NCBI GenBank assembly: GCA_016788565.1
Contig: JAEUSP010000088.1
Coordinates: 62,001-126,000, forward strand
Length of the DNA stretch: 64,000 bases
Reading direction: 5' to 3'
From: Chlorobiota bacterium
GTDB taxonomy: Bacteria > Bacteroidota > Ignavibacteria > OLB7
Of this stretch, positions 1-64,000 are shown piece by piece. How positions within the stretch are numbered: position 1 is the first letter of the stretch; every line of letters starts with the position of its first letter. The translations under genes were made by a program, and so were the position numbers. A model generated the notes under the pieces. It was not told the DNA's origin. It saw only the letters and a list, made by a program, of their open reading frames with translations, and did not search any database.

Positions 1-1
1 C

Positions 2-418
2 GTGGGGATTGGGCTGCTGGTCCAGACCCTGCTGGCCAATCTCTTCACTTTGAACATCCCCACGCTTTCAGCTTCGCCAACCGGGCCGGGGTTCTTCGAG
101 GCTATCGTTCTTTCGTTTGGGGCGGGTTATTATGAGGAGTTCGTCTTCCGGCTGCTGCTGGTGACAGGTTTGTACGGGGTGCTGCAATGGGCCAAGAATG
201 TTGGTGATAAAACCCGGTATGCAATAGCGGCCGTTGTTGGGGGGTTGATCTTCAGTTGGATTCACTACATCGGCCCGCTGGGGGATCAGTTCGAGCTGTG
301 GAGCTTCACCTTCCGGTTCCTGATGGGGCTTGCGTTCAACGCGCTGTTTCTGCTGCGTGGGTTCGGCGTTGCAGCCATGACCCACGCCTTGTATGATGTG
401 TGGGTGATGGCGTTGTAA
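2..418 (+). CDS. CPBP family intramembrane metalloprotease, C-terminal part
   Basis: This is the C-terminal 138 residues or so of a CPBP (Abi/CAAX-protease-like) integral membrane peptidase; the 5' end probably lies before the window. The three sequence blocks of the family are visible: a glutamate pair in the EEFVFRL segment (EExxxR motif), a histidine in FSWIHY, and a final HALYD. These residues form the metal or catalytic centre of intramembrane glutamic endopeptidases. The rest is hydrophobic with several predicted membrane spans. The family processes prenylated or lantibiotic-type substrates in other organisms; the substrate here is unknown. It could be a complete short protein starting at GTG in position 2, but usual members exceed 200 residues, so a cut gene is more likely. 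Confidence 0.75.
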   Translation: MGIGLLVQTLLANLFTLNIPTLSASPTGPGFFEAIVLSFGAGYYEEFVFRLLLVTGLYGVLQWAKNVGDKTRYAIAAVVGGLIFSWIHYIGPLGDQFELWSFTFRFLMGLAFNALFLLRGFGVAAMTHALYDVWVMAL

Positions 419-451
419 ACGCAGCAAGACTCACACAGAGTGGATGATCCG

Positions 452-516
452 ATCCACCGAATCGCCCCCTCCGCTCATGCTGAGCCACGTCGAAGTATGA
501 GTGGAGCAACCGAACC
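452..516 (-). repeat. Dispersed palindromic repeat, family A, copy 1
   Basis: Read on the minus strand this stretch matches copies at about 35992-36050, 62606-62665 and 62749-62810. The common core is CTCCRCTCATACTTCGACG, then GGCTCAGCATGAGCGGAG. The ends CTCCGCTCAT and ATGAGCGGAG are reverse complements, so it can fold as a hairpin. All copies are intergenic. This copy sits between the protease gene and the terminator of the hydrolase gene. No coding function is seen. Confidence 0.75.
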
Positions 517-572
517 GAGAAGCAACCGATAATCCCACTGCGTTTTCCCCCACAAAAACTTTCGGTGAGTCA

Positions 573-611
573 AACAACAAGGCCATGCTGGCGAAGCATG
601 GCCTTGTTGTT
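573..611 (-). terminator. Hairpin downstream of the FAH-family gene
   Basis: A perfect 17-bp stem (AACAACAAGGCCATGCT and its complement) with a 5-nt loop lies 15 bases past the stop codon of the minus-strand hydrolase gene. The T-tract that follows is weak (the stem itself ends TTGTTGTT), so termination is inferred mainly from stem strength and position. Confidence 0.6.
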
Positions 612-626
612 TTGAGCATTTGCTTG

Positions 627-1676
627 TTATGCCGCGCTGGCCTTCACAAGCTGGATTCCACGGTCGTCAACCTTGCGGAGGGTGTTGCTGAGGGTTCCCA
701 GAAGATCAATCTGGCACTCCACAACATCGCCATCCTGAAGCCACCAGTTGTCGAACACTTTGGACCCGTTCAACTCCAAAAAACAGCCGGTGCCAACCGT
801 TCCCGAGCCGATCACATCCCCCGGCAGCAAGGTTACGCCGTAGCTTGCGCGCTCAACAATTTGGGCGAAGGTCCAGGTCATATCCTTCAGGTTCCCGCGC
901 GAGACTTCAGTCCCGTTCACCCGGGTCAGCATCGTCAAATCATACCGCTCCCCTTCTTGGCCCGGGATGCAGCGTTCGGCAAGCTCATCTTTGGTGACAA
1001 GCCACGGGCCAAGCGAGGTGGCGAAGTCCTTCCCTTTTGCCGGGCCAAGGCTCAGTTTCATCTCCTCCATTTGCAGCCACCGTGCCGACCAATCGTTCAT
1101 CACCATGTAGCCGGCAATGTATTCATCGGCTTCCTCGGCGCGGATATTCCTCCCTTCCTTCCCGATAACAATCGCCGCCTCCAGCTCAAAATCCAACCGC
1201 TGCATGTGAAGCTCCTGAACTTGGACATCGCCCGGCCCGGTGACGGCGTTGTGGTTGGTGAAGTAGAAAATTGGGAACAGGTCAAACTCGGGGATCATCT
1301 CCACCCCACGGTTGCGGCGCGCGGCTTCCACGTGTTGGCGGAAGGCATAGCCATCGCGCATGGAGGTTGGGTGGGGAACGGGTGAGAGAAGTTGGACCTC
1401 ATCCACTGGTTTCCAGCAGCTCAGAACGTCGCGGCTGGCCGCGGCCCATTGCAGCACGGCGCGGGCATTGGCCATTCCTTCATCGCCGGCACGAAGCAGC
1501 GTGAGGATGGAGTCGAACATGGAAACCGGCAGTTCGGCGTGGGAATCGGCGTAGGCGCGGGCCGCTGCCGAAAAATCGAGAACCTGACCATCGGAGTACG
1601 CCCCAAGGTGCTCGGCAGCATCGTGGCGATTGCTGTTGTTGGAGTTGTTGCTGGAGCGGTAACTAACAAGTTTCAT
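627..1676 (-). CDS. Fumarylacetoacetate hydrolase family protein
   Basis: A 349-residue protein of the fumarylacetoacetate hydrolase (FAH) superfamily, metal-dependent enzymes that cleave or decarboxylate beta-diketo acids in aromatic or sugar-acid breakdown. Family signatures: DFELEAAIVIG with the metal-binding acidic residues, MNDWSAR, KGKDFATSLGPWLV, and GDVIGSGTVGTG near the C-terminus. The start MKLVSYRS is chosen because upstream codons encode proline- and arginine-rich sequence unlike the family; an in-frame extension to 1859 is open but improbable. MNDWSARxxQ and the KxFxTSxGPW segment resemble true fumarylacetoacetases more than the short HpcE-type isomerases, but the substrate cannot be fixed from sequence. 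The gene stands alone and ends in a strong hairpin. Confidence 0.88.
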   Translation of the reverse strand: MKLVSYRSSNNSNNSNRHDAAEHLGAYSDGQVLDFSAAARAYADSHAELPVSMFDSILTLLRAGDEGMANARAVLQWAAASRDVLSCWKPVDEVQLLSPVPHPTSMRDGYAFRQHVEAARRNRGVEMIPEFDLFPIFYFTNHNAVTGPGDVQVQELHMQRLDFELEAAIVIGKEGRNIRAEEADEYIAGYMVMNDWSARWLQMEEMKLSLGPAKGKDFATSLGPWLVTKDELAERCIPGQEGERYDLTMLTRVNGTEVSRGNLKDMTWTFAQIVERASYGVTLLPGDVIGSGTVGTGCFLELNGSKVFDNWWLQDGDVVECQIDLLGTLSNTLRKVDDRGIQLVKASAA

Positions 1677-1932
1677 GCAAGGATTGAGTTGGTTTGTTGT
1701 TGCGAGCAAATATAGGGGGATGGGGGAAGTTGGGGGCAACGTGGGGATGTTTCTTCTTTGCCGCGATCCCAATGCGGCAGTGTACGGTTGCTCGGTTTGC
1801 GGATGTCCGCCACCCTTCAAGCCCCCCTGCCCTGCCGCGGAAGGGGAACAAGAAAACAACGGTGCAGGCTTGCACTGATAGCATCAAAGCCTGTTGATAG
1901 CTTACTATAAGCGCGAGCCGAATGTTTTTTTT

Positions 1933-1960
1933 GTAACCCCTGTCACAACCGCAGGTTCTA
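1933..1960 (+). promoter_or_regulatory. Candidate ECF-type promoter, GTAACC-N16-GTTCTA
   Basis: GTAACC and GTTCTA are separated by exactly 16 bases, about 100 bases before the first codon of the sigma-like gene. The other ECF sigma gene of this window has GTAACG-N16-GTGTCT upstream. Equal spacing and a shared GTAAC box suggest a -35/-10 pair read by an ECF sigma, possibly autoregulatory. No transcription data support this. The rest of the stretch from 1677 to 2061 shows nothing else recognisable. Confidence 0.35.
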
Positions 1961-2061
1961 TTACATTATTCCAGTAAGAAGCCAAAAAATTGACACCGCC
2001 TTAGGGATGTCATTTGTCGCACAAACAGTTCACCAATCATGCCTAACACCTGTGATGTATC

Positions 2062-2733
2062 ATGCTTCCAACACTCACTACTGCCGTCCCGCACCAAGTA
2101 CACCAGAGACTGCTCGGTAATGTGGCTTGCAAGCCCACAGCAGCTTCGGCTCGCAGTTTTACGAGCATCATCAGCCGCATTCGACCTTATGCAGTTCGGG
2201 TCGCACGAATTCTTTGCCGTCCTTACCCGCAGCTCCCTGCGGACGATCTTGTCCAAGATACTGTGATTGCATTGCAGTATTATTGCCGGCTTCCGAACGA
2301 AGCAGAACGTGCAGCCATAATGCTCCATGCAAAACCCGTAGTGCTTACCACACTTCGCTATGTGTTTGCAAACCAAAAACGGATACTACAACGGCGATTG
2401 TGTGCCTATCAAGGTTGGAGTGGTGGCCAATCAGATGACTTGGATACTACCCAAATATCATTAGAGGAGACCATCATGACACTACGACAATGGCTTCAGC
2501 ACTGCACACCGCATCAACGGGAATTATGGTTGATGTTGGCAACCTTTTAAAACAGAGCTTAGCCAAAAGCACTCTACGAAGGTGATATTCCTTTACGGGC
2601 AGCACAAAATTTAGAAAAGGAAGTGGAAGATGTGCTGGCGATATTAATTGTAGGAATGCTTGGAGCCAGTGAGACAATAGAGTGGAATTCAGGAAACAAA
2701 ACAAAAAAACTAGCAAAGAAGGAGGATCACTAA
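2062..2733 (+). pseudogene. ECF sigma factor-like gene interrupted by two in-frame stops
   Basis: The first 162 codons encode a sigma-70 region-2-like helix set (RPYAVRVARILCR, then PADDLVQDTVIALQ, which resembles the EDLVQETF core-binding segment) and the start of a region-4-like part (TPHQRELWLMLATF). The frame then meets TAA at 2548 and TAG at 2560 but is open again to 2733, encoding ALYEGDIPLRAAQNLEKEVE and more, ending three bases before the next gene. Removing one T from TTTT near 2545 and adding one G near 2570 would restore a continuous frame with no stop. It may therefore be a decayed gene, a gene with two compensating indels, or two homopolymer sequencing errors. The protein is divergent, so the sigma assignment is moderate. 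Base composition is more AT-rich than the neighbours. Confidence 0.5.
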
Positions 2734-2735
2734 CC

Positions 2736-2990
2736 ATGATAGCATACCAACTCAACAGCAATAGAAATAACCGGAGATATTCGGTTCGTGTTGCGCAGGG
2801 ATTGTCAAACGCTCAATCACCGAAGGGGGTGGTTCCAACGTCTCAATCGTCAAGCACTTGGGATAGAGTGACAATTCAGGATCGTCAACAATCTACAATC
2901 AAAGTAATTATGGGCTGGGTAATGGTAGCAATCGTCTGGACAGTTTTAGTGCATTGGGCATTTCTTGTTGCAGTGAAAGGATTTTTTTAG
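2736..2990 (+). CDS. Small single-span membrane protein, possible anti-sigma partner
   Basis: An 84-residue protein with a polar N-terminal half (MIAYQLNSNRNNRRYS...) and one C-terminal membrane helix, roughly residues 60-80 (VIMGWVMVAIVWTVLVHWAF). The ATG is preceded by GGAGG about 10 bases upstream, a strong Shine-Dalgarno for this window. The stop codon of the interrupted sigma-like frame lies only two bases before this ATG, so the two were probably translationally coupled. That layout suggests a membrane anti-sigma or sensor partner, but no zinc anti-sigma motif (HxxxCxxC) is present and I recognise no family. Confidence 0.5.
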   Translation: MIAYQLNSNRNNRRYSVRVAQGLSNAQSPKGVVPTSQSSSTWDRVTIQDRQQSTIKVIMGWVMVAIVWTVLVHWAFLVAVKGFF

Positions 2991-3058
2991 CATGGGTTTT
3001 TGTCGTAAAAAATAACGTCTCCAAGAATTATGCTCAAAGAAAAAGAGCTTAGGAAATT

Positions 3059-3241
3059 CTACTGAGATAGATGCGCAGCGCAGGCCTACCAGCTCTGGCT
3101 TCCGTTGGAATGACAGGTAATAAGCTTTCGGAAACTCCATAATTCCGAGTAAATACTCGGAGTTGAGCGGTTTGCAAGAATTCTTCCATTGTCATTCTTG
3201 TGAAGACAGATGATAGTAGGTCTGCGCTACGCATCCATTGG
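3059..3241 (+). repeat. Long imperfect palindromic element (MITE-like)
   Basis: Two arms of about 50 bases (near 3065-3120 and 3187-3237) are imperfect reverse complements. The outer part reads GTAGGYCTGCGCTRCGCATC and the inner part contains GTCATTC and GAAG.CAGA. The centre holds CCGAGTAAATACTCGG, a perfect small palindrome. GGAATGAC also occurs in the cores of the elements at 11.7 and 60.6 kb. There is no gene between 2991 and 3359; this element and a conserved leader fill it. Confidence 0.6.
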
Positions 3242-3267
3242 GGTAGGCAACGGATTTTTTTTTGGGG

Positions 3268-3330
3268 GGGTGAGAACATTGGCGTGGTTCAGTGTCTTTA
3301 CGAAGTGCAGTAATGGACGTAAGTTCCCGC
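3268..3330 (+). promoter_or_regulatory. Conserved 63-bp leader of P-family genes, copy 1
   Basis: The block begins GGGTGAGAA, has TGTCTTT at offset 26 and CGTAAGTTCC at offset 51. The same landmarks with identical spacing occur at 3943-4005 and 60728-60790, each shortly upstream of a P-family FG-GAP gene. It is probably the shared promoter or 5' leader. It may simply be homologous DNA duplicated with the gene, although the bases between landmarks have diverged. Confidence 0.5.
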
Positions 3331-3359
3331 CAACCAACAACCTGAATCGGAGATCAACG

Positions 3360-3593
3360 ATGAGCATCAAAACCACCTTCCTTCTTGCTGTTCTGCTTGC
3401 CCTGTCAAGCCTACCCCTTCATGCCCAAATCAGCGACACCATCCTCCCAAATCCAAAAGCCGTTCTGCTCAAACGCATCTGGATGATTCGCGGCTCCACT
3501 AGTGGGGGAGAACAAATAGGAATGGGTGCAGGTTCCGTTGGTGATGTTAGCCACGCCCAACCCAAGTATATCGTTTCGCGCCGCCGTGGATAG
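3360..3593 (+). pseudogene. Truncated P-family FG-GAP T9SS protein (N-terminal piece)
   Basis: The 77 codons encode a signal peptide (MSIKTTFLLAVLLALSSLPL, then HAQ) and the family opening ISDTILPNPKAVLLKRIWMI, closely matching the start of the intact gene that follows at 4035. Homology is lost after about residue 65 (GAGSVGDVS), just before the first FG-GAP repeat, and the frame stops at TAG. The same frame continues after the stop into a fragment of the unrelated M family. The 561-residue body and the sorting tail are missing, so it is a remnant left by recombination. A short secreted peptide could still be made. Confidence 0.7.
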
Positions 3594-3926
3594 CATACAG
3601 TGTTGGCCAACGGCCAGCGGGGGCCACGCTTTAGCCGCGAGACCGCACAACGGCTCAACATCCGAGTAACATGGCTCGGTGGGGAGAAAGTTGCCTTGCG
3701 TTCCATTGCCTTGCGGGATTCGTTGGGGCAACTCATGTTCGGTCGCGGCACAAGCCACGATACCTACCGTAGTAGCTTGATGGATCGGGTGCGGCGGTTG
3801 ATCTATGGCCCAAGCCTCAACCCCGATTCCCTGCGCCGCAACATTATCGGCATCTACAGCGGCGAAGAACCCTTCCCGCAAGAAGTCACCGGATACGCGA
3901 AGAGTAGTTTAGCGACTGAGAAGTGA
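3594..3926 (+). pseudogene. Internal fragment of the M-family glycosidase-like gene
   Basis: About 108 codons match an internal part of the 1703-residue M protein (around its residues 335-430). The beta-rich segment RVTWLGGEKVALRSIALRD is followed by YGPSLNPDSLRRN and IYSGEEPFPQEVTGYA. Bases 3803-3898 differ from 7000-7095 at only two of 96 positions, while upstream sequence is much more diverged. The homology stops right after GYA, and the frame ends a few codons later. With no signal peptide of its own and no sorting tail, this is a pseudogene piece fused downstream of the truncated P gene. Confidence 0.7.
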
Positions 3927-3942
3927 AGTGTTTGCCTTGTGT

Positions 3943-4005
3943 GGGTGAGAGCATTGGCTTGGTTCGGTGTCTTTAGGAAGTGGGGCAGCTACCGTAAGTT
4001 CCCGC
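3943..4005 (+). promoter_or_regulatory. Conserved 63-bp leader of P-family genes, copy 2
   Basis: Same landmarks and spacing as the leader at 3268: GGGTGAGA, TGTCTTT, CGTAAGTTCC. It lies about 30 bases upstream of the start codon of the intact P gene and is more similar to copy 1 than to the copy at 60728. Confidence 0.5.
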
Positions 4006-4034
4006 AAACCAAAGGCATCAATCGGAGATTGACT

Positions 4035-5720
4035 ATGATTATGAACATCAGCACCATCGCTCTGCTCCTTTGCCTGCTTGCTTTGCCAAGCATAGCTCTG
4101 CGCGCCCAAACCGCCGACACCATCCTCCCAAACCCAAAAGCCGTCTTGCTCAAACGTATCTGGATGGTGCGTGGCTCCACCGGTGGTGGGGAACGGGTGG
4201 GGGATGGAGCAGGTAGTGTTCACGATGTAAACAACGATTCTCTCTCAGACATTGCTGTCTATAGGGGCAGAGATGAACGTTGGGGTATTTACTTGGGCGA
4301 TAGAACTACTGGAGCTACCCCTTCAATGTGGAGCTTTGATTCTTCCTCATCAGTTCCAGCACATCCAACGGTTGGGCGATTCTTTGGCGATAGTCAACAA
4401 GTCGTTGGTTTTCCTCGATACGAACGAATAGATTCATTAGGGAGAACGCAGTTTTTTTTGAAGTATAGTTTCTTCAAAGTTGACAGTATGGGCTTACAAT
4501 CCGAGCCATGTATGGTGTTTGATCCATCAGCAACGATACTCTCAGGGGGCGAGTTAGTTCTTAGTGATATTCTGACCTCCGATTTAGACCTTGATGGCGA
4601 TGACGAGCTGATCGTAGCGGTGCGCTATACGTTGATTGACACGGTCATTTCTAGAACAGGATTGATCTGGATATTCGCTGGCGGGCCAAACTTCCAAGTG
4701 GATTCTCCAACTGTTATCCTTCGCGATACCGAGCCTAATCGCATTCGCTATTCGCTCAACATTGCTCAGCTCAACAACGATCCCTATCCCGATCTCCTCA
4801 TTGCTGGTGACTATGAAGACAACCGTGCCAATAAACTTAAATTCTTCTGGGGCAAACCTTCCCTGCAAGAACTCTCTACTACACCCAATCGCTCCATTAC
4901 TCTAACCGACCCATTCTACCCGCGCATTGGTAACGGCATCGGGCTTGCCGATGTGGATGCCGATCTCGTCACCGACCTCTTCCTTCCCGGACCCGATGGT
5001 AAGATCTACCTTTGGCGCATGGGCATTCCCACGAAAGACCCGCAAACTCGCTCGCTTCGACTTGATGATGCTGAGGTTTCCTGGGTCTCCAATGGATACC
5101 TATCTCCATCCCGGCCGGGGAGTCTCAATGACTCCACCACCAGCCGCCAGATGATCGGTTTCGTTGGCCCATCCCCATTGGGTGGAGCAATGCTGGTTGC
5201 TCTCTCGACAAACCAACAACCGATCAACCCAACCTATGAGGCATTCTATGGTGGTGCCTACGACGGCTTGGGGCCGTACAACGTCTTCAGCAATAACGAT
5301 GGCCCTGCCGGTGATGTAAACGGTGACGGGTGGTGCGACTACCTGACCGCTCAACCCAAATGGCCAGCCAGCGATGCTGGCATTGCCATGATCCTTGCCG
5401 GTGGCCCCTACATCCCGCGAGACGATGCCACCACCAGTGTCCACGATCTTCCTGCCGAAGGAAAACGCGATGCCCTTGCGGTCTGGCCAAACCCGGTCAG
5501 TGAGGTGCTGAACATCGCTTGGCGCGGCGACTTGCAACGGATGCCACGGCGCTTTGTGATCCACAGAATCAACGGCGAACGTGTTGCTGGCGGAGTGGTT
5601 GAGCCAAGCGTGGGGGCAGCAATCTGGCATTGTGAAACAGTGGCATCCGGCAGCTACCTGCTGACAGCCTACGATGCCAAGAATCAGGTGATTGCTACAA
5701 CAACCTTCATCAAACAATGA
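4035..5720 (+). CDS. FG-GAP/VCBS repeat protein with T9SS sorting domain (P family)
   Basis: A 561-residue secreted protein. A signal peptide (residues 1-25, ending LRAQ) precedes the family opening TILPNPKAVLLKRIW. The body holds several FG-GAP/VCBS-type segments with aspartate-rich calcium-binding loops: DVNNDSLSDI, DLDLDGDDELIVA, LADVDADLVTDLFL and DVNGDGWCDYL. These predict an integrin-alpha-like beta-propeller. The C-terminus (AVWPNPVSEVLNIAWRGDL to the end) is a type A T9SS sorting domain, implying export through SprA and cell-surface attachment or release. ATG 4035 is preferred because it directly precedes the signal peptide and has GGAG about 8 bases before it. Paralogs lie at 3360 (truncated), 60822 and 63892. 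The M-family gene follows after 86 bases that contain a CTTCGGCA hairpin (5740-5759), so co-transcription is likely. Confidence 0.85.
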   Translation: MIMNISTIALLLCLLALPSIALRAQTADTILPNPKAVLLKRIWMVRGSTGGGERVGDGAGSVHDVNNDSLSDIAVYRGRDERWGIYLGDRTTGATPSMWSFDSSSSVPAHPTVGRFFGDSQQVVGFPRYERIDSLGRTQFFLKYSFFKVDSMGLQSEPCMVFDPSATILSGGELVLSDILTSDLDLDGDDELIVAVRYTLIDTVISRTGLIWIFAGGPNFQVDSPTVILRDTEPNRIRYSLNIAQLNNDPYPDLLIAGDYEDNRANKLKFFWGKPSLQELSTTPNRSITLTDPFYPRIGNGIGLADVDADLVTDLFLPGPDGKIYLWRMGIPTKDPQTRSLRLDDAEVSWVSNGYLSPSRPGSLNDSTTSRQMIGFVGPSPLGGAMLVALSTNQQPINPTYEAFYGGAYDGLGPYNVFSNNDGPAGDVNGDGWCDYLTAQPKWPASDAGIAMILAGGPYIPRDDATTSVHDLPAEGKRDALAVWPNPVSEVLNIAWRGDLQRMPRRFVIHRINGERVAGGVVEPSVGAAIWHCETVASGSYLLTAYDAKNQVIATTTFIKQ

Positions 5721-5806
5721 ACTCAATTTCAATCACGCTCTTCGGCACTCATGCCGAAGCAGCAACTTCAATACTCACCAATCATCAACGATGACGAGGT
5801 TCTACG

Positions 5807-8800
5807 ATGACTACCATGCAGAGGATCGAACGCCATGCCACCCGGCAGGCTCCATCGCACACACATCGCTCACAACGTGAGTGCTCACACATCCACCGCT
5901 GGGTTCGGCACTTGGTGCTGCTTGCGGTGCTTGGCATTGTGCCAATAGCAGTTTCGCCACTGGCAATACAGGCACAATCGGTTCCCCCCATCCAACGTTG
6001 GCCAGGGGTGGGCGATGAAGAGTTCTTGATGGGAGCCTATGAAGCAACCCGCACTGGCAGCGACCAGATACGGAACTTGTGGGAGTTTATGGGGAAGTTC
6101 GGCATCACCACGCTGATCCGCACCGGGCATGATGACCCGCGCCGTGTGGATTCGCTGATGTGGGCAGCCGGAGCAAACCAACGGTTAATCACCGATAACG
6201 AGACGATGTTCCGCGTGGGGTGGGGACGGAGTTTGGAGTTCTACCTGTTCGATTCCACACAATCCCCCTTCAACCAGTGGAGGTTTGCTAGTAAGTCGGG
6301 CGGCATTAGTGATACGAATCTGATTGAAAGGAATCAGGATCAGAGTGCCGCATGGGAGCGGGTGTATTCGATAGACGACAGCACGGTAGCCAACCAAGTG
6401 ATCGCCGAGAAGGTTTGTTTTGATTGGACGAACAAGCAGACCTATCGCTGGCCACGTGGCGTTGATGACGACGACAGCCTTCAGCATTCCGAGAAGTTCC
6501 TGAACTACGAACGTTACGGCAAACCCGACACCACCCTCTACCTTGCTGCCATCGGCCATCTGTTTGGTGCTACTGCCGCACCAAACACAACACAACTCTT
6601 CAAGATTGAGGTGTTCCATGAGATACCGAAAGGGGTGAAGTACTTCCTTCCTAACAACACCAACGAGTATGCTGCCGGGGTGGATACTCTCCAACGGGAT
6701 ACCGTCCTCTATGTCACCAAAGCTGACTTTACTCCAGCTGGGACTAACCCGAACTATAACCTGTACCAGGAGGTCGTCTTCCCACTATACCTGCGGTACG
6801 TTGAGAACGGAGCGCGTGGCCCGTTGCACGGCCAAAGCCAATCACAACGCATTGATGTTCGCGTCACATGGCTCGGTGGCGAGCGCGTTGCCTTGCGCGC
6901 CATTGCCCTTCGCGATGCCGACGGACAACACCTCAGCGGACGCGACGCAACCGCACGGACCTTCCGCGCCAACCTCTTCGGCGACCTTCGCCGTTTCCTC
7001 TACGGCCCAAGCCTCAACCCCGATTCGCTGCGCCGCAACATTATCGGCATCTACAGCGGCGAAGAACCCTTCCCGCAAGAAGTCACCGGATACGCACTGT
7101 TCGACCGAATGCTCCGCGATACCTTCAATGTTGTGAACGCTTCCAACAGCAACCTTCGCGATAGCTTGCCGCTGTTCAGCGCGCAATCGGGTGTCACCCA
7201 CCCCAAGTTCGATCACTCCATCATCCGCGCCCCCTTTGTTGTGCGCGAATCCTACATGAACGGAGTTGCTGACCTGAAAGACAAAGACCAGTATAACCAG
7301 CACATCCCGACCCTCTTTGGTGTCCCCTACTTCCATACCCCCAGCATTGCCGAAACCAATGGTGGACGCTTCCATATTCCGCTACTTCGGCTTACCCCCA
7401 GCGATGTTGATGACTACACCACCACCATGCAGCGGTGGTTGTTTGGTGCCCACATGCCGAACCTTGACATCAAACGCAACTGGTTCCAACAGAACACCAT
7501 GGCCTATGATCTTGGCCAAGCGGCAATCACCTCGCGGCAAACCGGTCGGCGATTGATCCAGCTTCCCAGTCTGAACATGGAGATTGTCTTCCGCCCCGAT
7601 ACCACGATCAATCAACAAACGCAGGATACGGCCATTGCCCTTGATACGCTGATCAGCCATGTCCCCACCGAAGCCGAGGTGCGGTGCATCGTCAATCTGG
7701 GGCTTGCCTACGGGATGCGTGGCATAGCGTGGTGGTGGGTTGGTGGCTACCAGAACTTCATCAACAGCTATCAACTGCAACCATCGGGGGACACGTTGTG
7801 GTACGGAACAATCGGTGGAGGCTTTGGTCCAGTAGGTTCGCAGACCAGTGACACAGTGCAAGATCATGTTGCACAGTTTCCTTTCACCGGAAGCACCAAC
7901 CCCGATACTCGTGTGACCATCCCGAATTTTTTTGCTGGACGTGGTACTCGCACACGGGCATTGCGGAAGATTCAAGGATGGCTTGGAGCCATTGGCCCAG
8001 AGATTGCCAAGCTACGGTGGCGGGAAAGCTACAGCCTGCATTTTTCCGCACAACGCCCCAACACAGTGGACACAAATTTCGGCACCCGCCCGCTTCCGGC
8101 CAGTGAAATCATCACCGAAGTGAAGTCCTACAAACTCAACGACACCGTTGCCGACGCGCCCGAAGCCACCTTTGTGGAGCTTGGGCTGTTCGATAAGAAA
8201 ACCGGAACAACCAACGGCAATGCTGATCCCAAGAAGGATACCAACTACATCTTTGTCGTCAACCGCCGCACCTTCGAACCACCAGATTCAGGCGTAATCA
8301 TTTCTTCGACCCGCCGCGACAGCATGGTGGCGTTAGCCGAAAACCGCCGAATCCGGCTGAAGCTGAATTTGCTGCGCAAGGATTTCCAGCAATATGAGTT
8401 TGTGCAGGTTCGCGAGATTGCAGCCGACACCACGCGCTTAGTGGGCGACAGCGTACCCCGGCAGCCCCTCAGCGTTATCATACCCGCCGACGGAACGATT
8501 GAACTTCCGCTTCGCCCCGCGGGGGGATCATTGCTGGAAATCATTTACAAACAACCGGATGAAAGCGTGATTGCTGGGAAGCTGGAGACCAACAACCAAC
8601 ACAAGATGGTGTATCTGAACGGACGCTACTATTGCGTTTATACGAAGGACACCGCCCGATGGGTCAACTGCCCAGGCCTGACACCGCAAACAACCACCAG
8701 CAGCTTTGTATTCCTGCGCCGCTCCTTGCCAGTGGATACAACCGGAACGATTCTGTGGGAACCGATGGAGGATTCGGTGGATTACGACGACCCCTGCAAT

Positions 8801-10918
8801 TTCTTGATTGACAACCGCCACCCAGCACTCACCGTACGCCGAACGGGCTCGGGAGATTTTGCCGTAGCCACGGTGACATGGACCGCCCATGCAAGGGATA
8901 CGAACAGCAGCAACGTTCGTGCGGTGTATGCACGGGATATTGGCTTTGGTACAACAGGGAATGTGCGTGTGTTTGGGAACATCGAGCGGGTAGCCTACTA
9001 CCATCCAACCGATCCGAACAAGTTGGCGTGTAGCGATGTTCGCAATGTTTGGGGAACGCCTGTGGTGTGCCGAACAGCCAAGGGCTACACCTTTGCCTAC
9101 AGTTGCGCCAAAGCTGGCATCGTTGCTCGTGTGCGGAACTATACCCCCAACGGATCAAGCTGGCCAGTAACCGGAGCATACTCTGGCTACGACAGCATTT
9201 CGCTACATAACAATGATAACAGCGGTTACGGGCGCGGGCTGTACCCTTCGGTTCCAGCGTTTGCGCACGAAGCATCGGGGGATTCCAGTTGTGGGATTGC
9301 TTGGCAGCAACCCAATAGCCGACGGGTTGATTTTGACAAAGATGTTCATAGTGGCGACACGATTGCCCTGAACTACCAAATCCGCTACGCACGGCTGAAG
9401 CAAGTGCCTGGCGTTGGTGGCGCGCCAGCCCTTTCGCAGAGCTATCGCAACTTCCGATTTTCCAACAATGCCAATGGACCTGTGGCTATCGAAGGGAACA
9501 CTGCCGATTTCAACGATTACCGCTATCCCTGCATTGACCAAACGCAAGACATCTATGGGCGCATTCAGGAAATGGTGACGTTCCAGTCGCTGGAAGAGAA
9601 ACCGCTACTGATCAATCCCAGCCTTGCCCAGCAACCAGCAAGGAATTGGGATCTGTTTTACGTGCTGCGTCTGCGAAGCATCTACACCGATCCGCAAGAA
9701 CGCTCGTGGTTGTGGGGAGCCTTTGAACTGCTGACGGCCAACGCCATCTTTACTCGGCCTTCCGATTGGGTCTATCAGCATCGCCTGAACGCCACCGTCG
9801 GTTCCTTGAACGATATGACCGCTGCGCTCTCCACCAGCCCCGTTGCCTTCTTCTCGATTGCCTACAATACTCCTGGTGGCTTAACCATGCGCCAAACCAC
9901 TGCTCGCTACACCGAGCCGTTAGATTCAGCACGGAAGAAAGATGCCAAGTACATCTATGGCGGGACCTATCCCCAAGCCTCTTGCTCGCCGCAACATCAA
10001 GTCTTCAAAGAATCCGTGCTCTATCAGACCGACCCTGCGCTGCGAACCATACGCCAGTTCTTTGCTCGCACTCGCCCAAGCGGATACCTTGCCCACGGTC
10101 GCAGCCTTGCCTTCAGCGTGGACGATTCCTCGGCAACCGCCTTCCACACCTCACTCTTCGATCTTTGGTATGCCACCGATAGCGTTGCTGCGCCGTTGCA
10201 CCTTGCGGCATTGCCAAACTATCAACGCATGGAGCTTGACAGCCTGGGGCAAGTCCCACTGCTGTTCCGCACTCCAACCTTCCAAGCGCACGACAGCGTT
10301 CAGATTGGCTTCAGCCTGAGCGGGAGGTTTGGTGGGGTGATTGATACGCTGAACACCGCACAGGTTCGCCTGCGGCTGGAGTTGATGAACGCAACTGCCG
10401 ATACGGTCGTGACGGTGTTGGATTCGGCCACGGTGACGATGAGTTCGCCCGATCATGGATTGCTGAGCGAGCCGGTGTTGGATTTGCTTTCGGGAAGCTA
10501 CTACATCCGTCTGCGGCTCGACACGCTGAACATCCCCGGCCTGGTGTGGAACCCGAATGGGGCGCCGCAGTATCCGGTAGTTGATCTTCACGGCTGGATG
10601 GGTGATGACAACGGCGGCTTGAGCAAACTGCGTCGCGAAGGAGCCACCACCACCGCCCAAGCCCGGATTGATGCGCAACCGAACCCGTTCACCGGAAGGA
10701 CGGAGTTGCGGTTCAGCATTCCGAGTGCTGGCTCGGCAACGGTTCGTGTGTTCGACCCGATTGGCCGCCCGGTTGCCGAAGTCGTTCCGCAGCAATGGAT
10801 GGAGGTTGGCCGCTACGCCGTGGAGTTCGACGGAAGCCAGCTGCAACCAGGGACCTACCTGGTGGAGTTGATGCTTGGCCAGCAACGGGTTGTGGAGAAG
10901 ATGGTGGTGGTGAGGTAG
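5807..10918 (+). CDS. Giant T9SS-secreted protein with glycosidase-like domain (M family)
   Basis: 1703 residues. An N-terminal cytoplasmic stretch leads to a membrane-type signal (residues about 35-55, LVLLAVLGIVPIAVSPLAI). From about residue 60 the protein looks like a TIM-barrel glycosidase: FLMGAYEATRTG, then FGITTLIRTG. A glutamate-rich loop SGEEPFPQEVTGY (E419, E420, E425) follows, then near 633 LAYGMRGIAWWWVGGY, a pattern typical of the last strands of clan-A glycoside hydrolases. A beta-rich module (about residues 250-400) sits within the first half and recurs alone in the 307-residue paralog at 62919. The remaining thousand residues are beta-rich and unassigned. The end (DAQPNPFTGRTELRFSIP onward) is a type A T9SS sorting domain. 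Activity and substrate are inference; no family number can be given from reading alone. Confidence 0.75.
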   Translation: MTTMQRIERHATRQAPSHTHRSQRECSHIHRWVRHLVLLAVLGIVPIAVSPLAIQAQSVPPIQRWPGVGDEEFLMGAYEATRTGSDQIRNLWEFMGKFGITTLIRTGHDDPRRVDSLMWAAGANQRLITDNETMFRVGWGRSLEFYLFDSTQSPFNQWRFASKSGGISDTNLIERNQDQSAAWERVYSIDDSTVANQVIAEKVCFDWTNKQTYRWPRGVDDDDSLQHSEKFLNYERYGKPDTTLYLAAIGHLFGATAAPNTTQLFKIEVFHEIPKGVKYFLPNNTNEYAAGVDTLQRDTVLYVTKADFTPAGTNPNYNLYQEVVFPLYLRYVENGARGPLHGQSQSQRIDVRVTWLGGERVALRAIALRDADGQHLSGRDATARTFRANLFGDLRRFLYGPSLNPDSLRRNIIGIYSGEEPFPQEVTGYALFDRMLRDTFNVVNASNSNLRDSLPLFSAQSGVTHPKFDHSIIRAPFVVRESYMNGVADLKDKDQYNQHIPTLFGVPYFHTPSIAETNGGRFHIPLLRLTPSDVDDYTTTMQRWLFGAHMPNLDIKRNWFQQNTMAYDLGQAAITSRQTGRRLIQLPSLNMEIVFRPDTTINQQTQDTAIALDTLISHVPTEAEVRCIVNLGLAYGMRGIAWWWVGGYQNFINSYQLQPSGDTLWYGTIGGGFGPVGSQTSDTVQDHVAQFPFTGSTNPDTRVTIPNFFAGRGTRTRALRKIQGWLGAIGPEIAKLRWRESYSLHFSAQRPNTVDTNFGTRPLPASEIITEVKSYKLNDTVADAPEATFVELGLFDKKTGTTNGNADPKKDTNYIFVVNRRTFEPPDSGVIISSTRRDSMVALAENRRIRLKLNLLRKDFQQYEFVQVREIAADTTRLVGDSVPRQPLSVIIPADGTIELPLRPAGGSLLEIIYKQPDESVIAGKLETNNQHKMVYLNGRYYCVYTKDTARWVNCPGLTPQTTTSSFVFLRRSLPVDTTGTILWEPMEDSVDYDDPCNFLIDNRHPALTVRRTGSGDFAVATVTWTAHARDTNSSNVRAVYARDIGFGTTGNVRVFGNIERVAYYHPTDPNKLACSDVRNVWGTPVVCRTAKGYTFAYSCAKAGIVARVRNYTPNGSSWPVTGAYSGYDSISLHNNDNSGYGRGLYPSVPAFAHEASGDSSCGIAWQQPNSRRVDFDKDVHSGDTIALNYQIRYARLKQVPGVGGAPALSQSYRNFRFSNNANGPVAIEGNTADFNDYRYPCIDQTQDIYGRIQEMVTFQSLEEKPLLINPSLAQQPARNWDLFYVLRLRSIYTDPQERSWLWGAFELLTANAIFTRPSDWVYQHRLNATVGSLNDMTAALSTSPVAFFSIAYNTPGGLTMRQTTARYTEPLDSARKKDAKYIYGGTYPQASCSPQHQVFKESVLYQTDPALRTIRQFFARTRPSGYLAHGRSLAFSVDDSSATAFHTSLFDLWYATDSVAAPLHLAALPNYQRMELDSLGQVPLLFRTPTFQAHDSVQIGFSLSGRFGGVIDTLNTAQVRLRLELMNATADTVVTVLDSATVTMSSPDHGLLSEPVLDLLSGSYYIRLRLDTLNIPGLVWNPNGAPQYPVVDLHGWMGDDNGGLSKLRREGATTTAQARIDAQPNPFTGRTELRFSIPSAGSATVRVFDPIGRPVAEVVPQQWMEVGRYAVEFDGSQLQPGTYLVELMLGQQRVVEKMVVVR

Positions 10919-10937
10919 AGGGTTACTCGGCAGAACA

Positions 10938-10967
10938 GAACGGCCCGCCAACATTGGCGGGCCGTTC
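10938..10967. terminator. Bidirectional hairpin terminator
   Basis: A perfect 13-bp GC-rich stem (GAACGGCCCGCCA) with a 4-nt loop lies between two convergent genes, 20 bases past the stop of the M gene and 8 bases past the stop of the minus-strand membrane gene. It can serve both directions. Confidence 0.75.
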
Positions 10968-10974
10968 CCCATTA

Positions 10975-11397
10975 TCAATTACTCCCAACCAAAAACAACA
11001 GAACCCAGTAGCGGAGTATTCGTGTGCCGTAGGCAAAAAGCGCGAAGAGTGGGAATGGAATTTTGGAAAGACCCGCCACCAGCGTCAGAGGGTCGCCAAC
11101 AAAGGGAAGCCACGACAGCAGCAGCGTTGGCCAGCCGTGGCGTTCCATCCATTGCAGTGTGCGTTGCGCCCATTTTCCTTGCAGGCTTCGCACCACTATC
11201 TGCTCCCTTCCCCACCGCCCCAGCGCGTAGTTGATGGTAACGCCGATGCAGTTCCCCACCGATGCCCAAATCAGTGCTTCGGTGGAGTTCATTCCCGCAC
11301 CAACCGCAGCAAACAATGCGGCTTCCGAACTAAGCGGAACCAGCGTTGCGGCCAACGCGCTCACCAGCATCAGCGAAATCCCACCAACGTCAATCAC
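10975..11397 (-). CDS. YqaA/DedA-like small membrane protein
   Basis: A 140-residue membrane protein with about four hydrophobic segments. The conserved core GNCIGVTINYALGRWGRE and the amphipathic WMERHGWPTLLLSWLPFVGDPLTLVAG match the YqaA branch of the SNARE-associated/DedA (VTT domain) superfamily. DedA-type proteins act as lipid scramblases or transporters of undecaprenyl or other phospholipids in the inner membrane; the YqaA branch is less characterised. The length is normal for the short YqaA type. It is transcribed alone and shares its terminator with the convergent M gene. Its upstream side is filled with repeats. Confidence 0.8.
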   Translation of the reverse strand: MIDVGGISLMLVSALAATLVPLSSEAALFAAVGAGMNSTEALIWASVGNCIGVTINYALGRWGREQIVVRSLQGKWAQRTLQWMERHGWPTLLLSWLPFVGDPLTLVAGLSKIPFPLFALFAYGTRILRYWVLLFLVGSN

Positions 11398-11422
11398 GGC
11401 AATTATCCCCGACCGTTCTGGC

Positions 11423-11678
11423 TCTACTCTGGTGAATGTGGTTTGCGAACATCAATTGAAGATTCTCCCAAACTCACCCTCGTCGTCATCGCGAGGGGGG
11501 CAATAGAGACGTGACACCGCGAAGCAGCGGCGCAAGCCCAGCTCGCGGCTGGCAGTGTGTCCGATGATTTCCCAGAAATCCGCGAGATCGCTTCGTCGAA
11601 GACTCCTCGCGATGACGGTGCGTGAGTTTAGGTGAACGACCCTTTGGTTCTTGCAAACCAATTTGTTCCGAACCTATA
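11423..11678. repeat. Palindromic TIR element E1 with CGTCATCGCGAGG core
   Basis: The left end (CTACTCTGGTGAATG, then TGGTTTGCGAAC) and the reverse complement of the right end (TATAGGTTCGGAACAAA, then TTGGTTTGCAAGAAC) resemble the ends of the element that follows it. Inside, CCGTCATCGCGAGGAGTC occurs in inverted orientation toward both ends, and CTTCGACGAAGCGATCTCGCG matches sequence at 35901-35938. The right end shares TATA with the next element, so the two abut. No gene lies between 11398 and 11808. Confidence 0.55.
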
Positions 11679-11791
11679 CTCGGATGAAATTGGTTTGCGA
11701 AACTCTACTCAGCTATGTGTGGTATGGATTCCCGCTTTCGCGGGAATGACAACGACTAGATTTTTCGCAAACCATTCTGTTTGGAGTATAA
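11675..11791. repeat. Palindromic TIR element E2 with GGATTCCCGC core
   Basis: A 117-bp unit bounded by TATACTC and GAGTATA, with inner arms TGGTTTGCGAAA and TTTCGCAAACCA. The centre is the perfect palindrome ATTCCCGCTTTCGCGGGAAT followed by GACA. A second copy of 116 bp at 60548 shares nearly all of it, including CTCTACTCAGCTATGTGTG. With terminal inverted repeats, small size and no reading frame, it fits a MITE or REP-like element. Confidence 0.7.
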
Positions 11792-11808
11792 ATCCGTTCG
11801 CCACAGCA

Positions 11809-14055
11809 TCAGTTCTTTTTTCCCGCCAGAGTTGTGTGCTGTTTGTTGGAACGCTTTGGCCGTGGCGCGCCTTCGGTGGCCGGGTCCGGCTGCCGAATCT
11901 GCGTGATAAAATACTCCTGCGCATTCACCCCCGCCCCCTGCTTTTCCCTGCGGCGATACACTCCATCCGAGCCAAGCTCGCGGGCTTTCACGGTGTCGTT
12001 CAAGTAGGTCTCAAGAATCTCTTTCAGTCGGGCGCGGTTGTCGCCGTCTTCCACGGGGAACATCAGCTCAACACGGCGGTTCAAGTTGCGCGGCATCCAG
12101 TCGGCACTGGAAAGGTAGAACTCTTCCTCCCCCCCGTTGCGGAAATAGAGGATTCGGCTGTGCTCCAGAAATCGCCCAACCACCGAGACCACCCTGATGT
12201 TATCGCTCACCCCCTGCAACCCCGGGCGCAAGCAGCAAATGCCGCGAACCAGCAAGTCAATTTTCACCCCTTGTTGGCTGGCTGAGTAGAGTGCCCTGAT
12301 CACCTCCTCATCCACAATCGCGTTCAGCTTGGCGATGATGTGGCCCGGTTGCTCAGGGGTGTGGCGTTCGGCTTCGCGGTTGATAAGCTCCAGCAGCCGC
12401 GAGCGCAACGTTAGCGGGGCCATCATCAGTTTCCGCCACTCTATCGAGGAGCCATAGCCGGTGAGGTAGTTGAACAGGTTGATGGCATCGGCCCCAAAAT
12501 CGGGGTTGGCGGTGATAAGGCCAACGTCGGTATAAAGCCGCGAGGTGACGGTGTTGTAGTTGCCGGTCCCCAAGTGCATGTAGATTCGGGGAAGGCCAGT
12601 ATCGTCGCGGCGGACAATCATGGCGATTTTGCAGTGAGTTTTCAGCCCAATCAACCCATACACCACGTGGACTCCGGCTTGCTCCAGCCGCTTTGCCCAG
12701 ACGATGTTGTTCTCCTCATCGAATCGGGCTTTCAGCTCCACCAATGCCGTGACTTGCTTCCCATTTTCGGCGGCCTCAATCAGCGATTGCACAATCGGTG
12801 AATCGCCGCCGGCGCGGTACAGCGTCTGCTTGATTGCCAGCACTTTCGGGTCGCGTGCCGCCGCCTTGATGAAATCGGCAACGTTGGTGAAGCTGTCGTA
12901 GGGGTGATGCAGCAGAATATCCTTGCTTCGGATCACCGAGAAAACGCTCCGTTCTTCGTCGCGGAAGCTCTCCAGCATGTAGCTGTTGAACGGCTTGTCC
13001 TTCAGGTCGCGGTACTCCAAGCGGTACAGTGCCATGAAGTCGGTGAGGTTGCGCGGGCCTGGGGTTTCGTACACGTCGTTTGGCTCAAGCTCCAACGACT
13101 CCATCAAAATATCGCGGACGTATTGGGGCATGTTCGAGGACACATCTAACCGGACGGCCTCGCCCCATTTGCGGCGGCGGACTTGCTCTTCCATCATCGT
13201 CAGAAGGTCTTCGGCTTCGTCCTCGGTGACTTCAATGTCGGCATCGCGCAGCACGCGGAAGGTGTAGCTGGATTTCACATCAAGGCCCGGAAACAGTGCC
13301 GAGGCGTAGGCAGCGACAACCTCTTCCAGCAGCACAAAATGATCCCCCGGCTTGTCGGCATAGACCTTGATGAACCGCCCCAGCACCGCCGGAACTTGCA
13401 CAACAGCAAAATGGAATTCTTTCTCGTGGACGTGTTTGCGCGGGTCGCGGACAACAAAGGCAAGGTTCAGCGTGCGGTTCAGAACGTGTGGAAATGGGTG
13501 GCCGGGGTCAATCGCCAGCGGGGTCAGGACCGGCAAGGCTTCCTTCCAGAAATAGTCGTGCATCCGCGTCCGCTCTTCTTCCGAAAGGGAGCGGAAGGGA
13601 TGAATCACAATCCCTTTTCGCGCCAGCTTTGGCATGATCTGATCCACCAAATGCCGCCCGTGGCGTTCCATCAGCGGGCGCAATCGCTCGTTGATTGCGC
13701 GCAGTTGCTCCTGGGGGGTGAAGCCATCGGAGGCAAGCTCCACCACCCCACCGTACACTTGCTCCATCAGCCCCGAGACGCGAATCATGAAGAACTCATC
13801 CAAGTTGGTGCCGAAGATCACCAAGAACTTCAGCCGCTCCAGCAGTGGGTTGGTGGGGTCCTCGGCTTCCTCCAGCACCCGTTCGTTAAAATCAATCCAG
13901 CTTAGCTCGCGGTTGATGTAGTACTGCGGGTTGCGGAAATCGGATTTCACGGCCACCGCATTTTTGGATTTACGCGACGGCCCGGTTTGGTTGGTGGCCT
14001 GGTTTGCGGGGATCACATCGCCCGGCTGTGTGGTTGTTTCTGGCTGCTCGCTCAT
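11809..14055 (-). CDS. ppk1: Polyphosphate kinase 1
   Basis: A 748-residue enzyme that reversibly polymerises ATP gamma-phosphate into inorganic polyphosphate. The N-terminal domain carries YINRELSWIDFNERVLEEA and IFGTNLDEFFMIRVSGL (residues 46-96). The two catalytic histidines of the phospholipase-D-like half are visible as KTHCKIAMI (H474) and LEHSRILYF (H632), with the LGTGNYNTVTSRLYTD block at 495-510. The start MSEQPETT is chosen because the first 53 upstream codons are arginine-rich and unlike the family; even so there is a poorly conserved 40-residue polar leader before the enzyme proper. No Shine-Dalgarno is seen, as is common in this lineage. The gene stands alone, facing the TIR elements. 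Confidence 0.95.
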   Translation of the reverse strand: MSEQPETTTQPGDVIPANQATNQTGPSRKSKNAVAVKSDFRNPQYYINRELSWIDFNERVLEEAEDPTNPLLERLKFLVIFGTNLDEFFMIRVSGLMEQVYGGVVELASDGFTPQEQLRAINERLRPLMERHGRHLVDQIMPKLARKGIVIHPFRSLSEEERTRMHDYFWKEALPVLTPLAIDPGHPFPHVLNRTLNLAFVVRDPRKHVHEKEFHFAVVQVPAVLGRFIKVYADKPGDHFVLLEEVVAAYASALFPGLDVKSSYTFRVLRDADIEVTEDEAEDLLTMMEEQVRRRKWGEAVRLDVSSNMPQYVRDILMESLELEPNDVYETPGPRNLTDFMALYRLEYRDLKDKPFNSYMLESFRDEERSVFSVIRSKDILLHHPYDSFTNVADFIKAAARDPKVLAIKQTLYRAGGDSPIVQSLIEAAENGKQVTALVELKARFDEENNIVWAKRLEQAGVHVVYGLIGLKTHCKIAMIVRRDDTGLPRIYMHLGTGNYNTVTSRLYTDVGLITANPDFGADAINLFNYLTGYGSSIEWRKLMMAPLTLRSRLLELINREAERHTPEQPGHIIAKLNAIVDEEVIRALYSASQQGVKIDLLVRGICCLRPGLQGVSDNIRVVSVVGRFLEHSRILYFRNGGEEEFYLSSADWMPRNLNRRVELMFPVEDGDNRARLKEILETYLNDTVKARELGSDGVYRRREKQGAGVNAQEYFITQIRQPDPATEGAPRPKRSNKQHTTLAGKKN

Positions 14056-14361
14056 GGGTAACAAAATAGGGAGAAGAAGATTGTGACGTGACGTTCCAAG
14101 CGGCCCGAACCGACAACAATTTCCCGTTGCTGAACGTCTTGGGGAACCAACAACTGACGTTGGGAAGTACCGCCGCACGGCACGGCTGCCGACGTGGAAT
14201 CTACCCGAGAGCACGGCAATCGGCCAAATTATTTTTTGGCAAAGCGCGCCGGCTGTATGAAGCTGTTACCCATGCCACGGCAAGCGAATCAGTAGATTTG
14301 CGCCACTTCAGCATACTTCAAAATATCTAACCACATTTCCCTTTACAGGAGAAGCAGACCA
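14056..14361. other. Divergent intergenic region
   Basis: About 300 bases between the divergent ppk1 and bacilliredoxin genes. I see no reading frame with protein character, no repeat shared with other regions and no convincing promoter. AGGAG lies about 10 bases before the downstream ATG. Confidence 0.5.
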
Positions 14362-14808
14362 ATGGCACTTCCACCGCTGTACGATCCCATCCTTGTCCAG
14401 CCGATGCGTGATGAACTGACAACCGCTGGCGTTCAGGAACTGACAACCCCCGAGCAAGTTGATGCGGCAATGGCACAACCAGGGACCACCCTTGTTTTTG
14501 TGAACTCCGTTTGCGGTTGCGCCGCCGGAAGCGCACGCCCGGGGCTGCGGCTTGCAATGCAACACACGGTGCAGCCGGACCGCGTTGTTTCGGTGTTTGC
14601 CGGGATGGATCGCGAGGCCGTTGACCGCGCCCGCAGTTACTTCTTGGGCTACCCCCCTTCCTCCCCGCAAATTGCTTTGCTGCGCGATGGCCAAGTGATC
14701 CACATGATCCCACGCCACCAGATTGAAGGACGCTCGGCCCAGATGATTGCCGAACACCTTGCCGACACGTTCAACACCCATTGCGCTGTTGGCGCGGCAA
14801 CCAACTAA
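14362..14808 (+). CDS. Bacilliredoxin (BrxA/BrxB, YphP/YqiW family)
   Basis: A 148-residue thioredoxin-fold protein that removes bacillithiol or other low-molecular-weight thiols from oxidised protein cysteines. The diagnostic CGC motif (C51-G-C53) lies in VNSVCGCAAGSARPGL after the first beta strand, as in B. subtilis BrxA/B. Further family blocks are VFAGMDREAVDRAR and GYPPSSPQIALLRDGQVIHMIPRHQIEGR. Length matches the family (about 145). The ATG has AGGAG about 10 bases upstream. It suggests the organism makes bacillithiol, although no bacillithiol synthesis gene lies in the window. A hairpin follows the stop. Confidence 0.9.
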   Translation: MALPPLYDPILVQPMRDELTTAGVQELTTPEQVDAAMAQPGTTLVFVNSVCGCAAGSARPGLRLAMQHTVQPDRVVSVFAGMDREAVDRARSYFLGYPPSSPQIALLRDGQVIHMIPRHQIEGRSAQMIAEHLADTFNTHCAVGAATN

Positions 14809-14820
14809 CGCCCGTTTTGG

Positions 14821-14852
14821 CTCCCCTGTGGTGTTCGCGCGCCACGGGGGAG
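14821..14852 (+). terminator. Hairpin after the bacilliredoxin gene
   Basis: An 11-bp stem with one mismatch (CTCCCCTGTGG pairing with CCACGGGGGAG) and a 10-nt loop lies 12 bases past the stop codon. There is little T-tract after it, so intrinsic termination is possible but not assured. Confidence 0.45.
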
Positions 14853-14938
14853 TTCCGCTTCACGATTGACCTTTTCAAGCTGACCGCTCTCTCTGCATTG
14901 AATCCATAAACCACATCCACACAAACCAAAGACGTAGC

Positions 14939-16054
14939 ATGATAATCGGCGTCCCACGCGAGATCAAACCGAACGAGAACCGGGTTGGCGCAGTGCCATC
15001 CGGTGTTGAGCTTTTAGTGAACAACGGCCACACGGTGCTTGTTGAAACCCATGCTGGCATTAACTCCGGCTTCCAAGATGAAGCCTACATCCGCGCCGGC
15101 GCAACAATCGTCCCAACGATTGAAGAGGTGTATGGCCAAGCGGATATGATCGTAAAAGTGAAAGAGCCAATCGCGCCAGAGTACGACCTGATCCGCGAAG
15201 GGCAGGTGTTGTTCACCTACTTCCACTTTGCCGCAAGCCGCGAACTGACCGAGGCAATCATCCGCAGCAAGTCCATCGCCATTGCGTACGAGACGGTGGA
15301 AGCGCGCGACGGATCGTTGCCGTTGCTAGTCCCGATGTCAGAAGTTGCTGGCCGCATGGCTCCGCAGGAAGGGGCAAAATATCTTGAGAAAACGATGGGT
15401 GGACGTGGTGTGCTGCTTGGCGGCATTCCCGGAACCCGCCCTGCCGATGTGCTGGTTCTTGGCGGCGGTGTGGTGGGAACCAACGCTGCAAAAATTGCCG
15501 CTGGTTTCGGTGCCCGCGTCATCATTTTTGATAAGGACCTGAACCGCTTGCGCTACCTTGATGACGTGATGCCGAAGAATGTGGAAACCCGCATGTCCAC
15601 CCCGGAATCCATCCGCGAAGCGGTGAAGAGCGCTGATTTGGTGATTGGCGCGGTGCTGATCCCGGGCGCAAAAGCCCCTTATCTTGTCACCCGCGATATG
15701 CTGCACACCATGCGCGAAGGCTCGGTGATTGTGGACGTTGCGGTGGACCAAGGGGGTTGCGTGGAAACCACACGCGCCACTACCCACGCGGACCCAACCT
15801 ACGTTGTGGATGGAGTAATCCACTACTGCGTGGCAAATATGCCGGGCGCGGTTCCGTTCACCTCAACCATCGGCTTAACCAACGCCACGCTCCCGTACAT
15901 GCTTCAACTTGCCGACTTGGGCTACCAAGAAGCATTCCGCGTGAACCCAGGGCTGAAATTGGGCTTGAATGTGATTGACGGCAAAGTCACCTACAAAGGC
16001 GTTGCCGATGCGTTCGGGTTAGAATACACGCCGCTGGATAGCGTGTTGGCGTAA
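14939..16054 (+). CDS. ald: Alanine dehydrogenase
   Basis: A 371-residue NAD-dependent enzyme interconverting L-alanine and pyruvate plus ammonia. The catalytic and substrate residues of the family are in register: R15 in [11 protein letters not shown]75 in KVKEP and H96 in TYFHFA. The Rossmann glycine motif [15 protein letters not shown] leads into [15 protein letters not shown] with the NAD-binding aspartate. The C-terminal signature [14 protein letters not shown] and ANMPGAVP(F)TST is present. Length equals the usual 370. It is followed after 37 bases by the conserved hypothetical gene, so the two may share a transcript. Confidence 0.95.
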
Positions 16055-16091
16055 TCCAACTGAACAACCAACAACAGAAACCGAGGTTAGA

Positions 16092-16607
16092 ATGTCGCTG
16101 ATTTCCTTCCCATCGCTTCCGCCGGAAAGCCGGCTGTTCATCTTTTCTGCCAGCCGCCAACTGAGCAGTGATGAGCTTGCAACAGCGGTTCCCATCGTTG
16201 AAGATTTTCTGGAACGGTGGACCGTCCATAAAGAAGACCCAACGGTTGGCTACCAGATTCGCTACGGCCAGTTTCTGCTGGTGGCGGTGGATGAATCCAA
16301 ACTTCCCCCCAGCGGCTGCTCCATTGACTCGCTCACCCGATTTACCAAACAGTTGGGAAGCCAAATCGGGGTGGAGTTGGTGGATGGACCGGAGGTGTTC
16401 TACCGCAATGCAGAAGGGATTCAGGGAGCCAGCCGGCAGCAGTTTGCCAACTTGGCCGCCCAGGGGGAAGTTGATGCCGAAACAGTGGTGTTCAACAACG
16501 CAATCCAACGCCTGGGAGAACTTGATGAAAGCTGGGAAGTTGCTGCACACCGCTCGTGGCACGGACGCGCTTTTGCGCTGAAAGAAGCGGCCCAGCAAGC
16601 AGTCTAA
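16092..16607 (+). CDS. Conserved hypothetical protein (Bacteroidota CSID-motif type)
   Basis: A 171-residue soluble protein with no signal peptide or membrane span. It resembles a family widespread in Bacteroidota and Chlorobiota, often mislabelled 'ABC transporter ATPase'. Its hallmarks here are the N-terminal LFIFSASRQLSSDEL, the central SGCSIDSLTRFTKQLG and the C-terminal SWHGRAFALKE. No Walker motif is visible, so an ATPase role is not supported. Function unknown; the invariant cysteine in CSID could be functional. The gene begins 37 bases after ald and is probably read with it. Confidence 0.7.
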   Translation: MSLISFPSLPPESRLFIFSASRQLSSDELATAVPIVEDFLERWTVHKEDPTVGYQIRYGQFLLVAVDESKLPPSGCSIDSLTRFTKQLGSQIGVELVDGPEVFYRNAEGIQGASRQQFANLAAQGEVDAETVVFNNAIQRLGELDESWEVAAHRSWHGRAFALKEAAQQAV

Positions 16608-16647
16608 CCAACTCACCCGGTACTCTCTCAGATATGTCGCCGATTGA

Positions 16648-18243
16648 TCAGCGTGCAAAAAGCTGATCTATCCGCTGGCGCAACAACTGGCCCCGTTCGT
16701 GGCTGAATTTCAGCAGTGCGAACGGGGCTTTTGTTTGCAGCAGCTCGCCGCCGATTTCCGCATACGTGCCGGCCAACTCCGTCCGCGTCAGCACCACTAA
16801 TTGTTGGCTGTAAAAGTCAGCATTGCTGCCGCTCCGCTCCTCCCACTCCACGCCATGCAAGTACACCACCAAGCCACGGTGGAAAGTGCTTGGCACCGCA
16901 ATCCGCAACCCTGGCCGATAGACCTGCAGAACCCGCCCAACAATCAACATCTGCGCCGCCGGATCAAGAATCACCAACGTTGAATCTTCTTTTCGCCAGG
17001 TGGCTGCATCAATTACTTCCAGCCCGGCTGCCACGAAATTATCGTTGGCCCGCACGCGGGAAAGTGCTGGCAACAGCAGCGAAACCCCACGGCCAACCAC
17101 CGATTCCGCACGCTCTTCGGCTGTTCGATTCTGCGGCGCAAGCGCGGTGAAATATGGCGGCGTGTGGTACGGGGCCAAGAAGAAAATGGCAAGGTTTGCG
17201 GCAATCATCCCAGCAATCACGCTGGTTCTGCGCCAACGGTTTGGCTCGGTTGTGGCCAGCCAAGCCAGCACCATGCAGCAGGCGGGAAGGATCAGAAGGA
17301 AGTAGCCCTTGGAGTAAATCACCAACGCGAAGAAGAGTGAGGTGGGAACAACCCAACAGCAGAACAACGTTCGCCGGAACGTGAGGTGACGGAGTTGGCA
17401 GCGGGTCAAGGATCGCCACCGCAATGCCAGATAGCCCCACGCAAGGTTCAGCCCCCACAATGCAGCAATCGCAAACCCAGCCAGATTCCCAACAAACGTC
17501 CCCGCACTGGCAGTTGAAAGATTTGTTGCCGAACGGAGATACGCCAGCACGCCACCTTCTTCCCCAACAACCCAGGGGAGCCAACAGCCGAGGCCAATGC
17601 CGAATCCAGAAATAAGGTAGATGAGGGGATGGAGGGTGAGTTGCTGGTTGCGCCAGCGACTCCAGAGCAGAAATCCCAACGCGGGCGCAAGCAGCAAAAG
17701 TGAGGTCCCCCGGAACCCGGCGGCGGCCCCTGCGGCAACGCCCAGATAGAGCAACATCCTTCGGGATTTGCCAATCGCAAGCAGTATCAGCAGCGAAGAG
17801 CAGAGCGCGTCGAAAGCATAGTTTTCGGTGGTGATACCGTACAGGAAGAAGAGCGGATTGCACGCAAGAAGCAGCGCGGCGGCCCGTGCAACGGGTTTGT
17901 TGAATAACGTTGCTGCCAACCGATAACAAGCCCAAACGGCCGTTACCGACAACAGCATGATAACAAGAAGCATTCCGTGGTGGTGGTTGCCAACCAACCA
18001 AACCGATGCGCGGCAAAGAAGGATAAAAGCTGGATAGCCGGGGGCGTGGGGGCGTTCGGCAGCGATGGAGTAATCGCTGATGCCAAGCCAATAATTTCCC
18101 GAATCAAGCCCGGTGATGAAGGACTCCCAGCAAAGCCATTGGCAGAACGCCGTGAAAATAAGAAGCAGAGGAAGGAACCAAGGGCGGGCGGAAGGTGGAT
18201 CAAAAGCCACCGCTGGCAAGAACGAGGGGCGTGTGTTGGGCAT
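16648..18243 (-). CDS. Polytopic GT-C-type membrane glycosyltransferase-like protein
   Basis: A 531-residue integral membrane protein with roughly ten or more hydrophobic helices followed by a C-terminal soluble part of about 130 residues. The first periplasmic loop reads GLDSGNYWLGISDY then PHAPGYPAF. This resembles the DSGE...HPPGYP block of DUF2723 (TMEM260-like protein O-mannosyltransferases) and, more loosely, GT39/ArnT enzymes where a loop aspartate is catalytic. The likely role is transfer of a sugar from a lipid-linked donor onto protein or envelope glycan outside the membrane. The donor and acceptor are unknown. The gene is alone, with a hairpin just upstream that ends the anti-sigma transcript. 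Confidence 0.7.
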   Translation of the reverse strand: MPNTRPSFLPAVAFDPPSARPWFLPLLLIFTAFCQWLCWESFITGLDSGNYWLGISDYSIAAERPHAPGYPAFILLCRASVWLVGNHHHGMLLVIMLLSVTAVWACYRLAATLFNKPVARAAALLLACNPLFFLYGITTENYAFDALCSSLLILLAIGKSRRMLLYLGVAAGAAAGFRGTSLLLLAPALGFLLWSRWRNQQLTLHPLIYLISGFGIGLGCWLPWVVGEEGGVLAYLRSATNLSTASAGTFVGNLAGFAIAALWGLNLAWGYLALRWRSLTRCQLRHLTFRRTLFCCWVVPTSLFFALVIYSKGYFLLILPACCMVLAWLATTEPNRWRRTSVIAGMIAANLAIFFLAPYHTPPYFTALAPQNRTAEERAESVVGRGVSLLLPALSRVRANDNFVAAGLEVIDAATWRKEDSTLVILDPAAQMLIVGRVLQVYRPGLRIAVPSTFHRGLVVYLHGVEWEERSGSNADFYSQQLVVLTRTELAGTYAEIGGELLQTKAPFALLKFSHERGQLLRQRIDQLFAR

Positions 18244-18266
18244 GGATTATCCCGATTTCAAGCATT

Positions 18267-18290
18267 GCCCCATTGCTTCAACAATGGGGC
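18267..18290 (-). terminator. Hairpin downstream of the sigma/anti-sigma pair
   Basis: A perfect 9-bp stem (GCCCCATTG and its complement) with a 6-nt loop lies between the stop of the anti-sigma candidate and the start of the membrane glycosyltransferase-like gene. It lacks a clear T-run on the minus strand. Confidence 0.45.
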
Positions 18291-18320
18291 GCAACCTCCC
18301 CACCTTTCCCCCCTCCTATT

Positions 18321-18782
18321 TTACTTTTTTCTCCCCGGCCCGGTTGTTGGCTGGTGCTGCGTTGCTGGGGTTGGGATCGTGAAGGTATCGGCTGGATAGC
18401 CAAGATTATCGGGAGGACTTGGAATTTGCAAGGCGGGAACCTCCGACGGGAAATGTGAGGTGTCGGCTGGTGGAGCGGCTTTGCTCCGTACCGATTTTTT
18501 TGCGGCACGTTCAACAGTTGCGGTTCCTTTCACTGGGGCAACAACAGTGCTCTCGGTTTGGCCAAAGAAGAAGACGCAGAGGGCGACAACCACAGCAAGT
18601 GCGGCCACTCCTGAAGCTGTTCTCCACGAAAATCCGAACGGCCCCTTCCCTTTCCCGTTGGCGTTCTCCACTGCGTTTGCAATGCGGAACCCCATATCTG
18701 ATGGAGGCGCGACCGGCGGGATGTTGTTCAGCATTTGGTGGTACTGATCCCAGCCGTTTGGTGTATCTGGTAGATTGTTCAT
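18321..18782 (-). CDS. Putative membrane anti-sigma factor
   Basis: A 153-residue protein with a cytoplasmic N-terminus (about residues 1-52, opening MNNLPDTPNGWDQYHQMLNN), one membrane helix at about 53-72 (TASGVAALAVVVALCVFFFG) and a proline- and threonine-rich periplasmic tail ending PGRKK. It lies 108 bases downstream of the ECF sigma gene on the same strand, the usual place for the cognate anti-sigma factor. It lacks the HxxxCxxC zinc motif of ZAS-type anti-sigmas, so the call rests on topology and position. Confidence 0.55.
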   Translation of the reverse strand: MNNLPDTPNGWDQYHQMLNNIPPVAPPSDMGFRIANAVENANGKGKGPFGFSWRTASGVAALAVVVALCVFFFGQTESTVVAPVKGTATVERAAKKSVRSKAAPPADTSHFPSEVPALQIPSPPDNLGYPADTFTIPTPATQHQPTTGPGRKK

Positions 18783-18890
18783 ATCAATAAATCTGCTGTT
18801 GCTGTAACGTAGCTGCGAACTCTATTTTTCTCGCAGCCTTTTTCATTCTCTTCATGCCAGCCAAGGCATGGGGCATCGGGCGGTTATTCT

Positions 18891-19661
18891 TCACGCGTAC
18901 TCTTCTTTGTAGCCCAGGGCAATCATCGCCTTGCGGAAGGCCTCGCGAGCATCGAACACCCGTTTGCGGATTGCCCCTGGTTTCAGGTTCCACCCAAGCA
19001 CTTCGGCAATCTCTTCGTTCTCCAGCCCTTCGATGTCGCGCAGCATCACAATTTCCCGCTGGTTGGGGGTAATACGGCTTAAGGCTTGCTCCACCATTGC
19101 TCGCAAAATGGTTCCGTCGGTGGCCGCTTCGGGGTCGGTGAAGGTTCGCTGGGGCGCGGCAAAATCGTCAAGGTCACGGTCGCCATCCCAGCGGGTGATG
19201 GAGCGAACGATGGAGCGGACACTGCGGCGGCGCAGTTCGCTGAGTGCCTTGCGCCGGCCAATGGTAAACAGCCATGTGGAGAAACGGAACGTTGGCTGGT
19301 AGCTTTGCCGGCGTTCGTACAGCGACAACCACGTTTCCTGAACAACATCCTGGGTCCCCTCGACATCCCCCAGAATCCTGTACAAAAAATTAAACAAGCG
19401 GTTGTTGTACAGTTCCACCAGTTTTGCAACCGCTTTGGTATCCCCTTGCTGCACGCGCAGCATCAGGGTGTTCCCCACATCGGTTGTTTCTTCGGTTGCT
19501 GTGTTGGTCTCCGGCATCATGGCCGCCGAAGATACGACACTGCGCTCCATCTTCTGCCGCCGTTCCCCACGTTGCGATGAACAAACATGCACGCCACCGC
19601 GCTCGGCAGCCTCAGCAGCGGAAATCGGTTGGTCGCTAAGCAGGGCAAGCAGAGCGGACAT
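18891..19661 (-). CDS. ECF-type RNA polymerase sigma factor
   Basis: A 256-residue sigma-70 family protein of the ECF type. Region 2 spans about residues 80-155: DTKAVAKLVELYNNRLFNFLYRI, EGTQDVVQETWLSLY and FSTWLFTIGRRKALSELRRR. Region 4 follows a variable linker: LSRITPNQREIVMLRDIEGL, then NEEIAEVLGWNLKPGAIRKRVFDAREAF. The start was chosen at ATG 19661 because AAGGAG lies 10 bases upstream. This gives an unusual 50-residue N-terminal extension (MSALLALLSDQPISAAEAAE...). Internal ATGs at 19550 or 19520 would give a conventional ECF length. A GTAACG-N16-GTGTCT pair lies upstream, consistent with autoregulation. The next gene downstream is a probable membrane anti-sigma factor. Confidence 0.9.
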   Translation of the reverse strand: MSALLALLSDQPISAAEAAERGGVHVCSSQRGERRQKMERSVVSSAAMMPETNTATEETTDVGNTLMLRVQQGDTKAVAKLVELYNNRLFNFLYRILGDVEGTQDVVQETWLSLYERRQSYQPTFRFSTWLFTIGRRKALSELRRRSVRSIVRSITRWDGDRDLDDFAAPQRTFTDPEAATDGTILRAMVEQALSRITPNQREIVMLRDIEGLENEEIAEVLGWNLKPGAIRKRVFDAREAFRKAMIALGYKEEYA

Positions 19662-19724
19662 GGCGTGCAGGCTCCTTTGTGAGCTAAATGTTTTCTGGAG
19701 AGAACGGCCAGTGAATTCAGCCGG

Positions 19725-19752
19725 AGACACTCGCAAGCGTTGCCTGCGTTAC
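19725..19752 (-). promoter_or_regulatory. Candidate ECF-type promoter, GTAACG-N16-GTGTCT
   Basis: On the minus strand GTAACG and GTGTCT are exactly 16 bases apart, ending about 63 bases before the chosen ATG of the sigma gene. The same GTAAC-N16-GT arrangement stands before the sigma-like gene at 2 kb. The 16-bp spacing is typical of ECF promoters, so autoregulation is the simplest reading. Confidence 0.45.
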
Positions 19753-19891
19753 GCGGTTGGGAAGGCTGGGATTGTGGTGTTGATTGAGGGTGAGTTACGG
19801 GGGTGAGCAACGGCAAAAAGGCGATTTCCAAAGGAAGGAACCCGCCGCTAACTTGGTTGTTATAAAAGGGATTGAACGCCTGCTTGCCGTG

Positions 19892-19981
19892 CTATCCGAT
19901 CACGGCCAATACCACCGCAGCAACGATGGTCCCCCAAACAAGGGCGTAGGAGAAACGGCGTGCAAATTGAAGTGCGTACAT
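19892..19981 (-). CDS. Possible 29-residue single-span membrane protein
   Basis: The only coding candidate in the 550 bases between the sigma gene and hprK. It encodes MYALQFARRFSYALVWGTIV followed by AAVVLAVIG: a short basic amphipathic N-terminus and one hydrophobic helix of about 16 residues. CGGAG lies about 5 bases before the ATG. The orientation is that of hprK, whose stop is 230 bases upstream. The pattern is typical of very small membrane proteins, but a chance frame of 30 codons cannot be excluded. Nothing else is recognisable between 19753 and 20214. Confidence 0.35.
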   Translation of the reverse strand: MYALQFARRFSYALVWGTIVAAVVLAVIG

Positions 19982-20214
19982 TCGGAACTCCGAAGGTCTC
20001 TGTTGGCCAACAGGAAGAACGCCAACGGTTGAAGTTGAAAGGGACAGATGAGCAGAAAGGGCTGCGGCCAACGGCTGGAATCACCAGCAGAAGCGCAGCG
20101 TGCTTGAACAGGTTCGCAAATATACAGCCATTCTTCCGTGACGCATCGTCCGTGGCGAAAAATCACGAAACTGTAATCTTTACTTCACCTCACCTAAAGC
20201 TCACACTTCAAGTA

Positions 20215-21240
20215 TTACTCAAAATCATGCTCGAAATAGGGAATAGATCTGTCGCCCGTCCTCCCTTTCCCCGATGATTTTTGGGCGATTGCCTCTTGCA
20301 GCTTTTCGGCAAACACTTTGGCTGGATTGTAGCCGTAATGCTTCAGCAGATAATTCAGCGCGATCACCTCGGCAATGACGGTGATGTTTTTACCGGAAAA
20401 AATTGGAAGCCGAACCAACGGAAGCTCCACCCCCAGCAGTAAGGTTTCGTCGTCGTCAAGCCCGGTGCGGGTGTATTCGGTTGTGGGGTCCCACTCCTCC
20501 AGCTTCACAATCAGCTCCACCCGTTTTTGGAAACGGATTGCGCGAATGCCGAACATCTGGCGAATATCAATCAGCCCCAATCCACGCACTTCCATGAAAT
20601 GCTGCGTCAGGGTTGTTCCGGCCCCCATCAGAATCCCCTCCCCTTTTCGTGTGACCATCACAACGTCGTCGGCAACAAGGCGGTGGCCACGCTCGACAAG
20701 GTCCAGGGCTATCTCACTTTTGCCGATTCCCGAGCGCCCAACGAACAGAATGCCAGCCCCGTACACATCCACAAACGCACCGTGGATTGGGGCGTAGGCA
20801 CTGAACTGGTCGTCCAGGAAATCGCCAAGAAAATAGACGGCTTTTGTGGTTTCGTGCGGAGTGGTAAAAACGGGGATGCCACGCTGGGTGGCAATCTGAA
20901 GCAACTCAGGCTCTAAGCCATTTCCTGAAGTGAGAATCAAGCAGGGGACATCGAACATCAGCACCGTGCGGAACGCTTCGATTCTTCGCTCCATCGGCAA
21001 ACTTTTCAGGTAGTAGAACTCGGTGTTGCCAATCACCTGCACCCGGTGGTAGCTGAACAGCTTGGTGTAGCCGGTCAGTGCCAACTGGGGGCGGTGCAGG
21101 TTTTTGTCGGTGATCAGTTTCTCCCGCCCCACACCTTCGTTTAGCGGAGTAAGCGCAAACCGTTCGCGGCATTCATCGGCAAGGAACCCAACGGTGATGC
21201 TTTCCTTTCGGATTTCTTGGATATTCTCAAAAACAGGCAT
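20215..21240 (-). CDS. hprK: HPr kinase/phosphorylase
   Basis: A 341-residue bifunctional enzyme that phosphorylates and dephosphorylates a serine of HPr. The N-terminal domain includes CLILTSGNGLEPELL. The catalytic domain has the H153 loop (PIHGAFVDVYG), the Walker A motif GRSGIGKS (168-175), and RLVADDVV. The family signature EVRGLGLIDIRQMFG and the C-terminal NYLLKHYGYNPAKVF follow. Length is slightly above the usual 310-320, with a polar C-terminal tail. In Bacteroidota/Chlorobiota it usually occurs without a full sugar PTS and is taken as part of a regulatory PTS. The hpf gene lies upstream on the same strand but is separated by a terminator-like hairpin, so hprK probably has its own promoter. 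Confidence 0.93.
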   Translation of the reverse strand: MPVFENIQEIRKESITVGFLADECRERFALTPLNEGVGREKLITDKNLHRPQLALTGYTKLFSYHRVQVIGNTEFYYLKSLPMERRIEAFRTVLMFDVPCLILTSGNGLEPELLQIATQRGIPVFTTPHETTKAVYFLGDFLDDQFSAYAPIHGAFVDVYGAGILFVGRSGIGKSEIALDLVERGHRLVADDVVMVTRKGEGILMGAGTTLTQHFMEVRGLGLIDIRQMFGIRAIRFQKRVELIVKLEEWDPTTEYTRTGLDDDETLLLGVELPLVRLPIFSGKNITVIAEVIALNYLLKHYGYNPAKVFAEKLQEAIAQKSSGKGRTGDRSIPYFEHDFE

Positions 21241-21334
21241 AGCAATGTGGTTTGGATTAGGCGGGACGCAGAGCGCGTGGCGCGCAAGTTATCGAAGCTG
21301 GGGGGAATGAACCGGAACGTGGCCGAACAAAACA

Positions 21335-21365
21335 AACGGAGGGCTGCCGGTTGCAGCCCTCCGTT
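21335..21365 (-). terminator. Intrinsic terminator of hpf
   Basis: A perfect 13-bp stem (AACGGAGGGCTGC) with a 5-nt loop; on the minus strand it is followed by TTGTTTTGTT. It lies 44 bases past the stop of the hibernation factor gene and before hprK. Confidence 0.8.
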
Positions 21366-21408
21366 CTGGTTTGCCAGTTGGCACAACGTGCTTGGCGTTC
21401 ATCAATGC

Positions 21409-21750
21409 TCAGTAAATCGTTCCGATTTGCGGTTCTGGTTTCTGCGGGTGATGTCGGCTGTCCTGACGTTTTTGTTTGTACTTGACCAGCATCCGCTCAA
21501 GTTTATCCACACAGCCCGCGATTGATTTTTTGAATTCGTCGGTTCGCTCCTTCACAACAAGGCGGTCTTTGTTGACAAACAGGCTGATTTCCGCCGCCTT
21601 ATCTATCCCCAACTTCGTCTCATCCTCCAGGATGATGTCTGCCCCTAAAATTCCATCATAGACGTGTGTTAGGCTTCGAACCGCATCTTCGGCGAACTGC
21701 TGCAAATCGGGGCGTGCCTTGAAATGGCGCGCTGTGAGCTTGATGTTCAT
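21409..21750 (-). CDS. hpf: Ribosome hibernation-promoting factor, short HPF/YfiA family
   Basis: A 113-residue protein of the short HPF/RaiA type that binds the 30S decoding region in stationary phase and promotes inactive ribosomes. It opens MNIKLTARHFKARPDLQQFA, followed by EISLFVNKDRLVVKERTDEF, matching the beta-alpha-beta-beta-beta-alpha fold. The second helix, SIAGCVDKLERMLVKYKQK, carries the basic residues that contact rRNA. A polar tail of about 20 residues follows but not the extra dimerisation domain of long HPF. It is a monocistronic-looking gene with its own terminator. Confidence 0.9.
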   Translation of the reverse strand: MNIKLTARHFKARPDLQQFAEDAVRSLTHVYDGILGADIILEDETKLGIDKAAEISLFVNKDRLVVKERTDEFKKSIAGCVDKLERMLVKYKQKRQDSRHHPQKPEPQIGTIY

Positions 21751-21797
21751 AACGTCTGCTCCTGCTGTATTTATGGTGATCGAGAATCCAGCTCCTG

Positions 21798-22697
21798 CTA
21801 TCGTTTCCGCAGCAGCTGGAAGTTAAGCCCGATGGTGATCGTGAATCCCCCCATCTGAAGCGTTGTGCTTCGTTCGGGAAGTTTCGGAAGACCACGCGAT
21901 CTGGTAATAATCGGTTGAAAAACGTCCTGGCGCACCGGGACTATGCTGAAGCCTGCCTCGATGCACATCCCACGGATTGGACGCTGCACCGAGCGGTCGA
22001 ACCGCAAGTCCAACCCAGCATACACTTTCCCGCCCACGCCCACCTCCCAGCCATCGGAGTTAATAGCTGGGCGATAATATCCAGCTTGTGCTTGCTCACG
22101 TGTGGTGGTGTTCCACACCACCGATGAGACCACAGGACCGGCAAGCACCCCAACGTAGCTGGTAAACTGCGACCGCACCGGGGCGAACTCCACCCCCACA
22201 AACAATGGCAATGCCTTCACCGAAAAATCCTCCACCACGGTTGCAACCACCGTCCCTTGCCCGGTTGAGTCGGCGGCTTCTGGGCTTCGCGAAACGTCGT
22301 AGATATCAACAACGCTGCTTCCAAAATAGGTTCCAGCTCCAACCGCACGGAAGTCTTCGGTAAGGCCGAACCGTAGCGATAGCACTGGAGCCGGGATTGC
22401 CGGAAATCCGGTGATGGCCCCGCCAAGTTTTCGGTACTCACCAAACAGCGTCCCCCCGCCTGGGGCTGTGATAACTTCCAGCCCAACGGTGACAATATCC
22501 AAAAGCTGAGCGCGCGGCGCGTGGTGGTGGTGCAGGCTGTCGTTTTCGGTGAGTATTGTGACACGAGTGCCATCAGGTTCCTGGGCCAGTGCTGTTGGTG
22601 CTGCCGGAAAATACAGTCCGGCCATACAAAAGGCAACAACCTGGACGCACCGGACAAAGATTTTATTGCTGGAATGAAAAAGAGACGTTGGCATCAA
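21798..22697 (-). CDS. Secreted outer-membrane beta-barrel-like protein
   Basis: A 299-residue protein with a signal peptide (hydrophobic residues about 15-38, ending ALAQ), a short histidine cluster (SLHHHHAP, about 55-62) and then alternating beta strands with many glycines: VGLEVITAPGGGTLFGEYRK, PVLSLRFGLTEDFRAVGAGT, YVGVLAGPVVSSVVW and GVGGKVYAGLDLRFD. The C-terminal strand FTITIGLNFQLLRKR fits an outer-membrane barrel closing strand. No family name is recognised. Its start codon overlaps the stop of the recombinase gene by four bases, so translation is coupled, although a functional link is not evident. Confidence 0.6.
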   Translation of the reverse strand: MMPTSLFHSSNKIFVRCVQVVAFCMAGLYFPAAPTALAQEPDGTRVTILTENDSLHHHHAPRAQLLDIVTVGLEVITAPGGGTLFGEYRKLGGAITGFPAIPAPVLSLRFGLTEDFRAVGAGTYFGSSVVDIYDVSRSPEAADSTGQGTVVATVVEDFSVKALPLFVGVEFAPVRSQFTSYVGVLAGPVVSSVVWNTTTREQAQAGYYRPAINSDGWEVGVGGKVYAGLDLRFDRSVQRPIRGMCIEAGFSIVPVRQDVFQPIITRSRGLPKLPERSTTLQMGGFTITIGLNFQLLRKR

Positions 22698-23641
22698 GAT
22701 TCCTGTTGGTTCGGCGGGGTTCCTTCGTCGGTGGCGCGTGGGTGGGCAAGATTGTAGGCGTTTTTCAGCCGCTCGATGGTGACGTGGGTATAAATCTGGG
22801 TGCTGCTTAACGAGGAATGCCCCAACAACTCACCCACCTCGCGGATTCCCGCGCCGGCATCCAACAAATGGGTGGCAAAACTGTGACGCAGCACGTGCGG
22901 GCTTTTCTTTTTTTGCTCGGTGATCCCCTTCATGTAGCGGCTCACCACGCGGTAAATTCCACCGCCATCGAACGGGTTGCCACGGTTGGTGAGGAACAGA
23001 GCGTCGGGCAGGCCATCGGCTACCAACTCCATGCGGACGTTCAGATATTCGCGCAGTGCGTTGGCGGCATCGCGGCCAAAGGGGACAATCCGCTCCTTCC
23101 CCCCTTTGCCCGTCACTTTCATGGTGTTGTTGGCGTGGTTCACGTCCCGCAACCGGATACCACAAAGCTCGGCACGGCGAAGCCCGGTGGAGTAGAATAA
23201 TTCAAGAATGGCAGCATCCCGTTTGCCGTTGGTGGTTGTGGTGTCGGGGGCCAGCATCAGGTTTTCTGCTTCGTTCGCGCTCAGCACGGTGGGAAGCCGT
23301 TGTTCGGGGCGCGGGGCCACCACCAGCGCGGCTGGGTTCGATTCAATCCACTCCATCTGGCGGCAAAATTTGGTGAACGATTTCAGCGCGGCAAGCCTTC
23401 TGCCAATGGTCCGCCGCGACTGCCCGGCTTTGTGCAACGCTGCAATGAAACCACGAACCTCACGCGGGGTTACATCCCCCAGCATCGGTAAGTCCACGCC
23501 AAGCACATTCCGCAGATGTTCGGTAAACCGCTCAAGGTCCCCCTGGTACGCCTCGATGGTTTTTGGTGAGTAGCGTTGCTGAAGCTCCAGATGCTCCAAA
23601 AATTGGCGCACGGCAATGTGAAATGGGATTGGCTGCTGCAT
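22694..23641 (-). CDS. xerC: Tyrosine recombinase XerC/XerD type
   Basis: A 315-residue integrase-family recombinase. The N-terminal SAM-like DNA-binding domain holds FLEHLELQQRYSPKTIEAYQ. The catalytic domain carries the full set of active-site residues: R in TGLRRAELC, K in GKGGKER, HxxR in PHVLRHSFATHLL, H in LGHSSLSSTQ and the nucleophile Y in IYTHV. Length is normal for chromosome-dimer resolution recombinases (about 300), and no phage genes are near, so a housekeeping Xer role at dif is favoured over an integrase. Whether it is XerC, XerD or a single XerH-like protein cannot be decided here. It is the first gene of a two-gene unit with the barrel protein. Confidence 0.88.
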   Translation of the reverse strand: MQQPIPFHIAVRQFLEHLELQQRYSPKTIEAYQGDLERFTEHLRNVLGVDLPMLGDVTPREVRGFIAALHKAGQSRRTIGRRLAALKSFTKFCRQMEWIESNPAALVVAPRPEQRLPTVLSANEAENLMLAPDTTTTNGKRDAAILELFYSTGLRRAELCGIRLRDVNHANNTMKVTGKGGKERIVPFGRDAANALREYLNVRMELVADGLPDALFLTNRGNPFDGGGIYRVVSRYMKGITEQKKKSPHVLRHSFATHLLDAGAGIREVGELLGHSSLSSTQIYTHVTIERLKNAYNLAHPRATDEGTPPNQQES

Positions 23642-23831
23642 GGATTGCTCTGCTTGTACAGATTCTGTTTGTTGGGGAAATCACGGTGGCAATCTACATG
23701 AATCATTTGGTGGGACAACCCACTCGGCACGGCAGAAACTCCGTTTGCCAGCATCATTTTTTTCCCGTTCTTGCTCACCGTCAGAATCATTGAGCAAACC
23801 GTTCTTCTTCATCGCATTTCACGCTGGCTCC

Positions 23832-26800
23832 ATGAACCTCTATTTCCGTTCCTTGCTGATTGCCTTCACCCTGCTGTTCCTGCTGCTGCGGAACCAGCCA
23901 TTGGCTGCGCAGCCAACAATCTCCTACATCATTCCCGACATCGGTACGCCGGGGATGAACACCTATGTTGAGGTTATCGGGCCACAAAACAAGTCGGGAA
24001 ATTTTGGGGGAACCAACGACGTTATCGGCAACGGCCAAGTATCGGTGCAAACCGTCAATCCTGCCGATACCAACCGGGTGATGATCTCACCCCCGATTGT
24101 GAGTTGGCAAGGGAGGATGATTGGCTGCCAGATTTTTGTCCGCGATGATGCCGCGTTGGGGCCGGTTCCCATTCGGGTGGTGGTGAACGGGGTGCAATCC
24201 AACGCCGACACCTTTTTCATTGTGGCACCGCAAACCATTGGCAACCAGAACGGCGGCGGCCAGCTTGGCAGCGGCACGCTTGGCCGACGCTCGAAACGGG
24301 GGGCGATGATTGTGGACAGCTTGATTTTAACCAACGGAATCTACACCATCAGCACCGGCGATACCGACCCGCAGACCGGTGGCGGGCAGGGGTATCTTCC
24401 ATGCGTGATACTGAGCAAAGGCCCCGTGCTTGTTGGCTTCAATGGCGAAATTGTGGTTGATGCGATTGGGAAACATGGCGGTCCCGGCGGCGGTGGCAGC
24501 GGCGGCTACGGCGCAACCCGGCCAGCACAACCACCGCTGATCCCGGCAGTCCCCGGCGAGCTTGACGTTCCGCTTGGGAACGGTTTTTCAGGCGGGGTCA
24601 GCAGTGTTCCGGTAGTCCCTTCGCCGGGCGGGTTTGGGATTGGAACCGGGCCGAACTCTGCCAGCTTGAACGGAGTAAGAGCCAACACCAGTTTCAGCAC
24701 CACCCGTTTGTACAGCGGCGGCCCGGGCCACCCGTTCGATTCCGATGGCCGCAGCGGTGGTTCGGCAGCGGTCAGCACCAACCCGTTTGCGCCGTTCGGA
24801 ATCTACTTTGGCGGCGGCGGAAATGCTGGGCCGGGGACGGGGATCACCGCACCCAGCTTCCTTTCGGTGAACGGCCAAGTGATTGGCAACGCCGCCATTG
24901 TTCCGCTGCATGGCGGGGCGGGTGGGTCCAGCGGGGGAAGCAACGACAGCGTTGGCGGCGGCGGTGGTGGCGGGATTGCAATCTACTCGCAAAGCGGACT
25001 TTCCATTGCCTCCATCACCGCAAACGGCGGCAACGGGCGGGATGGGTTCGACTGTGGTTCGGTGCTGCAAGGGTGTGGCGATCCTTCTGCTGGAGGCGCG
25101 GGGGGCTGCATCATTTTGGGGGCGCGAGGGATCGTCAGCAGCGGCACAGCCCACACACGCGGCGGAAGAGGGGGCAAAGCGGCAGCCGTTGCTCTGCCAG
25201 GCTCAACAGCTGGCGATGGTGGGCCAGGGCGATTCCGATACGACGGCATCAACGCCGGAGCAGCCTTCACTACCACAACCGGCGGAAGTTCCAGCCGGGG
25301 GATTTCCTTCAACCCAATCTCCACCACTCCCACTCCCAGCTTTTTCCTTTCCGGCTCGGCCAACACTGGCGACACCGTGTTGATCTACTACCGCACCAAC
25401 CGCCGCCCCTGGAACAGCACCGCTCCACTGAAGGTTGTGACAACCGGCGTGCTGTGGGCGCAGCAAATCACCTTGCAGCCGGGGGATTCAACGGTGTATC
25501 TGTTTGGGCTTCGCCGCAGCCTTGCCTCCGAGCTGGCCACCTCCACCCCCTACCAGCAGGTTCCCGCAGGAATCTTGTCACAGGTGGCTGCGGCCATTGT
25601 AAAATTTCAACCAGCACCGTTGATTCAGGCCACGCTGCGCACATCGGGCGATTCGCTGATTTGCGATAGCGTTCTGTACGACACCATTACCATCCATAAC
25701 CGTGGCGCGGCACCGCTTAGGATTGATCCACAAACCAGAATCACCGCTACCAACGGTGTTATTGCCCAATTGATCCTGAGCCTTGCAGTCATTCTTCAAC
25801 CGTTGGACTCTGTCCGGGCAGTGGTGCGGGTGCAGGGGAATGGAGCCACCGGGCGCGTTGGCTACACACTCTCCATTATCAGCAACGACCCCGATCCTTC
25901 GCGAAGCCCGATGAAGATGCTCATTGAGCATTTCATCTTCCCGATGAAGTATCAAATGTCCCCACTGCTAGATTTTGGGGATGTGCGCATCGGGTTGCCG
26001 AAGGATAGTCTGTTGAACATGAGAAACACAGGCGGGGTGGATATTCAAGCCACAAATTTCACCCCACTTGCAACTCCATTTTCAGCCCTTTGGGATCCAG
26101 CATCGCCCGTCACGATTATGCCACCCGCCGGGTACGCTTTCCGTTTCCGTTTTGCCCCGCGCGACACCGGGTTGTTTGTTGCCACGCTACGCCTGCGGCT
26201 GCAACCATGCGGGGTTGACACCGCAATCACGTTGCGGGGATATGGCCGTTCGGGGATTATCACCACAGCAACCGATTGGGCATTCGACCAAGCAACCTGT
26301 GCCGACACCGCAACGCAACGCTACTTGGTGAAGAACACCGGGAACGATACGCTAACATTACAGCAGCCAGCAGTTACTGGTGCTGGGTTCGCGTTGGTGC
26401 AGCCTGCGGCGGGGATGTGGCCAATCGCGCTTGCCCCAAAAGATTCCATCTTCATCTACTTGCACGCCAACCTGAACGGAGCGGCCAGCATCAGCGGCAG
26501 CGTAGTTTTCCAAACCGATGACTCGTTGCCCGGGAAAAACCCACACAGCGTTAGCCTGACAGCAGCGCGCGATAACGTGAAGTTGTTGGGGGATAGCATC
26601 ATCAATTTTGGGAAGGTCTGTGTGGGGTCATCGGCGGCACGAAATGCCCGCTTGGTGAATGGGGGAACACGCACCGTTGCCACGTTGGAGTCGGGTGTGT
26701 TTGCCGCGAACACGGCGGCGTTTGTCATCAGCAACAGCGCGTTCCCACGCACGCTTTCGGCCAGCGCGCAGGATAGCGTTCTGGTGCAATTTTCGCCAAC

Positions 26801-28562
26801 CCGAACCGGACCGTTTGTGGATACGTTGGCGATATTCTACCGCCCCTGCAACCAGTTTCGGAACATTGTTGTGATTGGCGAAGGGATTGCCAACAGCGGG
26901 GAATACTCCGTTCAGGGAGTTGACTTTGGCGATGTTCCATTAACCCAACCAGCACAGCGAACGGTGGTGATTCGGAACACAGCCACCACCCCGGGCCAGG
27001 ATTTGGTGATTGACCGCCTAAGCAGCGATCCCCGGCTGCGCATCCTTTCGCCAACCATCCCCCCTGCCCTGCGGATCGCACCGAACGACTCGGTGGTGGT
27101 GACGATAGAGTTTGCCCCCACCGCACCCGACACCTTGAAGAATGCCTATCTGACCGCCACCATCGCCAGCCCGTGCGCAAGCACGATACTGCTGCCAATT
27201 TTTGGACAAGGGGTTGGGGAAGGGCTTCTGCTCAGTAAATCAGTTATCGGCTATCCACCAACGCTCCGTTGCCAAAACAGCACCGATACGCTGGTGATTT
27301 GGAACCGAACCGGAGCCGCGGTCCAGTTGGGAACAATCTCCCTTGTTCCAAGCTCGGCAACGGCCTTTCTCACGGTGCAGCAGCTTGTTGGAAACAACAC
27401 CATTCTCCCCCAAGATTCGGCTCTGTTTGCCATTACATTCACCCCAACCGATCCCCCCGATGGCCCGCGTTCGGCCACGCTGCAATTCACCACAACCGAC
27501 CCGCAACGCCCACTGCTTCAGGTTCCGATCGTGGGGGAACGCGCCACGCAGCAACTCACTTTTCCAATCATCAATTTCTTCAACACCCCGGTGCAAACCT
27601 CGGCATCGGTGCGGCAACTGCTGCAAAACAGCGGGACGGCATCGGTGGAGATCAGGTCGCTGACGGCTCCCCCGCCGTTCCGGGTGGTTGCCACGCGCCC
27701 GGGCTTGCCGATTACGCTGAAAGTCGGGGAATCGGTGGAAGTTGAGTTGGAGTTCAGCGCGGCAGAAGCGGGCACATTTAACGACTCCATCAGGGTTGTT
27801 GGCACATTCCCGTGCGGCGAAACGCCAGCATTCCCAATCAGCGGGCGGGCGGTGGCGCAGCTTGATCTATCGGGATATTGGGAAGATATTTCCGCCGCAC
27901 CCGGCCAGGAAGTGTTGCTTCCGTTGCGGGTTGATCGGGACCTGACCCCAGCAGCAATCACCGGGTACAGCATCACTCTCGGGTTCAACCGAACGCTGCT
28001 GCGGCCCACCGGAATCATCCTTGATGGAACGCTCTCGCAGGGGTGGACAACGATAATCAGCAAGATGGAGCCTGGGGTTGTGGAGTTCACCGCAGGTGGC
28101 GCAACGCCGCTTCGTGGCTCTGGAATCGTAGCCTACGTTGCTGCGCGCGCAACGCTTGGGGATTCGGTTTCAACGCTCATCGCCTCCCCAAGCTCGGCAC
28201 AGCTAACGGGATTATCCACGGCCCTATCCATTGCCCCGGGGCTGTTTCGGCTACGCGATGTTTGCGAAGAAGGGGGCGTTCGGTTAGTGCGTAGCACCGG
28301 TGGCTTCGGCATAAAACTGGTGGCTCCCCAGCCCGCAACTGGGGAAACGGAGGTGACGATTGGGACGGTGGAAGATGGAAGCGTTCTGGTGCGATTGCTG
28401 GATGCGCGGGGGTCGGTGGTGGAAACGTTGGTGAAGGAATCCTTGCCGCATGGCGAGCATCGGTTGCGGCTATCGGCAGGTTGGATAACTGCTGGGGTCT
28501 ATTTCCTTGAGCTACGCACCCCCACGCAAACGGATCGTCGGGCAATCATCATTGCCCGTTAG
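23832..28562 (+). CDS. Giant T9SS cargo with Gly-rich, choice-of-anchor and cohesin-like domains
   Basis: 1576 residues from ATG 23832, which directly precedes a signal peptide (residues 1-28, ending PLAAQ); the frame is open further upstream but that part overlaps the xerC start region. An IPT-like start (TISYIIPDIGTPGMNTYVEV) is followed by a long glycine/serine-rich stretch at about 130-490 (many GGGGSGG runs). Several choice-of-anchor/ASPM-SPD2-Hydin-type beta domains follow, recognised by repeated FGDVRIGLPKDSLLNMRNTG-like units (about 710-1330). Near 1360 a cohesin-like domain (PGQEVLLPLRVDRDLTPAAI) appears. The end (GFGIKLVAPQPATGETEVTI onward) is a T9SS sorting tail. A surface or adhesive role is inferred. 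Confidence 0.8.
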   Translation: MNLYFRSLLIAFTLLFLLLRNQPLAAQPTISYIIPDIGTPGMNTYVEVIGPQNKSGNFGGTNDVIGNGQVSVQTVNPADTNRVMISPPIVSWQGRMIGCQIFVRDDAALGPVPIRVVVNGVQSNADTFFIVAPQTIGNQNGGGQLGSGTLGRRSKRGAMIVDSLILTNGIYTISTGDTDPQTGGGQGYLPCVILSKGPVLVGFNGEIVVDAIGKHGGPGGGGSGGYGATRPAQPPLIPAVPGELDVPLGNGFSGGVSSVPVVPSPGGFGIGTGPNSASLNGVRANTSFSTTRLYSGGPGHPFDSDGRSGGSAAVSTNPFAPFGIYFGGGGNAGPGTGITAPSFLSVNGQVIGNAAIVPLHGGAGGSSGGSNDSVGGGGGGGIAIYSQSGLSIASITANGGNGRDGFDCGSVLQGCGDPSAGGAGGCIILGARGIVSSGTAHTRGGRGGKAAAVALPGSTAGDGGPGRFRYDGINAGAAFTTTTGGSSSRGISFNPISTTPTPSFFLSGSANTGDTVLIYYRTNRRPWNSTAPLKVVTTGVLWAQQITLQPGDSTVYLFGLRRSLASELATSTPYQQVPAGILSQVAAAIVKFQPAPLIQATLRTSGDSLICDSVLYDTITIHNRGAAPLRIDPQTRITATNGVIAQLILSLAVILQPLDSVRAVVRVQGNGATGRVGYTLSIISNDPDPSRSPMKMLIEHFIFPMKYQMSPLLDFGDVRIGLPKDSLLNMRNTGGVDIQATNFTPLATPFSALWDPASPVTIMPPAGYAFRFRFAPRDTGLFVATLRLRLQPCGVDTAITLRGYGRSGIITTATDWAFDQATCADTATQRYLVKNTGNDTLTLQQPAVTGAGFALVQPAAGMWPIALAPKDSIFIYLHANLNGAASISGSVVFQTDDSLPGKNPHSVSLTAARDNVKLLGDSIINFGKVCVGSSAARNARLVNGGTRTVATLESGVFAANTAAFVISNSAFPRTLSASAQDSVLVQFSPTRTGPFVDTLAIFYRPCNQFRNIVVIGEGIANSGEYSVQGVDFGDVPLTQPAQRTVVIRNTATTPGQDLVIDRLSSDPRLRILSPTIPPALRIAPNDSVVVTIEFAPTAPDTLKNAYLTATIASPCASTILLPIFGQGVGEGLLLSKSVIGYPPTLRCQNSTDTLVIWNRTGAAVQLGTISLVPSSATAFLTVQQLVGNNTILPQDSALFAITFTPTDPPDGPRSATLQFTTTDPQRPLLQVPIVGERATQQLTFPIINFFNTPVQTSASVRQLLQNSGTASVEIRSLTAPPPFRVVATRPGLPITLKVGESVEVELEFSAAEAGTFNDSIRVVGTFPCGETPAFPISGRAVAQLDLSGYWEDISAAPGQEVLLPLRVDRDLTPAAITGYSITLGFNRTLLRPTGIILDGTLSQGWTTIISKMEPGVVEFTAGGATPLRGSGIVAYVAARATLGDSVSTLIASPSSAQLTGLSTALSIAPGLFRLRDVCEEGGVRLVRSTGGFGIKLVAPQPATGETEVTIGTVEDGSVLVRLLDARGSVVETLVKESLPHGEHRLRLSAGWITAGVYFLELRTPTQTDRRAIIIAR

Positions 28563-28596
28563 GAATTTGCTTGCCCTTCCGTTAGGAATTTGCTTG
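28556..28596 (+). repeat. Tandem 18-bp direct repeat at the CDS end
   Basis: The 18-base word CCGTTAGGAATTTGCTTG occurs twice, 23 bases apart. The first copy includes the TAG stop codon of the giant T9SS gene. It sits at the edge of the AT-rich restriction-modification cassette. No further copy was found at the other edge. Confidence 0.7.
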
Positions 28597-28698
28597 ATAG
28601 TGTTACCGAGCGTTGGGCGGGGCGGTGTTGGGCAGTAGATTTGCCAGTTCGTTGGGGTAGAGCTACTAACCGAATCTTGTTTTATTCCACAACAGCCT

Positions 28699-29856
28699 AT
28701 GGCATATCCTTCTGTTGACGCGCTTCAGAAAATTTTGGCTGATACGGTGTTCAGCTATGCAGTGGATAAAAAGAAAGCTGCGGGCAGAGCGTTGGGAACG
28801 ATTGTAGAGATCATCACGTTCTACGCGCTTGACTCTTGGGGATACAGAGAATCCATAGCTATTGAGCGATCTATCCCTGAGTATGCAAACCCCGTTCTTA
28901 CACACAATGTTGAATTTTCATTGCACCCAGTACTGAACAATCTCAACATTGAATTGCAGGATATGCCATTGCCGATTACTGCAAGCAAAATCAGAAATGC
29001 ACGATTAAGCAATAACACTGTTCCTGTTGTACGAACGCCTTCAACGCAGTTGTTATCAAGGGATCATCTTCTACGAAACGCCTGCATTATTGAGGAGACA
29101 GCTACTGGGTTTCAGGTTGCTAACCTACATTCCTATCACAAGGCGGCCACACCGGCCAACTTGGCGAAGGTTGTTTTGACGGATTTATACCGCCACCCTT
29201 TTGCAATTGTAGAATGCAAAAGAGTTGGCGTAGAAGAAGGAGCGCGTAAAGGTCCGCAAACCATTGAAAAAGCAAAGCAAGGAGCCTATGTAGCCCGAAG
29301 CATTTCATCTCTTCAAAAAATTCGGTTTCGGAATGGGGATATCGGCGGAGTGCTTCATCACGAAGATGACTCTATCACCTGCCAACTCTACAAAGATATC
29401 TTAAAAGAAATTCTTGCATCTGATTCTCGCTCATTACTTGAAGGTTTTATTCTCACAATTGGCATTGTCAGTAATCACGGAAATTGGTTTACGTCAGGGA
29501 ATCAGAATAAAGAGATGAAGGTGCTGTCTCAATCCTATGATTGGCTGCTGTTTTTAACCGATGACGCGCTTGCGCAGTTTATCACCGATACCCTTCTTGA
29601 GCCAAGTAGGGATATGGAGCCAATTCGGGATGCTTTTCTTCGCAGTTATACCGGCAAACGTCAAAAAAACTGTTTTACGAAAGTACAGATTGATCTTGAG
29701 GCTGACAGAAGATTGCGTAGGTATTTCAGTTCTCGCACCTCTGATATTGACGCATGGTTTAGCCTGATAACCCCACATAATTCTGCCATTAGTGAATTAC
29801 GAACTGAATTGAATCTTTTACAACAAAAAAACTGGAATACGATCTTGAACCTATGA
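28699..29856 (+). CDS. Putative type II restriction endonuclease (PD-(D/E)xK)
   Basis: A 385-residue soluble protein. The pattern TDLYRHPFAIVECKRVG places D162 nine residues before E172-C-K174, the canonical spacing of a PD-(D/E)xK nuclease site after a short hydrophobic strand. It overlaps the following DNA adenine methyltransferase gene by four bases (ATGA), the common layout of a type II restriction-modification system. The recognition sequence cannot be predicted, and I do not recognise the subfamily. Base composition is clearly AT-rich (some stretches near 30% GC) compared with about 58-60% around it, pointing to horizontal transfer. The frame is intact. Confidence 0.7.
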   Translation: MAYPSVDALQKILADTVFSYAVDKKKAAGRALGTIVEIITFYALDSWGYRESIAIERSIPEYANPVLTHNVEFSLHPVLNNLNIELQDMPLPITASKIRNARLSNNTVPVVRTPSTQLLSRDHLLRNACIIEETATGFQVANLHSYHKAATPANLAKVVLTDLYRHPFAIVECKRVGVEEGARKGPQTIEKAKQGAYVARSISSLQKIRFRNGDIGGVLHHEDDSITCQLYKDILKEILASDSRSLLEGFILTIGIVSNHGNWFTSGNQNKEMKVLSQSYDWLLFLTDDALAQFITDTLLEPSRDMEPIRDAFLRSYTGKRQKNCFTKVQIDLEADRRLRRYFSSRTSDIDAWFSLITPHNSAISELRTELNLLQQKNWNTILNL

Positions 29857-30452
29857 GCGCTGGGCGTACCGTTAATTCATCAAGCCAACATTGGGGAACA
29901 CCAAAAAAATACGTTGATGTCATTCGACGTTTTTTTGATGGTGCTATTGATCTTGACCCTTGCTCGAATCAATACTCTATTGTTAATGCAAACCTAGAAT
30001 ATCATCTTCCATATCAGGATGGATTACGGGAGTCGTGGAATTATTCACGTATTTTTGTTAATCCACCCTATGGCGCTGATCGTGAGCGGGGAACAACGAT
30101 TAAACATTGGCTCTATCGTTGTGCCGATGCTCATTGGCGGTATTCATCCGAGGTGGTTGCGCTGGTTCCTGTTGCTACCAACACTCGGCACTGGAAACAG
30201 TACGTCTGGGGACGCGCTACGGCTATCGCTTTTCTGTACGATACGCGATTAAAATTCCTTGTAAATGGCAACGATGGTGGGAAAGGTGCCCCAATGTCAT
30301 GTGCAATCGTTTATTGGGGAAAGCAGTATCGTAAATTTCACGACCTATTTATCCAGTATGGTGCCGTAGTGGATATCCGGAATTTACATCAACAATCAAT
30401 CGGCCCATTAAAAGAAATTCCGCAACTCTCTTTGATGGAACAACTCTCGTAA
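29853..30452 (+). CDS. DNA N6-adenine methyltransferase, phage Dam-like
   Basis: A 199-residue protein of the phage N-6-adenine methyltransferase (Dam, DUF-type small MTase) family. It opens QHWGTPKKYVDVIRRFFDG, typical of this family. The acidic SAM-binding segment DLDPCSNQYSI follows, then the catalytic FVNPPYGADRERG (NPPY motif). It is short because it lacks a large target-recognition domain. It overlaps the nuclease gene by ATGA and presumably protects the same site. Like the nuclease it is AT-rich. If only one strand or one base is modified, the system would be a two-gene type II R-M. A solitary methyltransferase role is less likely given the coupling. Confidence 0.82.
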   Translation: MSAGRTVNSSSQHWGTPKKYVDVIRRFFDGAIDLDPCSNQYSIVNANLEYHLPYQDGLRESWNYSRIFVNPPYGADRERGTTIKHWLYRCADAHWRYSSEVVALVPVATNTRHWKQYVWGRATAIAFLYDTRLKFLVNGNDGGKGAPMSCAIVYWGKQYRKFHDLFIQYGAVVDIRNLHQQSIGPLKEIPQLSLMEQLS

Positions 30453-30468
30453 CTGAACCGCAGATACT

Positions 30469-31836
30469 ATGACCACACCAACAAAAACCGTCAACGTCCT
30501 GACGCTTGGTTGCTCCAAGAATACCGTTGACTCCGAGACCTTAATGGGGCTTCTGCGGAAAAACAACATCCAGCTGGCCGACGAAGCCGATGGTGCCGAT
30601 GCCGTGATTATCAACACCTGCGGGTTTATTGATGTGGCAAAAGAGGAATCGGTGAATACCATCCTTCAGGCCGCTGCAATGAAACGCGATGGCCGAATCG
30701 GAAACCTGTACGTTGCCGGCTGCTTGTCGCAACGGTACATGGATGACCTGGAGGAGGAAATCCCAGAAGTTGATGCCTACTTTGGCGTAACCGATTTCAC
30801 CAACATCCTCCGGACAATTAACCCCAACCTGAAATATGATCTTATCAGCGACCGCTACGTCCCCCCGGGAACACGCTCGGCCTACCTGAAAATCTCCGAA
30901 GGCTGCAACAACCCTTGCTCATTCTGCGCCATTCCCCTGATGCGTGGCGGGCACGTTTCGCGGCCAATGGAGGAAATCCTGATTGAGGCCAACCACTTGG
31001 CAATGAACGGCGTGAAGGAGCTTGTGGTGGTGGCCCAGGACTCCACCTACTACGGCCTTGACATCTACGGCGAACGCCGCCTGGCAGGGCTGCTGGAAAA
31101 ATTGGCGCAGGTTCGGGGCATTGAATGGGTTCGGCTGATGTACGCCTACCCCTCACGATTCCCGCTGGATATTCTTCCGGTGATCGCCAGCCAGCCAACT
31201 ATCTGCAAGTACATTGATATGCCGGTCCAGCACGTTTCCGATTCCGTGCTGAAATCTATGCGGCGCGGCCACACCCGGCGGGCACTGCGCGAACTTATCG
31301 GGAAAATTCGTGAGGAAGTCCCCGGCATCACCCTTCGCACAACGCTGATTATCGGTTACCCGAACGAAGGTGAGGCCGAGTTCCAAGAACTTCTGGATTT
31401 TGTTGCCGAGACCGAATTTGATCGGCTTGGCGTGTTCGCCTACTCGCAGGAGGAGAACACCACCGCCCACCCGCTGAACGATCCGATACCCGCCGAAATA
31501 AAGCAGGAACGGATTGACCGCGTGATGCAACTGCAACGCGAAATCTCGGCCAAGAAACATGAGGGGCTTGTTGGAAAGCGTGAGAAAGTTTTTGTGGAAA
31601 GCGTTGCCGAAGGTGAGTATATCTGCCGCAGCGAACGCGACGCGCCCGAGGTTGATGGTGAAGTCTATGTCACTTCCAACTTCCCGTTGCAGCCCGGCGA
31701 TTTTGTTGAGGTGGAATATACCGGGGCGATGGACTACGACCTGTTTGCCGAATCGGTTGGCGATGGCCCAATTGCTGGTGCATCCGCCGCCACACCAACC
31801 CACGCACTGAATCTTTCATTACCAGTTATCCAATGA
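30469..31836 (+). CDS. rimO: Ribosomal protein uS12 methylthiotransferase RimO
   Basis: A 455-residue radical SAM enzyme that adds a methylthio group to the conserved aspartate of ribosomal protein S12. The N-terminal UPF0004 domain has its three cluster cysteines C15 (TLGCSKNTVDSE), C51 (INTCGF) and C85 (VAGCLSQRY). The radical SAM cluster is C146-x3-C150-x2-C153 (SEGCNNPCSFCAIPLMRG). A C-terminal TRAM domain ends the enzyme, followed by a short Ala/Pro-rich tail. NTVDSE and IPLMRG favour RimO over MiaB. It starts a six-gene operon: its stop overlaps the start of psd by four bases. Confidence 0.95.
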   Translation: MTTPTKTVNVLTLGCSKNTVDSETLMGLLRKNNIQLADEADGADAVIINTCGFIDVAKEESVNTILQAAAMKRDGRIGNLYVAGCLSQRYMDDLEEEIPEVDAYFGVTDFTNILRTINPNLKYDLISDRYVPPGTRSAYLKISEGCNNPCSFCAIPLMRGGHVSRPMEEILIEANHLAMNGVKELVVVAQDSTYYGLDIYGERRLAGLLEKLAQVRGIEWVRLMYAYPSRFPLDILPVIASQPTICKYIDMPVQHVSDSVLKSMRRGHTRRALRELIGKIREEVPGITLRTTLIIGYPNEGEAEFQELLDFVAETEFDRLGVFAYSQEENTTAHPLNDPIPAEIKQERIDRVMQLQREISAKKHEGLVGKREKVFVESVAEGEYICRSERDAPEVDGEVYVTSNFPLQPGDFVEVEYTGAMDYDLFAESVGDGPIAGASAATPTHALNLSLPVIQ

Positions 31837-32489
31837 AGCTAACCCGCTACGGAACCGATGTCATCATCGGCTCGTTCTTGGTTGCCGATGCCTTGATTAT
31901 CGGCGGATACTTTGTGCCAATCACCGTTGTCAGCATCCTGATGATGGCGTTAGGGGTTTTCCTTCTGCTGTTCACCATCTGGTTTTTCCGCGACCCCGAC
32001 CGCACCGTTCCCGCCGGAATTGACGACGGCACGGTCCTTTCCACCGCCGATGGTAAGGTTGTGGTGGTGCAGGACATTGTGGATAACGAGTATCACAAAG
32101 GCCCTGCCAAACAGGTCTCCATTTTCCTTTCGCCGCTGAACGTCCACGTGAACCGCCACCCGATTAGCGGCCAGATTGACCACTACCGCTACGTGAACGG
32201 TGAGTATCTGGTGGCCTTCCACGAAAAGGCATCGGACCTGAACGAACGGACTCACATCGGCGTTCGGAACAGCCGCGTTGGGGTGCTGCACAAGCAGATT
32301 GCCGGGGCCGTTGCGCGGCGCATCGTCTGCAATCTGAAGGTGGGGGACCAAGCCACGATTGGCGAGCGGTTCGGGATGATAAAATTTGGCAGCCGTGTTG
32401 ATCTGATCGTCCCGCCGGAAGCAATCGTCCATGTGAAACTGGGGGACATTGTGGTTGCCGGGGAGACGGTCATCTTCACGATGCCGTAA
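31833..32489 (+). CDS. psd: Phosphatidylserine decarboxylase proenzyme
   Basis: A 218-residue short-type phosphatidylserine decarboxylase that makes phosphatidylethanolamine. Two N-terminal membrane helices (about 8-50) precede the catalytic part: FRDPDRTVP, ADGKVVVVQD, SIFLSPLNVHVNRHPISG with the conserved histidines, and the self-cleavage site MIKFGSRVDL where serine becomes the pyruvoyl group of the alpha chain. The gene overlaps rimO by four bases and is followed by the synthase that makes its substrate, so the two catalyse consecutive steps CDP-diacylglycerol to phosphatidylserine to phosphatidylethanolamine. Confidence 0.94.
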   Translation: MKLTRYGTDVIIGSFLVADALIIGGYFVPITVVSILMMALGVFLLLFTIWFFRDPDRTVPAGIDDGTVLSTADGKVVVVQDIVDNEYHKGPAKQVSIFLSPLNVHVNRHPISGQIDHYRYVNGEYLVAFHEKASDLNERTHIGVRNSRVGVLHKQIAGAVARRIVCNLKVGDQATIGERFGMIKFGSRVDLIVPPEAIVHVKLGDIVVAGETVIFTMP

Positions 32490-32712
32490 CCGCCCCCGGT
32501 TTCCCGCAACATCTGTTTCGCGCTGCTGCATCTCTCTGGTTTGAGATTCCCCCGCAGTTGGGCATATTTGCCGCCGAAATTTTTCAGCAATCGGAATTGC
32601 CGCCCTGATCCAGCATCTGGCACAAGGAAGGTTGCGCGAACGAGTTTCCATTTTTGGGGAAGATGTCCCTGCGGGTTCTTCTTCCATTCACAACTTCAGG
32701 AACGTCCATTCC

Positions 32713-33489
32713 GTGCCGATCCGCGTTACCCGCTCGGTGATTCCGAGCCTCTTTACCTCCATGAACCTCTTCAGCGGCTTCTTCGCCATGGTGAAGTCAA
32801 CCGAAGGGGAGTTCATGGCGGCGGCATGGCTGATAGTCCTTGCTGGGGTGTTCGACGCGCTGGATGGAGCAATGGCACGGCTAACAAAATCAAGCTCAGA
32901 GTTCGGGGTCGAGCTTGATTCGCTGGCGGATGTGGTGAGCTTTGGGGCGGCGCCGGCGTTCATGCTCTACATGGCATTTTTCCACAAGTGGGAAACGGTT
33001 GGGGTGCTGTTGGCCGCGCTTCCGGCAATTTGCGGTGCAATCCGGCTGGCGCGCTTCAACGTGCAGCTTACGGGGTTCGATAAAGATTACTTCATGGGGT
33101 TGCCCATCCCCTCGGCAGCGGTGACGCTTATCAGCTACCTTGTGTTCTTCCACCTTCCTGCCGATAGCTACTTCCCCCCGGCAGGAATGAAAGATGAGGT
33201 GATGGCGATTCTGACGGTTGGGATTTCGTTGCTGATGGTCAGCACCATCCGCTACGACACCATCCCGAAACCCTCGAAGCGGGCGTTCCAGAAGCACCCG
33301 ATAAAAACAACGGCGTTTATGCTTGGGTTGGTGGTTGCAGCCGCCACAAAAGGGGAAGCCTTGTTCCCGTTGATGGCGTTGTACCTTCTGTACGGCATCA
33401 TCCGCCACATCGTCATCCTGATCCGCACCCGCAACGACGACGAGGACGACACGATGGAAGGATCGGAGCCAACACCGTTCGACATCTAA
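32713..33489 (+). CDS. pssA: CDP-diacylglycerol--serine O-phosphatidyltransferase
   Basis: An integral membrane CDP-alcohol phosphatidyltransferase. The signature D-G-x2-A-R-x8-G-x3-D-x3-D is complete in LDGAMARLTKSSSEFGVELD followed by SLAD, preceded by MNLFSGFFAM, as in PssA. About six to eight membrane helices follow. Start choice: GTG 32713 (protein opening VPIRVTRSVIPSLFTSMN) fits the family start, with an AGGA about 11 bases before it. A TTG at 32632 directly after AAGGAAGG would add 27 residues of unfamiliar sequence. It acts with psd in phosphatidylethanolamine synthesis. Confidence 0.9.
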   Translation: MPIRVTRSVIPSLFTSMNLFSGFFAMVKSTEGEFMAAAWLIVLAGVFDALDGAMARLTKSSSEFGVELDSLADVVSFGAAPAFMLYMAFFHKWETVGVLLAALPAICGAIRLARFNVQLTGFDKDYFMGLPIPSAAVTLISYLVFFHLPADSYFPPAGMKDEVMAILTVGISLLMVSTIRYDTIPKPSKRAFQKHPIKTTAFMLGLVVAAATKGEALFPLMALYLLYGIIRHIVILIRTRNDDEDDTMEGSEPTPFDI

Positions 33490-33642
33490 TGGAGTTCGAA
33501 CGCCAGGAACCGAACCACTCAACACGGCACAAACCCGCGCGGGCAATCGCACCCCCGGAAGAACGTCAATCTGGCGCGGCAAACAAACCAGCAACCAACA
33601 ATCGCCGGAACACCCGGTGGAATTTTATAGAAAGGTGACACC

Positions 33643-33903
33643 ATGATGGGACTTGGATCAACGGAAATCATCGTGATCGTGCTGATCGTGCTGATCCTGT
33701 TCGGCGGCAAAAAAATCCCTGAACTGATGCGCGGGCTTGGAAGCGGTGTGAAGGAGTTCAAAAAAGCAACAAACGGCGAGGATGAAAGCGACCGCCGGTT
33801 GGAAGACCGCCGCTACGACGACCGCCGGTTGGAGGATCGCCGCTACGACGACCAGCGCCAATCCGCCCCCGCCGACCGCCAGTACGAAGAGCGCCGCCCG
33901 TAG
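33643..33903 (+). CDS. tatA: Twin-arginine translocase subunit TatA/TatE
   Basis: An 86-residue TatA-type protein: a short N-terminal membrane helix ([15 protein letters not shown]), the hinge [22 protein letters not shown] forming the amphipathic helix, and then a highly charged tail. The tail contains the exact tandem repeat [10 protein letters not shown] followed by a weaker copy, rich in Arg, Asp and Tyr; this is unusual for TatA. It forms the pore of the Tat system for folded proteins. A second Tat subunit gene follows after 77 bases; tatC is not in the window. Confidence 0.92.
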
Positions 33904-33980
33904 GGGAAAACCACACAGCACTTAACGACTACTTTGCTTGATGATGAAGGCCCCCACACCTTTATCACAGGAGACTTGCG

Positions 33981-34424
33981 ATGTTTGATATTGGCGGACA
34001 GGAACTGATTCTGATTCTGATTGTTGTCCTGATGTTGTTCGGGCCAAAAAAATTGCCGGAACTGATGCAGAGTTTCGGCAAAGGGGTTCGCGAATTCCGG
34101 CGGGCGCAGCAGCAGTTCAACGACCACATCAACACGGCGTTCCGCGAAGAAGAGCAACGCCAGAACTCGGCACAATCATCCCCCCCGCCGCCAGCAGCTA
34201 TCGCACGGCCGGGGAGCAATCCGTACAAACGGGAAGAACCAGCCGCAGCGTTGAACGAAGCCGAGCAGCCCGAAGCCGACCAGCCAGCCGAGCAATCATC
34301 CCAACAGGAAACCTCAGCAATCAGCGAATCGGCCCCTTTCGCGCCCTCGCAACCGCACGAGCAACGCCAAGCAGCCACACCAACAAACGGCACAACAGTA
34401 ACTCCGAAACTTCCGATAGAATGA
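33981..34424 (+). CDS. TatA/TatB-like Sec-independent translocase subunit
   Basis: A 147-residue protein with a TatA/B-type N-terminus: MFDIGGQELILILIVVLMLF, then GPKKLPELMQSFGKGVREFRRAQ. The long glutamine-, proline- and alanine-rich tail (about 60-147) is longer than in usual TatA. The FGPKKLPE hinge, without the E of canonical TatB at position 8, leaves open whether this is TatB or a second TatA. It overlaps gatA by four bases (ATGA), so gatA translation is coupled to it. Confidence 0.85.
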   Translation: MFDIGGQELILILIVVLMLFGPKKLPELMQSFGKGVREFRRAQQQFNDHINTAFREEEQRQNSAQSSPPPPAAIARPGSNPYKREEPAAALNEAEQPEADQPAEQSSQQETSAISESAPFAPSQPHEQRQAATPTNGTTVTPKLPIE

Positions 34425-35857
34425 CAGAATCGTACCGTGAACTTCGGCGGCGACTTGATGCAGGGGAAACCACCTGCGCCCAGATCGTCGCCGATTCGTT
34501 TGATACCATCCAACGCGGCAGCACGCTGAACGCATTCCTTGCCACGCTCCCAGCCGAAGCCGCCCAACGCGCCGCCGAAGTTGATGCCCGCATTCAAGCC
34601 GGAACCGCCGGCCCCCTTGCCGGAATGACCGTTGCGCTGAAGGACAACATTGCCCTGAAAGATGCCCAACTCACCTGCGGCTCCAAAATCCTGACAGGCT
34701 TCACCTCACTTTACTCAGCCACCGTTGTGGAGCGTTTGCTGGCCGCCGATGCGATCATCGTTGGCAAAACCAACATGGACGAGTTCGCGATGGGCTCATC
34801 CAACGAGACTTCGTTTTTTGGCCCGGCATATCACCCGCTCGATTCCACACGTGTGCCGGGCGGGTCATCCGGCGGATCGGGGATTGCGGTGGCAACGGGA
34901 ATGGCTTGTGGCTCACTCGGTTCGGAAACTGGCGGATCGGTACGGCAGCCAGCGGCGTTTTTGGGCGTTGTTGGGGTGAAACCAACATACGGGCGCGTTA
35001 GCCGATACGGGCTGGTGGCGTTTGCTTCGTCGCTGGATCAAATCAGCCCCTTTGCCCGCACCGTGTACGACGCGGCGTTGATGACAGAAATCATTGCCGG
35101 GCACGATCCCAACGACACTACCTCAAGCTCCGAACCCGTCCCCAGCTACACCAACGGCTTGGATGAAGCCGACGTTCGCGGAATGAAAATTGGGCTGCCA
35201 CGCGAATACTTCATTGATGGGATGGATGAAGCCGTTGTGGCCCGGATGCAAGAACTGCAACGGCGATTGGAAGATGCCGGCGCAGAGATTGTGGAGATCA
35301 GCCTTCCCCACACCAAGCACACCATCCCCTGCTACTACGTTATCGCCACCGCCGAAGCAAGCTCCAACCTTGCACGCTTCGACGGCGCGCGCTACGGCTA
35401 CCGCTCGCCAAATGCCGAAACGCTGGAGGAGATGTATGAGTTAAGCCGAACCGAAGGTTTTGGGGCCGAGGTAAAACGGCGGATCATGCTTGGCACGTTT
35501 GTGCTTTCCAGCGGTTTCTACGATGCCTACTACCGGAAGGCGCAGCAGGTTCGCCGGCTGCTGCACCGCGACATGGTGGAGGCGTTCCAGCAGGTTGATT
35601 TGATCCTTGCGCCAACCACCCCAACCCCAGCGTTCCGGCTGGGGGAGAAGACCAGCAACCCAATCTCGATGTACCTGAGCGACATCTTCACCGCAGCAGC
35701 AAACCTCACCGGCGTTCCAGCGATTTCTTTCCCGATTGGAAATGATTCCAACGGCCTACCGATCGGCGCGCAGTTCATGGCCCCGCACTTCCAAGAAGGA
35801 CGGATGTTTGCGGGGGCGGCTTGGGCCGAGCGGGCGTTGGGCGGGGGAGTAGCTTGA
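34421..35857 (+). CDS. gatA: Asp-tRNA(Asn)/Glu-tRNA(Gln) amidotransferase subunit A
   Basis: A 478-residue amidase-signature enzyme that releases ammonia from glutamine for transamidation of misacylated tRNA. The catalytic triad is in register with characterised GatA: K74 (VALKDNI), cis-Ser S149 (PGGSSGGSG) and S173 (SETGGSVRQPA), with GVKPTYGRVSRYGLVAFASS following. The C-terminal region LTGVPAISFPIGNDSNGLPIGAQ is typical. It implies indirect Gln- or Asn-tRNA formation; gatB and gatC are not in the window. It is the last gene of the rimO operon. Confidence 0.95.
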   Translation: MTESYRELRRRLDAGETTCAQIVADSFDTIQRGSTLNAFLATLPAEAAQRAAEVDARIQAGTAGPLAGMTVALKDNIALKDAQLTCGSKILTGFTSLYSATVVERLLAADAIIVGKTNMDEFAMGSSNETSFFGPAYHPLDSTRVPGGSSGGSGIAVATGMACGSLGSETGGSVRQPAAFLGVVGVKPTYGRVSRYGLVAFASSLDQISPFARTVYDAALMTEIIAGHDPNDTTSSSEPVPSYTNGLDEADVRGMKIGLPREYFIDGMDEAVVARMQELQRRLEDAGAEIVEISLPHTKHTIPCYYVIATAEASSNLARFDGARYGYRSPNAETLEEMYELSRTEGFGAEVKRRIMLGTFVLSSGFYDAYYRKAQQVRRLLHRDMVEAFQQVDLILAPTTPTPAFRLGEKTSNPISMYLSDIFTAAANLTGVPAISFPIGNDSNGLPIGAQFMAPHFQEGRMFAGAAWAERALGGGVA

Positions 35858-35991
35858 CAACATGGTGAGGGATTGCGAAACTCACTCACCTCCCCCCTTT
35901 CGTCATCGCGAGGAGTCTTCGACGAAGCGATCTCGCGGCTTGCTGTGATGGCTTCGGATAGAGTGGCAGAATTGCGAGAATAAACCTCGCC

Positions 35992-36050
35992 GTTCGGTGG
36001 CTCCGCTCATACTTCGACGGGGCTCAGCATGAGCGGAGAGCTGGATTCGC
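35992..36050 (+). repeat. Dispersed palindromic repeat, family A, copy 2
   Basis: Starts GTTCGGTGGCTCCGCTCATA, then CTTCGACGGGGCTCAGCATG, then AGCGGAGAGCTGGATTCG. Nearly identical to the copies at 62606 and 62749 and to the reverse complement of 452-516. Confidence 0.8.
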
Positions 36051-36130
36051 AGGAATCAGTTCTCACTTCTATTTCCTACTTCCTATTTCCTCTCGCCCCC
36101 CACGTCACAAGCAATCACACAAACACTTCT

Positions 36131-36145
36131 TGCAAACGGCTTGCA
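36131..36145. promoter_or_regulatory. Possible Fur-family operator TGCAA-N5-TTGCA
   Basis: A perfect 5+5 inverted repeat with a 5-base spacer lies 21 bases upstream of the Fur-family start codon. Position and symmetry suit a dimeric repressor acting on its own fur-merC transcript. It is not a textbook Fur or Zur box. Confidence 0.3.
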
Positions 36146-36166
36146 CCTGCATTAGTTTTGCCGCCG

Positions 36167-36610
36167 ATGAAATCGCGCAGTGATGAGCTTGATGACCTTC
36201 TCCGTTCGCAGGGCCTACGAAGCACCAGCGCGCGCCGCAGCGTCTATGCCGCGCTGCACTCCTCCAACTCCCCCCTTTCTGCCGCACAGGTTGATGAAGC
36301 CTTGAACGCAACCGGCGTGGCGATTGACTTGGTGACAGTCTATCGAACCCTGGAGACGCTGGAGCGGTGTGATCTTATCATGCGGGTTGAGCGGATGAAA
36401 GAGGGGTGGCGGTATGCGATTCGCGCAAAAGAACATCATCACAGCATTGTCTGCTCGCTGTGTGGCAGCGCAAGCCCGTTGGAGCAATGCCAGCTTTCGC
36501 GAGTGGAGCGTGACCTTGAGCAGAGCACAGGATTCAGCAACGTCCGCCACTCGCTGCAATTCTTCGGGACCTGCCCCGATTGCCAAAACCCCTCACCAGA
36601 CACTCCATAA
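36167..36610 (+). CDS. Fur family transcriptional regulator (Fur/Zur type)
   Basis: A 147-residue metal-responsive repressor. The winged-helix domain spans residues 5-80 (LRSTSARRSVYAAL, then VTVYRTLETLERCDLIMRVE). The dimerisation and metal domain has HHH at 90-92 and two CxxC pairs, C96-x2-C99 and C136-x2-C139, which form the structural zinc site. The start MKSRSDEL is chosen because upstream in-frame codons run through the family A repeat. The next gene is a MerC-type metal transporter 23 bases downstream, so this regulator probably controls zinc or mercury/iron uptake; Fur and Zur cannot be told apart here. Confidence 0.88.
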   Translation: MKSRSDELDDLLRSQGLRSTSARRSVYAALHSSNSPLSAAQVDEALNATGVAIDLVTVYRTLETLERCDLIMRVERMKEGWRYAIRAKEHHHSIVCSLCGSASPLEQCQLSRVERDLEQSTGFSNVRHSLQFFGTCPDCQNPSPDTP

Positions 36611-36633
36611 AAAACTTTTCCGCAACCACATTT

Positions 36634-37071
36634 ATGGCACATACTCACGCACATACAACCTCACGAACCTCGCAACTGCTTAGCCGGCTTGGATTATCGG
36701 CCAGCACTATTTGTGCTATTCACTGCATGGCCATGCCGTTCCTGCTTGGTGTGTTGCCAACGCTGGGATTAGGCTTTCTAGCCAGCGGTTGGTTCGAGCT
36801 TGCAATGATCGGGATTTCGGTGGTATTGGGGGCAATCACCCTGGGGACCTCCTACCGCCTTCACCAAAAAATCAACCCGATTGTGCTGCTTACGTCGGGG
36901 GTGGTTGTGCTGCTGTTCAATTTTTTTGGGCATGAGTCACACAGTGAACTTGCCGAGCAACTCCATCCATACATTGCTGGTTTTGGCGCGATGATGATTG
37001 CTACCAGCTACTACATCAACAACCGACTTTGCAAAGCGTGCGAACGCTGCGAACACGATCACGCCCACTAA
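36634..37071 (+). CDS. MerC domain-containing membrane protein
   Basis: A 145-residue inner-membrane protein with four membrane helices. The MerC core LGLSASTICAIHCMAMPFLL (first helix with the metal-binding cysteine pair and histidine) is clear. The N-terminus (MAHTHAHTT) and the C-terminus (CKACERCEHDHAH) carry histidine and cysteine clusters suited to metal binding. MerC imports Hg(II) in mercury operons, but in Bacteroidota the family commonly sits beside Fur/Zur regulators, which suggests zinc import. No mer genes are near. It follows the Fur-family gene after 23 bases and is likely co-transcribed. Confidence 0.85.
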   Translation: MAHTHAHTTSRTSQLLSRLGLSASTICAIHCMAMPFLLGVLPTLGLGFLASGWFELAMIGISVVLGAITLGTSYRLHQKINPIVLLTSGVVVLLFNFFGHESHSELAEQLHPYIAGFGAMMIATSYYINNRLCKACERCEHDHAH

Positions 37072-37604
37072 CCACAGGAAGATTTCTACTTCCTGGGCTG
37101 CTCTGCTGCTCACTGCTGTTTGGCGGCTGCCCGGCAACCCGTGTGGAGCGAACAGTGGTGGTGAAAATCGGGGCCGGGACCACCGAATCGGAGCGGGAAA
37201 CACTGCGCCGGGCGTATGCCCAGCCGGAGCTTCCGCCGCAGCGCAAGTTGCTACTGCAAGAAGCCGAATCGTGGATTGGAACCCCCTACCGCTATGCCGG
37301 AACAACTCGCGCCGGCGTTGATTGTTCCGGCTTTGTTTGCACCCTCTTCTCTGCTCTTCCCCACAAACTCCCCCGGAACTCAGCCAGCCAAGCAACCGTT
37401 GGCCAAGCCATCAGCCTTCAGGATGCCGTGGCTGGGGATTTGGTGTTCTTCAACACTTCGGGAAATGGAGTTTCGCACGTTGGCATCTACATCGCCGATA
37501 ATTTGTTTATCCACGCCAGCACAACAATCGGCGTAACCATCAACAGCTTGGCGGAAGAGTACTACCGGAAGCGGTTTGTGGCGGTGCGGCGGGTGCTGCG
37601 GTAG
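37029..37604 (+). CDS. NlpC/P60 family cell-wall peptidase, lipoprotein
   Basis: A 191-residue C40 peptidase that cleaves peptidoglycan stem peptides. A basic n-region and hydrophobic FLLPGLLCCSLLF lead to a lipobox-like LFGGC (C34). The papain-like domain (about 75-190) has the catalytic C99 in GVDCSGFVCTLF, H150 in VSHVGIYI and the third residue H162 in FIHAST. The start must be TTG 37029 or GTG 37038, since no ATG precedes the signal; both overlap the MerC gene by 34-43 bases. Such an overlap is long but the frame is well supported. Confidence 0.87.
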   Translation: MQSVRTLRTRSRPLTTGRFLLPGLLCCSLLFGGCPATRVERTVVVKIGAGTTESERETLRRAYAQPELPPQRKLLLQEAESWIGTPYRYAGTTRAGVDCSGFVCTLFSALPHKLPRNSASQATVGQAISLQDAVAGDLVFFNTSGNGVSHVGIYIADNLFIHASTTIGVTINSLAEEYYRKRFVAVRRVLR

Positions 37605-37694
37605 ATATTTTTTGGGGAAGCAACATCCAAACAGGCATCGCTTTTCGTAGTGGAATTGCGAACGAAAACATTACACAAACCAGAGATTACCACT

Positions 37695-38114
37695 ATGAGC
37701 AACACCGTTGAGATTCTGCGCAAAGCGCACGAAGCATTTTCTGAAAACAGGCTTGCGGATTCGGCATCTATTCTTGCCCCAACCGCCACATTTACCGACC
37801 ACGGGCGGAATCAAAAAATGAACTCACGCGAGGAGTTTCAAGGTTGGCTAAGCCAGCACTTGGCCATGGCTTCGAACATGCGCATCGAAGGCGCGCAGTA
37901 CACCGCAATGGGGGATACGGTAGTGGCGCAATTTCGTGTAGTCGGCAATCAAGATGGCAATTTGGGCCCGTTTCCAGCTACCGGAAAACCGTTCAGCTTT
38001 GATATTTGCGAAGTCTGGACATTCAACGAAAACGGCGAAGCGGTTGAAGGACACAACTACTCCGACGGTTTAGGGTTACTTGGGCAATTAGGGCATATTT
38101 CGCTTGGGGAATAA
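37695..38114 (+). CDS. SnoaL-like/ester cyclase family protein
   Basis: A 139-residue protein of the NTF2-like superfamily, SnoaL-type. The helical start VEILRKAHEAFSENRLADSA is followed by FTDHGRNQKMNSREEFQGWL and then beta strands with the conserved FDICEVWTFNENGEAVEGHN. Characterised SnoaL enzymes close polyketide rings, but most relatives are of unknown function. ATG 37695 is chosen at the start of the domain; 15 upstream in-frame codons are basic and unlike it. It stands alone and ends in a good terminator. Confidence 0.75.
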   Translation: MSNTVEILRKAHEAFSENRLADSASILAPTATFTDHGRNQKMNSREEFQGWLSQHLAMASNMRIEGAQYTAMGDTVVAQFRVVGNQDGNLGPFPATGKPFSFDICEVWTFNENGEAVEGHNYSDGLGLLGQLGHISLGE

Positions 38115-38133
38115 CACCAACACGGAATACCGG

Positions 38134-38167
38134 ACAGGGTTAGAAAGTCTTCTAACCCTGTATTTTT
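38134..38167 (+). terminator. Intrinsic terminator
   Basis: An 11-bp perfect stem (ACAGGGTTAGA) with a 6-nt loop followed by TATTTTTA, 19 bases past the stop of the SnoaL-like gene. Confidence 0.85.
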
Positions 38168-38177
38168 ACATGCTCTG

Positions 38178-38207
38178 ATTCTTGCAAACCAATTTATTCC
38201 GAATACA
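38178..38207. repeat. Solo end of the TIR element family
   Basis: TTCTTGCAAACCAATTTATT followed by CCGAATA matches the right end of element E1 (11648-11676) with few changes. No partner arm is seen nearby, so it is a solitary end. Confidence 0.5.
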
Positions 38208-38233
38208 CATCAACAAACAATCAGCAAATAGCA

Positions 38234-38665
38234 ATGCTCACTATCCGCCAAATTCAGCATGGGACAGCGGAATATGAAGAGACTGTGGCACTTCGCGACG
38301 ACATTCTTCGCCGTCCACTGGGCCTTACGTTTACCCCCGAAGCATTGGCCGGCGAAGCAAACGAAATTCATATTGCCGGCTATTCCAACAGCCAACTTGT
38401 GGGCTGTTTAATCCTTGTGCCGCTGACAAATGGTGAGTTAAAAATGCGCCAAGTAGCCGTTGCGGGCTTGGTTCAAGGGAAAGGAATTGGGAAAGCGATG
38501 GTGGAGTTTAGCGAAGATTTTGCGCGCAACAACGGGTTCAGCAATATCACCATGCACGCACGGGAAACTGCGATTCCATTTTATCTAAAATTAGGTTATG
38601 AAGTAGTCGGGGAACGGTTCGAGGAAGTATCTATTCCACATTTTAAGATGGTGAAAAAAATGTGA
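38234..38665 (+). CDS. GNAT family N-acetyltransferase
   Basis: A 143-residue acetyl-CoA-dependent acyltransferase. The acetyl-CoA-binding motif A is visible as MRQVAVAGLVQGKGIGKAMV (Q/R-x2-G-x-G/A), followed by the NITMHARETAIPFYLKLGYE strand-helix typical of motif B. Length is normal for GNAT. The VALRDDILRRPLG opening is shared with a YitI/ElaA-like subgroup; the acceptor is unknown. It is convergent with the radical SAM operon and only 7 bases separate the two stops. Confidence 0.88.
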   Translation: MLTIRQIQHGTAEYEETVALRDDILRRPLGLTFTPEALAGEANEIHIAGYSNSQLVGCLILVPLTNGELKMRQVAVAGLVQGKGIGKAMVEFSEDFARNNGFSNITMHARETAIPFYLKLGYEVVGERFEEVSIPHFKMVKKM

Positions 38666-38672
38666 GAGCGGT

Positions 38673-40151
38673 TTAGAAATTTCCATTTGACTCTCGGCTC
38701 ACAAATTTCATTTGGATCATGCGGTACCACGTACTCACCAAATAGTACGGCATCAAAGCAATCCTACGCCCAATGGCCGACAGCAAAATTTTTGGTTCAA
38801 TAAATACTTTTTTCAGCCCGTTCAGCCCCAAACGGAAGCGGTGATCTTTATGGACGTATGCCGCAAGAACACGATAAAACTTTGTGCTGAACGCACCCTG
38901 GAACATCATCGCTAAGTCGGCACTTTCACTCCAGTTCTGCTTTTCCCCCATTTCCGACCGCACGCGCTCGTAAAACGGAGTTTTTGGAAGAGGATATGAA
39001 ACGGAAATACCAATTTCATCAGGAAGATTTTTTCGCACCATTGCAATGGTCTGCTTAATCTCCGGATAACGCTCGCTTGGATAACCGAATTGTAGAAAAT
39101 ATCCAACGTTAATTCCTGCATTTCGCAACCGAGTTGTTGCGTTGGCAATTTGTTCAACCGTTGTCCCCTTGTCCATTGCGTCCAGAATTTTTTGCGCGCC
39201 TGACTCGGCTCCCATCCAAACGGTGCGGCATCCGGCGCGGCGCAACGCATCCACAATTCCTGGGCGAAGCAGTAAATCAGCACGGCTTAAACATTTGAAC
39301 GGAATGGCGGCATTGCGTTTTTCTATTTCGGTAGCGAACTCTTCAATCCACCCGGGTTTCAGGCCAAAAATGTCATCGCACATCCAGATGTGGTCTGGGT
39401 TCCATGTTTGCTGCAGATGCTGCACTTCGGCAGCAATCCTTGCTGGTGAGTGTGATGAATAAATTTGCCCGTACAAAGGCTTCGCACACCAGTTGCAGTG
39501 AAACGGGCACCCCCGCGTTGTGGCGATATTCAGCGAGAAATATCCGTGATGCTTTTGCCACAAACGACGATACTGCTCAATATCAACCAGATCGCGGGCT
39601 GGCATCGGTAATTGATCTAACTCACGCAGCACCTTCCGCTGCGGCCCGCGAATTACTCTCCCATTGTTATCACGGTACGCAACGCCCGCTATCTGCTCCG
39701 CATTTATTCCTGAATTATTTTCAAGATTATCCAAAAATTCTTGCAACGTGCGCTCTGCTTCGCCAACCAGAATACAATCAACACCTGCGTCAAAATACAG
39801 GTCAAGATGATCGGTTGGATCGGAGCCGTGAACGATTACCATGCAGCCATGTTTTTTTGCTATTTGGGTAATTCGGCAAGCCGCCTGGCGCATTCGCGTA
39901 AGGCACATTTTTGTTAGATAATTAAAGTCATCATCATAAATCACAACACAGTCAGGCTTCACCGCAATAATTTTCGCCTCAATTTCATCTTCCGAGTCAG
40001 CCAACATTGAGTCGAAGACACTCACGGTATGGCCGGCTTCGCGAACCACGGCAGCAGCGTACAGCGTCCCCAATGGAGGATATGGCATCATTGCCCGGTA
40101 CTCCTTCGGGTCGAACTTTAGGAAATAGCTGTGAGTTAGCAGGATGTTCAT
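38673..40151 (-). CDS. B12-binding domain radical SAM protein (A)
   Basis: A 492-residue enzyme with an N-terminal cobalamin-binding-type Rossmann domain (residues about 1-180, opening MNILLTHSYFLKFDPKEYRA, PPLGTLYAAAVVREAGH). A radical SAM domain follows with its cluster in ATTRGCPFHCNWCAKP (C-x3-C-x2-C). The central GAESGAQKILDAMDKGTT and LQFGYPSE segments are typical of the class B, HpnJ/BchE-like group. The last 90 residues are basic and possibly membrane-associated. Its product is unknown. It is the third gene of a minus-strand operon with a nucleotidyltransferase-like protein (15 bases between) and a second enzyme of the same class. GC is lower than in flanking housekeeping genes. Confidence 0.82.
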   Translation of the reverse strand: MNILLTHSYFLKFDPKEYRAMMPYPPLGTLYAAAVVREAGHTVSVFDSMLADSEDEIEAKIIAVKPDCVVIYDDDFNYLTKMCLTRMRQAACRITQIAKKHGCMVIVHGSDPTDHLDLYFDAGVDCILVGEAERTLQEFLDNLENNSGINAEQIAGVAYRDNNGRVIRGPQRKVLRELDQLPMPARDLVDIEQYRRLWQKHHGYFSLNIATTRGCPFHCNWCAKPLYGQIYSSHSPARIAAEVQHLQQTWNPDHIWMCDDIFGLKPGWIEEFATEIEKRNAAIPFKCLSRADLLLRPGIVDALRRAGCRTVWMGAESGAQKILDAMDKGTTVEQIANATTRLRNAGINVGYFLQFGYPSERYPEIKQTIAMVRKNLPDEIGISVSYPLPKTPFYERVRSEMGEKQNWSESADLAMMFQGAFSTKFYRVLAAYVHKDHRFRLGLNGLKKVFIEPKILLSAIGRRIALMPYYLVSTWYRMIQMKFVSRESNGNF

Positions 40152-40166
40152 ACAGTGCTTGGTAGT

Positions 40167-41090
40167 TTATCCTTTCAACACGCCATACCGCCGTAAGCCT
40201 TCATAATACTTCTGCAGAATTATCGCCGAAACATCGTTGGGATGGGCGCGAGATTCGTTGCGGCGGGTGCGCAGGGATATTTCATGGGCGCGTTGCGAAT
40301 GGGATGGAAACTTGCGTTGCCAGAACGCTCTGGTGAACTTCATCAGCCGAATATCAAGCCACAAGGCGGCTTTGTTTGGAAGGCAGAGTTCAAGTTTTTT
40401 TTGGATACTACTGGCTTTTTCGACTCCATCCTGAACTTTAATCCGGCTCATCGAGAAGTTTGGAAAATAATCGCTGACCCAAGTGTTTTCCTGCATGAAC
40501 TCCTCAAATAATTCACGGTTGAACATCGGTTTTACCGATGCCACTTCGCAGGCCACATACGGGTTCCGTTCTTGAATTTTCAGGTTATCACTGGTGACGT
40601 AATAATTAACGCAGAAATACTTGCGGTTATTGAGCAGCACCACGCGCCGGAACAGCACAAGAATGCAACGCACAATCCACAGCCGGTTTGGTTCGGTGAC
40701 AACGAAGTAATCAATATCGCTGTTGCGGTCGGCGATATAGCGGCAAAGCTGGCCGCTGATAAAAATCCCACGAACAAACGGGACGTGGCGCATAAGCATG
40801 GACATCCGCCTTGCCATTTTCCACATTTTTTTGCCACGCAACTCCATCTCTATTCGGCGCTCCACGGATGATTCCGAGCGGTGCGGCAAAAACCAGAATC
40901 CTTTTGCTTTTTTGATAATTCCCTCCATTGCCATTGCTTGAAGTGCAACCGATAGTTCTTCTTCCTGGATATTGCCCACAGGAAGAAAAGTATAGACCTC
41001 TGACGTTGTCAGCGGATAATCAAACAAGTCATAGTACGCAAGGGTACGCAGGACTGGTTCTTGCAGCAATGTGTCGGTAGTTAGGATCAT
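40167..41090 (-). CDS. Nucleotidyltransferase-domain protein with N-terminal winged helix
   Basis: A 307-residue protein. Residues about 10-70 (EPVLRTLAYYDLFDYPLTTS, then EVYTFLPVGN) look like a winged-helix domain. The nucleotidyltransferase-type core at about 105-135 reads GIFISGQLCRYIADRNSDID then YFVV, with the SDID aspartate pair in the expected place; the first motif is SG rather than the usual GS. The remainder is helical and basic. ATG 41090 is used; a TTG two codons earlier is possible. It lies between two B12-type radical SAM genes. The target of any nucleotidyl transfer is unknown. Confidence 0.65.
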   Translation of the reverse strand: MILTTDTLLQEPVLRTLAYYDLFDYPLTTSEVYTFLPVGNIQEEELSVALQAMAMEGIIKKAKGFWFLPHRSESSVERRIEMELRGKKMWKMARRMSMLMRHVPFVRGIFISGQLCRYIADRNSDIDYFVVTEPNRLWIVRCILVLFRRVVLLNNRKYFCVNYYVTSDNLKIQERNPYVACEVASVKPMFNRELFEEFMQENTWVSDYFPNFSMSRIKVQDGVEKASSIQKKLELCLPNKAALWLDIRLMKFTRAFWQRKFPSHSQRAHEISLRTRRNESRAHPNDVSAIILQKYYEGLRRYGVLKG

Positions 41091-41148
41091 AAGCAATGTG
41101 AAATGGAATGCCCGTTAGATGAAATACTGGATATCCTATGAGTTTGAT

Positions 41149-42564
41149 TTATGACATTTTTGGTAGTGGTTTTATCCGCTCGATAATTTTCTGCTCGATT
41201 GGAAAGCGGAAATTTTGTTGGCGCAATCGCCAGCGTGCAAGCTGCTGCAGTGGCCATTTTATTGGCGATTTGCGCCCCCCCGCCATCCGGTTGTAGAATT
41301 TGAACCGCTCCACCATCTGGTATTGCTGTGTGCTTACCCACGGGCCGGAAGCACCCGCAACAAAATCAAAATTCGCCCACTCTTCTAACGAATCTGGCAA
41401 TCGGTACCCGGCAGCTGTCGCTTGGTCGGTAATCAGGGAGCCGGGATAGGGCTTGAAGTAGAACACCGGGGTTTCGAACGATGAGTGCATTCTCCGGAGC
41501 TTCGTTGCCATATTTAGGGTGGCTTGTATGCTTGCGTCGGATTCGCCAGGGAACCCAACGATGTGCGGGAACACCCCCTTCACTCCATGCCGCGCGCATC
41601 GCTGGGCAAGCTCCACGATCTGCTCAATTTTCACATCCTTCTTCAAGTGATCCAGCATCTGCTGGGACCCCGCCTCCACACCAATCATTAACCAACGCAG
41701 GCCGGCGCGGATGCAGAGTTGGAGTGCTTCCTCCGATAACCGGCTTCCCTGGTCGGCGCGCATGGTTGCGGTCCAGGTGAATTTCAACCCGCGCCGCAAG
41801 AACTCCTCGGCCATCTCAATCACGCGGTCGTTGTAGGTGAAAAAAGTCTCATCTTGGAAAGCAACATCATGGAAATGGTGGCGATGCCACAGCCCCTCCA
41901 ACTCATCGGCGATTCGGGTTGGCTCAATCCCGCTCCATTTTCTGCCAAACACGAACGGGTCGGCACAGAAGGCGCAGCGGAAGAAGCAGCCGGTAGAGGA
42001 GATGTAATCAAGCTGGCGGTCGCGTTTTAGTTGGAAATACTGGGGGACGTTTATCAGGTCATAGTTTACCGGGGGAAGCTGGTTCATGGGGGTCATGGGG
42101 CGGGGCGGATTACGGACGATTCGGCCATCCACGCGGGTTGTGCAGCCGGGAACTCCATCGAACCACTGCCCCACTTGCAATCGCTCCAACATCGCAGCAA
42201 AGGTGAGTTCCCCTTGCGCCTGAACCGTGGCATCAATGCAGGGTTCTTGCAAGGTTTGCTCGGGGAAAAGTGATGCGTGCCAGCCTCCCCAGATGATTGG
42301 CAGATCGGGGCGATAGGCTTTGGCAGCACGTGTCACCTTCAGCGCGTCGCGGATGGGGTCGCCGGTCAGGGTGGTAACGCCTAAGCAGAGGGCATCATCC
42401 AGCAGAGGAAGGAGTGTTTGCAGCGGGTTATCCAGCAGGCGGCCATCAACGATTTGCACGTCGTAGCGGGCGGGGTCCAGCGCTGAACCAACCGCCATTA
42501 GGCCAAGCGGCATGGTGTAAAAAACCGCTTTCGGGTTGTAGAGTATGATCTTCCGTCGTGCCAT
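41149..42564 (-). CDS. B12-binding domain radical SAM protein (B)
   Basis: A 471-residue enzyme with an N-terminal B12-binding-type domain (about 1-140: PLGLMAVGSALDPARYDVQI, IIWGGWHASLFPEQTL) and a radical SAM cluster motif in STGCFFRCAFCADP. Further blocks are VAFQDETFFTYNDRVIEMAE, GVEAGSQQMLDHLKKD and IVGFPGESDASIQ, close to the HpnJ/BchE-like class. It heads the three-gene minus-strand operon, 58 bases before the nucleotidyltransferase-like gene. Only about 75 bases after the leuS terminator are available for its promoter. It shares architecture with the third gene but is not a close duplicate. Confidence 0.83.
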   Translation of the reverse strand: MARRKIILYNPKAVFYTMPLGLMAVGSALDPARYDVQIVDGRLLDNPLQTLLPLLDDALCLGVTTLTGDPIRDALKVTRAAKAYRPDLPIIWGGWHASLFPEQTLQEPCIDATVQAQGELTFAAMLERLQVGQWFDGVPGCTTRVDGRIVRNPPRPMTPMNQLPPVNYDLINVPQYFQLKRDRQLDYISSTGCFFRCAFCADPFVFGRKWSGIEPTRIADELEGLWHRHHFHDVAFQDETFFTYNDRVIEMAEEFLRRGLKFTWTATMRADQGSRLSEEALQLCIRAGLRWLMIGVEAGSQQMLDHLKKDVKIEQIVELAQRCARHGVKGVFPHIVGFPGESDASIQATLNMATKLRRMHSSFETPVFYFKPYPGSLITDQATAAGYRLPDSLEEWANFDFVAGASGPWVSTQQYQMVERFKFYNRMAGGRKSPIKWPLQQLARWRLRQQNFRFPIEQKIIERIKPLPKMS

Positions 42565-42638
42565 GGTATTGGGTTGCCATTGCTTTGTTTAGCGTCCCAA
42601 GAACACAACGAAGGGGGAAAAGTTATGGGGGGGGGGAC

Positions 42639-42670
42639 AAAAAAGGGGCTGATGTTTCAGCCCCTTTTTT
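42639..42670 (-). terminator. Strong intrinsic terminator of leuS
   Basis: AAAAAAGGGGCTGA, a 4-nt loop, then TCAGCCCCTTTTTT: an 8-bp GC-containing stem extended by A/T pairs with T-runs on both strands. It separates leuS from the radical SAM operon. Confidence 0.9.
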
Positions 42671-42699
42671 CAATTCGGTATGATGCTTTGGTGGTTTCC

Positions 42700-45315
42700 T
42701 CACCCCGCAATCACATTCACCAGCTTATCCTTCACGGCAATGATTTTGCGGATGGTTTTTCCTTCGATAAGCTCGCGGACGATGTTGTGCGCTAACGCTG
42801 TTTCTTCCAACACCGTCGGCTCGGTTCCCACCGGCATCATCATTTTCCCCTTGATTTTGCTGTTTACTTGCAGCACAATCTCTACCTCGTTTGTGGCAAT
42901 TTTTGCTTCGTCGAACTGCGGCCAGGGTTGGTAGGCCACGGTTCCTTCATGCCCCAGCTTCTGCCACATTTCCTCGGCGATGTGCGGAGCCAATGGCGAG
43001 AGCAGCACCACGAACGCCTCCATTGCTTGGCGCGGCTTTTCTTCCAAGCCAATGAACTCGTTCACGAACACCATCAGCGCGCTGATTGCTGTGTTCAGCC
43101 GAATCCCCTCAATATCCTCCGTCACTTTCTTGATGGTTCCATGCAGCACACGCTCCTCGTCTGGGGTCATGGCGCGGTTGGTGATGTTGGCAAGGTTTCC
43201 GATTTCTTCATCCCCCACCACCATCCGCCACGCACGGTTCAGGAATCGGCGCACCCCCTCAATCCCTTTTGTGGACCAGGGTTTCACCATCTCCAGCGGC
43301 CCCATGAACATCTCGAACAACCGCAGGGAATCGGCCCCGGCTTCGGCAATCACGATGTCGGGGTTGATGACGTTCCCACGCGACTTCGACATCTTCTGCC
43401 CATCCTCACCCAAAATCAACCCTTGATGGATAAGCCGCTGGAACGGTTCGTCGGTGCTGAGGTGGCCAAGATCGAACAGGACTTTGTGCCAGAACCGAGC
43501 GTACAGCAGATGCAGCACCGCGTGCTCGCCACCGCCGATGTACAGGTCCACCGGCATCCAATATTTCTCCAACTCAGGATCAATCGCGAAGCTGGGGTTG
43601 GTTGGGTCAATGTAGCGAAGGTAGTACCAGCAGCTTCCCCCCCACTGCGGCATGGTGTTGGTTTCGCGGCGGCCAACGCCATGTTCGGGATGCTCTACGG
43701 TTAGCCAATCGGTTGCCAATGCCAACGGCGATTCGGTTGAGCCAGAGGGCTTGAACTCCTCAATCTCCGGCAACCGGAGCGGTAGTTCATCAAAAGGCAG
43801 CGGCTCGATTACTCCATTCTGGTAGCGCACCAACGGGATCGGTTCGCCCCAGTAGCGTTGGCGGCTGAACAACCAGTCGCGCTGTTTGTACTGGACCGTG
43901 GCGCGTGCCGCCCCAAGCGTGGCAAGGTGGGCCGTCACGGCATCCTTCCCCGCCGCCGAATCCAAGCCGTTGAACTGGCCGGAGTTGGTCATGGTTCCGG
44001 GGTCGGTGTAGCAGGCGTTGCCGGCCATCACTTCGTTGTGCTCGGGGTGATCGCTTGGGGGGGCAATCACCGGGACGATTGGCAGGCTGAATTTTTTGGC
44101 GAAGACAAAATCACGTTCATCGTGAGCGGGAACGCCCATCACCGCGCCGGTTCCGTAGCTGGCCAGAACGTAATCGCCGGTCCAGACTGGCACACGCGCA
44201 CCGCTGGCTGGATGGACAGCATAGCTTCCGGTGAAGACTCCAGTTTTTTCGTCGCTGGCTTGGCGGTCAAGCTCACTTTTCAGCGATGCTTGGCGGCGGT
44301 ATTCCTCCACCGCTGCGCGTTGTTCTTCGGTGGTGAGTTGTGCCACCAATGGATGTTCGGGAGCCACCGTCAGGAAGGTGACACCGAACAAGGTATCGGC
44401 GCGAGTAGTGAAGACGTTCAGAGGTTGGCCATCTTCGGTGGTGAAGGTAATCTCGGCACCTGTGGAGCGGCCAATCCACTCGCGCTGCATTTGCAAGGTG
44501 CTGGTTGGCCAATCCAGCCCCTCCAACCCATCCAACAATCGGTCGGCGTAGGCGGTGATCCGCATCATCCATTGGCGCATGGGGCGGCGTTCCACGGTGT
44601 AGCCTTTTTCCACCCACTCATCTACTTCTTCGTTGGCCAACACCGAGCCTAACCCTTCGCACCAGTTCACGGGGGTTTCGGCCTCATAGACCAAGCGGAA
44701 GTTGGCAAGAACCTGCTGCTGCTCTAATTGGGACATCGCGTTCCAGCCGCTGGCGGTGAAGCAACAGGCTTCATCGTTGCAGTAGCGGGCGCAGTCAATG
44801 TTGGCGCAGCCGCCGCGTTGGAACTCTTGGATCAAATCGCTAATTGGGCGGCCACGGTTTGTGCGGAAATCGAACCACGAGTTGTACATGGTCAGGAATA
44901 TCCACTGGGTCCAGCGGTAGTAGGCCGGGTCGGTGGTGTTCACCTCGCGCTCCCAATCGTAGCTAAAGCCAATGGCCTGAAGCTGGCGGCGGAAATTGTT
45001 GATATTCCGCTCGGTGGTGATGCGCGGGTGGACGTTGGTTTTCATGGCGTACTGCTCGGCGGGCAACCCGAAGGCATCCCACCCCATCGGGTGCAGCACA
45101 TTGAACCCACAATGCCGCTTGTAGCGGGCAATGATGTCGGTAGCGGTGTAGCCTTCCGGGTGGCCGATATGCAGGCCGTCGCCGGAAGGATATGGGAACA
45201 TATCAAGGATGTAGCACTTTGGGCGGCTGCGGTCGTGGGTATCGGTGCGGAAGGTTCCATGCTGCAACCAGTACTGCTGCCAGCGTTGTTCGATTTCGGT
45301 AAAGTTGTACGGCAT
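42700..45315 (-). CDS. leuS: Leucyl-tRNA synthetase
   Basis: An 871-residue class I aminoacyl-tRNA synthetase. The HIGH motif is H49-I-G-H52 in MFPYPSGDGLHIGHPEGY, the KMSKS motif is in EDGQKMSKSRGNVINP, and the CP1 editing domain (FTTRADTLFGVTFLTVAPEH, the YGTGAVMGVPAHDERD segment) is intact. MPYNFTEIEQRW is the chosen start; an in-frame extension of 16 codons is open. A cysteine-rich insert (CANIDCARYCNDEACCFTAS) interrupts the first half, at the place where LeuS often has a zinc or editing-adjacent insertion. The gene is alone with its own terminator. Confidence 0.96.
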   Translation of the reverse strand: MPYNFTEIEQRWQQYWLQHGTFRTDTHDRSRPKCYILDMFPYPSGDGLHIGHPEGYTATDIIARYKRHCGFNVLHPMGWDAFGLPAEQYAMKTNVHPRITTERNINNFRRQLQAIGFSYDWEREVNTTDPAYYRWTQWIFLTMYNSWFDFRTNRGRPISDLIQEFQRGGCANIDCARYCNDEACCFTASGWNAMSQLEQQQVLANFRLVYEAETPVNWCEGLGSVLANEEVDEWVEKGYTVERRPMRQWMMRITAYADRLLDGLEGLDWPTSTLQMQREWIGRSTGAEITFTTEDGQPLNVFTTRADTLFGVTFLTVAPEHPLVAQLTTEEQRAAVEEYRRQASLKSELDRQASDEKTGVFTGSYAVHPASGARVPVWTGDYVLASYGTGAVMGVPAHDERDFVFAKKFSLPIVPVIAPPSDHPEHNEVMAGNACYTDPGTMTNSGQFNGLDSAAGKDAVTAHLATLGAARATVQYKQRDWLFSRQRYWGEPIPLVRYQNGVIEPLPFDELPLRLPEIEEFKPSGSTESPLALATDWLTVEHPEHGVGRRETNTMPQWGGSCWYYLRYIDPTNPSFAIDPELEKYWMPVDLYIGGGEHAVLHLLYARFWHKVLFDLGHLSTDEPFQRLIHQGLILGEDGQKMSKSRGNVINPDIVIAEAGADSLRLFEMFMGPLEMVKPWSTKGIEGVRRFLNRAWRMVVGDEEIGNLANITNRAMTPDEERVLHGTIKKVTEDIEGIRLNTAISALMVFVNEFIGLEEKPRQAMEAFVVLLSPLAPHIAEEMWQKLGHEGTVAYQPWPQFDEAKIATNEVEIVLQVNSKIKGKMMMPVGTEPTVLEETALAHNIVRELIEGKTIRKIIAVKDKLVNVIAG

Positions 45316-45424
45316 ATTCGGGCTATTGGTCTTTTCGCGCAATGTATTACCAACAAGAAGCAATCAGTAGTCAGTTTTTGTTAGTTGCATTGCTTTCCCA
45401 GCATACTCCCCCGCATTCTTGCCG

Positions 45425-48097
45425 TTACTCCCGCACCACCACCAACTCCCCGCGAGCTTCGCCACGAACGTGCAGCAGATACGTTCCTGCAGATAATCCT
45501 GAAAGGTCTATCACTTCCTCGCTTGCTCCTGCCGGCACCACAAACTGCCGCAGCTGCCGCCCAGAAAGATCATGCAAAACCAACTCACGTTCTCTGGAAA
45601 TTGCGCGAGCCAACTCCACCCTAGCTCGGCGACTGACCGGGTTCGGAATAATCCGGAAACCTCCTCCATCTGCAACTGGAGCATCATGCACTGCCAGTGC
45701 TGTTTGGGGAACCACGACTGTTCCGTACACATCGGCTACGCCATTGCGGTGGTCAATCCACACAACGAACAAGGAATCATTTTTGAAAATGGCGCGTGGG
45801 GTGGCGGTGAATGCGCTATCGCCACCAATGCGGGTGAGCGGGGTAACCTGACGCAAATGCTTGTTCATCGTCAGCATCCACACTCCATTTTTCGCGCTGG
45901 TGAATAGTATTGCCAACCCTGAATCTTGAGGATTTTGGACAAAATAAACCCCATTAAATTCTGCGTTCCCTCGCTGGATAGTTGCTGAATCCACCCATTG
46001 CACCGTTCCATTTTCTGTAAAACTAAATCGCTCCAAAAATCCCTTCGGTGTCCACCGTAGAAAATATGGGCCGAACAACCGCATTCCAGAGTAAGGGCCA
46101 TCTGGATGAAGTTTTTGAGATCGGAGAAGAGAATCGTCTGTTTGGAGCAATAAATCTTGGTTTGACAGCAAGAAGAACAAGCTATCAGAAACTGGAAGAA
46201 GACTGGGGTTATCTGAAGAAGTAGGAGGGTTTGCGACGCGCCATTTTTGTTTTCCATTCAGATCAAATGATATGACAAATTTCTCAAGAGTGCGATATCC
46301 GGGGCTAATAAATCCAAATTGGATCAGAAAGTCTTTTGTTTCAGGATGCTGTGCCCAAGATATTAACTGGACATCAAGATTTTTGGTATTACTATCAATG
46401 CTCACAGGCTGTGTCCAGCCAGTATCGGTAGGAAATCGGAGATCAGTGCGGCGATAGGTTGAATCACCTTGTAGAGTTTTTTTTATCCATTGATATGTTG
46501 CTCCTGCTACACAACGATCACCCGACTGCATCACCGACCTACCGATTAGCGATTCTGATGTCAGTATGGATTGAGAGGCAATGGAAGTATCGGGCAGCCC
46601 TCCCCATTGAACAAGTTCAGCAGTAGTATCAATACCACGACTAATCCAACCAAGAAACATATTTCTATTGCTTGTAGTCAATCCAATGTTCTCTTCAGAA
46701 ATGTTTGTTCGGAGTATGGCGATTTTCGTTGATAACAACAGTTCCTTGTCGCCAATATTAACTAGGATATTGCTCATCCAGCGATTGGCACCTACAATCC
46801 GTCGTGAAATTTCCTTATTCGTGAAAGTATTCAAGCATATCTGCCGATACTTATCAATATCGCTTGAATCAGTAATAACTACTTCGTTATTTCTGATGAC
46901 ATATAACAAGCTCCGAATACCCGATATGCTTTCATTAACACCACCTTTGAAGTTCCTCCAAGTATAATTATACTGTACTAAAAAAATTCGACTAAGCCCA
47001 TCCCAAAAAATCACCTTCGTATTTATTGGCTCCATAGAAACACTTTGCGATGCGGATAAAACCCAGTAAGTCCAAATTGTTAGCGTTACATCATTATCAA
47101 TCTTCCCATCTAAATTCACATGTGATTTAATGACAGAAAACTGAATTGGATCACCTGTTCCATAAGTCATTCCGCCACCTTTACTGTACATCACAAACAA
47201 CGAATCATCTTCCCGGTATGGGAACACAGAATTGGGGGATATTTTTTCATTTATTTTGAATCGAACGATCTGCTCCGCCACCGTATCCAACACATTCCTG
47301 TATAACAGCAACGCCGTATCCCCTTCCACCGTTGTCATTACTCCATCTCCGCTTACATGCCACTTCCCTCCAAACTTCGTTGACCAACTTCCCACGCCAA
47401 TCTTCGCTCCGGTGCTGTCGAACAGCAACGGTACATCGTTCACTCGAAGCACTGCCGTCACACCGTTGCTAAACGGGCCCATCATGCCTGAAGCGCGACC
47501 GCTATCTAAAAAATCCCACTCCTTTGCTGGATAACCTATGCTGTCTATCCCCTGCATTAGAATGCCACCCGTTGCGCTCGTGTCGTTCCACAGCAGCCTC
47601 ACCTTCCCGCCAGCATCCAACACCATTGCCCCTTGCCCGGGAAATTGCCATTCACTGAACTTCCGCTCCGGCCCAAGTTTCCCCGATGTATCTACCGTCC
47701 GCATCCACACTCCCGAACCCTCCGCTCGACGATCCTTCCAGAATACCAGAAACCGACCCCCTACGGCAACCACCTGAACATATTCCCACGGACGAGCCGA
47801 ATCCGAAGTCAGACGCTGCTGCGGGCCGGATAGCGCTGTGTCCTTCAGCAACTGCATCACCAGCACTGGTAGCGCGCTATCGCCTACACGCTCGGTGGTG
47901 CCGAACACCGCCAACGACCACTCCCCCGATTGCACCCCCGATTGTATCTGTATCTCCGCCGGCAAAACCGGCTGCCACGGATCGTAGGAAAGGCGGATAT
48001 CGCCCGATTGACTGCCCGATTGACTGCGGGCTGGCGAAGCCGCAACCAGGGAAACGATGGCAAAGGCCACAGCAAGGAAGCATGAGCTGAGTCTCAT
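45425..48097 (-). CDS. Large T9SS-exported protein of unknown function
   Basis: 890 residues from ATG 48097, which opens a signal peptide (MRLSSCFLAVAFAIVSLVAA, cleavage near SPARSQ). A short QSGSQSGD / IQSGVQSGEW repeat follows. The body is beta-rich with many tryptophans and aspartates, no FG-GAP repeat and no recognised domain. The C-terminus GFRIIPNPVSRRARVELARA onward, with GRQLRQFVVPAGASEEVIDL and LSAGTYLLHV, is a type A T9SS sorting domain. The middle third (46.2-47.25 kb) is strikingly AT-rich compared with both ends, suggesting a mosaic gene. It is divergent from sprA across 458 bases. Confidence 0.75.
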   Translation of the reverse strand: MRLSSCFLAVAFAIVSLVAASPARSQSGSQSGDIRLSYDPWQPVLPAEIQIQSGVQSGEWSLAVFGTTERVGDSALPVLVMQLLKDTALSGPQQRLTSDSARPWEYVQVVAVGGRFLVFWKDRRAEGSGVWMRTVDTSGKLGPERKFSEWQFPGQGAMVLDAGGKVRLLWNDTSATGGILMQGIDSIGYPAKEWDFLDSGRASGMMGPFSNGVTAVLRVNDVPLLFDSTGAKIGVGSWSTKFGGKWHVSGDGVMTTVEGDTALLLYRNVLDTVAEQIVRFKINEKISPNSVFPYREDDSLFVMYSKGGGMTYGTGDPIQFSVIKSHVNLDGKIDNDVTLTIWTYWVLSASQSVSMEPINTKVIFWDGLSRIFLVQYNYTWRNFKGGVNESISGIRSLLYVIRNNEVVITDSSDIDKYRQICLNTFTNKEISRRIVGANRWMSNILVNIGDKELLLSTKIAILRTNISEENIGLTTSNRNMFLGWISRGIDTTAELVQWGGLPDTSIASQSILTSESLIGRSVMQSGDRCVAGATYQWIKKTLQGDSTYRRTDLRFPTDTGWTQPVSIDSNTKNLDVQLISWAQHPETKDFLIQFGFISPGYRTLEKFVISFDLNGKQKWRVANPPTSSDNPSLLPVSDSLFFLLSNQDLLLQTDDSLLRSQKLHPDGPYSGMRLFGPYFLRWTPKGFLERFSFTENGTVQWVDSATIQRGNAEFNGVYFVQNPQDSGLAILFTSAKNGVWMLTMNKHLRQVTPLTRIGGDSAFTATPRAIFKNDSLFVVWIDHRNGVADVYGTVVVPQTALAVHDAPVADGGGFRIIPNPVSRRARVELARAISRERELVLHDLSGRQLRQFVVPAGASEEVIDLSGLSAGTYLLHVRGEARGELVVVRE

Positions 48098-48555
48098 GGA
48101 TGAACCTAAATAGTGGTACGTAGGAAGGAAATGTATGGCTGGCAAGAACGCAGCGGCTGCAATCCACCACCCAACCCAAGCGCAGAGTTTAAGTAGGCGT
48201 TGCGAAGATAGTGCCGGATTGCGCCGAAGGCAAGGGCAGAGAACCGGTACCCACACAACAAAAGAAGCATCATCCCGCATTTTTTCCCTTGCTCAAGGCC
48301 GGAAGTCGGCATATCATTGCAGCCGTTTCCCTATCTCCCGTTTTTGCAACCGATCCAACCGAAACTATCGAGAGTAAGCAGTTACCCGTTACAAGCCACG
48401 TTGGCAGCGTACTTCCGGAAACCACAGCTAACATTCCGAGATGACTTGGAGTGTTGCCTGTCACGGTGCTTCGCTTCATATTTGCCAACTTTTCACTTCT
48501 ACGAATGCCGTAGCCCCCTTTTGCTGGGGTGCTGTTTGGCCGTTGCTTCTGAACA
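48098..48555. other. Divergent intergenic region before sprA
   Basis: 458 bases between the divergent T9SS cargo gene and sprA. I see no protein-like frame, no repeat shared with other parts of the window and no strong hairpin. Promoters for both genes should lie here, but none is clear. Confidence 0.5.
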
Positions 48556-51500
48556 ATGGGTGCTGTCTTGACCAATTTCCGACGAACCTCCGGGTTCCTG
48601 TTCATTCTTGCATTGCTGATGCTCCTTGCGGCGGCCGCTCCGGTTGCTGCACAGGACTCCACCGGGCGTGCCTCCACCCCAACCACCGTTACCCCGCGCA
48701 CCCAAAGCTCTCCGTTCACCGACCCATTCCCCTTTGAAGCCTACCAGCATTACGTTGAGTTCGACTCGGTGGAGAACCTTGTGCGAATCCGCGAAACTCT
48801 GTTCGGCCAGCCGATTGGCCAGCCACTGACTCTGACGCTGGATCAATACATTGCCGAACGCCAAAAATCGCTGGAACGCCAGATGTGGGATCAGCGGCTG
48901 AAACGCTACTCGGTGGATAGCGCGGCATTAGCCAGCGCAAAATCCCCCGACACCACCGCAAAGGAGAAAGACCTTGCCGACATTGTTGGATTGCCGAAGG
49001 AGATCAAAATTCCAATCCCGCAAAACCCACTGTTTTCCATTTTTGGCGAGCCTACCGTCAGCATCAATGTGAACGGCAGCGTGAACGTGAGCGCGGGGTG
49101 GCAATGGGACAACAACAACCTTACCAGCATCAACGCGCTGGGGACAACGCAGTCGGCCCCGTTCTTCAATCAGAACATCCAGGTGGCGGTTAGCGGGAAG
49201 GTTGGCGATAAGCTGAAACTGAACGCAGATTTCGACACACAACGCGCGCTGGATATCGAGAACCAGTTGAAGATCAGTTTTGGCGGCGGCCCGGCAAGCG
49301 ACGACGACATCATCCAGTCGGTGGAAGCGGGGAACGTCAGTTTGCAAACGCCAAGCCAATTGGTGGGAAGCGCGCAAGCACTGTTTGGGGTGAAATCCAG
49401 CTTCAAGTTTGGGAAGCTGTTCCTGACTGCACTGGCATCGCAGAAACGGGGCGAACGGAAAACCGTCAGCGTCAGTGGTGGCTCGGTGAAAACCAAAATA
49501 TCGCTGAAGCCCTACGACTACGCCCCCAACCACTTCTGGTTAGACACCGCCTACCGGAATTTCTACGACCGCTACTACGCCAACCAGCCGCCAGCCGCAA
49601 CGCCAGATATGGCCCCCTGGAACATGACCGACATCGAAGTCTATGAGCAGGTAAAGGATGGCTCAATCCCCTCACAGTTCAAAGCAATCGCCTACGCCGA
49701 TCTTCCCCCGGTTGGCCCAAGCGGGCGGTACGATGCTGCATTCCGGCAACTGAGCGCAAACACGGTTTCCGGCGAAGTTCAGCCGGCATCGTTTATCAAG
49801 CTGGAGCAAGGGAGGCATTTTGAGTACGACCGCCAGCTTGGCACACTCACCATCAAGACTCTGCAGCGGGATAAAATCTACGCCGTGGCATTCAAGACCA
49901 GCGGGCGCGGAACCTACGGTGAGTTCAGCAACACCCGCGGCGACTCCACCGAGGTTGGCGTGCTTCGGCTGATTTACGTGAGCAACCTTCAGCCAGGCTT
50001 CAAAACCTTGTGGACGCGGCAGATGAAGAACATCTACCAACTGCAAGGGGTGCGGAACATTGACTTGGGGAACTCCACCATCACCATCAGCTACGGCGTT
50101 CCCCCCGACACCAACGAAGTCCTGAAAGTCAGTGGCAATCCACGGCTGGTTGAAGTGCTGGGCGTGGACCGCACCAACAGCTCCAACCAATCGGTCCCCG
50201 ATGGCGAGTTCGACATCCGCACGCCTTACTTCTTTGATCCAGTACGGGGTGAGATCACCTTCCCCAGCACCGAGCCGTTCCGCAAAGGGCTGCGCGAATC
50301 GCCGAAGCTGGCGGGGAATGCCGAGCAGTTCGTCATCAACTCCATCTATGACCAAACCCGCGAGGAAGCCCAGCAGCAGGACACCCGCGTTGGCCGCTAC
50401 ACGATTGGCGGCGAGATTGCCGGAAGCGGCGGCAACAAAATCAACCTGGGGGTGATTAACCTTGCCCGCAACTCCATCAAGGTTTCGGCCAACGGCGAGA
50501 TGCTGACCGAAGGGCTGGATTACCGCGTGGATGAAGTCTTCGGCGAAGTCACGCTTCTTTCCCCAAAAGCCAACAGTGCCACCGGGAATATCCAAGTGGA
50601 GTTCGAGCAGAACGACTTCTTCACCATTGCCCAAAAAACCTTGCTTGGGCTGCGGGCCGATTATGACCTGCTGAACAAGCGGAATATCAAGTCCAAGCTG
50701 GGGATGACGATGATGCAGTACAGCCAATCGCTCCCCACCAACAAAGTGCAGATTTACAGCGGCGAAGAACCGGTCACCAACCTTGCCGTTGGCTTCGATG
50801 GCTGGGTGGATTTCCGCGCTCCGTTCCTCACCAAAGCCATTGACGCGCTCCCCTTTTTCAGCACCACCGAGGCCTCGAACATCAAAATTGGTGGCGAGAT
50901 TGCCGCAATCATCAGCAACCCAAACAACAAGGAAAGTTTGGTGCAAAGCGATGCCGGAAAAGGGGCCGCCTACATTGACGATTTTGAATCGGGAGCAAAG
51001 CGGCAGATTCAGCTTGGGATCAACTACACCCTGTGGCATCACTCCAGCGCGCCGCTGGACCCGCAGCTTGGCCCCGACGACACCGCCCGCGTGGCGAACC
51101 GCTCCCTGTTCTACTGGTACAACCGCCAGCCGGCCAACGAGGATGTGAAGAACATCTGGCCGAACCGCGACGTTGGGACCTACTCCCAAAAAGCCTCCAT
51201 TCTGGATGTGGTGATCGAGCCAGATTCCCGCGGCATCTACAACCCAAATTTGAACTACGAGAACAACGTCCCGCGCGACAAAGCCTGGGGCGGCATGATG
51301 CGAAGCCTCTCCTTTTTCACCACCAACTTGAACGAGGAGAACATTGACTACATCGAGATTACTCTGCGCGCCGATGAGTTCGACCCGAACAACACCGAAG
51401 TCTATCTGGATTTGGGGCAGATCAGCGAAGACGTGATCCCCAATTTGGATCTGGACACCGAAGACGGCGCGACCGCAAACAACACACAGCAAGATGACGT

Positions 51501-54500
51501 GTTGAACGAAGGGGAAGACATCGGCATTGACCGGCTGAACGACGAGGGGGAACGCGCCAAGTTCGACGGAAACGAAACCGACCCCGCACGCGACAATTTC
51601 CAGTTCGACAAGTACGGCAGCAATTTTTGGGAAGACTACCGCAGGGTGAACGGCTTGGAGGGAAACCAGGGGCGCGAAAGCGGGCCGTTCCCCGATGCCG
51701 AGGACCTGAACGGCAACAAAAGTTTGGATCTTGACAACAGCTATTTTCGCTACAAGATCAACCTGGACAACGACGCGACCCGAAACCCACAAATCGTTGG
51801 CGGCGGCGATAATCCGAACGGGTGGCGGCAATACCGAATCCCGCTCCGCACCGGATTCCAGAAAATTGGGAACCCGTCGTTCAGCAACGTCCAGTTTGCG
51901 CGAGTGATTGTCAAAAGCCCATCGCGGGCAAGGATTCGGTTTGCGGAGTTCAACATGGTGGGAAGCGACTGGCGCAACGCCGACATCGCCATTGGCGACA
52001 GCACCCGCGACCCCAAACTGGATGTCTCCTTTGTGAACCTTGAAGACAACAGCGGCCCCCCCGATTTCTACACCGTCCCCCCCGGCGTGGATCGCGAGCG
52101 TGAGTACAGCACCGACATTCTGAAGAACGAGCAGTCGTTGGCCGTGCGGGTGCAAGATTTGGAGCGTGGGGAATCGCGCTCGGCAGTGCGGGTGCGGCCG
52201 CGCGCGTTCGATATGTTCAACTACAAAAAAATGCGCTTCTTCTTTCACGGAAGCGGCGACATGGATGCCGAACAAGAACCCGGGCAGCCGGCAAAAGTGG
52301 TGGCATTCATCCGGTTTGGCTGGGACAGCACCAACTACTACGAGTACCGCGTGCCGCTGCTTCGCGATTGGCATGAGTACACCGTGGATTTCGGGGACCT
52401 TGCGGCAATCAAGCAGCAGGCAGCAACCACCGTTGGCGGGGTGCAGTTCTTCCCCGTCCCCGGGCAGCCAACCGCACAGTTCGCGCTCCGCGGAATGCCC
52501 TCGCTGACACGCATCCAATTCATTTCCTTTGGGGTGGAGAATAACGCCTACCCGGGCGCGCTCACAACCACGATGTGGGTGGATGAGCTTCGGGCGGTGG
52601 AGGCCGAGGACGAAACCGATTGGGCCGCCACATTCCAAGCCAACACCAAGCTGGCCGACTTGGGAACCGTGAACTACAACTTCAGCCGCACCAACCCGAA
52701 CTTCCACCGGTTGGAGGATCGTTTCGGCAACCGCGTGGAGGCCACAAACCACGCAACCAACATCAGCCTTGCCTTCGATAAATTCATGCCGACGGCACTG
52801 AAAGGGACCACACTACCGTTCACCTACAACCACGTTGAGAAGATTGAGAAGCCGCGCTACGTCAGCGAATCGGATGTTGAGGTGGAAGCCGCTGCCGAGC
52901 GGATCGTCAGCGATGGCGGGGCCGACCCCGCCGCCGCGCAACGCCGCGCCGATAGCTTGCGAACCGCCACCCAAACGTTGGTTGTGCAGGATGCTTTCAG
53001 CTTCGCCAACGTAGCTCCAAAATTCCCGGGAACGGCGTGGTACGTGCGCGACATCTTCAATCGTTTCCAATTCGGCTACGACTACAACCAAACCCGCAGC
53101 CGCAGCCCGCTGATTGAGCAGCGATTCGAGTGGCAATGGAAATTCCGTGGGCAGTACAGCACCAGCATCCCGCAGAACTTCGACGTGAAGCCACTGACCT
53201 TCCTGGGTGATGTTCCGGTGCTCAGTTTCTTCAAAGATTACAAGATCAACATGCTCCCCACCAGCCTCACGTTCAAAACGGACGTGACGCGCGGGCGCAC
53301 CACCGAGCAACTGCGTGGGCTGGAAAGCCCAAGCCCAGTGATTCGGGAGTTCGGGACCTTCCGGAACGCAAACTTCCGCTGGCCGATGACCGACAACGGG
53401 TTGCTGAACATCAGCACCGAGTACAACCTGGATGTGTACGGCTCACTTACCGATGTTGAGCTTGGCACCGACGGCAAACAACGCACCGGCGGGGAAATCG
53501 CCAGCGACCTGTTTTTCAACGATGGACGGCTGTTCAATTTTGGGCGAGATTATGAGATGAAGCAGGTGTTCAACTTCAACGGCCGCCCGCGCATCCCCTA
53601 CCTGAACACCGCACGCTACAAGGTGGAGTACGGGTGGCAAGATCAACTGAACCCAACCATCACCACCGGCAGCTTCACCAAGCGCGCCAACTGGAACAGC
53701 CAAGCCACGCTTGGCCTGGAGTTTCCGCTGAAGCAGATTGGCAACACCCTGTGGGGCGCGCCCCCCAACGGCCTGCCCGACACCGCCAGCGAAAGCACAA
53801 TCGCAAGCGTGCTGCGCTACCTGATAAAAATTCCATTTTTGGAGTTCGACCGCCTGACGATCACCTACAGCCAAAACAACAGCAGTAAGAACGATGGCGT
53901 GTTGGGGGCAACCGGTATCTCCAATTTCTGGGGCCGCTCCCTTTTCCTCCGTTCCGAGTCGCCAAATTTTGGCCCGGGAACCGCCTACCAGCTTGGCCTA
54001 ACCGACGACCCACACTCCAAACTGAACTTTGGATTGAAGTCCGCCTTCCCGTTCATCAGCGTGGAGAAGGAGGCGGGATTGCGCGCACCAAATATCTACG
54101 TGCAAGATCAGTTCACGCAGGAAAACAACCTTCAGGGGAGCACGTCGCGGACGTTGTGGCCGGGGGCATCGCTGAACCTGAACTGGAACACCAAATGGGG
54201 CTTGAACCAGAACACCACCATCACCACCGACGGTGATGGAATCGTGACACAGGGGGATGTGCTTTCCACGTTCAACCGCTCGCGCAGCTACCTCAGCTTG
54301 CCCGATTGGCTCATCTTCAGCGCGTTCGATAACGACATCGAGGGGGTTGTGGATGAGTACGCACGGCGGAAAGGTGAGCTTCCGGTTCCGCAGCTTCCGG
54401 CAAACCCAACCGGGGCCGACTCCATCGCCTACGGCCAAGCCACCGTGGCCTACAACAAGCAGCTCACCTCCATCCTTTCCGAGACGTTCGAGCAACAGCT

Positions 54501-55197
54501 GGAGGCGTTGAACTGGCTGCCGGGGAACATCGGGAAATATCTGCCCCGCGTTAACTGGCAGTTCACCTGGAACGGACTGGAGAAATTGCCGTTCTTTGAT
54601 GGCTGGTTAGCAAGCGCGTCGTTCCGGCACACCTACACCGGAAAATTCACCTACAACTACCGTGTAACCCCGGATGGTGAAATTCCCGAAACACAAACCG
54701 TCACGCGGGGATTTTCGCCGCTGGCGCAGTTGAACCTGACCGGAAAAGATGACGTGTTTGGCGGAAGCGCGACCGGCTCAATCAGCTACAACACCACCAC
54801 CGATTTTGTGCTGGTGACGGCTGCCCGCTCGGAAATCAGCAAGGAAGTGAAGAACGAGGCGACGATGCAACTCAACTACCGCAAACGCGGCTTCAGCTTC
54901 CCGCTGTTCGGCTTGAAATTGCAGAACGAAATTGAGTTCCAAACCAATTTCAGCTACTCGCGGAATAACCGCAAGCGGTTCAACCTCACCGACTTCAAGC
55001 CGGAAGGGAACAACAACGGCTCCACAAAAATTAGCTTCCGCCCAAGCGTTCGTTACTCCATCAGCAATGCGGTGGATGGGCTGGCATTTATCAGCTACGA
55101 CGCAACAATTCCCGACGACGAAGGCTCGCGCGAGATTAGCCGAAGCACCACAAAAGTGGGAATTGAAATTCGGCTAAGAATTTCCGGCGGGCGATAA
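48556..55197 (+). CDS. sprA: T9SS translocon outer-membrane protein SprA
   Basis: 2213 residues. SprA (Sov in Porphyromonas) is the giant outer-membrane channel of the type IX secretion system and of gliding motility. A signal peptide (about 10-33, FLFILALLMLLAAAAPVAAQ) is followed by the SprA N-terminal regions: VSINVNGSVNVSAGWQWDNN, then VAVSGKVGDKLKLNADFDTQ. A plug/strand-rich body contains GKGAAYIDDFESGAKRQIQL and many alternating strands. The end, KVGIEIRLRISGGR, fits a terminal barrel strand. Length is close to the usual 2200-2500. It presumably exports the CTD-bearing proteins elsewhere in this window. Other T9SS components are not in view. It is a single-gene unit ending in a strong hairpin. 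Confidence 0.93.
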   Translation: MGAVLTNFRRTSGFLFILALLMLLAAAAPVAAQDSTGRASTPTTVTPRTQSSPFTDPFPFEAYQHYVEFDSVENLVRIRETLFGQPIGQPLTLTLDQYIAERQKSLERQMWDQRLKRYSVDSAALASAKSPDTTAKEKDLADIVGLPKEIKIPIPQNPLFSIFGEPTVSINVNGSVNVSAGWQWDNNNLTSINALGTTQSAPFFNQNIQVAVSGKVGDKLKLNADFDTQRALDIENQLKISFGGGPASDDDIIQSVEAGNVSLQTPSQLVGSAQALFGVKSSFKFGKLFLTALASQKRGERKTVSVSGGSVKTKISLKPYDYAPNHFWLDTAYRNFYDRYYANQPPAATPDMAPWNMTDIEVYEQVKDGSIPSQFKAIAYADLPPVGPSGRYDAAFRQLSANTVSGEVQPASFIKLEQGRHFEYDRQLGTLTIKTLQRDKIYAVAFKTSGRGTYGEFSNTRGDSTEVGVLRLIYVSNLQPGFKTLWTRQMKNIYQLQGVRNIDLGNSTITISYGVPPDTNEVLKVSGNPRLVEVLGVDRTNSSNQSVPDGEFDIRTPYFFDPVRGEITFPSTEPFRKGLRESPKLAGNAEQFVINSIYDQTREEAQQQDTRVGRYTIGGEIAGSGGNKINLGVINLARNSIKVSANGEMLTEGLDYRVDEVFGEVTLLSPKANSATGNIQVEFEQNDFFTIAQKTLLGLRADYDLLNKRNIKSKLGMTMMQYSQSLPTNKVQIYSGEEPVTNLAVGFDGWVDFRAPFLTKAIDALPFFSTTEASNIKIGGEIAAIISNPNNKESLVQSDAGKGAAYIDDFESGAKRQIQLGINYTLWHHSSAPLDPQLGPDDTARVANRSLFYWYNRQPANEDVKNIWPNRDVGTYSQKASILDVVIEPDSRGIYNPNLNYENNVPRDKAWGGMMRSLSFFTTNLNEENIDYIEITLRADEFDPNNTEVYLDLGQISEDVIPNLDLDTEDGATANNTQQDDVLNEGEDIGIDRLNDEGERAKFDGNETDPARDNFQFDKYGSNFWEDYRRVNGLEGNQGRESGPFPDAEDLNGNKSLDLDNSYFRYKINLDNDATRNPQIVGGGDNPNGWRQYRIPLRTGFQKIGNPSFSNVQFARVIVKSPSRARIRFAEFNMVGSDWRNADIAIGDSTRDPKLDVSFVNLEDNSGPPDFYTVPPGVDREREYSTDILKNEQSLAVRVQDLERGESRSAVRVRPRAFDMFNYKKMRFFFHGSGDMDAEQEPGQPAKVVAFIRFGWDSTNYYEYRVPLLRDWHEYTVDFGDLAAIKQQAATTVGGVQFFPVPGQPTAQFALRGMPSLTRIQFISFGVENNAYPGALTTTMWVDELRAVEAEDETDWAATFQANTKLADLGTVNYNFSRTNPNFHRLEDRFGNRVEATNHATNISLAFDKFMPTALKGTTLPFTYNHVEKIEKPRYVSESDVEVEAAAERIVSDGGADPAAAQRRADSLRTATQTLVVQDAFSFANVAPKFPGTAWYVRDIFNRFQFGYDYNQTRSRSPLIEQRFEWQWKFRGQYSTSIPQNFDVKPLTFLGDVPVLSFFKDYKINMLPTSLTFKTDVTRGRTTEQLRGLESPSPVIREFGTFRNANFRWPMTDNGLLNISTEYNLDVYGSLTDVELGTDGKQRTGGEIASDLFFNDGRLFNFGRDYEMKQVFNFNGRPRIPYLNTARYKVEYGWQDQLNPTITTGSFTKRANWNSQATLGLEFPLKQIGNTLWGAPPNGLPDTASESTIASVLRYLIKIPFLEFDRLTITYSQNNSSKNDGVLGATGISNFWGRSLFLRSESPNFGPGTAYQLGLTDDPHSKLNFGLKSAFPFISVEKEAGLRAPNIYVQDQFTQENNLQGSTSRTLWPGASLNLNWNTKWGLNQNTTITTDGDGIVTQGDVLSTFNRSRSYLSLPDWLIFSAFDNDIEGVVDEYARRKGELPVPQLPANPTGADSIAYGQATVAYNKQLTSILSETFEQQLEALNWLPGNIGKYLPRVNWQFTWNGLEKLPFFDGWLASASFRHTYTGKFTYNYRVTPDGEIPETQTVTRGFSPLAQLNLTGKDDVFGGSATGSISYNTTTDFVLVTAARSEISKEVKNEATMQLNYRKRGFSFPLFGLKLQNEIEFQTNFSYSRNNRKRFNLTDFKPEGNNNGSTKISFRPSVRYSISNAVDGLAFISYDATIPDDEGSREISRSTTKVGIEIRLRISGGR

Positions 55198-55237
55198 ATC
55201 GGTGAGTAAAAAAATAATTAGGGAGAGAGGAGAGCAA

Positions 55238-55267
55238 CAAGGCCGAAGCAGAAATGCTTCGGCCTTG
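55238..55267. terminator. Bidirectional hairpin after sprA
   Basis: A perfect 13-bp stem (CAAGGCCGAAGCA) with a GAAA loop, 40 bases past the sprA stop and 37 bases past the stop of the convergent minus-strand gene. Confidence 0.8.
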
Positions 55268-55304
55268 TGAATTTTGTGGAGAGCCTATCTGCTGATTTTT
55301 CAAG

Positions 55305-56804
55305 CTACCCGATATTCGGCCCAAAACGCCGCAACCACTCTACCATGAAGTTTTTTCGGAATTTTTCACCAGGGGCAATTGTCAGCGCTGTTTGGCGTAG
55401 TTGGCGGTAGCGGCGAGCAAGGTTGTTTGATGGTGCGGCATTGTATTCGGCAGCAAGCAGCATCAGCCGGATAAACTGATAATTCATGGTGACAGCAATA
55501 TCATGCAAAGAACGGCTCTTCATTGCGTTGGCAATCACCCGCAGCCCCTCAACGTCGCCAATTCGGTAAAAATACTTGGCTTTGATTCGTAGCAATGGTG
55601 GCAGAAATGGAGAATTTGGCTCAAGGTATCGCTCCATCTCAACCATAGCCTCCATAATTTCACGTGGGTTCCCAAGCTCCGGCTGATACAACCGATACCG
55701 TGCCTCATACACCCGTGCCGAAGCCAACTGGTACTCCAACCCTTTTTGCTGATTATGCTGGATTAATTCGTTCAATAATGGTGGGATTAATTCCAGTTGG
55801 TGGTTAGAAAAAAGAACGGCCATCCGCATCGTCATCCTTCGATGATATTGCACTGGGTTATCGCGTATCGCATCATCTACTTCGGCGAAGCAAGCGGCAG
55901 CCGTTTCCAAATCATCTTCATTTAATGCCTTCATGCCAGTAAAATAGACTTGGTATTTTTTTTCTTGTTCGGCGGTAATTGCTGCATCGCTCATAAAAAA
56001 ATACCCTTTGTCGGCAATGCACAAAAAAACTTCGGCTCGCTGATTCCAGCAATCCATCATTTTCCCCCAATCGTCGTGCAGGCGGTGATATTCCACTTCC
56101 ACCGATAGCTTCATATACTCCAACATCTGCTGGTGTTCGCGAAGGAACCACAAACCACGTAGCTGTTCAATTTCTGCTTGCCATTCGGCCAATTCTTCTG
56201 GGGTTCGTTTTGTGCGCAAATCGCGGTACATGGTGCTCCGCAGGAAATTCATGTATCCATGCAGCACAACGCCGGCAAGTTGGTTAGCATCTTGTTCCCG
56301 AGTATTCAATGCCGCAGCTTCTGGGGAGGTGATTTTATGAAGAATACGGAGATAGAGTGAGTGATTCTGAGCAACAAATAATTCATCGTGAAAACCGCTG
56401 CGAAGCTCGGCGATATTGTGGCGCAGCAGCTGCTCGGCATCCTGCCAACGCCCATGCTGGTGCAACGCACGCGCCTGGTAGTACCGCAATTCCGTTGGCG
56501 ACAACTCCACCGCAACGGTTGCCCCCAACGCTTGCGCCTGAACCTGATGCAGTTTTTTCCCCAAGCTGTCGTTCAGCCGCATCAGCGCGGTGTAGGCTTT
56601 GCGGAACTCGGCGGGGGTGTGGCTGTTTCCGTACAAACGCACCACGGCCTGGCGATGCTCGAACGGAATGCCCTCGGTAATAAGCCGAAAGTAGTACTCA
56701 AACAACTGATGTTGTTTGGATCCATCTGCTAATCCCCCCTCTGCTTGCTGACGTTGGTCGGGGGTTAGGGCAAGCAACAACTGAATGACTGAGTGCGGAG
56801 ACAT
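55305..56804 (-). CDS. Helical-repeat hypothetical protein
   Basis: A 499-residue, all-helical, soluble protein with no signal peptide. It has TPR-like paired helices rich in Tyr, Leu and Ala, for example YYQARALHQHGRWQDAEQLL, YFTGMKALNEDDLETAAACF and ARVYEARYRLYQPELGNPRE. The N-terminal part (LYGNSHTPAEFRKAYTALMR, LNDSLGKKL) is distinct. I recognise no named family; similar unannotated proteins are common in this lineage. It starts divergently from the Cys-rich secreted protein and converges on sprA. Confidence 0.6.
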   Translation of the reverse strand: MSPHSVIQLLLALTPDQRQQAEGGLADGSKQHQLFEYYFRLITEGIPFEHRQAVVRLYGNSHTPAEFRKAYTALMRLNDSLGKKLHQVQAQALGATVAVELSPTELRYYQARALHQHGRWQDAEQLLRHNIAELRSGFHDELFVAQNHSLYLRILHKITSPEAAALNTREQDANQLAGVVLHGYMNFLRSTMYRDLRTKRTPEELAEWQAEIEQLRGLWFLREHQQMLEYMKLSVEVEYHRLHDDWGKMMDCWNQRAEVFLCIADKGYFFMSDAAITAEQEKKYQVYFTGMKALNEDDLETAAACFAEVDDAIRDNPVQYHRRMTMRMAVLFSNHQLELIPPLLNELIQHNQQKGLEYQLASARVYEARYRLYQPELGNPREIMEAMVEMERYLEPNSPFLPPLLRIKAKYFYRIGDVEGLRVIANAMKSRSLHDIAVTMNYQFIRLMLLAAEYNAAPSNNLARRYRQLRQTALTIAPGEKFRKNFMVEWLRRFGPNIG

Positions 56805-56966
56805 AAGGCTGTGCTGTTTGGGAACCTAAGGTTGCGTAGCTACGCGAAAGTATCAAAATGCTGATTTCAATACGCCAGCAATCTGCTTTTCTTCGCAACG
56901 AAAAATCCTGGGTAGCCTGGGATTTTATCAGCATGAAACCTACACAGCCATTTTTTGGAGGTACCG

Positions 56967-57779
56967 ATGACAACGCATGACGCAGGATGGAGCAGAAAAA
57001 ACAAAGGATTGCTGGCCATTGCACTGGTGGCAGCCTTGATGCTGCTGGGCCCAACGATTGCCGCATCGCAACCGATTGCAAAAGCAGTACTGACCCTGGG
57101 AAACAACCAAACAGGGAAAGTGCTGGAGTATCAATCGGGGAAACGGTCGGGAGATGGTGGCATACGCTACGAAGCAAAAATTGATGGCAACAGACGGGTT
57201 GTGACCTACCGGGCACTTCCCAACGAAAAAGCGTTGGTGGTAAGCATTGACGACGGCGCTGGCGGTGCAGCAATGAAGTATAAACTGCGCGCCATTCCCG
57301 ATGCAGGGGCCACCGATGCCGCGTTTACCTACCAGAAAATTGAGTGGATAATCGAAGCTGCGGGGCAAATTATTGCCCAAACAACCACCGATAAAAACGA
57401 CAAGGAGGTATTGATACGGCTCAATAAAGGGGCGCGATATGATGCCTACTCCATGGATGTTCTTCTGCATCTTCCCAGCGAAGTGGCCGGGCTTGACCCT
57501 GCGGGGAATCAACCCGGAATTGAGGCGCAAGGGTTGTTTGGTAAAATTCTAAAATGGCTTGGCGGGTTGCTGACCGGCGGCGCAAAATGGGAGCGGGATT
57601 GCCAGAAGACAACGGAGAAGTTTTGCCAGTGCTCGGCAGCCTGCATGCAAGCACCAGGAACACCCCCCGGAGACTGCTCGTGCGCAGACTGCTGCGGAAT
57701 TTGCTGCAGTGGAAGCTGCACACAAGAGGAACGAGTGGTGAAAAACTGCTCGCAAACCGTCAGCGTGGGGAAGGATTAG
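56967..57779 (+). CDS. Secreted protein with a 12-cysteine C-terminal domain
   Basis: A 270-residue protein with a signal peptide (hydrophobic KGLLAIALVAALMLLGPTIA, ending ASQ, about 15-37). A beta-rich domain with no recognised family spans about 40-190, followed by a possible amphipathic helix GLFGKILKWLGGLL near 208. The last 60 residues hold 12 cysteines, including DCSCADCC and GICCSGSC. The ATG has GGAGG about 5 bases upstream, a strong start. There is no T9SS sorting tail. The cysteines suggest a disulfide-stabilised or metal-binding module outside the cell. It is a single gene with a strong terminator. Confidence 0.7.
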   Translation: MTTHDAGWSRKNKGLLAIALVAALMLLGPTIAASQPIAKAVLTLGNNQTGKVLEYQSGKRSGDGGIRYEAKIDGNRRVVTYRALPNEKALVVSIDDGAGGAAMKYKLRAIPDAGATDAAFTYQKIEWIIEAAGQIIAQTTTDKNDKEVLIRLNKGARYDAYSMDVLLHLPSEVAGLDPAGNQPGIEAQGLFGKILKWLGGLLTGGAKWERDCQKTTEKFCQCSAACMQAPGTPPGDCSCADCCGICCSGSCTQEERVVKNCSQTVSVGKD

Positions 57780-57845
57780 GCTGCTAAGAAAATTAAGCTG
57801 TGCTACCAAGCCAGCGGTGATTTACACACGCATCACACACAACAG

Positions 57846-57892
57846 AAGAAGGGTGGAGCCAATTCATGGCTCCACCCTTCTTTGATTTTTTT
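57846..57892 (+). terminator. Strong intrinsic terminator
   Basis: A 15-bp stem (AAGAAGGGTGGAGCC) with a 7-nt loop, then a T-rich run interrupted by GA. It lies 67 bases past the stop of the Cys-rich protein gene. Confidence 0.85.
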
Positions 57893-57918
57893 CGGCATTA
57901 CCCTCACTGATGGATTGT

Positions 57919-58030
57919 GGTCAGTGGTCAGTGGTCAGTAGTCAGTGGCAAGAACCAATTCGCAATTCGCAATTCGCAATTCGCCATTCGCAATTCGCAA
58001 TTCGCCATTCGCAATTCGACATTCGACACT
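57919..58030. repeat. Two adjacent short tandem repeats
   Basis: First about four units of GTCAGTGGTCAGT-type 7-mers (57919-57949), then about nine units of a 7-8 base word CAATTCGC/CATTCGC (57956-58030), ending just before the acs stop codon. Related words (GGCATTCGACATTCGG) recur near 62828-62855. They look like slippage repeats and not a CRISPR array, because units are contiguous without spacers. Confidence 0.8.
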
Positions 58031-58034
58031 CCCC

Positions 58035-60086
58035 TCACTCCTCCTCCCCGTCACGCAGCCGCTCCAGCGCGGAGAAATCCTCCAGCGTGGTGACATCGCC
58101 ACTGATGGTTCCGGTGCTGGCGATTTCGCGGAGCAAGCGGCGCATGATTTTGCCGGAACGGGTTTTGGGAAGCGCGTCGGTAAAACGGATTTCATCCGGC
58201 TTGGCGATGTGGCCAATCTCCTTTCCAACATGGTTCCGCAAGGTTTCTTTCAGTTGGTCGCTGGGGGTTTTATCACTTTTCAGGGTAACGAACGCCACCA
58301 GTGCGTTCCCCTTCAACTCATCGGGTCGGGCAACCACTGCCGATTCGGCAACGTCGTGGTGGCTTACCAGCGACGACTCAATTTCGGCGGTTCCCAAGCG
58401 GTGGCCGGCGACGTTCACCACATCATCCACGCGGCCCATAATCCAGAAATATCCGTCGCGGTCGCGGCGCGCTCCGTCGCCGGTGAAGTACCACCCTTTG
58501 TAGTTGCTCCAGTAGGTTTTGCGGTAGCGTTCGTCGTCGCCAAAAATGGTGCGGAGCATGGCGGGCCAAGGGTGTTTCACCACCAAAAATCCCCCTTCGT
58601 CCGGCTTGCAGCTTGTGCCATCTTTGCGAACAACATCGGCCATAATTCCGGGGAGAGGAAGCGTTGCCGAACCAGGTTTTGTGGGGGTTGCGCCGGGAAG
58701 TGGTGCAATCATAATCCCCCCGGTTTCGGTTTGCCACCACGTGTCCACAATCGGGCAGTTCCCGCCGCCAATCGTCTGCTGGTACCAAATCCACGCTTCT
58801 GGGTTGATCGGCTCGCCGACGGTTCCAAGCAGCCGAAGCGAGCCAAGATCATGCTTGCGCGGGTGGCCTTCCCCCCACCGCATAAACGCCCGGATAGCCG
58901 TTGGCGCGGTGTAGAAAATACTGACGCGGTGGCGTTCGATAATGTCCCAGAAACGGTCTGGTTCCGGCCAGTTTGGCGCGCCTTCGTACATCAGTGTGGT
59001 GATGCCGTTCAGCAGCGGGCCGTAAATTACGTAGCTGTGGCCAGTTACCCAGCCAATATCGGCGGTGCACCAGTAGATGTCGTCGTCGCGGACATCGAAC
59101 ACCATTCGGGTGGTGTAGTGGTTCCAGACCATGCTTCCGCCAAGCGTGTGGAAGATGCCTTTTGGTTTTCCGGTTGAGCCGCTGGTATAAAGGAAGTAGA
59201 GTGGGTGCTCGCTATCCAGCGGCACAGCAGCACACCGCCCGGAAACGGACTCCATCATCTGATCCCACCAGTGGTCGCGTCCGGGGTGCATGGCAACCGG
59301 CGTTCCGGTGCGGCGAAGCACCACAACGTGCTTCACCATTGGGCATTCCGGCATTGCGCGATCCACGGCATCTTTCAGCTTCACTTCTGTTCCGCGCCGC
59401 CAGGCGGCATCTTGGGTGACGATCAGTTTGGCGTTGCTGTCGTTCATCCGGTCGCGAAGGGCCTCGGCACTGAAGCCACCAAACACCACATTGTGGGCCG
59501 CGCCAATCCGTGTGCAGGCCAGCATTGCGATTGCCGATTCGGGGACCATCCCCATGTAAATCCCAACGGTATCGCCGGACCTCACACCAAGCGACAGCAG
59601 AACGTTCGCAAACTTCTGGACTTCGTGATGAAGCTGGCCGTAGGTAAGCGTCCGCTGCTCGCCCGGCTCCCCTTCCCAGATGATTGCCGCTTTTGTTTTG
59701 CGCCAACCCTCCACATGCCGATCAAGGCAGTTGTAGCTCATGTTGGTTTTTCCGCCAACGAACCATTTGGCGAACGGGGCCTTCCACTGCAACAGTTTCC
59801 GCCAGGGTTTGTGCCAGTGGAGTTCGTTGGCAACGTCGCTCCAAAATCCCTCTGGGTCTTCCTCGGCACGTTTCCGCAGTTTCTTGTATTCCCGCAGCGA
59901 TTTCACCCTTGCCACGCTGCTGAACTGCTCCGGCGGCGGGAACAACCGCGACTCGTGCAAAACGCTGGTGATGGATTGTTCGTCCGGCGCAGCCGCAGCA
60001 GTTGCCGCAGCAGCCTTGCGGGAAGATTTTTTTGGAGAAGCCTGTTTTGAGGAAGATTGTTTTTGGGAAGCCTGTGTTTTTTTCAT
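58035..60086 (-). CDS. acs: Acetyl-CoA synthetase (AMP-forming)
   Basis: A 683-residue ANL-superfamily enzyme converting acetate, ATP and CoA to acetyl-CoA. Signatures: the P-loop-like [25 protein letters not shown], the hinge region [20 protein letters not shown], and the C-terminal [12 protein letters not shown] whose lysine is the usual acetylation control site. Start chosen at ATG 60086. The first 45 residues ([20 protein letters not shown], then [13 protein letters not shown]) form a Lys/Ser/Ala-rich tail absent from characterised Acs and resembling histone-H1-like tails. Upstream in-frame codons to 60209 are not protein-like. It is a single gene. Confidence 0.94.
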
Positions 60087-60247
60087 CGGCGGAATTGGCG
60101 TTGCGGTACGGAAGCGGATTGTTGTTTGCCGGAAAGATAACGGGAGCAGAGGAACGGAGGCAAGGGGGGAACAAAATTGAGCGCGTATAAGACCACCCCG
60201 AATGGGCATCCTACTCTAAATCCGGGGCAAAGTCTTGGGAGCAAGCA

Positions 60248-60526
60248 CTACATTTTTTCCGGTAGTTGCGCTTCCACCTCAGTAATCATCAGAGCCGCAG
60301 AAATTTTTAACGCACGAGCTAACCGAAGGATAGTACCGAGGCTGGGTTCTCGCAATCCACGTTCCAGTTCGGAGATGAAGACCCGACTCATACCAATGGA
60401 CCAGGCGAGTTGTTCTTGTGTGAGAGAACGAGCAAGGCGATAGAAGCGGAGTCGTTGTCCGAAGGCAATATCAGGCGAGCGATCATGTCCACTCGGTCGT
60501 GTTGTGGGTCGCCGTACTTTCCGCAT
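60248..60526 (-). CDS. XRE family helix-turn-helix regulator
   Basis: A 92-residue DNA-binding protein with an XRE/Cro HTH: FGQRLRFYRLARSLTQEQLA, then WSIGMSRVFISELERGLREP and SLGTILRLARALKIS. A basic N-terminal tail of about 20 residues precedes it. There is no partner toxin or phage gene beside it, so it may be an orphan regulator. It is oriented like acs but separated by 161 bases. Confidence 0.85.
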   Translation of the reverse strand: MRKVRRPTTRPSGHDRSPDIAFGQRLRFYRLARSLTQEQLAWSIGMSRVFISELERGLREPSLGTILRLARALKISAALMITEVEAQLPEKM

Positions 60527-60547
60527 GGGAAAAGGTAGTGGCGATGG

Positions 60548-60663
60548 TATACTCGGCGCAAATTGGTTTGCGAAACTCTACTCAGCTATGTGTGCTATGG
60601 ATTCCCGCTTTCGCGGGAATGACAGCGCGGGTTTTGTCGCAAACCACTTTCGTGAGAGTATAA
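60548..60663. repeat. Palindromic TIR element E3
   Basis: A 116-bp unit bounded by TATACTC and GAGTATA, with inner arms TGGTTTGCGAAA and TCGCAAACCA and the core GGATTCCCGCTTTCGCGGGA then ATGACA. It is nearly identical to E2 (11675-11791) over the left two thirds and differs more toward the right end. It lies in the 295-base gap between the XRE regulator and the second P-family gene; the P leader occupies the rest. Confidence 0.75.
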
Positions 60664-60727
60664 AAGAGTTCTTATACGGGATGCTTTACATTGATAATTT
60701 GGTGATGAAGAGTTTTTTCGGTGAGTA

Positions 60728-60790
60728 GGGTGAGAAGTTTTGCTTGCAAGATTGTCTTTCTTAGCAGCGCACCATCGCGTAAGTTCCTGC
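60728..60790 (+). promoter_or_regulatory. Conserved 63-bp leader of P-family genes, copy 3
   Basis: GGGTGAGAA, TGTCTTT at offset 26 and CGTAAGTTCC at offset 51, spacing identical to the copies at 3268 and 3943 although intervening bases differ widely. It ends 31 bases before the P gene start. Confidence 0.5.
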
Positions 60791-60821
60791 AGAGCGACAA
60801 TCACTTTTCAATGATGAACCA

Positions 60822-62477
60822 ATGACTACCCAACGTGCCATCTTGTTCCTTCTCCTGCTTGCCGCGCCAAGCCTACTTGCCATTGCCCAACCAGTCATTG
60901 AACCCATCACCCAAAACCCCAACGCTGTGCTGCTAAGAAGAATCTGGACTGTTACTGGCAGCGATGGGGATTATGTGGGTACTGGCTGTGGACCCGTGGG
61001 GGATATTAACGGGGACTCGATTACCGATTTCGCCGTGTACTATGGCAAATCTGTTGAGTGGCGAGTGTTTCTGGGAGGATCGCCCGCACCAACAACCGAA
61101 CCAATCTGGAAACGGAAAACGGATATTGGCCTGACAACCCCTGTCTATGGTGACTTCTATGGAAACGGTAGCTATTTGGTTGGCTTTGGTGATATGCTCC
61201 GTATCAATCAAGGTGCTGCAGGTTCGGCTCAAGTTCGATTTTTTGCTGTGAAGAATGGAAGTTTAGAGGATTCAGCATCTATGATTTTAGACCCTTATGC
61301 GCAGAGCAAGTACTTGGTTGGTCCGAATATGGTTGTAGGAATCAATCTTGACGGTCAGGTCGGTGATGAATTAATTATTGCCCATCGAGGATTACGGAAG
61401 GTAGATTCGGTAACGTACACCCCAGAGATATGGTTCTACCGAGGGGGGGCTGGTTTTCAGGTGGATACTCCGAGCTACATCGTCTATGACACCGAACCGA
61501 CGCGAAGCAGCAGTTCCTACACGGCCCAAGTGGTTGATCTTGACGGGGACCGACACTTCGATCTGGTGACGGTGGGGCAATATGCCGAAGGCTACAAACT
61601 TAAACTCTGGTTCGGCACCGAGACTTCTCCCTGGACCTGGACGATACCTGATCGGGAGATTACCTTGACGACGGATATTGGTATCAACTTCCGGCCACCC
61701 ATCATGGATTTTGATGGCGATCAGATCCCTGACATTGCCGGAACATCAGGCATTCAATCTTCAAGAGGCGCGTACTTGTATCTCTCACGATCAGGAAAAT
61801 CCCCTCGCGATCGTAGCTTCCGATTAGAAGATGCTGATCGGATCTTTCTTAACCAACAGTATTATGTCGTCAAAACCACAGGCTATTTCAACGATAGTCT
61901 GCGGCGTGCGGCAATGCTGCGATTACAATCAAGTGAACATGGGAATACGTTGATGACGCTATTCTCTGGCAGCCCGGTCGGACCAAATAGTACCTATGAC
62001 GCATTCTATACTTCATCATTAGATGGATTGTCAGGAGGGTCCGTCGAGGGAGTGACAGGAATCCTTGATTGCAATGGGGACGGTTGGGAGGACATGGTAA
62101 GCAGCGCATTTGATTGGCCGGGAAACAACTCTGGCATTGCCGTAATCCTTGCCGGAGGTCCCTACATCCCGTTAGATCAACCGACCGTTGGCGTTCGCAC
62201 CGAGCCGATGGCTGACCACCAACGAGGATTGTACCTCTGGCCAAACCCTGCCACCACCGAACTGAACATTGCTTGGCGGGGCGACCTTTCAAGTATGCCG
62301 ACCCGGATGGCAGTTCACGATGTGAGCGGGAAGCTGGTTGCTGAAAGTGAGTTACGGCCCGAGCTTGGTTCGGCACGCTGGGCGACCGATGGAGTTGCTT
62401 CGGGGAGATACTTGCTGACGGTGTATGATCGTTCGGGGAAGGTGTTGGCTTCGACTTCGGTGGTGGTGCAGAAGTGA
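60822..62477 (+). CDS. FG-GAP/VCBS repeat protein with T9SS sorting domain (P family)
   Basis: A 551-residue paralog of the protein encoded at 4035. A signal peptide (about 1-24, ending LAIAQ) precedes ITQNPNAVLLRRIWTVTGSD, matching the family opening NPKAVLLKRIW. FG-GAP-type calcium loops follow: DINGDSITDFAVYYG, DLDGDRHFDLVTVG, DFDGDQIPDIAG and DCNGDGWEDMVSS. The C-terminal LYLWPNPATTELNIAWRGDL onward is a type A T9SS sorting domain. A beta-propeller surface protein is predicted. An M-family gene lies downstream, repeating the P-then-M order of the 4-11 kb cluster. Confidence 0.85.
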   Translation: MTTQRAILFLLLLAAPSLLAIAQPVIEPITQNPNAVLLRRIWTVTGSDGDYVGTGCGPVGDINGDSITDFAVYYGKSVEWRVFLGGSPAPTTEPIWKRKTDIGLTTPVYGDFYGNGSYLVGFGDMLRINQGAAGSAQVRFFAVKNGSLEDSASMILDPYAQSKYLVGPNMVVGINLDGQVGDELIIAHRGLRKVDSVTYTPEIWFYRGGAGFQVDTPSYIVYDTEPTRSSSSYTAQVVDLDGDRHFDLVTVGQYAEGYKLKLWFGTETSPWTWTIPDREITLTTDIGINFRPPIMDFDGDQIPDIAGTSGIQSSRGAYLYLSRSGKSPRDRSFRLEDADRIFLNQQYYVVKTTGYFNDSLRRAAMLRLQSSEHGNTLMTLFSGSPVGPNSTYDAFYTSSLDGLSGGSVEGVTGILDCNGDGWEDMVSSAFDWPGNNSGIAVILAGGPYIPLDQPTVGVRTEPMADHQRGLYLWPNPATTELNIAWRGDLSSMPTRMAVHDVSGKLVAESELRPELGSARWATDGVASGRYLLTVYDRSGKVLASTSVVVQK

Positions 62478-62605
62478 GACTTCCTAGTTCGGTGGCTCCT
62501 GCCTGCCCTCACCCCCCGCCCTCTCCCAATCGGGTAGAGGTGCTGGTTGCCTCACATTGGTCGGGTGGGAGAGGGAGCCAAAGCCGGGGAGAAGAGCAGG
62601 GCTTG

Positions 62606-62665
62606 ATTCGGTGGCTCCACTCATACTTCGACGGGGCTCAGCATGAGCGGAGGGCTGGATCAGTG
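62606..62665 (+). repeat. Dispersed palindromic repeat, family A, copy 3
   Basis: ATTCGGTGGCTCCACTCATA, then CTTCGACGGGGCTCAGCATG, then AGCGGAGGGCTGGAT. Same orientation as copies 2 and 4; about 140 bases before copy 4. Confidence 0.8.
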
Positions 62666-62748
62666 GCAATGTGGCCGGGGTTTGCCTCCCCTTTCCCACC
62701 AATCTTGGGGGGACGCGAAGCCCTTCAGGGCGAAGCAGGGGGGCGCGG

Positions 62749-62810
62749 GTTCGGTGGCTCCGCTCATACTTCGACGGAGCTCAGCATGAGCGGAGGGCTG
62801 GATTCGGTGA
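62749..62810 (+). repeat. Dispersed palindromic repeat, family A, copy 4
   Basis: GTTCGGTGGCTCCGCTCATA, then CTTCGACGGAGCTCAGCATG, then AGCGGAGGGCTGGATTCGG. Differs from copy 3 at only a few positions. Confidence 0.8.
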
Positions 62811-62918
62811 ATACTCCGATTCTTCATTTGGCATTCGACATTCGGCATTCGACACTTCGATCAATCCAAGCCACCGTTCGCGGTGGCATCCTCAATACTC
62901 TTTCATGGAGAAAATACC

Positions 62919-63842
62919 ATGACGACGTTCACTGTTTCGTACCGCCGTCGGCACAACTGGCCGACATGCCTCACCACACTCCTGTTCCTTCTGGCTGGAA
63001 GCCAGTGCTATGCCCAGTTGCCGGCTTTTCCATCTCCGTTTAACGGCCAATCATGGGGTCAGCAACTCCTCTTCTATCCCTCCGATTCGGTTGAGTTTTC
63101 CTATTGGCCAACTCGATTCGGCCACCACAGCGGCGGCGAAGGTGATACTATCCTAGAGTTCCCAGATCGCCCATTCGGGGGGGTAACAGTCATGCAGTAC
63201 AACCCCAACAACACCCCTGCCGGAACCGTTGTCTTCTCTGGGATACAGTGCCCCAATGGCAATTGCCCAAACCTTCAAGGAAACACACTCTATCTGGTGA
63301 TCACTGGCTTTTTGGGCGAAACCATTGTAGCCAATCCAGAAGTTGCCGATTCCACACGACTGCTCAAACTGGTTGTTGATGATTCCTCAACTGTGCCAAC
63401 AACCAGCCAGACCTTCTACGTTCGCAAACGGGATGCAATGGGGGATATTGGTCTGAAGTGGAATAGTTTTCGGGAGATAGCCTACCCGGTAACAGTCGCC
63501 CACTCTGGGCGCAGCCGTCTTGAGATTCGTGGTGTGTGGTTGGGGGCGGATGAGGGCCTTTCGGTGTACTCGGTTGGATTGCGTGATTCCTTAGCGCAGT
63601 TAGTCTTGGGGCAGGATCATCGCTGCCGTGCATGGCGCCGGGAGTATCTATCGGCATTACCCAAGCCGATCAGAAGTATGCCGTTGTCGGAGTATCGAAG
63701 CCAGTGTGAGCAACAGCAGCAAGAAGTGAAGGCAGCTCGACCGATGGACTACGCCGCACTACGAATGATGCAGACCACCATAGACCTTTGGCTTTGGCAA
63801 CAGCAACCGCAGAATCGTCAGTCAGTCGTTAGTAGACCGTAA
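62919..63842 (+). CDS. Shortened M-family secreted protein
   Basis: A 307-residue protein with a signal peptide (about 15-33, CLTTLLFLLAGSQCYAQ). Its beta-rich region (about 125-245), with TFYVRKRDA, REIAYPVTVAHSGRSRLEIR and GVWLGADEGLSVYSVGLRDS, matches the module of the 1703-residue M protein (RIDVRVTWLGGERVALRAIA, LRD). Homology ends just before the glutamate loop of the glycosidase-like domain, and the protein finishes with a glutamine-rich tail (QQQPQNRQSV). It has no sorting tail. It could be a natural single-module protein or a truncated M gene. GGAG lies about 8 bases before the ATG. Confidence 0.65.
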   Translation: MTTFTVSYRRRHNWPTCLTTLLFLLAGSQCYAQLPAFPSPFNGQSWGQQLLFYPSDSVEFSYWPTRFGHHSGGEGDTILEFPDRPFGGVTVMQYNPNNTPAGTVVFSGIQCPNGNCPNLQGNTLYLVITGFLGETIVANPEVADSTRLLKLVVDDSSTVPTTSQTFYVRKRDAMGDIGLKWNSFREIAYPVTVAHSGRSRLEIRGVWLGADEGLSVYSVGLRDSLAQLVLGQDHRCRAWRREYLSALPKPIRSMPLSEYRSQCEQQQQEVKAARPMDYAALRMMQTTIDLWLWQQQPQNRQSVVSRP

Positions 63843-63891
63843 AGCATCGTGTTCTTGAAAGATGTTGAACCTTTGAAGGATCGAACAACCA

Positions 63892-64000
63892 TGAAAGCTC
63901 TTCTTCTCCTCTTCCTCCTCCTGCTTGCCGCACCAAGCACCATCCTCCATGCCCAACCAGTCATAGAACCCATCACCCAAAACCCCAACGCCGTGCTGCT
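63892..64000 (+). CDS. P-family FG-GAP T9SS protein, N-terminal part
   Basis: The first 36 codons of a further P paralog cut by the window end. The signal peptide MKALLLLFLLLLAAPSTILH ends in AQ and is followed by PVIEPITQNPNAVLL, identical in its last 15 residues to the protein at 60822. GAAGG lies about 11 bases before the ATG. It lacks the 63-bp leader of the other three copies and follows the short M gene by 49 bases, so it may be read from the same transcript. Confidence 0.75.

Follow-up and report, generated by a model that had tools for sequence, protein, structure and literature searches.

A giant putative type IX secretion system surface protein with a probable GH42-like barrel, encoded in a two-gene cassette with an FG-GAP protein

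Introduction

The DNA analysed here, referred to below as the window, is a stretch of 64,000 nucleotides from a Chlorobiota bacterium (contig JAEUSP010000088.1, positions 62,001 to 126,000). Among its genes is one for a very large protein, P0001, with a type IX secretion system (T9SS) sorting tail and a front half that had been read as glycosidase-like. The locus raises the question of what such a protein is and whether it degrades polysaccharides or does something else at the cell surface.

Results

P0001 and its relatives

The P0001 reading frame occupies positions 5807-10918 of the + strand and is translated into 1703 residues without an internal stop. A probable signal peptide, RWVRHLVLLAVLGIVPIAVSPLAIQA, was recognised directly in the sequence (5897-5974, +). 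At the opposite end lies a T9SS type A sorting tail (residues 1617-1703; 10655-10915, +), of which residues 1625-1701 score 25.7 bits against TIGR04183, above the NCBIfam cut-off of 23 bits, and slightly below the cut-off in Pfam. Outside the tail, searches of Pfam, NCBIfam and PDB sequences gave no match. A gene of the T9SS translocon is located in the window as well, an ORF at 48556-55197 that matches SprA_N (E 1.1e-50), and its presence together with the sorting tail supports export by this system. Judged by these sequence signals, P0001 is probably a secreted T9SS surface protein. The sequence-only reading had described a T9SS protein of 1703 residues containing the motifs FGITTLIRTG, SGEEPFPQEVTGY (with E419, E420 and E425) and LAYGMRGIAWWWVGGY; the open frame, the tail and all three motifs were recovered. 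Its figure of about 1000 residues following the glycosidase-like part was too high, as about 700 separate the end of the N-terminal unit (near residue 915) from the tail. At 23640-28562 the window encodes a further large protein, of 1640 residues, which has Ig-like domains of the ASH/HYDIN type and matches the T9SS tail weakly.

Relatives of P0001, full-length or N-half and about 30-51% identical, are present in three more genomes from its taxonomic family, and P0001 is therefore not a chance reading frame. Within its own genome we found a full-length copy on C46 (37%), an N-half on C119 (36%), shorter copies on C115 and C111, and broken copies at C130:127832-130797 (internal stops) and on C83. 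At E 1e-3, any match at all was obtained in five of the 61 genomes searched, the own genome included, and in one of the five it covers 36 residues. The family profile gave short matches across the class in 37 of 294 genomes, mostly to other unassigned proteins. No relatives were present in the viral contigs searched, and a literature search returned nothing on the family. We conclude that P0001 belongs to a real, uncatalogued family of predicted surface proteins.

The closest relative, in a sister genome (L035:3629-3900; G001 C103), is split into two frames with a break near residue 800, caused by either a frameshift or an assembly error. Another relative carries the public-record label 'Armatimonadetes bacterium isolate SJ842', repeated here as given there; T9SS is normally a trait of the Bacteroidota group.

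Domain layout

From the family alignment and the profile chain described below, residues 57-660 (5975-7786, +) can be laid out as a putative GH42-like TIM barrel with a long beta-rich insert at about residues 128-385. The motif EEPFPQE (residues 419-425; 7061-7081, +) would form the end of beta-4, residues 581-593 (7547-7585, +) beta-7, and residues 620-648 (PTEAEVR...LAYGMRGIAWWWVGGY; 7664-7750, +) alpha-7 and beta-8. The beta-6 region contains NGGR (residues 518-521; 7358-7369, +), a conserved polar loop special to the P0001 family. A beta-rich domain with the family consensus LRWRDGYSIH...VELGLFD...VNRR...LRPGGGALL completes the homologous unit (residues 690-913; 7874-8545, +). Beyond it, residues 925-1610 (8579-10636, +) are conserved across the family in alignment A6, have a beta-rich look and are possibly propeller-like; they match no family and no PDB entry. 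Beta-propeller repeats had been suspected by eye in residues 1003-1460, and the repeat test was not significant.

Evidence for a GH42-like barrel

Compared directly with GH42, GH5 and GH123, the P0001 family profile gave noise (0.3% in hhalign for GH123, PF13320). PF02449 (GH42) found no match in P0001, in other family members or in the whole genome. Profile searches of the PDB returned nothing with A1 and a sub-threshold GH42 entry, 5xb7 (E 0.19), with A4. Since the family itself does not rise above noise against these enzymes, the case for a barrel depends on a chain of two steps.

The first step leads to a set of T9SS-type proteins found throughout the class. Aligned with these class-wide relatives by hhalign, the P0001 family scored 99.9% (E 1.1e-33) over 404 columns, covering residues 349-913, and reversed and shuffled controls reached at most 0.5%; E420 fell on the glutamate of their DE(P) motif. 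Members of this set (L060, L063, L064, L067, L075, L080, L108-L111) have a D-E-P motif at beta-4 and GAKGIxYY, and Pfam assigns to them tails and beta helices, nothing else.

The second step joins the class-wide relatives to the L106 family with 95.5% in a profile-profile comparison (E 1.4e-8) over 48 columns, and it is around beta-7/8 that the confident columns of this middle link lie; their small number makes it the weak point of the chain. When the alignment was extended, DEP fell on DEP, YP on YP and Q on Q, and the order is collinear in both groups: DEP at beta-4, YP at beta-6, Q at beta-7, PTxxE, and GAKGIxYY at beta-8. A profile to which the class-wide relatives had been added reached L106, L107 and the like in the wider phylum. 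L106 itself passes Pfam GH42 (26.2 against 21 bits) and matches the PDB GH42 entry 9ta3 (E 3.4e-5). L110 clearly belongs to the class-wide family (E 1.8e-30 with its profile) and is borderline on GH42, with 21.8 bits in one search and 18.3 bits in another against the 21-bit cut-off.

These profiles suggest that the class-wide family is connected, weakly but consistently, to GH42-like TIM barrels of clan GH-A, and that the front half of P0001 probably descends from such a barrel. AlphaFold, run on residues 56-958 with a two-row alignment, gave an unusable model (pLDDT 29.3), so that the argument is made from sequence alone. The hidden TIM-barrel glycosidase-like domain proposed earlier is partly supported: the profile chain relates it to clan GH-A barrels, and no existing family covers it.

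The likeness to GH42 beta-galactosidases (PF02449, clan GH-A) passes through intermediates and consists of the beta-4 glutamate and a beta-7/8 motif ending in GAxGixYF; unlike those enzymes, P0001 has no direct profile match and no nucleophile, and it has a long insertion, a very long C-terminal beta region and a T9SS tail. With the unnamed class-wide T9SS family (L060-L110 type) it shares residues 349-913, including the beta-4 glutamate, the beta-8 motif and the C-terminal beta domain. In contrast to the P0001 family, the class-wide relatives mostly keep D-E-P, YP and often QxH, and some of them end in beta-helix modules.

Conservation of the putative catalytic residues

In clan GH-A the acid/base glutamate is located on beta-4 and the nucleophile on beta-7. 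The enzymes of the clan share the barrel and a pair of conserved glutamates, one acting as acid/base and the other as nucleophile (PMC6637243). In an alignment of 14 N-halves, E420 was invariant (14/14) and E425 was retained in 13, whereas position 419 varies: four sequences have E there, six D, three I and one R. E420 aligns with the beta-4 DEP glutamate of the class-wide family and, via L106, with the acid/base position in the NE motif of GH42. At the beta-7 nucleophile position (residues 581-593) the alignment revealed no conserved acid in either the P0001 family or the intermediates. GH42 has IMEQ at this site and L106 has IVPQ, so that the nucleophile E of GH42 falls on P; the P0001-family versions are RLIQLPS, RMLSMIG, RHIPVIG and similar. 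E592 of P0001 is absent from its relatives, and where the class-wide relatives show YP and QxH, the P0001 family has the conserved NGGR loop instead.

E419, E420 and E425 had been put forward as catalytic residues. This assignment was not supported: all three are at beta-4, E420 alone is invariant, E419 is replaced by D, I or R in 10 of the 14 sequences, and an acid at beta-7 is not conserved. Without a conserved acid at the nucleophile position, there is no support for a classical mechanism with two glutamates; and because the three glutamates belong to one segment and do not make up an active-site pair, binding or unconventional catalysis is likelier than classical hydrolysis. Going by these alignments, enzyme activity of the P0001 family appears doubtful.

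The alternative that survives best, possible although we think it unlikely, is an active glycoside hydrolase that needs no nucleophile of its own. As in substrate-assisted N-acetylhexosaminidases, E420 would serve as the acid/base and the acid at 419 would orient the 2-acetamido group of the substrate. The invariance of E420 and an acidic residue at 419 in 10 of the 14 sequences agree with this, as do the distant relatives, which mostly have D-E-P at that place and no beta-7 acid, and L106, which has C-terminal domains of the beta-hexosaminidase type. A D-E pair at beta-4 is a feature of GH123, and in most distant relatives the pair resembles that of GH123 and related N-acetylhexosaminidases. 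Against it, four of the 14 sequences carry I or R at 419, the D is not conserved in the P0001 family, neither DxYP nor QxH is retained, and there is no profile similarity to GH123 (PF13320).

A good deal less probable is that there is no TIM barrel at all and P0001 is a large beta-rich adhesin whose likeness to glycosidases is confined to a short stretch resembling beta-8. It is true that the links to enzyme families are strongest in the beta-7/8 segment and that structure prediction failed, but the motifs from beta-4 to beta-8 are collinear between the L106 family and the class-wide relatives, and the P0001 family aligns to the latter across 404 columns. The first suggestion, a retaining hydrolase of clan GH-A that works classically through a pair of glutamates, can draw on the conserved glutamate at beta-4 and on the chain of profiles leading to GH42. 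It is nevertheless very improbable, being largely refuted already by an alignment in which beta-7 has no conserved acid, E592 is unshared and the three proposed glutamates fall in one segment.

In the whole genome no GH42, GH123 or GH5 match was found, these being the three families searched, and a role in polysaccharide degradation gains no support from this result. We favour glycan binding for P0001. The counterpoint is that an invariant glutamate at the end of a catalytic strand usually means retained chemistry.

Two-gene cassettes with an FG-GAP partner

Immediately before the P0001 gene, positions 3939-5720 (+) encode an FG-GAP repeat protein (Pfam FG-GAP_3, E 4.7e-7) with a weak T9SS tail match, and paralogues of it precede other giants. 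AlphaFold modelled this partner as all-beta with a pLDDT of 43. Two remnants lie further upstream: one of another FG-GAP gene at 3273-3554 (+; residues 4-99, 65%), and one of another giant gene at 3603-3899 (+; residues 332-430, 66%), which is a mosaic.

A search with this FG-GAP protein turned up eight copies or fragments in the own genome, and every one of them adjoins a giant gene or a remnant of one, two standing in tandem before a single remnant. The sister species has two FG-GAP/giant pairs (C20 and C103) in the same order. In a third genome, FG-GAP copies on C2 and C40 stand apart from any giant, and some giants lack an FG-GAP gene. The P0001 gene is the second in a two-gene cassette, behind the gene for a T9SS FG-GAP protein.

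A second cluster of cassettes spans window positions 60822-64000 and C130:125888-130797, in the order FG-GAP gene, truncated giant, FG-GAP gene, giant pseudogene. It begins with the second FG-GAP gene of the window (60822-62477, +), followed by the truncated giant (62883-63842, +), which matches residues 139-394 weakly. The start of the third FG-GAP gene (63862-64000, +) runs past the window end, and the giant pseudogene is next (C130:127832-130797). The 5' ends of the truncated giant and of the pseudogene are 95% identical in DNA.

A dispersed, palindromic REP-like element about 58 bases long was also observed; it folds to -24 kcal/mol, and several of its copies are 92-98% alike. Copies are located at window positions 467-515, 35992-36049, 62607-62660 and 62749-62824, at L049:1550-1625, and in L043 and L048; their neighbours are cassette genes and a Fur-family gene, the latter immediately downstream.

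Segment exchange between copies

In the fragment at 3603-3899, the first 85 informative sites mostly have the allele of the sister species, after which the fragment is identical to the neighbouring intact gene. The maximum chi-square of this change, 46.3, was reached in none of 10000 permutations. At the 3' ends, the identity between the window and C46 paralogues rises from 24-36% to 86-91% in the last 100 or so residues, and the tail DNA of the window is 88% identical to paralogues of its own genome versus 79-82% to copies of the sister species. The mosaic fragment and the near-identical tails, which point to concerted evolution, are signs of segment exchange between cassette copies, but they are not proof of programmed variation, since the usual gain and loss of paralogues accounts for them equally well.

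In the Borrelia vls/vmp systems, surface proteins undergo segmental gene conversion. The arrangement described here is like them in having partial copies beside an intact one, a mosaic segment and shared ends; it differs in that the copies are few, that it is known from single genome assemblies and that ordinary paralogue turnover could account for it. A repertoire of cassettes, each with an FG-GAP and a degenerate-barrel gene, whose fragments are gene-conversion donors that change T9SS surface glycan-binding proteins, seems to us improbable at present.

Discussion

Taken as a whole, we read P0001 as a T9SS surface glycan binder with a degenerate GH42-like barrel that works with an FG-GAP partner and is encoded in recombining cassettes, and we hold the chances of this reading to be evenly balanced. 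The type IX system would export P0001, and the sorting tail would then fix it to the cell surface. Its N-terminal half would consist of a GH42-like TIM barrel, now degenerate and interrupted by a large beta-rich insertion, and of a beta domain behind it, and the remainder would provide an additional beta-rich scaffold. The protein would mainly bind glycan, be it of its own envelope, of a neighbour or of the matrix, rather than degrade it, because E420 is retained at the acid/base position but nothing occupies that of the nucleophile, and P0001 has lost the DxYP and QxH residues of its relatives. It may act together with the FG-GAP protein encoded directly upstream. Duplication and partial deletion of the two-gene cassette, with copies swapping segments, would diversify the surface proteins, and the cell may benefit from this.

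What these data bring to light is an uncatalogued, class-wide T9SS-secreted family that appears GH42-like, has D-E-P at beta-4 and lacks the nucleophile, and is thus a candidate for a new family of glycoside hydrolases or lectins. Within one taxonomic family of bacteria it would have expanded into a group of very large surface proteins peculiar to that lineage, encoded in two-gene cassettes that appear to recombine.

Follow-up and report, generated by a model that had tools for sequence, protein, structure and literature searches.

The cassette described here very probably constitutes a minimal Type II restriction-modification system, in which a nuclease with a PD-(D/E)XK core is coupled to a PF05869 methyltransferase. 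It lies in the window, the whole 64,000-nucleotide stretch of DNA that was analysed. The restriction-modification reading, already put forward in a preliminary description of this DNA, gains support from the conserved gene pair, the PF05869 assignment and the invariant PD-(D/E)XK-type residues, and further support from a restriction-enzyme-like predicted fold, a patchy horizontal spread and insertion relative to a same-genus genome. On the best reading of the sequence comparisons, the nuclease represents a lineage without a name in the libraries searched (Pfam, NCBIfam and PHROGs).

In the proposed mechanism, the nuclease and the methyltransferase would be translationally coupled through ATGA. 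The methyltransferase would mark the target site in the host's own DNA, which would thereby be spared; unmarked incoming DNA would be cut by the nuclease. Cleavage, methylation (probably N6-adenine) and one specificity common to both enzymes are putative elements of this scheme. An adjacent methyltransferase and nuclease need not recognise the same site, and this counts against the reading.

Organization and composition of the gene pair

A nuclease and a Dam-like methyltransferase overlapping by ATGA had been reported from the reading frames, and both are present:

28699 to 29856, forward strand: nuclease gene, 385 aa, PD-(D/E)XK-type, with conserved E37, E72, E172-x-K174 and Q187/Q194
29853 to 30452, forward strand: DNA adenine methyltransferase gene, 199 aa, Pfam Dam (PF05869), with DPCS and NPPY invariant in relatives

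The ATGA at 29853-29856 combines the nuclease stop with the methyltransferase start. As first described, the pair is also more AT-rich than its surroundings. The present measurements give 43-44% G+C vs 55-60% in four neighbouring genes: G+C is 43.1% in the nuclease gene and 44.3% in the methyltransferase gene, against 54.7% in the window and 55-59.6% in the four neighbours measured, and GC3 is 40.7% and 37.0%, respectively, against 64.7-74% in those neighbours. A promoter and terminator scan returned four promoter-like sites, all on the opposite strand (mean of 4.0 in shuffles), and the window has no match in Rfam.

Conservation and distribution

The methyltransferase gene lies directly 3' of the nuclease in 19/21 nuclease loci, drawn from bacteria, one archaeon and viral contigs; the two exceptions are a contig end and a broken remnant. 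The ATGA overlap recurs in 14 of the 17 pairs measured, and nuclease and methyltransferase distances are correlated (Mantel r 0.765, p 0.0001, 17 pairs). The endonuclease and methyltransferase genes are thus adjacent and inherited together, as in a Type II system.

Across the class, the nuclease occurs in 11/391 genomes and 10/190 genera, one of the 11 being a remnant. Outside the class it is found in Bacteroidales, Oscillospiraceae, a deltaproteobacterial MAG, a Woesearchaeota MAG and viral contigs. A close-relative scan of viral contigs with a single nuclease sequence found none; a scan with the nuclease alignment recovered four loci, three of them with identical cassette sequence. Plasmid and phage records hold no nuclease match at E <= 1e-5. 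The phylum search around the Oscillospiraceae carrier gave 1/299, the centre itself included, and no further convincing carrier; that around the Woesearchaeota carrier gave 2/194, again including the centre, the second match being an unconvincing 38 residues (E 9.4e-5). The spread is horizontal and patchy across phyla.

Decay is evident in some relatives. The L011 nuclease has a stop at residue 271, the G532 methyltransferase is broken and its nuclease breaks 17/96 otherwise invariant columns, and G351 is reduced to fragments. By extension, the window cassette might itself be decayed, with a dead nuclease and an orphan-like methyltransferase. This is quite improbable: the window nuclease has kept its full length and departs from 2/81 columns that do not vary among the others, a count inside the range of 0-4 found for the 17 other relatives (G532 excluded).

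Nuclease residues, family and predicted fold

E37, E172 and K174 are invariant in 19/19 nuclease relatives, and E72 is present in 18/19, with D in the remaining one. E172-x-K174 sits on predicted strand 169-175, so that the nuclease has the acidic residues and the (D/E)-x-K on a core strand that characterise the PD-(D/E)XK superfamily. The triad originally proposed (D162, E172 and K174) thus stands for E172 and K174 and falls for D162, a position occupied in the 19 relatives by E (12), I (3), D (2), V (1) and S (1). Because only 2/19 relatives carry D there, D162 is ruled out as a family-wide catalytic residue.

The window nuclease matches no family in Pfam or NCBIfam at E <= 1 and none in PHROGs; some relatives' nucleases give weak, unrelated Pfam matches (E >= 0.09). 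In PADLOC, the REase_II model PDLC03437, a Type II enzyme model, matches the window nuclease weakly (E 0.029, over 28 residues) and 2/10 nuclease members (best E 0.0024). No sequence relative was found in the PDB, and a text search of the open-access literature, not made by sequence, found no description of the nuclease. The earlier remark that this family is not a recognised one therefore holds within Pfam, NCBIfam, PHROGs and PADLOC.

The predicted fold resembles restriction enzymes, a likeness that is not conclusive alone. In VIA-align, the second nuclease model, built from 19 sequences (mean pLDDT 85.8), has nucleases as its highest matches, namely BstEII (9ibq; Z 6.8, rmsd 3.9, 147 aligned), BbvCI (6eg7; Z 6.0, rmsd 4.9, 160 aligned) and NucC (6p7o; Z 5.9, rmsd 4.0, 146 aligned), followed by BsmI, MspJI, AspBHI, EndoMS and EcoRI (Z 3.8-4.6). 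The first model gives YaeQ (Z 7.1), CdiA-CT (5.5) and Nt.BspD6I (4.8). All of these matches fall below Z 8, where they may reflect merely a common arrangement. At E <= 0.001, Foldseek matched neither the first model to any PDB entry nor the second to any viral structure.

Since the second-model matches include the modification-dependent enzymes MspJI and AspBHI and the CBASS effector NucC, they are compatible with a use other than Type II restriction, in which the nuclease acts on DNA marked by its partner or another enzyme, or serves an anti-phage module with a regulatory methyltransferase. Matches at Z 4 to 6 cannot discriminate nuclease types, however, and a nuclease would kill its own host by cutting DNA that carries the mark of its coupled methyltransferase. 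The strict restriction-modification gene order and the coupling fit classical protection, and a use of either sort is accordingly judged improbable.

Methyltransferase and solitary viral copies

The methyltransferase scores 46.7 bits against Pfam PF05869 (Dam), above the gathering cut-off of 28.1, and matches phrog_111 with E 6.1e-27. Against TIGR01712 (phage N-6-adenine-methyltransferase, equivalog) it reaches 27.3 bits, below the cut-off of 97.05. Viral contigs hold close copies (45-69% identical) without the nuclease; in annotated phage records, identity reaches just 36%. In the tree, the solitary viral methyltransferases interleave with the cassette copies, which fits counter-restriction, as expected: the solitary enzymes may shield phages from restriction by the cassette nuclease.

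Insertion site and the upstream repeat

The insert and the region before it are laid out as follows:

28556 to 28596, no strand: tandem duplication, 23-bp unit, 1.8 copies, upstream of the cassette and not its border
28590 to 28654, forward strand: ancestral rimO leader, kept in cassette-free G296 immediately before rimO
28655 to 30463 (borders approximate), forward strand: inserted cassette, ~1.8 kb replacing ~11 bp of G296

G296, a genome of the same genus without the cassette, provides the empty site. It keeps the 58 bp (28597-28654) that separate the second copy of an 18-mer from the cassette, and because these are retained after the second 18-mer position the insert is placed at about 28655-30463. 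Relative to this same-genus genome, the cassette was inserted within the rimO leader, ahead of that housekeeping gene.

The 18-mer, CCGTTAGGAATTTGCTTG, is exact at 28556-28573 and 28579-28596, and its first copy spans the TAG (28560-28562) of a T9SS gene ending at 28562. The coordinates agree with the preliminary description, which placed two exact copies before the cassette and the first over the T9SS stop codon. It also had the pair adjoining the cassette; the cassette does lie downstream, but the pair is outside the insert, whose left border is near 28655. Further copies are absent elsewhere in the window at <=3 mismatches (0.09 expected in shuffles) and elsewhere in the 4.58 Mb genome at <=2 mismatches.

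This uniqueness and the nearness to the cassette favour a target-site duplication made by cassette insertion, the origin initially suggested for the 18-mer. Such a duplication would leave direct repeats on both flanks; both copies lie upstream of 28655, on one side, and the second is separated from the cassette by 58 bp that G296 retains, so an insertion scar is rejected. The arrangement is instead that of the 23-bp tandem repeat, as by slippage; TRF at score 50 does not list it. Comparison with cassette-free G296, proposed at the outset, thus revealed an empty site and gave no support to an insertion origin of the 18-mer, which is absent from the G296, G297 and G298 stretches (fewest mismatches 6/18). 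The target-site duplication is highly improbable.

A 5-bp AACCG, noticed by eye, occurs near both borders (28668-28672 and 30456-30460) and is short enough for chance.

Recognition site

One proposal, which amounts to a guess, is that the recognition site is ATGCAT, through occasional coupling of the nuclease to a YhdJ-type methyltransferase. For the E. coli enzyme YhdJ, PMC4444293 gives ATGCAT as the marked site and describes NsiI as blocked by it. In G160, a YhdJ-type gene (NF008572, 457.8 bits, cut-off 292) shares 11 nt with the start of the nuclease; in G532, one follows the broken Dam-like gene copy. Of the 11 genomes that hold the nuclease or what remains of it, 4 have a YhdJ-type gene, vs 19/382 in the class (hypergeometric 0.0012), a comparison in which the 391- and 382-genome sets are not exactly alike and relatedness is ignored. 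However, G160 and G532 share one family (f10), and a single event may account for both adjacencies; with the nuclease of G532 degenerating, the loss of the Dam-like gene there needs no substitute. YhdJ-type genes of the class usually adjoin a different nuclease (13/19 loci aligned; the 4 scanned are all PADLOC PDLC03455), and the window cassette is without a YhdJ-type gene, the best in its genome having 33% identity.

Site avoidance gives ATGCAT no specific support. Palindromes were counted in samples of 378 kb of 4.58 Mb (G000), 365 kb (G296), 304 kb (G160) and 246 kb (G200), and their avoidance is strong throughout the genus, with or without the cassette. ATGCAT observed/expected is 3 / 31.3 in G000 and 7 / 41.3 in cassette-free G296 (difference p 0.53), and 35 / 41.6 in G200. 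Taken together, ATGCAT is possible but doubtful.

Among the 77 palindromes compared, the largest differences between G000 and G296 concern GGATCC (17 / 57.9 vs 82 / 102.9, p 5.6e-5) and TCATGA (8 / 69.3 vs 25 / 58.3, p 6.6e-4). The cassette carriers G160 and G200 show no clear avoidance of GGATCC (24 / 38.3 and 17 / 21.4) or TCATGA (54 / 65.7 and 68 / 65.4). A specificity read from these two sites is rejected on this ground, other restriction systems being a possible cause.

Homology between the window nuclease and PDLC03455 was likewise considered and is unsupported (hhalign probability 1.4). The hhalign stretch pairs E37 and E72 of the nuclease with E209 and D255 of PDLC03455, which is suggestive only.

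Significance and relation to known systems

The cassette is a compact addition to the restriction-modification pairs: its nuclease is nameless in the libraries searched, and its carriers include several phyla of bacteria, one archaeon and viral contigs; its natural insertion offers a clean comparison case. There is about an even chance that the nuclease founds its own restriction-enzyme family and that the methyltransferase has been repeatedly exchanged between host cassettes and phages, as self-marker or counter-defence. If so, the solitary viral methyltransferases form a ready panel for one restriction specificity across phyla, and if they protect phages they allow a direct test of how often the protecting half is exchanged between phage and host. 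Otherwise, the cassette is one more Type II system.

Several known systems resemble the cassette in part. BstEII, BbvCI and NucC are similar to its nuclease in predicted fold but differ in sequence, with 10-16% identity and no sequence relationship found. The PF05869 Dam phage-type N-6-adenine methyltransferases (PHROG 111) resemble the cassette enzyme by profile scores; their close viral copies stand alone, whereas the cassette enzyme is coupled to a nuclease and falls far below the TIGR01712 cut-off. The YhdJ-type methyltransferase with PDLC03455 REase_II, from the same class, is also a two-gene system of similar size, and its YhdJ-type gene adjoins the cassette-type nuclease in G160 and G532, but its own nuclease is not detectably related to that of the window. 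Type II restriction-modification systems share with the cassette the adjacent coupled genes, the PD-(D/E)XK-type residues, the patchy horizontal spread and, at most loci, no need of further genes; the cassette differs in its nuclease family, nameless in Pfam, NCBIfam and PHROGs.

Nuclease and methyltransferase as a gene pair

The cassette is judged to be a Type II restriction-modification system, predicted in function, whose nuclease belongs to an unnamed lineage. The preliminary description had reported two AT-rich reading frames overlapping by ATGA beside two exact 18-mers, and the window (bases 62001–126000 of contig 130, in a 4.58 Mb genome of 137 contigs) contains all of these as described:

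23640–28562 (likely start 23832): large choice-of-anchor-D/T9SS-type sorted protein gene between xerC and rimO
28556–28573 and 28579–28596: the two 18-mers, the first covering the stop of the T9SS gene
28699–29856: nuclease gene (385 aa)
29853–30452: Dam-like methyltransferase gene (199 aa)

The Dam-like gene immediately follows that of the nuclease at 19 of 21 loci examined, namely the window, L003 and L004 (from carrier genomes G200 and G160), nine from named genome records (L005–L013), seven from the class search (L202–L208) and two viral ones, L033 (its cassette identical in L034 and L035, counted once) and L036. The exceptions are L206, where the contig ends behind the nuclease, and L208 in genome G532, which keeps only a broken methyltransferase remnant. 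The ATGA overlap recurs in 14 of 17 measured pairs (gaps of 2, 3 and 12 nt in the other three), and protein distances of the two enzymes correlate (Mantel r 0.765, p 0.0001). Among the loci, L008 and L009 are nearly the same sequence, and a stop at residue 271 interrupts the nuclease of L011.

The methyltransferase matches Pfam Dam (PF05869, 46.7 bits, above the cut-off of 28.1), phrog_111 (E 6.1e-27) and the PADLOC orphan methyltransferase model (E 1.1e-12); it does not reach the cut-off of NCBIfam equivalog TIGR01712 (27.3 vs 97.05 bits). DPCS and NPPY are invariant across 12 aligned relatives, and the PDB yielded no sequence relative.

Family and predicted fold of the nuclease

At E ≤ 1, no Pfam, NCBIfam or PHROGs family matches the nuclease. 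A PADLOC Type II enzyme model matches it weakly (E 0.029), as it does 2 of 10 relatives (best 0.0024). E37, E172, K174, Q187 and Q194 are invariant in 19 relatives, and E72 is kept in 18, with D in the remaining one. The D162/E172/K174 triad proposed earlier thus keeps its last two members but loses the first as a family-wide conserved residue, since its position is D in only 2 of 19.

A model predicted from ten sequences (pLDDT 82.2) gives no Foldseek match at E ≤ 0.001. Its leading VIA-align rows are YaeQ (Z 7.1), a CdiA toxin domain (5.5) and Nt.BspD6I (4.8), while a nineteen-sequence model (pLDDT 85.8) places BstEII first (Z 6.8, rmsd 3.9, 147 aligned), then BbvCI (6.0) and NucC (5.9), with BsmI, MspJI, AspBHI, EndoMS and EcoRI lower (3.8 to 4.6); Z values of both models fall where chance arrangements occur. 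Because nucleases head the rows of either run and the E-x-K is invariant, the protein can be read as a putative PD-(D/E)XK nuclease.

Insertion into the rimO leader

G296, a genome of the same genus with rimO 95% identical to that of the window, lacks both the cassette and the T9SS gene. Its rimO leader corresponds to window 28586–28654 and, past an 11-bp stretch, to the sequence from 30464. In G297 and G298, of the same family, a T9SS-type gene (~35% identical to the window's) lies between xerC and rimO with no cassette. Together, these arrangements indicate that the cassette was gained in the rimO leader (~28655–30463), the absence of the T9SS gene from G296 being a separate matter.

The 18-mer occurs in the genome at these two places only, allowing up to 2 mismatches, and the G296, G297 and G298 stretches contain nothing with fewer than 6. 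The earlier idea that it was made at cassette insertion fails: the second copy and the cassette lie 58 bp of ancestral leader apart, which rules out a target-site duplication of this insertion.

Distribution and genomic settings

In the phylum search 3 of 296 genomes match the nuclease, and in the class search 11 of 391 do (10 of 190 genera); the 11 include G351, a remnant, and the decaying G532. Named carriers comprise one deltaproteobacterial, two Oscillospiraceae, five Bacteroidales or Prevotella and one Woesearchaeota MAG; plasmid and phage records gave no nuclease match at E ≤ 1e-5. Neighbours, identified by eye, vary among genomes: for example, the cassette follows an ftsY-like and precedes an rdgB-like gene (L006), or precedes an ileS-like (L013) or leuC-like gene (L202, L203). 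A phage integrase and repressor lie near the cassette in L033. Upstream of the archaeal cassette, L212 2780–2974 encodes a TnpB/Cas12f-like C-terminal fragment (PF07282, E 1.9e-4, below cut-off).

Several palindromes are very strongly avoided in genome samples of both the source genome and G296 (observed vs expected, respectively, for example: AAGCTT 4 vs 145 and 10 vs 131; GGCGCC 10 vs 145 and 17 vs 143; CTAG 57 vs 461 and 50 vs 484), which suggests a long restriction history in the genus. Elsewhere in the window lie other local features:

46001–47000: AT-rich kilobase (41% G+C), beside the next
47001–48000: GC skew −0.305, far off its surroundings
57917–58025: adjoining 7-bp tandem repeat arrays, GTGGTCA and CAATTCG

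Candidate recognition site

The YhdJ enzyme of E. coli methylates ATGCAT, blocking NsiI (PMC4444293). In G160 a YhdJ-type gene shares 11 nt with the start of the nuclease gene, and another follows the broken Dam-like gene in G532; such genes occur in 4 of 11 genomes with the nuclease or a remnant, as against 19 of 382 class genomes, in statistics that ignore sampling and relatedness. ATGCAT as the site of the cassette is nevertheless rather unlikely: 13 of the 19 YhdJ-type genes adjoin another nuclease family, the G532 nuclease departs from 17 of 96 otherwise invariant columns (0 to 4 elsewhere), and carrying the cassette goes with no stronger avoidance of ATGCAT than lacking it. In G532 (L208 1501–3645) the cassette is caught in decay, with an open nuclease frame, a Dam-like remnant and an intact YhdJ-type gene.

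The other nuclease has 370–380 aa, overlaps or adjoins its YhdJ-type partner (L216–L219, L221–L227, L229, L230) and matches PADLOC REase_II PDLC03455 in all four scanned. The two, usually paired, form a second unnamed system in the class.

Solitary viral methyltransferases and known systems

The cassette methyltransferase has solitary counterparts in viral contigs. A viral-contig scan with its alignment confirmed 315 relatives; among the best 80 of these (79 loci), 35 loci (L037–L071) show 45–69% identity. Four are nuclease-bearing contigs again and three repeat another row. The stretch examined for each of the remaining 28 contains no nuclease match, with at least 1.3 kb on each side in 25. 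Phage hallmark genes are confirmed in three (L037 terminase; L044 UvsX and DnaB; L042 portal protein), and the others count as viral by the label of their collection. Cassette and solitary copies interleave in a 51-sequence tree, with at least 11 label changes for the solitary group, five forced by well supported branches, and 14 forks left open. According to a review, some phages bear a cognate orphan methyltransferase with which to escape restriction (PMC10286901).

Type II restriction-modification is already a well-known kind of system, and what is unnamed here is the nuclease family. Its putative fold is one to which TT1808, AF2093 and YaeQ also belong.
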